NCBI GenBank assembly: GCA_902777605.1
Contig: CACYUI010000002.1
Span: 1 to 33,336, forward strand
Length of the DNA stretch: 33,336 nucleotides
Reading direction: 5' to 3'
DNA from: an uncultured bacterium
Lineage (GTDB): Bacteria; Cyanobacteriota; Vampirovibrionia; Gastranaerophilales; Gastranaerophilaceae
Below are positions 1-33,336 of the stretch, piece after piece. Every line of letters begins with the position of its first letter. Positions within the stretch are counted from its first letter, which is position 1. A program made the position numbers and the translations under genes. The notes below the pieces were generated by a model. The model searched no databases and was not told where the DNA came from. It worked only from the letters and a program-made list of their open reading frames with translations.

Positions 1-1
1 G

Positions 2-56
2 TTTCTGTTTTCTTTCTCTCTTTTCTTCGCAACAAAAGAGAGAAAGAAAATAGAAA
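2..56. repeat. Polypyrimidine/polypurine inverted repeat (long hairpin)
   Basis: Positions 8-24 and 34-50 are perfect inverted copies (17 bp) around a 9-base loop. The pairing extends to 2-6 with 52-56 across a G-T wobble, so the whole is about a 23-bp stem. One arm is all C/T and the other all A/G. It lies about 90 bases past the stop of the MacB-like permease gene and may end that transcript. The arm order (pyrimidine first, purine second, on either strand) and the lack of a following T-run are not those of a standard intrinsic terminator. Confidence 0.75.
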
Positions 57-141
57 GAGTCATTTTGACTAAAGTTGGTAATAATAAAAGTATTTACGAT
101 TTTTGCACCAAAATACATATTATGATGCAAAATTCAATAGC

Positions 142-1368
142 TTACTCATATCTTAAAGCATCAATTGGGTTTAAAAGTGATGCTTTATAAGCAGGATAGT
201 ATCCAAAGCCTATTCCTACCAATCCAGAAAAACAGAAAGATAGCAAAATTGGAGAAAGTGTTATTTCTATTGCTGTCCCGAATAATAATCCAACCGTTAG
301 AGCAATTATTATTCCGACCGCAACTCCTATCAATCCTCCAATTAATGATAGTACTAAAGCTTCAATTAAGAATTGCAGCCTTATGTCTGACGCTCTTGCC
401 CCAATTGCCATTCTTATGCCAATTTCTTTTGTTCTTTCAGTCACTGAAACAAGCATAATATTCATGATACCGATGCCGCCTACAACAAGAGATACGGAGG
501 CGATTGATGCTAAAAGAATAGCAAAAGTTCTGACTGTTGATTTCATTTTTTCTTGAAATTCTGCAGAATTTCTTATTTCAAAGTCATTTTCTTGTGTTTT
601 GCCCAAATTGTGCCTTGTTCTTAAAATTTCTTCAATATCTTTTTGCGCTATAGCGGAGCTTTCCAGCGATTCTGCTTGTGCAATTATTTGGTTAACTGAA
701 CCCGGAAAGTCTGTACCAAAAACTTTTCTTTGAGCTGTTGTAAGCGGTATGAATATCAAATCATCCTGATCCATAGGACCAACGGTACCTTTAGATACAA
801 GAGTGCCTATTACTTTAAAAGGTACATTACCGACTCTTATTGTTTTGCCGACAGAATTAATATCTCCGAAAAGTTCTCTTTCAACAGAGCTGCCTATAAT
901 TGCAACTTTTGCCGCATTATTGTTGTCATCTCTTGTAAATGAGTGTCCGTCTTTTATTTCATAATTTTTTATGTATAAATATTGATTTGTAATTCCATAA
1001 ATAGTTGTTTGCCAGTTTTGGTTGCCAAACATAACTTGACGCGAAGAACTCATAAGTGGGGCTACGCAGCTAATTCCTCTTGCATTCTTTTTTATGGCAT
1101 CCGCATCTTTTACGCTTAAAGTAGGTTTTGAACCCATACCCATTGATACACCGCCTGATTTAGCTGTTGCAGAGCGTATAGTTAAGATGTTTGAGCCCAT
1201 AGATTCCATATTAGACTGCACTTGTTTATTTGCTCCAGAACCTATAGCAAGCATTACAATAACGGCACTAACACCGATAATTATACCTAAAGAAGTAAGA
1301 GCTGAGCGCATTTTATTAACTTTTAATGAGCCTATTGCTATTTTTAATGTTGACTTAAAATCAATCAT
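142..1368 (-). CDS. MacB-like ABC transporter permease
   Basis: A 408-residue integral membrane permease of the MacB/FtsX type. One N-terminal membrane segment (about residues 20-45) is followed by a large periplasmic MacB_PCD-type domain. Three C-terminal membrane segments (about residues 280-400) follow, with the typical stretch containing ERTKEIGIRMAIGA. In E. coli MacB the ATPase and permease are one chain; here the ATPase is the separate gene upstream. The start codon overlaps the ATPase stop by four bases (ATGA), which suggests translational coupling and 1:1 synthesis. With the adaptor and TolC-like gene it should form a mechanotransmitting exporter for a peptide, lipid or toxic compound. 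The substrate cannot be told from sequence. Confidence 0.93.
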   Translation of the reverse strand: MIDFKSTLKIAIGSLKVNKMRSALTSLGIIIGVSAVIVMLAIGSGANKQVQSNMESMGSNILTIRSATAKSGGVSMGMGSKPTLSVKDADAIKKNARGISCVAPLMSSSRQVMFGNQNWQTTIYGITNQYLYIKNYEIKDGHSFTRDDNNNAAKVAIIGSSVERELFGDINSVGKTIRVGNVPFKVIGTLVSKGTVGPMDQDDLIFIPLTTAQRKVFGTDFPGSVNQIIAQAESLESSAIAQKDIEEILRTRHNLGKTQENDFEIRNSAEFQEKMKSTVRTFAILLASIASVSLVVGGIGIMNIMLVSVTERTKEIGIRMAIGARASDIRLQFLIEALVLSLIGGLIGVAVGIIIALTVGLLFGTAIEITLSPILLSFCFSGLVGIGFGYYPAYKASLLNPIDALRYE

Positions 1369-2081
1369 GTTTCTCTATTCCTCTGTTTTAACCATTCTTC
1401 TTTCGGCAGGTCTGAAACAATTTGTCCGTCTTTAAATTTTATAATGCGTTTTGTATACTCTGCTATATCGGGCTCGTGTGTTACAAGAACAACAGTTTTA
1501 CCGTATTTTGCATTCAAATTTACAAAAAATTCCATCACATCAATACTTGTTTTTGTATCTAAATTACCTGTAGGTTCATCAGCAAGGATTAGTGGTGCAT
1601 CATTTACAATAGCTCTCGCTATTGCAACTCTTTGCTGCTGACCTCCTGACATTTGGGATGGCATATTGTTTTCTTTGTTTTCCAAGCCTACTACTTTCAA
1701 TGCTTCTCTTGCCCTTTTCAATCTTTCTTCGTGTGATAATCCCTTATAAATCATCGGCATACAAACATTATCTAAGGCCGAGGTTCTTGATATAAGGTTA
1801 AACCCTTGAAAAACAAATCCTATTTTTTGATTTCTTATATCAGAAAGCTGATTTGATGTTAGTGAAAAAACATCGACACCATCGAGATAATACTCGCCGC
1901 TTGTCGGCTTATCCAGTGTTCCTAGCATATTCATGCAAGTAGATTTACCAGAGCCGGAAGTTCCCATAATTGCTACAAATTCACCTTCATTTATGGTAAA
2001 CGAAACATCATTGAGGGCGTAAAATTCCTCGTCCCCCATTTTATACATTTTTTTTGCATGTCTTACATCGATTAATGTCAT
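1365..2081 (-). CDS. MacB/LolD-family ABC transporter ATPase
   Basis: A 238-residue cytoplasmic nucleotide-binding subunit that would power the adjacent MacB-like permease. Visible motifs are Walker A GTSGSGKST (40-48), Q-loop Gln92, ABC signature MSGGQQQR (144-151), Walker B LILADE (164-169) with a following D-loop (GNLD), and switch His202. The length is that of a stand-alone LolD/MacB ATPase domain. It lies 15 bases downstream of the adaptor gene and its end overlaps the permease start by four bases. The leader has an AGG-type ribosome site about 15 bases before ATG, which is weak, so coupling to the upstream gene is plausible. Confidence 0.95.
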   Translation of the reverse strand: MTLIDVRHAKKMYKMGDEEFYALNDVSFTINEGEFVAIMGTSGSGKSTCMNMLGTLDKPTSGEYYLDGVDVFSLTSNQLSDIRNQKIGFVFQGFNLISRTSALDNVCMPMIYKGLSHEERLKRAREALKVVGLENKENNMPSQMSGGQQQRVAIARAIVNDAPLILADEPTGNLDTKTSIDVMEFFVNLNAKYGKTVVLVTHEPDIAEYTKRIIKFKDGQIVSDLPKEEWLKQRNRET

Positions 2082-2096
2082 TTTTATTATTTACCT

Positions 2097-3248
2097 TTAT
2101 AGCGGTGGTCTGCGCATTCCTGTTGATTGTTTTTTCTTTTTGTTAGTTATTGTACCAACAATAACCTTTGTTTTTTCTTTTATTTTGTCTGAAGTTATTT
2201 GAGTATAATTATCATCAGAAAGCCCTACTTTTACATCAATTCTTTCAGGGCCTGAAGGTGTCATTACCCAAACTCCCTGATTCTCAAATTTCTTTGTATT
2301 ATCTTCAGGAGTGAATTTAAAAGCCTTATTATCAATTACCAATACATCTTTAGCTTGTCCTGTAATTATAGAAACATTCGCACTCATGCCGGGGATTGCA
2401 AAACCATCTGAGTTATCAACTGAAACTATAACTGTGTATGTAACGACATTATTCGTTGTTGTCGATGCAAGCCTTACCTGAGTTACGGAACCGACAAATT
2501 TTTCATTCGGGTAACCGTCAAGAGTGTATTCCGCTAGTTGTCCGACTTTAATTTTACCTATATCAGCTTCTGATACGCTTGTTTCAATTTGCATTTTGGT
2601 TAAATCTTCTGCAACTTCAAATAATGTTGGTGTATTAAAGCTTGCAGCTACTGTTTGACCAACATCTACCGCTCTTGAAATTACCGTTCCGTCAACAGGT
2701 GATGTAATTTTTGAATAGCCTAAATTTGTTAAATTATTCTTTAGTGTTGCTTTTTGAGCATTCATTTCTGCTCTTGCTGCTGCGACATCTGCCTGTGCCG
2801 TCAGATAATTTGAACGGGCAAGTTCCACATCGTCTCTTGATACATAATTTTTTGCAAACAAGTGTTCGTATCTTTTGTAATTATTTCTTTTATATTCTAA
2901 ATTTGCTTGTGCTTTTGCGTATGCTGCCTGTGCATTGTTAAGCTTTGCAGTTGATTGGTCAACATTTGATTGAAATAGACTTGGGTCAAGTTCTGCAAGC
3001 AATTGTCCTTTTTTTACTTGAGAATTATAGTCAACATATATTTTGGCAACGGTTCCTGATACCTGTGTACCAACTGCAATTGTATTAATAGGTTTTATTG
3101 TCCCTGATGCTTCTACATATTCAGTTATCGTACCTATTGAAACTTCTTTTGTAATGTATTTTGCAGAGCCGTTTTTCAAAAAGAATACAACGGTAATAAC
3201 TAATATTATTGCGAATAAGATAATTCCGATAATGACTTTTTTATTCAT
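2097..3248 (-). CDS. MacA-like periplasmic adaptor (membrane fusion protein)
   Basis: A 383-residue HlyD/MacA-family adaptor. Residues about 3-25 form an N-terminal membrane anchor. A barrel-sandwich (biotinyl-lipoyl-like) half-motif follows around VGTQVSGTVAKIYVDYNSQV. Then comes an alanine-rich alpha-hairpin coiled coil (about 95-175), the second lipoyl half (TSPVDGTVISRAVDVGQTV) and beta-barrel domains. The lysine-rich C-terminus ends in a short arginine/proline tail. It should bridge the inner-membrane ABC permease and the TolC-like channel encoded just upstream. The gene starts 13 bases after the TolC-like stop, with a good AAGGA ribosome site. Confidence 0.93.
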   Translation of the reverse strand: MNKKVIIGIILFAIILVITVVFFLKNGSAKYITKEVSIGTITEYVEASGTIKPINTIAVGTQVSGTVAKIYVDYNSQVKKGQLLAELDPSLFQSNVDQSTAKLNNAQAAYAKAQANLEYKRNNYKRYEHLFAKNYVSRDDVELARSNYLTAQADVAAARAEMNAQKATLKNNLTNLGYSKITSPVDGTVISRAVDVGQTVAASFNTPTLFEVAEDLTKMQIETSVSEADIGKIKVGQLAEYTLDGYPNEKFVGSVTQVRLASTTTNNVVTYTVIVSVDNSDGFAIPGMSANVSIITGQAKDVLVIDNKAFKFTPEDNTKKFENQGVWVMTPSGPERIDVKVGLSDDNYTQITSDKIKEKTKVIVGTITNKKKKQSTGMRRPPL

Positions 3249-3261
3249 TTTTTATTCCTTC

Positions 3262-4875
3262 TTATAGTGAATTAGGTTGGGCAGGATTTTTTCCATTCCC
3301 GTTAATACCCATACCCATTGATTTTATTAGAGCCTCTCTTGCTATATTATATTTAAGCACAGATTCAACAAAACTTAATTGCGCTTTATTATAATTAGTT
3401 AAGGCATCTTGTAATTCTACATAGTTATTTAGTCCGACACTATACCTTCCGTCAGCAAGTTCAAAATTCTCTAATGTAGCTTTAACTTTTGTACTCATTA
3501 GAGGAATTTTCCTCTCCAGGTGACGCATATTTATGTAATTGTCTTGTACTTCCCAATATATATCAGATTTAGTCATATTAACATTGTGCTGTGCTATATT
3601 TAAAAAATTTTCTCCTTCTTTTATTTGGAAGTATATTCCATAAGGGTTAATTGAGCCTAGCCCAATTCCTGCGCCGACTTGTAATGGATGTGATGATGAA
3701 GCACCTTCGCTTTTGTTAATGCTCCATGATAGTGAACCTGTAATTTCCGGTGCATATTGTCTTCTCAATGCTTTTAATGCTTCATTTTGTACTGAAACTA
3801 ATATTTCATCTGATTTTAAATCTGGTCTTAGTTCAAGCGCTTTGTTAACAGCATCTTGCTTAGAAATCTTCATGGGATTTAATTTATAATCTTGAATTAT
3901 ATCATTGTGTTCTATGCCCGAAGACAAAAGTACCAAACCATCTGCGTTTCTTCTCATTGTTGGAATCGGAGGCTTTGAATTATTTGCTGATTCAATTTTC
4001 TTTTTATAATCAGCTTTTAAAAAACCAAAATTTTCTGTATTCTCTACAATAAATGGTTTATCTTCCTGATAATACATACTATTTTCTAAATCTATTATCG
4101 CATTCAGCAGGCTGTTTTGTCCTTCAACAAGCTGAATTTTGGCATCTGCAAGGTTAACTTCTGCATTAACTACATCAATTTTTGATTTTAGACCTTCTTC
4201 AAACATTGCCTGTGTTCTGTTAGAATTCAGTGTCTGTATTCTGACATTTTGTTCAAAAATATCAAGATTTGCCAGTGCCGAAAGTACTTTATAATAATTT
4301 GTTCTAACATCATAGATTACATTTAGAGTCTCATAATCGTGCTCGTACTGAGCAGACAAGGTATCATATTTTGCCATATTAATTTTTGCAGTGGTTCTAC
4401 CAAAGTCCCATATCATTTCTGATAAGCCTAATGTAAGACCTAAAGAATTATCATAGTTTCTGGCAAATACTGTTTGTTGGTTGTTTTTGTGATAATAATT
4501 AAAACCGGCATTAAATCTTGGAGCATAGTTGGATCTGGCTTGCCCAATACCTGTTTCAGCAGCTTTTACTCTTTCTGCCGATACCATTAAATCAGGACTG
4601 TGTTTCAAAGCGTATTTGACGCAATCTTCTATTGTCATGACGGGTAATTGGTTAAAAGGAATTTTAGGTCTTCCTTGAATAACAGGTGGAAGTTTTATAT
4701 CCTCTATTTTATCTTTTTTCTTAATTTTTGAAGGTTTAAGGTTAACTGCATTTTTACTGTTTATCCAAGAGTTCTTATTTAACGATAATGCCTCAATACT
4801 GCTTGTATTTACCAGCATAACGCACATCGTTAAGCATGCAGAAATTATATATTTTTTTAAATACTTTCTCTTCAT
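3262..4875 (-). CDS. TolC-like outer-membrane efflux channel (first copy)
   Basis: A 537-residue outer-membrane factor, first gene of the MacAB-like operon. The start is placed at the ATG at 4875: the frame stays open for 13 more codons only from a TTG, and the ATG gives a clean signal peptide (basic MKRKYLKK, then a hydrophobic stretch ending near SSIEA). Two OEP-type repeats are recognisable, each beginning with a V/A-x-x-A-L motif (DCVKYALKHSPDL; QDAVNKALELRPDL), with long heptad-like helices. Between them sits an insertion of roughly 60 residues, rich in polar residues and proline. No strong ribosome site precedes the ATG. A possible -10 (TATAAT on the minus strand) lies at 4927-4932. Confidence 0.92.
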   Translation of the reverse strand: MKRKYLKKYIISACLTMCVMLVNTSSIEALSLNKNSWINSKNAVNLKPSKIKKKDKIEDIKLPPVIQGRPKIPFNQLPVMTIEDCVKYALKHSPDLMVSAERVKAAETGIGQARSNYAPRFNAGFNYYHKNNQQTVFARNYDNSLGLTLGLSEMIWDFGRTTAKINMAKYDTLSAQYEHDYETLNVIYDVRTNYYKVLSALANLDIFEQNVRIQTLNSNRTQAMFEEGLKSKIDVVNAEVNLADAKIQLVEGQNSLLNAIIDLENSMYYQEDKPFIVENTENFGFLKADYKKKIESANNSKPPIPTMRRNADGLVLLSSGIEHNDIIQDYKLNPMKISKQDAVNKALELRPDLKSDEILVSVQNEALKALRRQYAPEITGSLSWSINKSEGASSSHPLQVGAGIGLGSINPYGIYFQIKEGENFLNIAQHNVNMTKSDIYWEVQDNYINMRHLERKIPLMSTKVKATLENFELADGRYSVGLNNYVELQDALTNYNKAQLSFVESVLKYNIAREALIKSMGMGINGNGKNPAQPNSL

Positions 4876-5055
4876 TACAAAGATATTGTACTTCAAAAAA
4901 ACTATAAAAAGCAAAATATTTAGCGGATTATAGCCGTTTTTTGTAACAATTTATTAATTAATATATTTAAAAGTGTAAAATATACAAATTTTTTGTTTTT
5001 TATAGTAATATATAAATTGTTAAAATTTAATTGACGTAAATTGCGTTGGTAGAAT

Positions 5056-5061
5056 AGGAGG
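5056..5061 (+). promoter_or_regulatory. Strong Shine-Dalgarno that fixes a TTG start for speD
   Basis: AGGAGG lies eight bases before the TTG at 5070. An ATG at 5065 is only three bases from the AGGAGG and opens a frame that stops after two codons (ATG AAT TGA), so it cannot start the gene. The next in-frame ATG is at codon 48, inside the conserved domain. TTG is therefore the start. Confidence 0.8.
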
Positions 5062-5069
5062 CACATGAA

Positions 5070-5531
5070 TTGACAATTGTATCATCATCACTAAAAGAGC
5101 TAGAAACTCACTCTAATTTAGACAAAGTTAATTTGGGACAACATGTATTGGCAGAATTTTTTGAATGTGACCCTAATATTTTGAATAATAGTGACAAAGT
5201 TGAAAAGTATATGATAGATGCGGCTCTGGAGTGTGGTGCAACAATTGTTCAAAAGTGCTTTCATATGTTTAACCCATATGGTGTTTCCGGTGTAGTAATT
5301 ATTTCTGAAAGCCACTTAGCAATTCATACATGGCCTGAATTGGGTTATGCGGCAGTAGACTTGTTTACTTGCGGAACAAAGTGTGATCCAAAAGTCGCTT
5401 ATGAATTTTTAAAGAAAAAATTTAATTCTAAAAAAGCTTCATTTACCGAATTGAAACGCGGTATAATTGACAGAGAAACTCTTAAATTATCAGAACAACC
5501 GTTTGAAGTTGCTGAACAATTTGAAGAATAA
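5070..5531 (+). CDS. speD: S-adenosylmethionine decarboxylase proenzyme (SpeD, class 1B type)
   Basis: A 153-residue pyruvoyl enzyme that decarboxylates S-adenosylmethionine to supply aminopropyl groups for spermidine. The self-cleavage site is Glu80-Ser81 in ISESHLAIHTWPE; Ser81 would become the pyruvoyl group. His86 and Cys101 (in FTCG) match the other processing and catalytic residues of the small bacterial/archaeal class. The N-terminal LGQHVLAEFFECDP block is also typical. It starts at TTG with an ideal ribosome site. No spermidine synthase gene lies next to it, so its partner must be elsewhere. It appears monocistronic, ending at a strong terminator. Confidence 0.97.
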   Translation: MTIVSSSLKELETHSNLDKVNLGQHVLAEFFECDPNILNNSDKVEKYMIDAALECGATIVQKCFHMFNPYGVSGVVIISESHLAIHTWPELGYAAVDLFTCGTKCDPKVAYEFLKKKFNSKKASFTELKRGIIDRETLKLSEQPFEVAEQFEE

Positions 5532-5550
5532 AACGAAAATAATAATAATC

Positions 5551-5582
5551 AAAAAACAGGATATCTATATATCCTGTTTTTT
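5551..5582 (+). terminator. Rho-independent terminator after speD
   Basis: A 14-bp perfect stem (5551-5564 with 5569-5582) around the loop CTAT. The arms are A6-CAGGATAT and ATATCCTG-T6, so the 3' side ends in a T-run. It starts 20 bases past the speD stop. Confidence 0.9.
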
Positions 5583-5610
5583 GTAATGTATTGTAACAAA
5601 TAGTCAATTT

Positions 5611-5616
5611 TATAAT
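5611..5616 (+). promoter_or_regulatory. Possible -10 element for the M16 peptidase gene
   Basis: TATAAT sits 21 bases before the ATG at 5638. No good -35 lies at the usual distance (TTGTAA at 5591 leaves only 14 bases). If used, the leader would be about 15 bases, without a Shine-Dalgarno sequence. Confidence 0.35.
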
Positions 5617-5637
5617 TCTTTTTGTTTTTATATAAAT

Positions 5638-8454
5638 ATGGTTATAAAAGTGTTAGGTTTGAATAATGTTTTTTACGGCAGTAGTGTATCTAATACTGCT
5701 AATGTTTCAATTCCAAATAATCAAACTTTCAAAGGATCTGAAATACAAAATCACACTGTGTCTAATTTTGTACAAGTAAATACACAGAGTACAATTATAA
5801 AACCAAAAATTGCTCAAAAATATAAAAAAATGGGGACAGATAAGTTATCTAACGGTATTGAATTGCATAGTTACAAATTATCAAATGGATATAAAGTCAC
5901 TGTTGTACCAATTGAAGGTTCACCTGCTGTTGTAAAAACTTATGTAAATGTAGGTTCTATGAATGAAACACCCGATATAAAAGGTATAAGTCATTTTCTG
6001 GAACATATGGCATTCAATGGTACGAATGGAGAAAATGGGCATATAAAACTTGAAACAGGAGATTCATTCAAAAAAATTGATGAAATAGGCGGTTGGGCTA
6101 ATGCAACTACAAATTATGCTATTACGGACTATGTTAATTCATCTCCTTTACTCAATAAAGGTGATATAGAACAGCAAATAAAAGTCCTAGCTGCAATGGC
6201 TGAAGATTTAAAACTATCTGATGATATGATAGCCAAAGAAAAAGGGCCTGTAAGCTCTGAAATCAATATGATTTTAGATAATCCAAAAACTATAGCTATG
6301 GACCAGACCGTAAGAACTTTATTTAATGTTTCTAGTCCTGCTGATGAACTTGTAGGCGGGAGTGTAAAACATATACAGAATTTAACAAGGAAAAATGTTG
6401 TTGATTATTATAACAAGTATTATACTCCTAATAATACAAATATAGTAATTACAGGTGATGTAAATCCTGATGAAGTAATTAATCTTGTTGCTAAGAATTT
6501 TACTTCTACTAAAACTTCTGTCGGCAAAAAATATGAAGAAAAGTTAATTCCGATTCAAAATACGATTAGGAAAGATTATATTTCAGATAAAGCGACTTCT
6601 GCTGAAATTATGCTCGGTTTTGCCGGCCCTAAAAATTGTGATTCAAAAGAAAAAATATTATATTCTATAGCTGTAAATTATCTTTGTTCAAATTCTTCAA
6701 ATATTAATAAAAGTTTGAATGAATTAAATGCTCATATGTCAATTAATAGTGATAAAATTAGCACAAATCCAAATTCTCCAAGATTAAGTGTAATAGAGAT
6801 TGATTCGTCTGAGGAAAACTCTGAAAAAGTTTTATACAAATTGTATGAGTGTATTAATAACTTAAAGCCAATTACAGGAAAAGAACTCAACAGAATTAAG
6901 GATTCATTATTAGAATCAAAAGAAAAAATGTTTGAATACTCTGATAGTGTAAATGATGCAGTTGGTCATGCCGTATTAGACGGAGATTTAGGGTATGTAA
7001 CTAAGTATAATGAAATTTTATCAGATATAACAATTGATGATGTAAACAAAGCAATTGCAAAATATTTTGACTTGAATAAAACAGCTATAACTGTCATTCA
7101 TCCGCAAAATAATGTTAATTCGTCTGTTTCTTTTAAAGGAAATACTAATCGAAAACCAATTAATATGGATCATGTTGAGTGTTTAACTTTAAATAACAAT
7201 TTTGATATTGGATTTTATAAAAATAAAACCAATAACTTTGTAATGAATGTAAGCTTGAATACTGATGTTCCTTACAACAAAAAACCGGCAGTTAGAGATA
7301 TACTTGACGAAATATATATGATGGGAACATTAGATAAAACAGAAGACGAACTGAACCAATATTTAGAAGAAAATAATATATATCTGTCTCAATCTGCAGG
7401 AGCAAGTGGCATATCTGTGAGTGTTGAGTCTAATTCTAAAAATACACAAAAATCATTAGATATAGCAAAAGAGATTTTATACCGTCCGCGTATTAATGAA
7501 GAAAATTTAGAAAAGGCGAAAGAAAAAGTTAAAGACAGATTATTAAGACAAGAAGATACGGCTTGGAATTTATATAACGATTATAAATCACAATTTGATT
7601 CATATGCATTTTCTACAAAAGAAAAGCTTGACGCAATTGACTCTATAACAATTGATGATGTAAAAGATTTTTATAATTATGTTCAAAATAACTCAAGAGG
7701 AATTGTTACTTCAAATCTTCCGGAATCAAAACTTGATGTTACAAAAGAAAAAGTATTAAACTTTGCAAATTCTCTTCATAATGTAAGGGAAAACAAAATT
7801 AAGATATTAGATTTATATAATCCTCAGGATAATGCTGTTGTATTAACGAAAGCAAAAAATACTAATCAAGCTGATATTAGTGAAATTTACACTTTTAAAT
7901 GTGACAATTCGCTAAAAGAAAATGTTACAGGAGCTTTGATGCGTTCTATATTATCAGGTTCTAGCATAGGTTTGTTTGATAATCTTAGAGAAAAACAAAA
8001 TTTGGCGTATTCTGTGTTTGCTCATTTATCAAAGGATGAAGACAGAGGTGAATTATCTTTGAATATTTTAACTACTACTGATAATAAATCCACTGGCGAA
8101 AAAAGTTATGAAAATGTACAAAAATCAATAGAAGGCTTTCATAATCAAATAAATGAGTTAATTGCAGGTAATTTTACAGATAAAGATTTAGAAAACGCTA
8201 AGTTGATATTTAAAGCAATGCTTCTTGATAATGAAGGAACCAATACAAAAGTCGGTATAGTTAATTCAGGCTTAAATTCTATCCATGGAATAGACAGAGA
8301 TAATAAAACTTTCCAAATGGTAGACAGTATTACAAGGGATGATATTGTTAACATGGCTAAGAAAGTATTTAGTTCAAAACCGGTTTATTCTATTGTCGCA
8401 ACGCAAGAAACTCTTAATGCAAACAAAGAATATTTGGACAAATTAGCTGTATAA
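5638..8454 (+). CDS. M16 (pitrilysin/insulinase-like) zinc peptidase, two-half form
   Basis: A 938-residue M16 metallopeptidase. The first half carries the inverted zinc motif HFLEH (His119, Glu122, His123) with the distal glutamate Glu201 in KEKGPVSSEI, so the active site is complete. The second half is the inactive partner and keeps the R...Y element (Arg784 and Tyr791 in LREKQNLAYSV) that helps bind substrate. Together they would form the closed peptide-degrading chamber. No signal peptide is visible: the first 60 residues are polar, serine/asparagine-rich and probably disordered, so location is uncertain. An FKG tripeptide followed by S/N precedes each half (31-33 and 499-501). No ribosome site precedes the ATG. 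Its 3' end overlaps convergent tyrA by 12 bases. Confidence 0.95.
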   Translation: MVIKVLGLNNVFYGSSVSNTANVSIPNNQTFKGSEIQNHTVSNFVQVNTQSTIIKPKIAQKYKKMGTDKLSNGIELHSYKLSNGYKVTVVPIEGSPAVVKTYVNVGSMNETPDIKGISHFLEHMAFNGTNGENGHIKLETGDSFKKIDEIGGWANATTNYAITDYVNSSPLLNKGDIEQQIKVLAAMAEDLKLSDDMIAKEKGPVSSEINMILDNPKTIAMDQTVRTLFNVSSPADELVGGSVKHIQNLTRKNVVDYYNKYYTPNNTNIVITGDVNPDEVINLVAKNFTSTKTSVGKKYEEKLIPIQNTIRKDYISDKATSAEIMLGFAGPKNCDSKEKILYSIAVNYLCSNSSNINKSLNELNAHMSINSDKISTNPNSPRLSVIEIDSSEENSEKVLYKLYECINNLKPITGKELNRIKDSLLESKEKMFEYSDSVNDAVGHAVLDGDLGYVTKYNEILSDITIDDVNKAIAKYFDLNKTAITVIHPQNNVNSSVSFKGNTNRKPINMDHVECLTLNNNFDIGFYKNKTNNFVMNVSLNTDVPYNKKPAVRDILDEIYMMGTLDKTEDELNQYLEENNIYLSQSAGASGISVSVESNSKNTQKSLDIAKEILYRPRINEENLEKAKEKVKDRLLRQEDTAWNLYNDYKSQFDSYAFSTKEKLDAIDSITIDDVKDFYNYVQNNSRGIVTSNLPESKLDVTKEKVLNFANSLHNVRENKIKILDLYNPQDNAVVLTKAKNTNQADISEIYTFKCDNSLKENVTGALMRSILSGSSIGLFDNLREKQNLAYSVFAHLSKDEDRGELSLNILTTTDNKSTGEKSYENVQKSIEGFHNQINELIAGNFTDKDLENAKLIFKAMLLDNEGTNTKVGIVNSGLNSIHGIDRDNKTFQMVDSITRDDIVNMAKKVFSSKPVYSIVATQETLNANKEYLDKLAV

Positions 8455-9210
8455 ATTATTTCTGAATGTTTTAATTATTTCTGCTTCTTCTTTGTAATTT
8501 CCTGAATACAGACTATCAATATTCGTGTTTAAAAGTCTAATTGCATCTTTGATATTTTTTTCATTCATAACTATCATATCATTTGCCATTTCTATATTAG
8601 ACAAGGCAAGCCTTGTTGTGTCCCTAAAGCCAGATGAGGCAAGAATTTGTGCCAGCTTATTGTCTTCGATATTTTTGCAAAGAGCTTGAGCAATTAACAT
8701 AGGTGCATGTGAAATTAAGGCTACTGCTTTATCGTGTTCTTGTGGTGTTGTGATAACAGTTTTAGCTCCCAATTCTTCTATAATATTTTTTAGTTTGTCG
8801 AAATCTTTTATATCTGTATCTTCTTTTGGTGTAACTGCCCATGTCGCACCATGAAACAACTCTGGAAATGAATATTCCCAACCGTTATGTTCTGTTCCAG
8901 CCATTGGATGTGAAGGAATAAATTTAAAATTATAACTTTTTTTCGCAACAAACTCTTTTAGAGAGCAAACATCAGTAACAATTGTTTCAGAGTCAAGTAT
9001 ATCATTTAGTTTATCTAAAATGTTCAATGTTACATTCATCGGTGTGCATACAAATACCAAATCACTACCTTTTAAATTTTGATAATCTTTAGAAACATTA
9101 AATTCGTTAACACTTCTGGAAATTCCGATAATATCGTGTTTTTTTGCTTCAAACAGGTTCTTAAATATAGAACCTCCTATTAATCCAAGACCAACTACCC
9201 CTACTCTCAT
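8443..9210 (-). CDS. tyrA: Prephenate dehydrogenase (TyrA)
   Basis: A 255-residue NAD(P)-dependent enzyme that oxidatively decarboxylates prephenate to 4-hydroxyphenylpyruvate for tyrosine synthesis. An N-terminal Rossmann fold shows GLGLIG (7-12). The substrate-binding and catalytic blocks follow: SHPMAGTEHNGW with His101, ISHAPML with His168, and SGFRDTTRLA, which carries the family arginine. It is short for the family and has no chorismate mutase or ACT domain, so it should lack tyrosine feedback through ACT. Arogenate as substrate cannot be excluded. It lies 11 bases downstream of proA with a GAGGG ribosome site, last in the operon. Confidence 0.93.
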   Translation of the reverse strand: MRVGVVGLGLIGGSIFKNLFEAKKHDIIGISRSVNEFNVSKDYQNLKGSDLVFVCTPMNVTLNILDKLNDILDSETIVTDVCSLKEFVAKKSYNFKFIPSHPMAGTEHNGWEYSFPELFHGATWAVTPKEDTDIKDFDKLKNIIEELGAKTVITTPQEHDKAVALISHAPMLIAQALCKNIEDNKLAQILASSGFRDTTRLALSNIEMANDMIVMNEKNIKDAIRLLNTNIDSLYSGNYKEEAEIIKTFRNNLYS

Positions 9211-9221
9211 TTTTCCCTCTT

Positions 9222-10481
9222 TTATATTATGTCCCTATGGTGAAAACTTTTCCTGCCTTCTGTGTAATCTTTAACAATGTTACCATTTCCTTCAATTGTA
9301 TATTTATATATTGTTAATCCTTCTAAGCCAACAGGTCCTCTTGCATGTGTTTTGTTTGTAGATATTCCAACTTCAGCTCCAAAACCATACCTAAAGCCGT
9401 CTGCAAAGCGTGTAGATATGTTATGATATACTCCTGCCGAGTCAACTGCGCTTAAAAATCTTTTTGCATTTGTTTCATTTTCTGTGATTATCGCTTCAGT
9501 ATGACCTGAAGAATATTCATTTATATGTTCAATAGCTTCCTCTGTTGAACTTACTTCCTTTACAGCCAGTTTTTTGTCAGAATATTCTTTGTGCCAATTC
9601 TCAGGCTCTCTAATAATTTCAATATCTGCTTCTTTCAATTCATTAATCAGTTCTTCTTTATAATGCCAATTTTTGTTTATTAAAATTGTTTCTACCGAGT
9701 TACATGCGCTTGGATATTGAGTTTTTGCATCTATAACAATATCTTTTGCTTTTTTATATTCTGCAAATTCATCAATATAAATATGGCAAACACCATCAGC
9801 ATGTCCTAATACAGGAATTTTTGTGTTTTCTTTGATGTATTTAACAAGCTTATTGCCGCCGCGTGGAATTATTAAGTCTATATATTTGTCAAAAGCAAGC
9901 AATTTCGCAACATCTTCTCTTGTATAAATTTGTGTTATAGCATTTGATGGGAATCCATCTGTTTTTGTTAATGCATCTTTGATTATACTCATTATAGCTT
10001 TATTTGTGTTAACGGCTTCTTTCCCACCTTTTAAAATTACAGCATTTGATGATTTTATTGCTAAGGATGAAACTTGAGAAATAACATCAGGTCTGGCTTC
10101 AAATATTATCCCAAGTACTCCGATAGGACAAGATACTTTTGTTAAGACTATATCTTTATCCAATTCTCTTTTTAATAAAATTTTACCGATAGGGTCATCT
10201 AATCTTGCAACATCAAGGACTCCTTGTATCATGTCGCGCATTTTATTATCATCAAGTTTTAAACGATTATATGTGGATTGCGTAATGGAACCATCATTCA
10301 CCAATTTTGTTGCATTTTCTAAATCAATACGATTGGCTTCAAATATTCTATCAGAGTATTTTTGAAGGTTTGTTGCTATATTATACAGAACATTATTTTT
10401 TATTTCTGTGGGTAATATTGCTAATTTCTTCGAAGCTTTTTTAGATGCTACTACAAGTTCAAGTAAGTTATCTGCGCCCAT
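9222..10481 (-). CDS. proA: Gamma-glutamyl phosphate reductase (ProA)
   Basis: Reduces gamma-glutamyl phosphate to glutamate-5-semialdehyde with NADPH, the second step of proline synthesis. The aldehyde-dehydrogenase fold shows IFEARPDVISQV, SSNAVILKGGKEA, IPRGGNKLV, LGHADGVCHIY and the catalytic cysteine Cys260 in YPSACNSVET. The frame can start 15 codons earlier (10526). I chose the ATG at 10481 because it gives the usual family length (419 residues) and has a GAGGA ribosome site eight to nine bases upstream. This start overlaps the end of the small upstream gene by 14 bases, suggesting coupled translation. No ProB kinase gene is adjacent. Confidence 0.95.
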   Translation of the reverse strand: MGADNLLELVVASKKASKKLAILPTEIKNNVLYNIATNLQKYSDRIFEANRIDLENATKLVNDGSITQSTYNRLKLDDNKMRDMIQGVLDVARLDDPIGKILLKRELDKDIVLTKVSCPIGVLGIIFEARPDVISQVSSLAIKSSNAVILKGGKEAVNTNKAIMSIIKDALTKTDGFPSNAITQIYTREDVAKLLAFDKYIDLIIPRGGNKLVKYIKENTKIPVLGHADGVCHIYIDEFAEYKKAKDIVIDAKTQYPSACNSVETILINKNWHYKEELINELKEADIEIIREPENWHKEYSDKKLAVKEVSSTEEAIEHINEYSSGHTEAIITENETNAKRFLSAVDSAGVYHNISTRFADGFRYGFGAEVGISTNKTHARGPVGLEGLTIYKYTIEGNGNIVKDYTEGRKSFHHRDII

Positions 10482-10689
10482 TTCTATATTCCTCGCACAT
10501 AACTTTGTATAACATTCTTCGAACATTAATTCTGCGTATAAATTTTTTTCTTAACAAATGCTCTTGTAAAGATGTTGCTGGCTTTTCTTCTATTGCGGTT
10601 GGTTTATTTATAATGTATCCTGAAAGATTTACAAACGGAACTGCATTTCTGTAGTCCATATAAGGGTTTCTGCCACAAAATTCGCTCAT
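10468..10689 (-). CDS. Small basic protein of unknown function, first in the proA-tyrA operon
   Basis: A 73-residue protein I do not recognise. It starts at an ATG with an excellent AGGAG ribosome site five bases upstream and sits about 30 bases below a good promoter, so it is very likely translated. The first half is neutral with aromatic/proline residues (NPYMDYRNAVPF). The second half is strongly basic and helical (LLRKKFIRRINVRR, ending EEYRNGRR). It has two cysteines, no membrane segment and no signal peptide. Its last codons overlap the proA start in another frame. It could be a regulator, a nucleic-acid-binding protein, or chiefly a coupling device for proA. Function is unknown. Confidence 0.7.
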   Translation of the reverse strand: MSEFCGRNPYMDYRNAVPFVNLSGYIINKPTAIEEKPATSLQEHLLRKKFIRRINVRRMLYKVMCEEYRNGRR

Positions 10690-10721
10690 TTATACTCCTC
10701 TTATGCGATAGCTTTTCTTAG

Positions 10722-10750
10722 ATTTTATATAAAACTTTTTTGCTAATCAA
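10722..10750 (-). promoter_or_regulatory. Sigma-70-type promoter for the small ORF-proA-tyrA operon
   Basis: On the minus strand, TTGATT (10745-10750) and TAAAAT (10722-10727) are separated by 17 bases. Transcription would start near 10715, leaving a leader of about 25 bases before the ATG at 10689. Confidence 0.6.
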
Positions 10751-10784
10751 TAAAATGTAAATTAAAATTAACTTTAATATTTTC

Positions 10785-10813
10785 TTGAAATTTTATCATG
10801 TTCTTGATAAATT
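10785..10813 (+). promoter_or_regulatory. Candidate promoter for tRNA-Arg
   Basis: TTGAAA (10785-10790) and TAAATT (10808-10813) with a 17-base spacer. The predicted start near 10820 is about 15 bases before the mature tRNA 5' end, a plausible precursor leader. Confidence 0.45.
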
Positions 10814-10835
10814 AATAGTTGTAAATAGAATATAA

Positions 10836-10909
<74 letters not shown>

Positions 10910-10910
10910 T

Positions 10911-10948
10911 ATAAAATACCGAATGACAAAAGTCATCCGGTATTTTAT
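10911..10948 (+). terminator. Terminator after tRNA-Arg
   Basis: Arms 10911-10921 and 10938-10948 (11 bp) plus 10923-10927 and 10932-10936 (5 bp), with a single A/C mismatch and an AAAA loop. The 3' side is TATTTTATTTGTTTT. It could act on both strands. Confidence 0.8.
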
Positions 10949-10969
10949 TTGTTTTATGACAAAATATGA

Positions 10970-11004
10970 GAACTCGCCACAGGTCAAAAGACCTGTCCGA
11001 GTTC
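10970..11004. other. Unexplained two-step hairpin in the gene-free stretch after the tRNA
   Basis: GAACTCG (10970-10976) pairs with CGAGTTC (10998-11004), and inside it ACAGGTC (10979-10985) pairs with GACCTGT (10990-10996) around an AAAA loop. Only a CC/C bulge separates the two 7-bp helices. The surrounding sequence holds short repeats: AGCGGATT occurs twice (from 11007 and 11025), and GGATTTTTTGC (11009-11019) has an inverted copy at 11084-11094. I see no gene in 10949-11152. It could be a small RNA, a terminator for the DedA gene on the other strand, or a remnant of an element inserted next to the tRNA. Confidence 0.5.
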
Positions 11005-11152
11005 AAGCGGATTTTTTGCAGAGAGCGGATTGTTTTTGACAAGTAATAAAATTACACAATAAAAACACGAAGACTCGTTTATCGCAAAAAATCCAAAACA
11101 ATTTTGCCATATGCATTTAGAGAATCGATAACTTTTTTCATTCTTATTACTG

Positions 11153-11773
11153 CTACGAATGTTTTTTGTAATGTTGTATATGCTTGTATACATATATTAC
11201 AAACAAAATAAGACAAATTGTAATTATAAGTGCATCAAATTTATGCCAAATGTGTTTTAGCGCTGTTCTATTTTCACCAAGAACAATTCCTACATATACT
11301 AAAATATAACTCCAAATAAGTGAGCCAAAAAATGTCATTGTAAAGAAAAATCTTTTTTTAGCTTTCAATATGCCGGCAGGTAGTGATATAAATGTTCTTA
11401 CAACAGGAAGCATTCTGCATAGGAAGAAAGACCAATCACCGTATTTTTCTACCCATTTGTCAGCAACCTCTAAATCATGTTGTGTAATAAGAAAATATTT
11501 ACCATACTTTTCAATAAATTGTCTGCCGCCAAAATACCCTAAATAATATGATGGAATTGAACCGATTACGCAACCGATTGCACCAAAGATGGCTGCTTTA
11601 TGTATACTAAAAACACCTTTTGTTACAAGATATCCTGCAAATGGCAATATTGCTTCTGAAGGTAAAGGTATATTGCACGATTCAATTGCCATAAGCATTG
11701 CGATTCCCCAAGCACCCATTGATGATACAACAGTTTCTATCCAATTTATTATAGGTAAAATTATATTGTCCAT
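11153..11773 (-). CDS. DedA-family (SNARE-associated/VTT domain) membrane protein
   Basis: A 206-residue polytopic inner-membrane protein. It shows the DedA signature: Glu31 in the first helix region, IPLPSEAILPFAGYL (35-49), and FLCRMLPVVRTFISLPAGI (117-135) with Arg120, Arg126 and the PAG turn. Members of this superfamily act in lipid movement, including undecaprenyl-phosphate recycling, and in membrane-potential maintenance; which one applies here is not visible. The start is the ATG at 11773 with GAGG five bases upstream. It is divergent from the lipid-type operon starting at 11849, so the 75 bases between must hold both promoters, though I see no clear pair of boxes. Confidence 0.92.
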   Translation of the reverse strand: MDNIILPIINWIETVVSSMGAWGIAMLMAIESCNIPLPSEAILPFAGYLVTKGVFSIHKAAIFGAIGCVIGSIPSYYLGYFGGRQFIEKYGKYFLITQHDLEVADKWVEKYGDWSFFLCRMLPVVRTFISLPAGILKAKKRFFFTMTFFGSLIWSYILVYVGIVLGENRTALKHIWHKFDALIITICLILFVIYVYKHIQHYKKHS

Positions 11774-11848
11774 ACTAGCCTCTATTCTTATTTTTATCTT
11801 TCTAATTATACAATAAATATATTTATGATAATATATTTTAGGATTAGG

Positions 11849-12919
11849 ATGAACAGGATTATGACAGTTAAAAAAGTTATCGGTATACCAAGAGCAATTT
11901 CATATTATGGGAACTATCCTTTTTATTATGGGTATTTTAATGCGCTTAATATAGAAATTATTTTATCTGATAAAACTACAACAGATATTATAAATAAAGG
12001 TGTCGAGAAGGTAGTGTCCGATACATGTTTGCCTATAAAAGTCTATGTTGGTCATGTTCTTAATCTTTTAGAAAAAGGTTGTGATACTATTTTTGTTCCT
12101 TCTTTACAATCATCAGCATTTAAAATTAATAATTGCAGCAAGATTAGAGGGTTGCCAGAAATAATTAGAAATGTTATTAATAAGTCTTTCATAATGATAG
12201 AACCTACCATTGATATAACAGAAGGTATTTCTTTTAAAGATTTTTGTTACGATATTGCTAATGAATTTGAAATTTATGATGAGAATGTTATCAACAATGC
12301 TATAAAAAAGGGCTGGGAAGTTTATAATAACTTTAATAAGATGACTAACTCAGGTGTTAATTATGAAATAGCTCTTAAAAATGCGATAGATGGAAATATT
12401 ATTCAAAAATCAATTGAAGTTGTAAAGCCTTTATCTGTAGTTATTATGGCACATGGATATAACCTTTTTGATGAACGCATATCAATGAGATTAATAAAAA
12501 AACTTGATAAAATGGGCGTTAAGTCTTACACTGCTTTAGATGTTAAAAAAGAAGATGCTTTAAATTCTATAAGAGAGATTGGCGAAATCCAATATTGGGC
12601 GAATGAATTGGATTTAACAGGTACGGCAGCTTATTATATGCTAAATAATAAAGTTGATGGAATTATTGCTCTATCAGCATTTGGTTGTGGTCCTGATTCT
12701 TTGATGGTAGATGAAATTCAATATCATGCAAAAGAAAAAGGTATGCCAATGATTCATCTCACTATCGATGAGCACACAGGAGAAGCCGGTTTTGTAACAC
12801 GAATAGAAGCTTTTGTTGATATGTTAATGCGTAAAAAGCGTAAAGCTTTAGAAAAAAATAATATAGTTGAAATTCCGCAAAAAACTGTTAAGCTTGATAG
12901 AACTCTTACAACTGTTTAG
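11849..12919 (+). CDS. DUF2229/COG3580-like dehydratase-type Fe-S protein (HgdB/BcrB superfamily)
   Basis: About 356 residues from the ATG at 11849, which has AGGA five bases upstream; ATG 11861 is also possible and an earlier ATG at 11825 is poorly placed. It resembles the non-catalytic partner module of 2-hydroxyacyl-CoA dehydratase/benzoyl-CoA reductase systems. Motifs are IGIPRAISYY near the N-terminus, Cys60 in DTCLPIKVYVGH, Cys96 in NNCSK, Cys280 in GCGPDSLM and the closing block DEHTGEAGFVTRIEAF. The three cysteines are the likely ligands of a [4Fe-4S] cluster. It lacks the ASKHA ATPase activator domain usually fused or adjacent. It is first in the eight-gene operon and related to the gene at 14026. 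The substrate is unknown; a lipid is suggested by context. Confidence 0.82.
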   Translation: MNRIMTVKKVIGIPRAISYYGNYPFYYGYFNALNIEIILSDKTTTDIINKGVEKVVSDTCLPIKVYVGHVLNLLEKGCDTIFVPSLQSSAFKINNCSKIRGLPEIIRNVINKSFIMIEPTIDITEGISFKDFCYDIANEFEIYDENVINNAIKKGWEVYNNFNKMTNSGVNYEIALKNAIDGNIIQKSIEVVKPLSVVIMAHGYNLFDERISMRLIKKLDKMGVKSYTALDVKKEDALNSIREIGEIQYWANELDLTGTAAYYMLNNKVDGIIALSAFGCGPDSLMVDEIQYHAKEKGMPMIHLTIDEHTGEAGFVTRIEAFVDMLMRKKRKALEKNNIVEIPQKTVKLDRTLTTV

Positions 12920-12958
12920 CTAATTTGTATTAAAATATTCTCTATGTAAAATATACTT

Positions 12959-14020
12959 ATGAATCGTTTTTATACATATAAAGGGGCAATACATATTCAC
13001 ACCAATCTCTCTGACGGTACCGGTGACATATATGCAATCTCGAATGCTGCAAAAAAGGTTGGTTTGGATTTTATTATAATTACTGATCATAATCATTATG
13101 ACATTGATGAAGGGATAATTAATGGTGTATATGTAATCAAGGCTCAAGAAATTTCACCAATGCAGTGCAACCATTATTTAGCGTTGGATGTAAATGAAGT
13201 TATTCCGCCAAATGATGATGCAAATGTATATGTAAATAAAGTAAGAGAGTCTGGAGGGATTGGATTTGCAGCACACCCGGACGAAGGTTTTATAATTGAC
13301 AAAAGTGGTAATGCTACACCAAGAAAGAATTCGCATCATTGTATTCCTTGGACAGATAAAAATATTAAACCTGATGGCGTTGAAATATGGAATTGGTTTT
13401 CTAATTGGGCAGATAATCTAGATGATTCAAACATTTTTAAATTAGCTTATGCATATTTATTTAAAAATTCAATAGTAACATCTCCTTCAAGGTTAACTTT
13501 AAATTGGTGGGATGAATTAAACAAAGAATCTGATAAGATAATTCCGGCTATTGGCGGAGTTGACGCTCATGCACTTAAAATAAAAAAATACATATTTCCT
13601 GTAACAGTTTTTCCTTATGAAACTTGTTTTAATACAATAACAAATGTTATTAATTTACCCAATAAACTAACTGAAAACTTTAAAGAAGCTAAAGGACAAA
13701 TATTAAATGCAATTAGGTTTGGTGCAAATGTTATTTTAAATCAGAATATAGTTTCAGATATTCCGAAAATTTATATTAAAAACAAAAATGACATATTCTA
13801 TTGTGGTTCAGATATTATTATTGATGATGGTACAAATTTATATATCGAAGCTAAAAAAACTTTTGAAATTTCTTTATTATATAATGGTCGTGTAATTGAT
13901 AAAGCTATTTCAAATAACTATTTGTATCAAATTAATGATTGTGGCAAATATCGTGTTGAATTATCATATAAAGGGAAGGGATACTTGTATACAAATCCTT
14001 TTAATATTAAAAAAACATAA
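12959..14020 (+). CDS. PHP-domain metallohydrolase (CehA/McbA-like)
   Basis: A 353-residue protein with a polymerase-and-histidinol-phosphatase fold. Likely metal ligands are His12 and His14 (HIHTNLSDG, with Asp19), Asp43/His44 (TDHNHYD), Glu64, His106 (AAHPDE) and Asp202/His204 (GGVDAH), a complete set. The last 65 or so residues look like a beta-rich accessory domain, as in CehA/McbA-type relatives. PHP enzymes of this kind hydrolyse phosphoesters or other esters, so removal of a phosphate or head group from a pathway intermediate is a reasonable guess. It has no signal peptide, so it should be cytoplasmic. It lies between the two dehydratase-like genes (39 and 5 bases away), which ties it to their pathway. 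No clear ribosome site precedes the ATG. Confidence 0.87.
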   Translation: MNRFYTYKGAIHIHTNLSDGTGDIYAISNAAKKVGLDFIIITDHNHYDIDEGIINGVYVIKAQEISPMQCNHYLALDVNEVIPPNDDANVYVNKVRESGGIGFAAHPDEGFIIDKSGNATPRKNSHHCIPWTDKNIKPDGVEIWNWFSNWADNLDDSNIFKLAYAYLFKNSIVTSPSRLTLNWWDELNKESDKIIPAIGGVDAHALKIKKYIFPVTVFPYETCFNTITNVINLPNKLTENFKEAKGQILNAIRFGANVILNQNIVSDIPKIYIKNKNDIFYCGSDIIIDDGTNLYIEAKKTFEISLLYNGRVIDKAISNNYLYQINDCGKYRVELSYKGKGYLYTNPFNIKKT

Positions 14021-14025
14021 AAACA

Positions 14026-15207
14026 ATGAGTAAACTGGCAGAAGAACAAATAAAAAGATTTTCAACTATGGATGACAATATTCCCGCTAAGGAAAGAGTT
14101 ATTGCTTGGCCGCGAATGGGAAGAATTGACATACCATTAAAAGCGTTATTATTAAATTTGGGAGCAAAAATAGTTATTCCACCTGCCAACAGTAATCAAG
14201 CACTTGAAATAGGTGTGAAAAACAGTATTGAAGGCATATGCTTACCGTATAAACTTAATTTAGCAAATTACATTCAAGCATTGGATCGTGGTGCGAATAC
14301 ATTGATGATGTTTCAGGCACCCGGTTCTTGCAGATTAGGTAATTATACCAAAATGGCTCAAAAAACTCTGAAAACAATGGGATATGAGTTTGATATGGTA
14401 ATTTTTGATATGTACCGTAATAAAATGATACAAACTTTACATGCATTTTGGCATGTTACAAGATGTCTTAATCCCTGGATGTATTTTAAAGCATTCAGTT
14501 TAGGATTTACTAAATTTTTTGCAATAGATTGTGCTGAGAGAATGCTTTTGTATTACAGACCAAGAGAGATAAATAAAGGTGATGCTGAAAAATGTTATGA
14601 AAAGTGGCTAAAAATTATTGACGATTGTAATTCTGTAATATTATCCAAGTTTCTTTGCTATAGAATTAAAAAAGATTTTAAAAAAATTAAAATTGATTCC
14701 AAAAAACAAGTTCCTTTGGTTTATCTTTTAGGTGAGTTTTTTGTGTTGCTCGATCCTTACACCAATCAGCATATTGAAAAAGTTTTAGGAGATATGGGGG
14801 TAGAGGTAAGACGCCAGATAATGTTTAGTGGTTGGTTGGAGCATGTTTTAAAACCATCTTTATTTTATAAAAAAGAATCACATAGGGAACGCGCCGTAAA
14901 AAATGCTTCTAGATACATGAAAAGAGCTATTGGTGGAGAATGTATTGAAACAATTGGTGATACTGTATATGCCGCAAAAAATGGCGTAGACGGTGTGATT
15001 CATTTAATGCCATTCTCTTGTATGCCAGAAATCGTTTCACAGAACATATTATCAAAAGTTTCTCGCGAAGAAAATATACCTGTGTTATCATTAGTATTGG
15101 ATGAACAAACAGGAAAAGCCGGATATATTACAAGAATTGAAGCTTTTATAGATTTGGTTAAAAGAAAGAAAATGTATAAGGAGAAAATAAAAAATGACAG
15201 ATACTAA
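14026..15207 (+). CDS. COG3581-like dehydratase-type Fe-S protein (HgdB/BcrB superfamily)
   Basis: A 393-residue second dehydratase-like protein, distantly paralogous to the gene at 11849. Matching features are Cys72 in GICLPYKLNLANY, Cys102 in GSCRLGNY, Cys332 in PFSCMPEIVSQNIL and the end block DEQTGKAGYITRIEAF. The three cysteines at equivalent positions suggest a [4Fe-4S] cluster. Such subunits work in pairs and receive an electron from an ATP-driven activase; none is encoded in this window. In anaerobic plasmalogen synthase (PlsA) the activase, DUF2229 and this module are, as I recall, one chain; here the last two are separate. It starts five bases after the PHP gene and overlaps the next gene by 14 bases. 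Confidence 0.82.
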   Translation: MSKLAEEQIKRFSTMDDNIPAKERVIAWPRMGRIDIPLKALLLNLGAKIVIPPANSNQALEIGVKNSIEGICLPYKLNLANYIQALDRGANTLMMFQAPGSCRLGNYTKMAQKTLKTMGYEFDMVIFDMYRNKMIQTLHAFWHVTRCLNPWMYFKAFSLGFTKFFAIDCAERMLLYYRPREINKGDAEKCYEKWLKIIDDCNSVILSKFLCYRIKKDFKKIKIDSKKQVPLVYLLGEFFVLLDPYTNQHIEKVLGDMGVEVRRQIMFSGWLEHVLKPSLFYKKESHRERAVKNASRYMKRAIGGECIETIGDTVYAAKNGVDGVIHLMPFSCMPEIVSQNILSKVSREENIPVLSLVLDEQTGKAGYITRIEAFIDLVKRKKMYKEKIKNDRY

Positions 15208-16252
15208 GTCAAGAAACAGAATGACATTTGAACGTCTTAAATATTACAGACACCTTGGAGGAGGGGCTATAACTTGCATTAAAAGTAGATTATCAAAAAC
15301 GCCTAAACCTTTGTGTTTTTCTTTAATGGTAACTAATAAGTGTAACTGTAATTGTGATTTTTGTTTTTGGAAGCATAAAAATGATCACGAAGACATGCCA
15401 TTAGAAGAAATTCAACGACTTATAAAAGAAGCGGGTGAAATAGGGTATTTAGATAGCATTTTATGGGGTGGTGAGCCTTTATTGAGACAGGATTTTACGG
15501 AAATTTGTAAAGCATCACATGATGCCGGTTTATATACTAAAATTGCTACCAATGGGTGGTTTTTACAAGAAAACCCGGGATTTGGTCAGTACACCGATTT
15601 AATGTTTGTATCATTAGATGCAATAGGTAAAGCTCATGATGATATCAGACATTTGCCCGGTATATGTGACAGAGTAATGAATGGTGTTGAATATCATAAA
15701 ATACATTCGCCAAAGATGAGAATTTATGTATGTTGTACCGTTTCCGCTCAAACTGATTTTGATCAAATAAAAGAGGTTGCGCAATATTGCAAAGATGCTG
15801 ATATATTACTATATTTTACTGTAAATAAATCAAATCAAGCTCTTGAAGAAGCACAGAATGTAAAAGATACAGAGCTGGAAAGTGATCAGTTAAAAGAGAT
15901 ATTTATCAAGATAAAAGATCTTAAAAAGCAAGGCTATCCTATAAGAAATTCTGATTACTTTATGGATTACATTATTGATAAGAAAAATTATTATGAATGC
16001 CATTGGCCCAGAATAGCAACAGTAATATATTCTGACGGTAATATGCTACAGTGTTATGACAGGCAACCGTTCATAAATGTACGCGGTAGATCTCTCAAGG
16101 ATGTCATAAAAGACCCCGTATTTATTGAATCTGTAAATAAATGTAAAGATTGTAAGCTTGCCTGTGTTGGTAACTATGCGCTTGATGCATCAGGACTTTG
16201 GAAATTAGAGTGGCCTGCAATAAAATCTTTAATGCAGATTGCTATTACATAA
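15194..16252 (+). CDS. Radical SAM enzyme with SPASM/twitch-like C-terminal cluster site
   Basis: A 352-residue radical SAM protein. The SAM-cluster motif CxxxCxxC is Cys50, Cys54 and Cys57 in KCNCNCDFCFW, with the GGEP SAM-binding motif at 92-95. The C-terminal part has Cys269, Cys287, Cys317, Cys320 and Cys324 around YSDGNMLQC and CKDCKLAC, as in SPASM/twitch enzymes that bind a second Fe-S cluster. A basic stretch before the core (residues 12-40) could touch the membrane. The start has a strong AAGGAG ten bases upstream and overlaps the dehydratase-like gene by 14 bases. Possible roles are lipid carbon-carbon or ether chemistry or peptide modification; no precursor peptide gene is visible nearby, which argues mildly against the latter. 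Confidence 0.88.
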   Translation: MTDTKSRNRMTFERLKYYRHLGGGAITCIKSRLSKTPKPLCFSLMVTNKCNCNCDFCFWKHKNDHEDMPLEEIQRLIKEAGEIGYLDSILWGGEPLLRQDFTEICKASHDAGLYTKIATNGWFLQENPGFGQYTDLMFVSLDAIGKAHDDIRHLPGICDRVMNGVEYHKIHSPKMRIYVCCTVSAQTDFDQIKEVAQYCKDADILLYFTVNKSNQALEEAQNVKDTELESDQLKEIFIKIKDLKKQGYPIRNSDYFMDYIIDKKNYYECHWPRIATVIYSDGNMLQCYDRQPFINVRGRSLKDVIKDPVFIESVNKCKDCKLACVGNYALDASGLWKLEWPAIKSLMQIAIT

Positions 16253-16302
16253 TCAGCATGCAATAATTATTATTGGTAAATAATCACTGGAAGGATTCAA
16301 AA

Positions 16303-18684
16303 ATGTTAAAAAAAATATTTACTTTATTTATATTAATTGCATTTTGCTCAACATCAACAGTGTTTGCTGCTGATGCGCAAGCGGTTAACTTGGTTAAGAG
16401 TGATGTATTTGATAATAATTATCAAAGTTTAAATGATGCAAACTCTGTAAAACAGTCTTTGAGTACTATAGAAAAAATGTATAATGGAAAAGAAAATGCT
16501 GTGTCAGGACATGTATTGAAACAAATGGGGTATGATCAGTTTACAACTCCTGCCGGTGCAGTATCTTCTACCGGTAAATATGACAGTTCTTATAAGTTAA
16601 GTGTAGGCGAAAAAGTAAATATTCTTTCATATGGTGATTCTGTTGATGTAATATCTATGTCTGGTGCAAACCTTGTTCAACCAAGTACTGTAACCGAAAT
16701 TGGTTCAAACGGAGCTATATTTGTTCAAGGTGTTGGAATGGTTAAAGCTGATGGGAGAACAATCGGTCAAGTTGAAAATGAATTAAATGCAATGGCCAGA
16801 AAAAAATATACGAATATGAGTATTAAATTACAAGTTGCATCAGGAAGTGGATTCTCTGTATTTGTATATGGTGAAGTTAATCGTCCCGGAAAAGTATACT
16901 TAAGCAGTAATTCATCTTTATTAGATGCGTTAAGTACAGCCGGTGGTGTTAAGAAAACAGGTACTTTAAGAAATATTAAATACAACAATAAACCTATTGA
17001 TTTATATAAAACATTGTTCTTGGGTGATGATAACGACATTATAGTGAAAGCAAATGATAAAATATTTGTTGGAAAGATAAACGGTACAGCTGCAATTAAA
17101 AACGGTGTAACAAGACCGGGTATATACGAATTTAAACAAGGTGAATCTTTAAAAGACCTCGTTAAGTATGCAGGTGATTTTTTGGTAACAACAGGTCATG
17201 AAGAAGTTACAATGGTAGGCTATGATAAGAAATTAAAGCAAAGAATTGCAAACAACTTAGCTTGGAATGATGCACAATTAAATAAACTTGCCGATGGTAA
17301 TACATATGAGTTCAAAGAGTTATATAATGGTGTTGAAAACTTAGTTACTATTCAAGGTAATATAAAACATCCAGCTGTTTATGCATATAAACCGAATATG
17401 AGATTATCAGATATTCTAAAGTCAGAAGATGAATTGTTAGAAGAAACTTTTATTTATCAAGCAGTAATAAGAAGAGTTTCTGGCAAAAACAATGAAGTTG
17501 AAACAATACCGGTATTTTTAAAAGAATTTTTTAACGGTATGAATGACCCGATATTACAGCCTCGAGATGTAATAACTATTTATAAAAGTACAAATTCTGA
17601 ATTTGTAGATATATATGGTTGTATTAATATTCCTAAACACATCCCTTATACGCCCGATATGACATTAAAAGATGTTTTGTCTGATGTTCAGTTTATGGAA
17701 TCAGAAGTTAAAAATAATACAAATGTTGAGTTTGATACTGTAAAAAAAGGAGAAGATGTAAAACTTACTGTATCAACAGAAAATGCTAATAAATTAATTC
17801 CTACGGAAAATGTAGCAGTAGAAATTACCAATAAAGCAGGTGATACACAAATATATTATATGTATGATATTTTGATTAATTCTGACAGAATAAAATCAAT
17901 AAAAATTAATGCTAATGACAGAATATTTTTTAGAACATTAAGACCTAATGAAGTTACAAAAAGCATTAAAATTTCAGGTTTTGTAAAAAAACCGGGAGTG
18001 TATTCATTTATTAAAGGTCAAAATCTGGTTGATATTATACAAATGGCCGGCGGTCTTGATGATGATGCAGAATTACGAGGTATTGTGTTTAGACGTGCAA
18101 ATCTAAAAGCTAAACAAGTTAATATTGCAAAAAAGAATAATGATAGAGATATAAAACTATTAGAGGGTAGAATTGCAGCTGGCTATAAACAAACCACATC
18201 TGATACAAATACTAAACTTGAGATGATAGAGCAGCTAAGAAATGAACAAAAAGAGTTTGCTAAAAAATATGATGGTCAAATATCTTTGAATATTAAAAGT
18301 AATAATCTTAGTAAAATAAGTAATATAGACAATGTTTTATTACAAGATGGTGATGATATTTATATTCCAAGAGTATCAAATTATGTAGCTGTTCTTGGTG
18401 AAGTATATAATGAGCAATCATTCATGTACAATCATGGCTCTAAAGTAAAACGGTATATAAAACAGGTTGGCGGATATACACCAAATGCTAACAAATTTAG
18501 ATTATATAAAGTTGGTGTAAATGGCAGAGCACAAAAAGTCCATATGTGGACAAAAGTAGCAGCAGGTGACACAATTGTTGTACCTAGAAGAATTGCCGGA
18601 AATGATTGGATTACGCCAATATGCCAAACACTACAGGGATTAGCATCAATATTCATCATGGCATTTGCTATAAACAAATGGTAG
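16303..18684 (+). CDS. SLBB-repeat polysaccharide-export-like envelope protein
   Basis: About 793 residues. The start is the ATG at 16303: AAGGA lies seven bases upstream and the product begins with a signal peptide (MLKKIFTLFILIAFC..., cleavage near VFA-A). A Poly_export-type domain (about 80-180) is followed by roughly six SLBB beta-grasp copies beginning near residues 186 (YGEVNRPGKV), 264 (NGVTRPGIY), 349, 436, 555 (SGFVKKPGVY) and 696. A hydrophobic segment ends the protein (ASIFIMAFAINKW). This is the layout of Wza/KpsD-like outer-membrane export proteins. The lysine-rich insertion at about 600-660 may be helical. No glycosyltransferase, Wzc or polymerase gene is in the window. Its place among lipid-type genes suggests it exports their product or a related glycolipid. 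Confidence 0.88.
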   Translation: MLKKIFTLFILIAFCSTSTVFAADAQAVNLVKSDVFDNNYQSLNDANSVKQSLSTIEKMYNGKENAVSGHVLKQMGYDQFTTPAGAVSSTGKYDSSYKLSVGEKVNILSYGDSVDVISMSGANLVQPSTVTEIGSNGAIFVQGVGMVKADGRTIGQVENELNAMARKKYTNMSIKLQVASGSGFSVFVYGEVNRPGKVYLSSNSSLLDALSTAGGVKKTGTLRNIKYNNKPIDLYKTLFLGDDNDIIVKANDKIFVGKINGTAAIKNGVTRPGIYEFKQGESLKDLVKYAGDFLVTTGHEEVTMVGYDKKLKQRIANNLAWNDAQLNKLADGNTYEFKELYNGVENLVTIQGNIKHPAVYAYKPNMRLSDILKSEDELLEETFIYQAVIRRVSGKNNEVETIPVFLKEFFNGMNDPILQPRDVITIYKSTNSEFVDIYGCINIPKHIPYTPDMTLKDVLSDVQFMESEVKNNTNVEFDTVKKGEDVKLTVSTENANKLIPTENVAVEITNKAGDTQIYYMYDILINSDRIKSIKINANDRIFFRTLRPNEVTKSIKISGFVKKPGVYSFIKGQNLVDIIQMAGGLDDDAELRGIVFRRANLKAKQVNIAKKNNDRDIKLLEGRIAAGYKQTTSDTNTKLEMIEQLRNEQKEFAKKYDGQISLNIKSNNLSKISNIDNVLLQDGDDIYIPRVSNYVAVLGEVYNEQSFMYNHGSKVKRYIKQVGGYTPNANKFRLYKVGVNGRAQKVHMWTKVAAGDTIVVPRRIAGNDWITPICQTLQGLASIFIMAFAINKW

Positions 18685-18715
18685 TAGCTTTTGTGTAATG
18701 TAAGGATATTATTTA

Positions 18716-19372
18716 ATGTTAAATATAATAAAAAAACAACAAAGAAATTATAATAGAAGATACCCAGAAGATTATGGTTTCATAAGAACAGCTTGGATAA
18801 CACTGTTTCTGTGGTTTGTTGTTTGGCCGGCTGCTTTTTTATGGTATACGGTAAAAATTATTGGTTGGAAAAATGTTGATAGAAGTAAGAGGTATATTTA
18901 TACATCAAATCATCAGTCTTATATTGATGCACCTCTAATATCTGTAATTGCTAATGCTCCAGTTGCTTATATGGCAAAAAAAGAGTTATATATACATAAA
19001 AATCCTGTAATTAGATTTTTAGTAGTAAGTTTAGGGGCATATTCAGTTGATAGAGATAACCCAGAAAAAGCTACATTAAAAACGATTCTTGATATAGTTA
19101 AACATACTAAGTGGAATTTAGGAATGTTTCCTCAAGGTAAGCAAATTTTAGAAGGTGACAAATTTAAAGATATAAAACCTGGATTTGTTTCAATTGCAAA
19201 AATGGCGAAAATGGATATTGTGCCGATTGCTATTTGTAACTTTACGGGATATTCTTGGATACCATTTAGAAAACATATAACATTAAAAGTAGGAAAACCT
19301 ATTTCATATGAGCTTCCGGAAGAGGAAATTATAAAACAATGGGTAGAATATATGGAAACAAATGTAGAATAA
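18716..19372 (+). CDS. PlsC-type lysophospholipid acyltransferase
   Basis: A 218-residue acyltransferase of the 1-acyl-sn-glycerol-3-phosphate family. The catalytic NHQSYID motif gives His66 and Asp71 (H-x4-D). The glycerol-phosphate-binding motif is FPQG (138-141), with Gln in place of the usual Glu of FPEG. IVPIAI (168-173) is the fourth family block. A membrane-embedded hydrophobic stretch (about 27-49) anchors it. It would add an acyl chain to a lysophosphatidate-like acceptor in the inner membrane. AAGGA lies nine bases before the ATG. It sits 31 bases after the SLBB gene and 25 before the second radical SAM gene. Being inside the operon, it may serve a special lipid rather than bulk phosphatidate synthesis. 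Confidence 0.92.
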   Translation: MLNIIKKQQRNYNRRYPEDYGFIRTAWITLFLWFVVWPAAFLWYTVKIIGWKNVDRSKRYIYTSNHQSYIDAPLISVIANAPVAYMAKKELYIHKNPVIRFLVVSLGAYSVDRDNPEKATLKTILDIVKHTKWNLGMFPQGKQILEGDKFKDIKPGFVSIAKMAKMDIVPIAICNFTGYSWIPFRKHITLKVGKPISYELPEEEIIKQWVEYMETNVE

Positions 19373-19397
19373 ACAGTAAATAGATTGGAGAGATATA

Positions 19398-20918
19398 ATG
19401 AGAGTTGAAAAACAAGCCACTGTCTGGCAAGCAAATTCAATGGGAGCTTTTGATAGAGTTAAGCTTGGAATTAATAATTTTATAATTGATCAAACAATTA
19501 ATTATTTAGGTAGAAATTTTTCAAAACAAAAATTGGTTAATTTGGCTAAAATATTTGAAAAAATTTCGGGTTCAAAAGGTGGAATAAATCACGCTAAGAG
19601 GATGCAATGGTTGTTTGAATCTGAACATGCTCATCTTTTTTGGTGGAAAAGGATTTTAACAGAATTACATCCAAATTGCAGAAATAAGTGGATAAAAAAC
19701 TTTTTTGTTAACGGTTATTACGGTGATAATTTAAGAAAACGAACTGAATTTAATGAGAAAAATGGCTTTTTCCCTCCTACAGTTTTGCTTGCAAGTATCA
19801 CTAAAAACTGCAACTTTCATTGTAAAGGATGTTGGGCACATGAATACGATGTTCGTGAAGATTTAACAAAAGATAAATGGAGAGAAATTTTTAAAGAAGC
19901 TCGTGATGTTATGGGTATTCATATATTTCCTATTGTTGGTGGTGAGCCATTCTGTCGTAAAGAGTTTTTAGAACTTTGTGAGGAATTTAATGATTGTACA
20001 TTTATAACTTTTACAAATGGCTCTTTAATTACCGAAAAGACTGTAAAAGAATTACAAAGATTGGGCAATGTTCAGCCAATGTTTTCTTTAGGTGGGCTTA
20101 AGGAAAATACAGATGCAATTCGTGGTGAAGGTTGTTTTGATATGGTTATGCAAAAAATGGATATGCTGAAAAAAGCAGGTATATTCTTTGGTGCATCCAT
20201 TACTGCAACAAGCCAAAATTGCGACGAAGTGACATCTGATGAATTTATGAAAATGTTATCTGATAAAGGATGCTTGTGGAGTTGGTTTTTCCATTATGTA
20301 CCTGTTGGTGATAGTCCTGATATTTCTATGACACCTAATGCTAATCAAAGAAGACAAATTCTGAAAGCAGTTTATAATGCCAGAAATACTTTACCGATGA
20401 TGACAGTTGACTTTTGGGGTGACGGCCCCGAAATGATGGGCTGTATTGCAGGCGGCAGACAATATATTCATGTTAATCCGAAGGGCGATGTTGAACCATG
20501 CACTTTTGTTCATTTAGCAACTCATAATGTTAATGACTGTACTTTAACAGAAGCTTTAGCTTCTCCGTTTATGCGGGCTATTAGAGATGGTATTCCTTAT
20601 GAAGATGGTAATATGCTAAGACCTTGTATGATTGTTGACAGACCGGAAATGCTTAGAAAATATTATGAAGAATTCAAACCTTATGAAACTCATAAGGGTG
20701 CGGCTGATTATTTAACAAATCCTCAAATTAAATCTGAAATAGACAAATACTCATCTGAAGTTAAAGAGATTCTTGATAAAGATTGGAGAGAAAATCTATG
20801 GATGACAATATTCCCATTAGAAGGTGAATATTATATTGATAGAGATAAATTCTGTTCTACTGAAAAACCATCTCAATCTTGTAGTTGTGGATGTGAAACT
20901 TGCGGGTGTTCAAAATAA
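19398..20918 (+). CDS. Radical SAM enzyme with cysteine-rich C-terminal tail
   Basis: A 506-residue radical SAM protein. The cluster motif is Cys138, Cys142, Cys145 in NCNFHCKGCWAHEYD and the GGEP motif is at 181-184. Further cysteines (349, 368, 381, 410) around CIAGGRQY and VEPC suggest an auxiliary cluster. The last 21 residues hold six cysteines (486, 495, 497, 499, 502, 504; SCSCGCETCGCSK), an unusual metal-binding-like tail. The N-terminal 130 residues are helical and rich in tryptophan and basic residues (HLFWWKRI, NKWIKNFF), compatible with peripheral membrane binding. GGAG lies seven bases before the ATG. Next to PlsC and a lipid kinase, a membrane lipid is a likely substrate, but I cannot assign the reaction. 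Confidence 0.88.
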   Translation: MRVEKQATVWQANSMGAFDRVKLGINNFIIDQTINYLGRNFSKQKLVNLAKIFEKISGSKGGINHAKRMQWLFESEHAHLFWWKRILTELHPNCRNKWIKNFFVNGYYGDNLRKRTEFNEKNGFFPPTVLLASITKNCNFHCKGCWAHEYDVREDLTKDKWREIFKEARDVMGIHIFPIVGGEPFCRKEFLELCEEFNDCTFITFTNGSLITEKTVKELQRLGNVQPMFSLGGLKENTDAIRGEGCFDMVMQKMDMLKKAGIFFGASITATSQNCDEVTSDEFMKMLSDKGCLWSWFFHYVPVGDSPDISMTPNANQRRQILKAVYNARNTLPMMTVDFWGDGPEMMGCIAGGRQYIHVNPKGDVEPCTFVHLATHNVNDCTLTEALASPFMRAIRDGIPYEDGNMLRPCMIVDRPEMLRKYYEEFKPYETHKGAADYLTNPQIKSEIDKYSSEVKEILDKDWRENLWMTIFPLEGEYYIDRDKFCSTEKPSQSCSCGCETCGCSK

Positions 20919-20942
20919 TCAAAAAAATAATATAATAAATAT

Positions 20943-21803
20943 ATGGAAAATGTACTAATAGTTACTAACTTTAGCGCTGGCAGAAGGTTGGCAGTAAAAT
21001 ATAAAAAATTGGTATTAGATTTTGTATTAAAGCAAGCAAAAAATTTTAAATTTGTTGATATAGACGAATTTAAAGTAGTTGATGTGTCGGATTTTGATAC
21101 AATATTAGTTATGGGCGGAGATGGAACTGTAAATAAGGTTTTACCTTGTCTTGTCAATACTAATAAAGTGTTGGGAATCATTCCTTGCGGGACAGCAAAC
21201 TTGCTTGCGGCAAAACTTAATATCCCTACAAATGTTGATAAATCTTTGAATATTATAAATGCAAACAATATCAAGAAAATCGATGTTTTAAAAGTTAATG
21301 AAAGATTCTGTATATTAAGATGCGGCTTTGGATATGACTCCGATATAATATGTAAAACCCCACAATCTCTAAAAAATAAGTTTGGATATTTAGCTTATTT
21401 TATAGCTGGTATTATTTTTGCTCTACGACTTAAATATAAAAAATATTTTTTAACTATTGATAATGAAGAGCATACTATAGATGCTACTAATATTATTGTA
21501 GGTAATGCATCTAATATGTATAAAAATCTTGTATCTGTAGGGAAAAATTCAAAACTTGATGATGGCTTAATGGATATTTTTATACTAAAAACTTCTAATC
21601 CTATAATATTTTTTATAGAATTTTTAATGATTATTTTCAATATAAAATTTAATGACAAATATGTTGAATATATTCAAGCTAAAACTGTTCAACTAAAAAC
21701 TGAGTGGCAAAATTGTCATATTGATGGTGAAAAAAATAATTTTTCTGAAGATATGAATATCAGTATTTATAAAAATTGCTTGAATGTTTTTGCTAATAAA
21801 TAA
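20943..21803 (+). CDS. Diacylglycerol/sphingosine kinase-family lipid kinase (DagK/YegS-like)
   Basis: A 286-residue lipid kinase of the DAGK catalytic family. GGDGT (58-62, in VMGGDGTVNKV) binds the nucleotide phosphate, and IIPCGTANLLA (79-89) is the second conserved block. The C-terminal beta-domain contains a DDGLMDIFI-type element. It would phosphorylate diacylglycerol or a related neutral lipid at the inner membrane, making a phosphatidate-like product that the adjacent PlsC-type enzyme could precede or recycle. It is the last gene of the operon, 24 bases after the radical SAM gene. No ribosome site is obvious, so translation may depend on the upstream gene. No clear terminator is visible in the short AT-rich gap before the convergent small gene. 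Confidence 0.92.
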   Translation: MENVLIVTNFSAGRRLAVKYKKLVLDFVLKQAKNFKFVDIDEFKVVDVSDFDTILVMGGDGTVNKVLPCLVNTNKVLGIIPCGTANLLAAKLNIPTNVDKSLNIINANNIKKIDVLKVNERFCILRCGFGYDSDIICKTPQSLKNKFGYLAYFIAGIIFALRLKYKKYFLTIDNEEHTIDATNIIVGNASNMYKNLVSVGKNSKLDDGLMDIFILKTSNPIIFFIEFLMIIFNIKFNDKYVEYIQAKTVQLKTEWQNCHIDGEKNNFSEDMNISIYKNCLNVFANK

Positions 21804-21820
21804 AGATTTTAATTAATTAA

Positions 21821-22069
21821 CTATACTTCAATAGCCATAGAATCATTTTCAGCAGCAAGTTCAATAAGTCTATATGAAAGATATGCACCAAGAGCTACAG
21901 CTTTTAGGTCGATATTTTCATCATGTTTTGCTACTTCCAAAATTGCAGTATTTACTTCAGGGTTCTCTTCTTTTAAATATTGAACCATATTTTTACGCCA
22001 AGCTTGAACATCTTGGAACGCTTCTGTAAAAATTTCTGATGACATTTCTTCCGTGATTATAGGTAACAT
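21821..22069 (-). CDS. Small acidic helical protein of unknown function
   Basis: An 82-residue protein I do not recognise. The frame is open farther upstream only to a TTG at 22111; the ATG at 22069 is chosen because AAGGAG lies a few bases before it and a near-consensus promoter sits just upstream. It is acidic, predicted mostly helical, with no cysteines, no signal peptide and no clear membrane segment. Conspicuous parts are EAFQDVQAWRKNMVQYL near the middle and an alanine-rich helix (KAVALGAYLSYRLIELAA) near the C-terminus. It lies downstream of the RND operon on the same strand but has its own promoter. Function is unknown. Confidence 0.75.
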   Translation of the reverse strand: MLPIITEEMSSEIFTEAFQDVQAWRKNMVQYLKEENPEVNTAILEVAKHDENIDLKAVALGAYLSYRLIELAAENDSMAIEV

Positions 22070-22099
22070 ATATTTCTCTCCTTCTAATTTATATATCAA

Positions 22100-22128
22100 A
22101 TTATATAGCAATTCTTCTAATAATACAA
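22100..22128 (-). promoter_or_regulatory. Near-consensus promoter for the 82-residue protein
   Basis: On the minus strand, TTGTAT (22123-22128) and TATAAT (22100-22105) with a 17-base spacer. Predicted start near 22093, about 24 bases before the ATG at 22069. Confidence 0.7.
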
Positions 22129-22165
22129 TACTTTATATATATTGTGATGATGTAATTTGATATAA

Positions 22166-23614
22166 TTATGTTTTTTTATTTTTATTAATTTCTAAATTAA
22201 CTTCACCAGCAGCAATATTTCTTCCAATTGATTTTTCCAAATTTGCACGAGCAGAGTTATATTCATACATAGTTTGATAATATGTAAGTTGTGAATTTTC
22301 ATATTGCACTTGTGCATCTTTTAATTCAACAGGATTCCCGACTCCAACTTTATATCTTCCGGAAGATAATTCATAATTTTCTTTAGATTGTTTCATTCCT
22401 AAGTATGCAACAGGTATCTTGCTTTTCTTTTCTGCTAATGAATAATATGCATTTTGTACTTCTAAATAAATGTCATTTTTAGTATTTATTGCCTCTGATT
22501 GCTGTTTTGAATATAACGAGCGAGCTTCTCTAATCTGGTGTTTTATTAACATTCCGTTTATTGTTGGAAAATTTATGTAACCACCAAGTGAATAACCGTA
22601 GTTTGAATCAGGATGTCGACCACCGACTTCAAATTGTCCCTCAACTGATAGCCAAGGAAACCAACTTTTTTTTACTAATTTTACATTCTGTTTAGCTTGT
22701 TCAACTTTAACTTCTGCAAGTTTAAATTCTGGCCTAGATTTTTGTGCTATTTTTATAGCTTTATTTAAACATATTTCACATGAGTTAAATTGCAGTTTAT
22801 CTGATAATTCATACTTTGTACAATAAGGAATCCCAATAGCATTATTAAGCTTTGCCATTGCTATATTCACTGCATGTTCTGCCTGGATTAAAGTTAATTT
22901 TGCATTGCTTAAATTTACTTCTGCAATTGTTACATCGACTTTGGGTTTTGTTCCTGTTTCATAAAAAGCTTTTGCTTGTTCATAAAATTGTTGGTATTCT
23001 CGTACATTTTCTTCTGCAACTTTTTTGGCTTCGATTGAATACTGCAGATTGTAATATGCATCTTTTACTATATATATAACATCATTTATAGTTCCTGTTA
23101 AAATTATTTTATATCCTTGATTATCCAGTTTTCTTATTGTAGCTTGATTCTGCGTAACACCGAAGTCATATAACATTTGTGAGCCGCTAATTTGTCCTAA
23201 AATCCAATAATTATAAATAAGGTTTTCTCTTAATGCATCTGATAATTGAAGCTGTCTTATACGGCTATATCCTGATTGCCAGCTAAATTGCGGGAAGAAA
23301 GCTGACCATGTTTGTTTAATCCTTGCATCGGATGCGAATACATCCTGCATTGCAGACTGTATTCTTGGATTATTACCTAGGGCTAGTCTAATGCAGTCAT
23401 CTAAATTAACGGAAACTGTGTTTTCAATTCCTGTTTGAATTGTTGCAGTAGAACCATCTTCAGATAAGTTAATTCTTGGCTCAACATCATCACTGTTCGG
23501 AAATTCTTCTTTTTTTATCTTATTTCCTAAATTATTTTCTTTATGTAATATTGCAGCATAAACTGAGCTATTAATCATAGCGAATGTAAGTATCAATGCT
23601 ATAAATTTTTTCAT
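22166..23614 (-). CDS. TolC-like outer-membrane efflux channel (second copy)
   Basis: A 482-residue outer-membrane factor with an N-terminal signal peptide ([20 protein letters not shown]). Two OEP repeats are visible: one begins at [17 protein letters not shown], the second around [16 protein letters not shown], each followed by long alanine/glutamine-rich helices. [20 protein letters not shown] near the end is a typical repeat closing helix. It would be the exit duct of the RND pump. Its start overlaps the RND stop by four bases (ATGA). It is distinct from the TolC-like gene at 3262-4875 and lacks that protein's central insertion, so each exporter appears to have its own channel. Confidence 0.93.
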
Positions 23615-26600
23615 TTTTGTTTTTTAATCCTAATATAAATCATAACTAGCCCTAGGATTATTATTGCTGATAATATAATTTTGACAATCAGCGGCAAGGC
23701 TAATATTTTTGATATTACAAAAGGAATTAGCATAAATAGAATTGAGTATATTAATATTAATGCCAACAAAAGCAGAATAAATTCTTTAGCAAGCTCTTTT
23801 CTTTTTTCGGGAACATTTTTGACTGTGTTTAATAGTACAAAAAATGCAGGAACAAGAATACTACCGATAATAGCCACGGCAATCATACCACCAAATACTG
23901 AAACACCAATAGAGTGCCTACTTCCTGCACCGGCACCTTTCGCTATTACCAGAGGAATTAAACCCAGAATGAATGCAATATTTGTCATCATAACGGCTCT
24001 AAACCTTAGTTTAGCAGCTTGCATTGCTGCCTCAAGATAGCTCATACCATCTTTTTCCATAGCATCTTTAGCAAATTCTACAATTAAAATTGCCTGCTTA
24101 GTTGATAGTCCAAGTAGCATTACAAGACCAACTTGGGCATATATATCAAGTGAAAGCCCCCAAATATATTGCAAGAACAATGCGCCTGATATAGCAATCG
24201 GAGATATTAACATTACTGAAATTGGTAATGTCCAACTTTCATATAATGCAACCAAGAATAAATATACAAAAGTTAAAGCCATTAATAATATTGGTCCAAG
24301 TTGTCCTGATGATTGTTTTTCTTGATAAGATGTTCCTGACCAAGCATAATCCATATCATTAGGTAATATTTTTGCAGACATTTCTTCCATAGCTTTCATA
24401 CCGTTACCAGTACTTACACCTGGCGCAACGGCAGCATTTATTGTAATTGATTGATATAAGTTGAACCTTGTTAATTCAAAAGGAGCTATAATATGTTCTG
24501 TTGTTACAACAGATGTTAATGGTACCATTTTTCCATAAACATTTTTTACATATATTTTATTTAAATCATCTAAAGTATCTCTAAATGGTGAATCTGCTTG
24601 CATGTATACCCTATATACACGCCCGTATTTATTGAAGTCGTTTATATATGTAGCACCAAATTGTGCTGCTAATGTTGAATATATGTCAGCAATCGGTACC
24701 CCTTGTGCAAGTGCTTTATCTTCTTGAATTCTGACAACAACCTGCGGCAGTGATGCTGTAAATGCTGTATATACACTTGAAAATGCTGGATTAACTCTTG
24801 CTTCTTTCATAAAAGCTTGTGCTTGTTTAAACAATTCTTCAGGCGATCTATCACCTTTATCAAGAAGTTGATATTCTATACCGTTAAACATACCTAACCC
24901 TGTAATTGCAGGTGGTTGAGATACGAATGTTATTGTCTCGGTATACTTGGAAGAAATGGCATTCGCTTGTGCCATAATACTATTTACCGACAATTTTTTA
25001 CTTTTTCTATCGTGCCAAGGGTCAAGTTTAACAATAACAAGAGCAGTGTTTTCACCGTTAAAACCGTTAATAGATAGAGTAGATTTTACTCCTGGAATTG
25101 TCAATATTTCTTTGCACATATTATTAACAACATTTGTTGATCTAGTAAGTGTTGCTCCGTCTTGAAGTTGTACCTGCATGAACATTGCGCCACGATCTTC
25201 TTCAGGTAAAAAACCTGATGGAATAACCTTAAACATTATTAATATAAAAAGGACTATTCCAAAAATCGTTCTAAGTGTTTTATGTGGTTGAGAAACAAAG
25301 TAGCTTACAATTCCTAAATATTTATCTCTCACACTGTTAAACCAATTTTCAAATTTTTGTATAAATTCAAAATCTGTTTTTTCATTACCTGATTTTAAAA
25401 TTATAGAACATAATGCAGGAGATAAGGTTAATGCAACAATAGTTGATAGTCCGACTGATGTTGCAATACAAACTGCAAATTGTCTGTACATTTGCCCAGT
25501 GATACCTCCTAAAAATGAAACTGGAACAAATACTGCCATTAATACTAAAGATGTTGCTACAACGGCTCCAAACACTTCCTGCATAGATATATTTGTAGCA
25601 TCTTTTGGACTCATACCTTCTTGTATATGTCTTTGCGTATTTTCCAACACAACAATTGCATCATCTACAACTAAGCCTACAGCCAAAACAAGTCCAAACA
25701 ATATTAACAGATTTATTGAAAAACCTATACCAGCCATAAATATAAATACACCAATAAGAGAAACCGGAATTGCACAAAACGGAATAAATGCAGCTCTTGC
25801 CGTTCCTAAGAATAAATATGTAACGGCAGACACCAAAAGGATTGCTAATATAATAGCTTGAACAACTTCTTTTATAGATTCTCTTACAAATTCTGTAACA
25901 TCATATTGAACATGATATTCCATATCACTAGGGAATTTTTTGCTTAAAACTTCCATTTTTTTATTAAGTCTGTTAACAAGGTCAATTGTATTTGCATCAG
26001 GTAATTGTGTTACAGCAATGATAGCAGCTTCCTTTCCTTCAACAATTGATCTGTGTGAATAATTTTCCGCACCTAATTCGACTCTTGCCACATCTTTAAC
26101 TTTTACATTTGAGCCGTCAGGGTTAGATTTGATAATAATATTTTCGAATTCTTCAACAGTTTTAAGCCTGCCTTTAGTTTTCAGTGTAAACTTCATCATT
26201 TGTGGATTTTCCATTGGCTCAGTACCAATATTACCAGCCGGAGTTTGCACATTTTGTGATTGTATTGCATTACTTATGTCTGAAGTAGAAACACCTAAAC
26301 TTGCCATTTTATCCGGTTGCAGCCATATTCTCATTGAATAATCACCGGCGCCATATACGGCAACACCTGCACATCCTTTAGTACGAGCAAGTTCGTCTTT
26401 TAAATAAAGAGTTGCGTAATTCGCTAAATATAGTGCATCATATGTGCCATGAGGAGAACGCAAACCTAAGAATAAACATCCGCCTCCGCCTGTAGATTTC
26501 CGAACAGTTAAACCATATCGCCGAACTTCTTCCGGCAGTCTAGGAGTAACTAATTGTAGTAAGTTTTGTACATTTACTAAGTTCATATCAGGGTCTGAAC

Positions 26601-26889
26601 CAACTTCAAAATAAATAGTTAATTTATAAGAACCGTTACTTGACTCTGATGACATGTAAATCATATTTTCTACGCCGTTAAGCTGAAGCTCGATAGGTGC
26701 CGCAATAGTTGATGTGATAACATCAGCGTTAGCACCACTATATGTTGCATTCACAATTACCTGTGGTGGTGTAATTGAAGGATATTCTTCTAACGGTAAA
26801 GTTTTCAAACAAAGCCAACCCGCAATTATTATTGCTAATGATATTACAATTGCAAACTTAGGCCTTTTAACAAAAAAGTTTTCTTTCAT
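23611..26889 (-). CDS. RND efflux pump, HAE-1/AcrB type, with extra C-terminal membrane segments
   Basis: A 1092-residue proton-driven inner-membrane exporter. The N-terminus is typical (helix 1, then [14 protein letters not shown]). The proton-relay aspartates are Asp409 and Asp410 in [14 protein letters not shown], and the matching lysine is Lys931 in [11 protein letters not shown]. Two large periplasmic porter/docking regions lie between helices 1-2 and 7-8. The normal core ends near residue 1024. A further 68 residues contain about 50 mostly hydrophobic residues (1036-1086), probably two more helices, ending in a lysine-rich tail; AcrB-type pumps normally end with helix 12. It overlaps the adaptor stop by one base and the TolC start by four. 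The substrate is unknown. Confidence 0.96.
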
Positions 26890-28100
26890 TACTTGTTACC
26901 CCTAAAAAAGTTTTTTACCTTTGTAATGATTTTCGAAATTAAACCTTGTTTTGCCTTCGTTGTATTATCTTTTGCAACGGATTTTTCTACTATTCTAACA
27001 GCTGAGCCAGGAATAACTTTTTGCATGCCTGTTGTGATAATTCTGTCCCCTTTTTTTACACCTTCATAAACAATCCAATTCGTTCCAACTTGTCCCATTG
27101 TTTTTATGTAAGTAAGTTTTGGCAAATTGTTTTCATCAAGTAAGTATACATATAAACCTTCCTGGTTTTCCATTGTTGCTTCTTGTGGAACAATTGGTAG
27201 TTGGTCTTTTTTATTAGAAAATATTGTAATTCTTCCAAAGTCACCCTGTAATAAGGCATTTTCAGGATTTGGGAATGTTGCTCTTAGAGTTATTGTACCG
27301 GTAGTTTCATCAACTTTATTATCGTAAAAGTCTTGAACACCTTTGTATTTGTATTTTTGTCCTGAGCTGAATGTATATTCTACTTCTCGCTCTACATTAG
27401 CACCTCCGTCAATTCTTGTTAGTTCAGCATAATCTTTAGATTCTATAGGAAATGTTATATACATTGGCTCTGAACTGTTGATTGTTGTAAGCGGTCCGCT
27501 GCTCATTGATACATAGTTACCTACCGTAACAGAAATTATACCTACTCTGCCATTAACAGGGGCTTTTACTTTTGTATATGCATAGTTTCTTTTTGCATCT
27601 CTATAAATATTTTCCATGCTATTTACTTGTGCAGTATGAGCATCTCTTTGTGCCAAAATGTTATCATAATCAGCTCTTGCGACAAAATCATTGTCTACAA
27701 GCTCTTTATATCTTGCAAGTTGTTTGTTATAATACACTTGCTGTGCTTTAGCATTGTCTAAATCTGCTTTTGCTTTATGCGCAGCATAGTCATATTCTTG
27801 TGGCTCGATTTCAAATAATACTTGCCCTGCTTTTACATAGTCACCTTCTTTAAAATAGCTATGAGTAAGATAGCCGTTAATTCTCGCTAAAACTTCGACT
27901 CTATATTTTGCCATTACTCTGGCAGTTGCGCTATATTCTCTCCTTACATCTGCCGTATTAACAGTATCGACAGTAACCGCCGGTGCTGACATCGCTAATT
28001 TTTTCTTTAATGATGCTGCTTTATCTATACTCGATATAAATAAGCGTCCTAAAATTAGTGCAGCTAAGACTACAACAATTACTATTATATTTTTTCTCAT
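26889..28100 (-). CDS. RND-type periplasmic adaptor (membrane fusion protein)
   Basis: A 403-residue AcrA-family adaptor, first gene of the RND operon. Residues about 3-23 form a membrane anchor with no clear lipobox. Recognisable parts are the first lipoyl half ([20 protein letters not shown]), an alpha-hairpin (about 105-170), the second half ([20 protein letters not shown]) and beta-barrel/membrane-proximal domains. The lysine-rich C-terminus (NFFRGNK) is likely flexible. GGAGAGAG lies directly before the ATG. No TetR- or MarR-type regulator is adjacent, so control is either constitutive or from elsewhere. Confidence 0.94.
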
Positions 28101-28123
28101 TCTCTCTCCGAATTACATATCCA

Positions 28124-28153
28124 ATATTACTTTTCTGATATTAATCGTAACAA
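28124..28153 (-). promoter_or_regulatory. Candidate promoter for the adaptor-RND-TolC operon
   Basis: On the minus strand, TTGTTA (28148-28153) and TAATAT (28124-28129) with an 18-base spacer. The start would fall near 28117, giving a short leader of about 17 bases before the adaptor ATG. Confidence 0.45.
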
Positions 28154-28205
28154 AAAGGAGAAAACATATCAATACAATATACATAGAATAGTACAATAAG
28201 GCAAC

Positions 28206-29795
28206 TTAATTAAATTTTTTTCTGATCACCAAATAACGATTAGGTTCATCTCCAACTGAGGCGCTATCAAGGTTGTATTGTTCTACAAGCTCATGTTGAA
28301 GCTTGCGAACATGTTGGTTTTGAGGAGCCAGTTCTATTTGCGGAGCTCCTTCCATTACTTTTTTTATTGCATTTTTTGCCTCATCAAGCGCAAGTTCTGT
28401 TTCATCTTTATACCCTTGAGTTGGCATAACATCTCCCGGTTGTATATCTAAAGCATCTTTTAATACTTTTTGAATTTGTGCCATAGAATTTGTTTTAACA
28501 TATAGTACTCTTACTCTATATTCTTTTGCACTATTAAGAATTTTTGCTCCGCCTTTTGCAAAGTTTTTATGTGCTATAACGATATCAGCATCTTCAACAT
28601 TTCTTGTAATTTCCACATTGAGATCAAGACGCTCTATAATTTTTTCTACAATAGTTCTAGATACAGCGTATAAATAAACCTTCTTTAGAGGTTTTACTTT
28701 TTCTACATACTCCTGTCTGGAGAACGAGAAATTCATACTATTATCTTTAGCTTCCTCCACTTTCTTATTTTCTTGTGCAATTTCTTCTTTCGGTTTTTGT
28801 ATGTCATCTGTTATTTTGGAGTTTACTTTTCTTATCTCAGGTCTTATTGGCCAACCTCTTAATATGTAATCAACAGCTTCAGAAGTGTTTTTATAAACTG
28901 CCAGAGTGTTTCTATCCATAATTTCTATAACAATATCAAAAGTAGGCTGTTTTTCCCTTTCTAATACTGTTTTTTGCGATGCTCTGCGTTTTGCTTCATC
29001 ATCACCCAATGTAACAGATTGAATCCCACCAACCAGATCAGATAGTGTTGGGTTTTTAATCAAACTCTCTAAGCAATTACCGTGTGCTGTAGCAATAAGC
29101 ATAACTCCGCGTTCTGCTATTGTTCTTGCTGCAGCAGCTTCCGCTTCTGTACCTATCTCATCGACTACAATTACCTCAGGAGTGTGGTTTTCAACTGCTT
29201 CAATCATAATATCTTTTTGTAGTTCAGGCTGAGCAACTTGCATTCTTCTTGCAGAGCCTACCGCAGGATGCGGTACATCTCCATCACCTGCAATTTCATT
29301 GGAAGTATCTACAATTACGACACGCTTGCCAAGCTCATCTGCTACAAGTCTTGAAATCTCACGCAGTTTAGTTGTTTTACCTACCCCGGGAGGACCTAAA
29401 AATAAAATACTTTTACCTTGTGTGCAAAAATCTTTTATACAAGCAATCGTACCAGTTACTACACGCCCAATACGACAGGTTAAACCTATAACTTTACCTT
29501 GCCGATTTCTAATTGCGCTAATTCTATGTAATGTGCCAGGAATACCGGAACGATTATCATGTGTAAAATCTTGAATCTTTGATATTACAAATTCGATATC
29601 TTCATCTTCAATATAAGCCTCTCCAAGTTTTTCTATTTTGCCTCCGGAATGTCTAACTTCTGCTATTCTTCCAATATCTAAAACTATTTCAATAACATCA
29701 CCCAATCCATCTTCATTAAGATAATGGGTAACCTTTGGGGGCATTATAGCAAGTAGCCTCTCGAGGTCATTTTGAAATTCCATACTGCTCATCAT
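28206..29795 (-). CDS. AAA ATPase with C-terminal R3H domain (Ycf45/SpoIIIAA-like)
   Basis: A 529-residue protein. The first 120 residues resemble the SpoIIIAA-type N-terminal domain. The P-loop ATPase core has Walker A GPPGVGKTT (134-142) and Walker B VIVVDE (208-213). A charged linker (about 330-365, rich in Lys/Glu) precedes a middle domain. The last 38 residues form an R3H single-stranded nucleic-acid-binding domain with Arg497 and His501 (R-x3-H). This architecture is known as Ycf45 in cyanobacteria and plastids, which supports the proposed affiliation; its exact role is not established. The promoter is at 29875-29903, with a leader of about 70 bases. The start carries two adjacent ATGs and a weak ribosome site, so the first residue may be off by one. 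Confidence 0.92.
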   Translation of the reverse strand: MMSSMEFQNDLERLLAIMPPKVTHYLNEDGLGDVIEIVLDIGRIAEVRHSGGKIEKLGEAYIEDEDIEFVISKIQDFTHDNRSGIPGTLHRISAIRNRQGKVIGLTCRIGRVVTGTIACIKDFCTQGKSILFLGPPGVGKTTKLREISRLVADELGKRVVIVDTSNEIAGDGDVPHPAVGSARRMQVAQPELQKDIMIEAVENHTPEVIVVDEIGTEAEAAAARTIAERGVMLIATAHGNCLESLIKNPTLSDLVGGIQSVTLGDDEAKRRASQKTVLEREKQPTFDIVIEIMDRNTLAVYKNTSEAVDYILRGWPIRPEIRKVNSKITDDIQKPKEEIAQENKKVEEAKDNSMNFSFSRQEYVEKVKPLKKVYLYAVSRTIVEKIIERLDLNVEITRNVEDADIVIAHKNFAKGGAKILNSAKEYRVRVLYVKTNSMAQIQKVLKDALDIQPGDVMPTQGYKDETELALDEAKNAIKKVMEGAPQIELAPQNQHVRKLQHELVEQYNLDSASVGDEPNRYLVIRKKFN

Positions 29796-29874
29796 TATTA
29801 TGTTGTATGCCTTTCTACAAATGTATACGGCCTGAGACTATTTAAACTTGATCTCCTACCTTTATTATAACATA

Positions 29875-29903
29875 TTTATACACATATTTTTTTGATTTGT
29901 CAC
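29875..29903 (-). promoter_or_regulatory. Promoter for the AAA/R3H gene
   Basis: On the minus strand, GTGACA (29898-29903) and TATAAA (29875-29880) with a 17-base spacer. A second TATAAT (29864-29869 on the plus strand as ATTATA) lies just downstream but lacks a matching -35. Confidence 0.55.
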
Positions 29904-29970
29904 ATATGTAACAAATTTTAACAAATTATAAGTGTCGAAAATACTATTGTTGTAGGGTTTTAACAAAAAG

Positions 29971-29994
29971 AAAGCGGAAAATATATTCCGCTTT
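29971..29994 (-). terminator. Terminator after the 99-residue acidic protein gene
   Basis: A 9-bp perfect stem, 29971-29979 with 29986-29994 (AAAGCGGAA/TTCCGCTTT), around six bases. On the minus strand it is followed by CTTTTTG. It lies 32 bases past the stop at 30026. Confidence 0.8.
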
Positions 29995-30025
29995 AAATAT
30001 ACCTTATTAAATTAATAAATCTTTT

Positions 30026-30325
30026 CTATACTCCGGCTCCATTTTTGTCTTTTATTTTTAAATTTTCTTCTTTTTCTTTTTCTTCATCCTTTTTGTCTGC
30101 CTTTTTATCTTGTTCCTCAACATATAGTGTTGCAAATTGTTCGTACAAATCACTATCGTCAAGTATTTCATCAATATCTAAATAGTTGTTTTCATCAATA
30201 TCTGTATCTTCAAATTTATCTGCATCTATATCAAACTTGTTTGCCTGTTTTTCTGCTAATTTATCTGCACCAATTGTTTTTATAATAAATTTTTTTAATA
30301 TGTTTGTGCTAATTTCTGTTGACAT
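30026..30325 (-). CDS. Small, highly charged acidic protein of unknown function
   Basis: A 99-residue protein I do not recognise. Residues 1-30 look helical and basic-neutral. Residues 32-58 are packed with aspartates in DxDxD patterns (DIDADKFEDTDIDENNYLD) that recall calcium-binding loops, but no loop fits the EF-hand or dockerin consensus at position 12. Residues 70-93 are alternating Lys/Asp/Glu and likely a single charged helix or disordered. No membrane or signal segment. It has its own promoter, an AAGGAG ribosome site eight bases before the ATG, and its own terminator, so it is a real monocistronic gene. Confidence 0.8.
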   Translation of the reverse strand: MSTEISTNILKKFIIKTIGADKLAEKQANKFDIDADKFEDTDIDENNYLDIDEILDDSDLYEQFATLYVEEQDKKADKKDEEKEKEENLKIKDKNGAGV

Positions 30326-30370
30326 TTTTTGTCTCCTTATTTTGTTACATCTTACATATATATAAAGTAT

Positions 30371-30399
30371 ATATTATTTCTCTAATTTCATAAGTGCAA
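30371..30399 (-). promoter_or_regulatory. Promoter for the 99-residue acidic protein
   Basis: On the minus strand, TTGCAC (30394-30399) and TAATAT (30371-30376) with a 17-base spacer. Start predicted near 30364, about 40 bases before the ATG. Confidence 0.6.
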
Positions 30400-30420
30400 T
30401 TTTTTGTTACAAAAATTAAC

Positions 30421-30447
30421 AAAAGAGTGCTTCTTAAGCACTCTTTT
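30421..30447 (-). terminator. Terminator after rpmB
   Basis: A 12-bp perfect stem (30421-30432 with 30436-30447) and a three-base loop, about 24 bases past the rpmB stop. Both arms end in A4/T4, followed on the minus strand by GTTAATTTTTG. Confidence 0.85.
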
Positions 30448-30470
30448 AAATACAATATTTTGTTTTAAAA

Positions 30471-30665
30471 CTATATAGCTTTTTGTACTTTTCCAGCTTT
30501 TAAGCAAGATGTACATACACATTTTTTTACTGCATGACCATTCTTATCCATTACTCTGATTTCTTGGAGGTTTGGGGATTGTCTTTTAACAATTTGTTTA
30601 TGAGAGAATGTCAGCTTAGCAGCTTTTAAATCGCCTTTTCCACATATTTCACAAGTTTTTGCCAT
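30471..30665 (-). CDS. rpmB: 50S ribosomal protein L28
   Basis: A 64-residue large-subunit ribosomal protein. Cys5/Cys8 (CEIC) and Cys51/Cys54 (CTSC) make the zinc-binding, cysteine-containing form of L28. SHKQIVKRQSPNLQEIRV is the conserved core that contacts 23S rRNA. The length is normal for the short bacterial form. It is monocistronic, with AAGGAA before the ATG, a candidate promoter at 30701-30729 and a strong terminator. Confidence 0.97.
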   Translation of the reverse strand: MAKTCEICGKGDLKAAKLTFSHKQIVKRQSPNLQEIRVMDKNGHAVKKCVCTSCLKAGKVQKAI

Positions 30666-30700
30666 AATTCTATTCCTTCTTTCTAATCTAGTGTATTTTT

Positions 30701-30729
30701 AGTCTATATTAAAAGAAAATAATTTGCAA
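30701..30729 (-). promoter_or_regulatory. Candidate promoter for rpmB
   Basis: On the minus strand, TTGCAA (30724-30729) and TAGACT (30701-30706) with a 17-base spacer. The -10 is weak (4 of 6). Confidence 0.4.
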
Positions 30730-30742
30730 GTCATTGTAAACA

Positions 30743-31270
30743 TTAGTAATCAGTTTGTTCATAATCTTCGTCATCTTGCAGTGATGATAAATCAGAAGAA
30801 TATTGTGTATCAAAATCTTCCGGCAGGTATTCATTGTCTGGCCAAACTGTTTCTTCATCAAATCGGCAAGCACTAAGATTTTCTGCCATTGAAAAATCTG
30901 AGTTAGTCAAGTCAGCGCCTTGAAATATTGCTCCAGCCAAATCTGAATCTGCAAAATTACAATAATCTACTGTGCTATAACTGAAATCAGTACCATTTAA
31001 TACTGATTCAGTATATGAACATTCAACAAGATTAGCTCTTGTGAAGTCAACTGATGTTAAATCGCAAGAGTCAAATTTTACAGATGTAAGATGAGCATCT
31101 GCAAAAGAAGATGATGTTAAATCAACATTTATAAATTCCGCACCATCAAGATTTATGTTTGAAAAATCTATTTCACTTAAATCAATACTCCCTTTTATGC
31201 TTTTAATTTCTTTATTAAAAGCATTAACATCGTTAAAGGCAAGCTCGACTATTTGTTCTTTTGATAACAT
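30743..31270 (-). CDS. Pentapeptide-repeat protein
   Basis: A 175-residue protein. Residues about 28-130 are A(D/N)Lxx-type five-residue repeats (for example LSEIDFSNINLDGAEF and LTSVDFTRANL), which fold as a right-handed quadrilateral beta-helix. The first 27 residues are helical; the last 40 are very acidic (ending DLSSLQDDEDYEQTDY). No signal peptide. Pentapeptide proteins are common in cyanobacterial relatives; some mimic DNA and bind gyrase, but most have no known role. It follows the response regulator gene by 12 bases, with AGGAG eight bases before the ATG, so it is likely the last gene of that operon. Confidence 0.92.
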   Translation of the reverse strand: MLSKEQIVELAFNDVNAFNKEIKSIKGSIDLSEIDFSNINLDGAEFINVDLTSSSFADAHLTSVKFDSCDLTSVDFTRANLVECSYTESVLNGTDFSYSTVDYCNFADSDLAGAIFQGADLTNSDFSMAENLSACRFDEETVWPDNEYLPEDFDTQYSSDLSSLQDDEDYEQTDY

Positions 31271-31282
31271 TTTTTACTTCTC

Positions 31283-31909
31283 CTAGTTTATTAAATTTAT
31301 TTCCATAGCTAATAGCACTGCTTGAGTTCTATTTGTAACTTTTAATTTTTTAAAAATACTGTTTAGGTGTGTTTTTACGGTAACATCTTGTACGCATAGT
31401 TCATTTGCAATTTCTTGATTGCTAGCTCCTTTTGCGACAAGAGAAAGCACTTCTTTTTCTTTTGGTGTTAAAGCATCTATATTAACATCTTTATTTATTG
31501 TTTTTTTCTTAGAGGTTAATCTATCATCCTGCCATTTGCTTCTTCTTAGGACAGCTTCAATTCTTGCCAAAAGATTAGGTAATATATAAGGTTTGACTAT
31601 GTAGTCATCAGCTCCGATTTTTAATCCTGAAACAACTTTTTGATCTTCGCTAACTGCTGTTATCATAATAACTGGTATATATTTTGTATCATCATTTTTT
31701 CTTATAGCTTTTAAAGTATCCCAACCATCCATATTTGGCATCATTACATCGAGTAATATTAAATCAAAATATTCTTTCTTTTCTTTTAATATTTTGAGCG
31801 CTTCAAGACCATCCGTTGCAACAGTTACATCATAACCGTACATAGGAAGAGCATCTTTTAAAAATTTTGGATTATCATCCACTATTAAAATTGAAGCAAT
31901 ACCATCCAT
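31283..31909 (-). CDS. Response regulator, receiver + LuxR-type helix-turn-helix (downstream copy)
   Basis: A 208-residue DNA-binding response regulator. The receiver domain has Asp11/Asp12, phospho-acceptor Asp54 in LILLDVMMPNMDG, Thr84 and Lys106 (IVKPY), a complete active site. The output domain (about 147-205) is a LuxR/NarL helix-turn-helix: LTPKEKEVLSLVAKGASNQEIA and VTVKTHLNSIFKKLKV. It begins two bases after the stop of the other response regulator gene. No histidine kinase is encoded in the window, so its partner may lie beyond the right edge or elsewhere. The receiver is closer to the OmpR/CheY look (MMPNMDGWD) than to the NarL look of its neighbour. Confidence 0.95.
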   Translation of the reverse strand: MDGIASILIVDDNPKFLKDALPMYGYDVTVATDGLEALKILKEKKEYFDLILLDVMMPNMDGWDTLKAIRKNDDTKYIPVIMITAVSEDQKVVSGLKIGADDYIVKPYILPNLLARIEAVLRRSKWQDDRLTSKKKTINKDVNIDALTPKEKEVLSLVAKGASNQEIANELCVQDVTVKTHLNSIFKKLKVTNRTQAVLLAMEINLIN

Positions 31910-31911
31910 CT

Positions 31912-32559
31912 TTATACCAATCTTTCTTTTAGTGCTTTAAGTGCTGCTTGTAGTCTATCATCTACTTCTAATTTTTGCAAAATACTTGCAACATGTGCTT
32001 TTGTTGTATTGATACTTACAAATAGCTCATTAGCTATCTCATTATTGCTATAACCTTCTGTTATTAGCTTTAATATTTGTGCTTCGCGGGAGGTGAGTCC
32101 GTAATCTTTTTGAGGTTTAGAATTATTAGGTTCTTCACTTTTTGAGGCCGCTTGCAACACTATATGAGATATTGCAGGATCAAACCAAGCTGCACCTTCC
32201 AAAACAGACTGTATAACTTGAACTAATCTTTTAGGGTTAATTTCTTTTGAGCAATATGCATTTGCACCTGCTTTAAGGCTGTATAATACTTCTTGTTCAT
32301 CATTATGTGATGTTAGTATCACTATTTTAATATCAATATTTCTATCTTTTATTTGCTTTGTTGCCTCAATTCCATTAATTCCAGGGAGTCCCAAGTCCAT
32401 AATAACAAGGTCAACCTTATTATTTTTAACTATCTCAATACCTTTTTCTGCAGAATCAGCTTCATAAATTGTTTCAGTAAAATCACATGACTCAAATGCA
32501 GTTTTTAAACCAAATCTTGTAAGTTCATGATCTTCAATGATTAAAATATTATTTCCCAT
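31912..32559 (-). CDS. NarL-family response regulator (upstream copy)
   Basis: A 215-residue NarL/FixJ-family regulator. The receiver has Glu9/Asp10, Asp55 in LVIMDLGLPGING, Thr83 and Lys105 (YCSKEI). The C-terminal helix-turn-helix (about 153-212) shows LTSREAQILKLITEGYSNNEIA and NTTKAHVASILQKLEV. The ATG at 32559 is preferred over a GTG two codons earlier because AGGTG lies five bases before it. It overlaps the end of the TPR gene by 11 bases. Two different regulators back to back without a kinase suggest either one shared sensor or a cascade. Confidence 0.95.
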   Translation of the reverse strand: MGNNILIIEDHELTRFGLKTAFESCDFTETIYEADSAEKGIEIVKNNKVDLVIMDLGLPGINGIEATKQIKDRNIDIKIVILTSHNDEQEVLYSLKAGANAYCSKEINPKRLVQVIQSVLEGAAWFDPAISHIVLQAASKSEEPNNSKPQKDYGLTSREAQILKLITEGYSNNEIANELFVSINTTKAHVASILQKLEVDDRLQAALKALKERLV

Positions 32560-33336
32560 ATACACCTGATTTTATAGCTGCCGCATAATCTTCATTGATG
32601 TCAGCACATCTCAATAATGATTTATTGGCAAGATCTACATCCCCTTTTGCCCTCAATAATAAACTTAAATAATAATAATATCTAAAGTTATTTTCGTCAA
32701 TATAATAAGAATTGTTTAAATATGTTGCCGCCATTGTATAGTTGCCATCTTTTATCGCATGATTTGCAAGTCCAAGCCATATTTCATTATTAGCCAAATC
32801 TATTGATGCAACTCTTGGCAAATAATAATCTACTCTTTGAGGTATAATCTTTAGTGATTCAACAAGCAAATCCTCATTGTACTTATTGTTTTTTAAAAGT
32901 TTTTCATAAATGTTTTTAGCTTTATCTGGCTTTTCCATTGCTAAATATGATTTAGCTATGCCAACTTGTGGCTTAATATCTTTTGTTAATTTTTTAGCTT
33001 TTTTATAATATGTTAGTGCATCTTGATATTTTCTTTTATCATAGTTTACATCAGCCAAAGTTATAGCTGCCATATAACTATGTTTATCTTCTTTGTATGC
33101 CCTCATAGCAAATTCTTCAGCTTTTATCGGTTCATCATTCTCATAGAATATTTTACCTAATAACGCGTATATTTGCGGAGCATATTGCTTTGCGGTTAGT
33201 ATAGCTGACTGTAGAACTTTTGTTGCAAGAAGACTTTTGTTTTGCAAATGATAGTAGTATGCCAAATGATAATCTTTTAATGCATCATTTTTTGCGGTTT
33301 TATATAATACATATTCTTCTGTAGCTTTAACTTTTT
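32549..33336 (-). CDS. TPR-repeat protein, 5' end cut by the window edge
   Basis: At least 262 residues, open to the last base of the window, so the true start is outside; the apparent start at 33265 is only an internal TTG codon. The sequence consists of tetratricopeptide-type helical pairs (APQIYALLGKIFYENDEPIK, AAITLADVNYDKRKYQDALT, KPQVGIAKSYLAMEKPDKAK, FRYYYYLSLLLRAKGDVDLA). Such repeats make protein-binding scaffolds. It runs directly into the first response regulator gene (11-base overlap), so it may bind or sense for that pathway. No catalytic domain is visible in the part present. Confidence 0.9.
   Translation of the reverse strand, partial: KVKATEEYVLYKTAKNDALKDYHLAYYYHLQNKSLLATKVLQSAILTAKQYAPQIYALLGKIFYENDEPIKAEEFAMRAYKEDKHSYMAAITLADVNYDKRKYQDALTYYKKAKKLTKDIKPQVGIAKSYLAMEKPDKAKNIYEKLLKNNKYNEDLLVESLKIIPQRVDYYLPRVASIDLANNEIWLGLANHAIKDGNYTMAATYLNNSYYIDENNFRYYYYLSLLLRAKGDVDLANKSLLRCADINEDYAAAIKSGVYGK

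Follow-up and report, generated by a model that had tools for sequence, protein, structure and literature searches.

The window, that is, the whole stretch of 33,336 nucleotides that was analyzed, belongs to a 1.99 Mb genome (97.8% complete) of Candidatus Gastranaerophilales, a gut Melainabacterium. It contains eight open reading frames, A to H, all on the plus strand between positions 11825 and 21803 and separated by gaps of 39, 5, -14, 20, 31, 25 and 24 bases, with the gap between D and E growing from 20 to 50 bases if E begins at the ATG at 16303. The array is flanked by genes of the opposite strand: upstream lies a gene for a VTT-domain protein, and downstream, an RND efflux set. A preliminary description of this DNA listed eight same-strand genes spaced -14 to +50 bases apart and assigned Fe-S, PHP, radical SAM, SLBB, PlsC and DagK domains to them; the open reading frame calls and the profile searches, respectively, bear this out. 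The genes are the following:

11825..12919, + strand: gene A, COG3580-type (DUF2229 with an HGD-D C-terminus) subunit of a BCR/HAD-family reductase; likely start at 11849 or 11861 (PF09989 157 bits, PF06050 34 bits, tree)
12959..14020, + strand: gene B, PHP-superfamily metallohydrolase (CehA/McbA-like, below cut-off) with a C-terminal beta-sandwich, predicted phosphoesterase (NF038032 E 1e-15)
14026..15207, + strand: gene C, COG3581-type subunit of a BCR/HAD-family reductase (PF06050 33 bits, DUF2229 28 bits, tree)
15194..16252, + strand: gene D, radical SAM enzyme with SPASM/twitch-like C-terminal cysteines, PTO1314/HpnH-like, below cut-offs (PF04055 46 bits, TIGR03961 111 bits)
16273..18684, + strand: gene E, outer-membrane polysaccharide export (OPX) protein, Wza/KpsD-like, with several SLBB domains (PF02563 31.5 bits, SLBB 125 bits)
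18716..19372, + strand: gene F, PlsC-type acyltransferase, a lineage-specific part (PF01553 77 bits)
19398..20918, + strand: gene G, radical SAM/SPASM enzyme with an N-terminal region of ~110 residues and a Cys-rich tail (PF04055 63 bits, SPASM)
20943..21803, + strand: gene H, DagK/YegS-type lipid kinase (PF00781 71 bits, YegS_C 41 bits; found in 23 of 76 genomes, see below)

The ATG at 11849 is internal to the frame of gene A and is a plausible start. Scans of the operon for promoters and terminators gave results no better than those for shuffled sequences. The catalytic residues of the operon enzymes are invariant in comparisons with up to about 50 homologues. In gene B, these are the PHP metal ligands H12, H14, D19, H44, E64, H106, D202 and H204, and the best fold matches of its AlphaFold model (pLDDT 94) are 3e38 and 2anu, both predicted phosphoesterases, so that the metal residues and the fold agree with a PHP phosphoesterase. 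Gene F contains the NHx4D motif (H66, D71).

The radical SAM enzymes D and G resemble several described families, but the scores of both are far below every family cut-off. In D, the CxxxCxxC cysteines (C50, C54, C57) are invariant, together with C269, C287, C317, C320 and C324, and the best families are HpnH and the PTO1314 family of radical SAM enzymes, with TIGR03961 scoring highest at 111 of the 306 bits needed. Gene G is a SPASM protein in which C138, C142, C145 and the SPASM cysteines are invariant, and its best families are of the NirJ2/AhbD/mycofactocin type. Membership in HpnH was rejected for both proteins (51 bits for D and 36 for G vs 225 needed), and assignment of D to Tes was rejected because the match to the structure 7tol, with an E-value of 7e-8, is limited to about 85 residues. 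The model of D (pLDDT 62) is closest in fold to BlsE, a sugar-acid decarboxylase, and then to peptide and cofactor enzymes, that is, to generic radical SAM enzymes; sugar chemistry could be envisaged for D on the basis of this low-confidence match. Relatives of G turn up in misfiled gut contigs and in Enterobacteriaceae plasmids, each time as a lone gene with unrelated neighbors, and therefore give no clue to its context. No plasmid relatives of D or B were found, and a scan of viral contigs yielded a single distant relative of D.

The reductase subunits A and C contain both the HGD-D/DUF2229 domains and the conserved Fe-S cysteines of the BCR/HAD superfamily. In A, C68, C104 and C288 are invariant (46 sequences), and in C, C72, C102, C147 and C332 are invariant in the alignment of homologues, so that A has three Fe-S cysteines and C no fewer than three. 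Over their full length, A and C are 33-34% identical to stand-alone COG3580 and COG3581 proteins of Monoglobus (E-values of 7e-56 and 4e-66), compared with 21-28% for the domains of PlsA/PlsR (E-values of about 1e-20 to 1e-10). In the tree, for which the reference set of stand-alone COG3580/COG3581 proteins was small, A and its paralogue A' are neighbors of the Monoglobus protein, and PlsA Red1 stands apart (SH-aLRT 99, obtained with a quick method and with long branches flagged), and C and its paralogue C' split from PlsR with support of 100/100. Two alternative groupings had p values of 0.14 and 0.12 in AU tests, so neither is formally rejected. Fused PlsA of about 1480 amino acids is present in other Cyanobacteriota, and none is among the Gastranaerophilales matches listed. 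Given the separate branching, the low identity and the lack of an activase in the operon, we did not assign A and C to PlsA/PlsR or Ger, AU values notwithstanding; the preliminary description had considered them to be of this type, and they are nearer to the stand-alone COG3580/COG3581 pair. It had also named grouping with families of non-lipid function as evidence against its view, and this is largely what is seen for A and C; D and G could be placed in no family of known function. The paralogues A' and C' are single genes elsewhere in the window genome and are found in operon-less genomes as well.

No BcrAD_BadFG activase domain, either fused or separate, was detected in the operon. In the window genome, a full-length activase match was found only at C15, along with two weaker PF01869 matches elsewhere; the activase is single-copy and present in 76 of the 76 genomes of the host's family, so that each has one putative cognate ATP-dependent activase. 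It is 52% identical to the activase of a Monoglobus operon that consists of COG3580, COG3581 and activase genes (L100). In addition, a COG3581-type domain is fused to an activase in a phage contig (L159); this is supporting evidence, though no proof, that subunits of the COG3581 type work with this activase. From the Monoglobus operon and the phage fusion, we infer that A and C are served by the activase encoded elsewhere.

In every carrier of the locus, the window genome included, E is the one Poly_export protein encoded. Both domains expected of an OPX exporter are present, with Poly_export (PF02563) at 31.5 bits compared with the cut-off of 28, and the likely start at the ATG at 16303 is followed by a putative signal peptide; inspection of the sequence showed hydrophobic N- and C-terminal segments. 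The earlier suggestion that the SLBB protein moves a product outward is supported. Wzz was found in 21 of the 23 carriers and in none of the 53 non-carriers; the frame in the window genome is 102 amino acids long vs ~455 in relatives. In the relatives, the genes beside the core include WcaJ-type sugar transferases (15 loci), Wzz (13) and PAP2 (24), as well as epimerases and glycosyltransferases. The window genome has two WcaJ-type genes, away from the operon, and the genes next to its operon include no glycosyltransferase, Wzz or Wzy. The presence of both Wzz and WcaJ is what a Wzx/Wzy-dependent locus would contain; a single, weak match to Wzy_C was obtained in a relative. Furthermore, H, PAP2 and F point to lipid handling and suggest a lipid-anchor version of the locus.

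The distribution of these genes in the host's family is all-or-none. Genes C, D and G are present in the same 23 of the 76 genomes and absent from the other 53, exactly the same 23 genomes encode E (scored as Poly_export), and B and H, each searched alone, were again found in precisely this set, so that the count of identical sets covers B, C, D, E, G and H. The co-occurrence of C, D, E and G has a Fisher P of 6e-20, a value calculated without a kinship correction or a species tree. Searches for DUF2229, in which operonic A and its paralogue are pooled, yielded three to five matches per genome in carriers and two in most non-carriers, which fits operonic A sharing the same distribution. Carriers and non-carriers are mixed inside seven genera, and therefore the set changes as a unit many times; the coexistence of both within a genus provides a natural experiment that can be put to the test. 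Overall, the computational analysis shows the joint inheritance, as one unit, of B, C, D, E, G and H, together with Wzz and the sole Wza/KpsD-like exporter, E.

Gene C is 72-93% identical to its counterparts in the loci of relatives, many of which come from Candidatus Gastranaerophilales genomes. The order A-B-C-D-E is a recurrent one among the 52 loci from related genomes and is complete in 32 of the 39 that have enough flank, in 31 cases on one strand; L037 would be the 33rd if B is counted, being missed by the ORF caller and seen by tblastn. Thus, the gene order, for which the preliminary description had proposed a check of conservation, is conserved for the A-E core but not for the full set of eight: among the 38 long loci, G and H are found in 25 each, PAP2 in 24 and F in 5, with H on the opposite strand in 21 of its 25 loci. 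Given this rarity of F and the prevalent orientation of H, this particular operon of eight genes is a local version of a broader conserved locus. Four loci (L050, L055, L069 and L084) contain A-B-C without D-E, and in two others (L044 and L049), the D-E pair is inverted, that is, D and E move as a pair. Sequence divergence across the loci is considerable, with identity of B down to about 45%. In distant families, the parts are separate, namely, D; E with Wzz; and G with C, A-type and C-type genes. In one genome of a further family (G027), C-D-E are found together with no A or B upstream. A cluster with the order G - C - A-type - C-type, remote from the long E protein, is present in L092-L095, four genomes that belong to three other families. 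This cluster links G to the reductase subunits, and its separation from E indicates that the reductase/radical SAM set does not have to act in export in every case.

We consider the locus very likely to be a co-inherited, export-linked module. Because E is the sole Poly_export protein, Wzz is confined to carriers, and WcaJ, epimerases, Wzz and PAP2 are neighbors in relatives, our preferred reading, to which we assign a probability of roughly 0.6, is an all-or-none surface-polysaccharide module with anaerobic tailoring enzymes in the anaerobic gut Gastranaerophilales. The polymer would be built by a WcaJ/Wzz/Wzy-type pathway and would exit through E. A and C would form a two-subunit, ATP-driven Fe-S reductase of the 2-hydroxyacyl-CoA dehydratase/benzoyl-CoA reductase superfamily that is reduced by the shared activase encoded elsewhere, and the SPASM-type enzymes D and G, along with the phosphoesterase B, might act in the same pathway. 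Together, A-D and G could tailor the glycan, for example, by oxygen-independent deoxygenation, epimerization or decarboxylation of a sugar, or else the lipid carrier or anchor, which H, the PAP2 of the relatives and, in the window lineage, F would handle or recycle. This division of labor, in which A and C with their activase, D, G and B modify the glycan, the lipid carrier or the anchor, is offered tentatively, as somewhat less probable than its opposite. The surface-polysaccharide reading itself has to contend with the missing adjoining glycosyltransferase, Wzz and Wzy and the short Wzz frame in the window genome, and with the G - C - A-type - C-type cluster away from E. In its boldest form, which we regard as doubtful, the BCR/HAD-type reductase and the two radical SAM enzymes would rebuild the lipid carrier or anchor, or a sugar, of the exported polysaccharide without oxygen. 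We know of no precedent for such oxygen-free envelope chemistry; if it is true, reductases of the ether-lipid type are joined to capsule export.

The preliminary description envisaged an undescribed anaerobic pathway for envelope or lipid tailoring, and its broader part stands, given that the locus is conserved, linked to the envelope and apparently undescribed; our literature searches found no described system with the A-H gene set. Its ether-lipid (PlsA/Ger) component is not supported, and the linkage found is to polysaccharide export. In such an ether-lipid or membrane-spanning-lipid pathway, A and C would reduce glycerol ester bonds, D and G would join or modify lipid tails, and F and H would supply the glycerolipid. 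The distant homology of A and C to the Red1/Red2 domains of PlsA/PlsR is compatible with this, as are PlsC and DagK in the operon, PAP2 in relatives, the weak similarity of D to HpnH with its short match to 7tol, and the survival of the alternative groupings in the AU tests. Nevertheless, we regard it as improbable: A and C are closer to the stand-alone proteins and branch from PlsA/PlsR with support of 99 to 100, the operon lacks an activase domain and fused PlsA is missing among the Gastranaerophilales matches listed, A' and C' persist in operon-less genomes, F is missing from all but 5 of the 38 long loci, and presence of the locus follows polysaccharide export.

Alternatively, A and C could be an ATP-driven, low-potential electron donor, similar to the double-cubane proteins; they would then supply G and/or D with electrons and would not themselves act on the final substrate. 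Such a role would account for 7yyl and 6eno being the only solved structures reached by the A and C profiles at E < 0.01 and for G clustering with C-, A- and C-type genes, without E, in the four genomes of distant families. However, we are aware of no precedent for a donor of this kind for radical SAM enzymes, and A and C retain the three-Cys pattern of PlsA/PlsR, so direct reduction of a substrate is equally possible; on balance, the donor role seems unlikely. Least probable is that an exporter locus and unrelated anaerobic enzymes simply travel together on a genomic island, with no common pathway. The patchy distribution and the separation of the parts in distant families would be expected in this case, but the identical sets of 23 genomes for B, C, D, E, G and H and the retention of the core order in 32 of 39 loci despite divergence would not.

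Among known systems, Wza/KpsD-type OPX proteins share with E the combination of Poly_export with several SLBB domains and a length of about 800 amino acids, close to the median of 824 for class 2B in the classification of OPX proteins (PMC9603273). The relatives' loci resemble Wzx/Wzy polysaccharide loci in having Wzz, WcaJ and PAP2 near the core. We know of no described OPX locus that combines subunits of a BCR/HAD reductase with two radical SAM enzymes. The double-cubane cluster proteins (6eno, 7yyl) are the best solved relatives of A and C by profile, but the match is confined to about 65 C-terminal residues. The Monoglobus COG3580-COG3581-BcrAD_BadFG operon, for which we found no paper giving a function of the stand-alone form, encodes the same types of subunits and a similar activase; it comprises three neighboring genes, none of them for a radical SAM enzyme or for export, whereas A and C are part of an export locus and their activase is encoded elsewhere. 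With PlsA/PlsR and Ger (PMC12838417, PMC13274423, PMC8788747), A and C share homologous Red1/Red2 modules, the same three-Cys pattern and the expected ATP-dependent activase chemistry, but those enzymes contain one or two fused activase domains, and A and C, which contain none, branch apart. Stand-alone PlsA-like proteins without an activase domain are widespread, and their role has been described as unclear (PMC13274423). The all-or-none pattern across 76 genomes ties the A/C pair to one cellular process, polysaccharide export. To our knowledge, this is the first concrete context for the activase-less PlsA-like group.

The COG3581-type subunit (C), the radical SAM protein D and the OPX exporter (E) are also encoded together in a genome of another family, G027:

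contig C3, L112:4750-5886 and L096:1-17654, C-D-E export locus

Here, C-D-E are accompanied by WcaJ, G, a homologue of the kinase H and PAP2, together with genes for a glycosyltransferase and a UDP-sugar dehydrogenase-like protein, and this locus is a more complete form of the export locus. The window genome encodes a Wzz frame of 102 aa, compared to about 455 aa in relatives, which may reflect decay or an assembly fault:

L155:10081-10389 (contig C3 of the same genome, about 78081-78389), Wzz frame

Within the window, the operon is flanked by two efflux systems, and another gene encodes an ATPase of the type known as Ycf45 in cyanobacteria:

142-4914 and 22166-28100, MacB-type ABC efflux set with HlyD and outer-membrane factor, and AcrB-type RND set
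28206-29795, SpoIIIAA-like ATPase with R3H domain

Relatives of the radical SAM protein G were found in plasmids and in phage-named records:

L105:2254-3633, lone radical SAM/SPASM protein, E. albertii plasmid
L106:9896-11197, lone radical SAM/SPASM protein, K. pneumoniae plasmid
L146-L150 (MT836060, MT836382, MT836688, MT836374, MT835501), G homologues, GenBank records named Bacteriophage sp.

Both plasmid proteins, carried by IncF-type plasmids of Enterobacteriaceae, share about 34% identity with G; at blastn sensitivity, the E. albertii one had no match among 5,426 E. coli genomes. The Bacteriophage sp. records look like misfiled bacterial contigs because their G homologues lie among typical genes of bacteria, including those for the shikimate pathway, argininosuccinate synthase and a tRNA synthetase.

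Fusions of reductase and activase domains were found in other genomes:

L159:7893-9974 (contig IMGVR_UViG_3300028835_002564), COG3581-type domain fused to BcrAD_BadFG activase, 693 aa
L154:1151-5614 (G123) and L153:3522-7961 (G129), full-length PlsA/Ger-type proteins, about 1480 aa

The 693-aa fusion gene is surrounded by phage-like structural genes, on a contig filed as viral. The PlsA/Ger-type proteins, from non-Gastranaerophilales Cyanobacteriota, match Haliovirga at 53-54%, and their hosts may produce plasmalogen or ether lipids.
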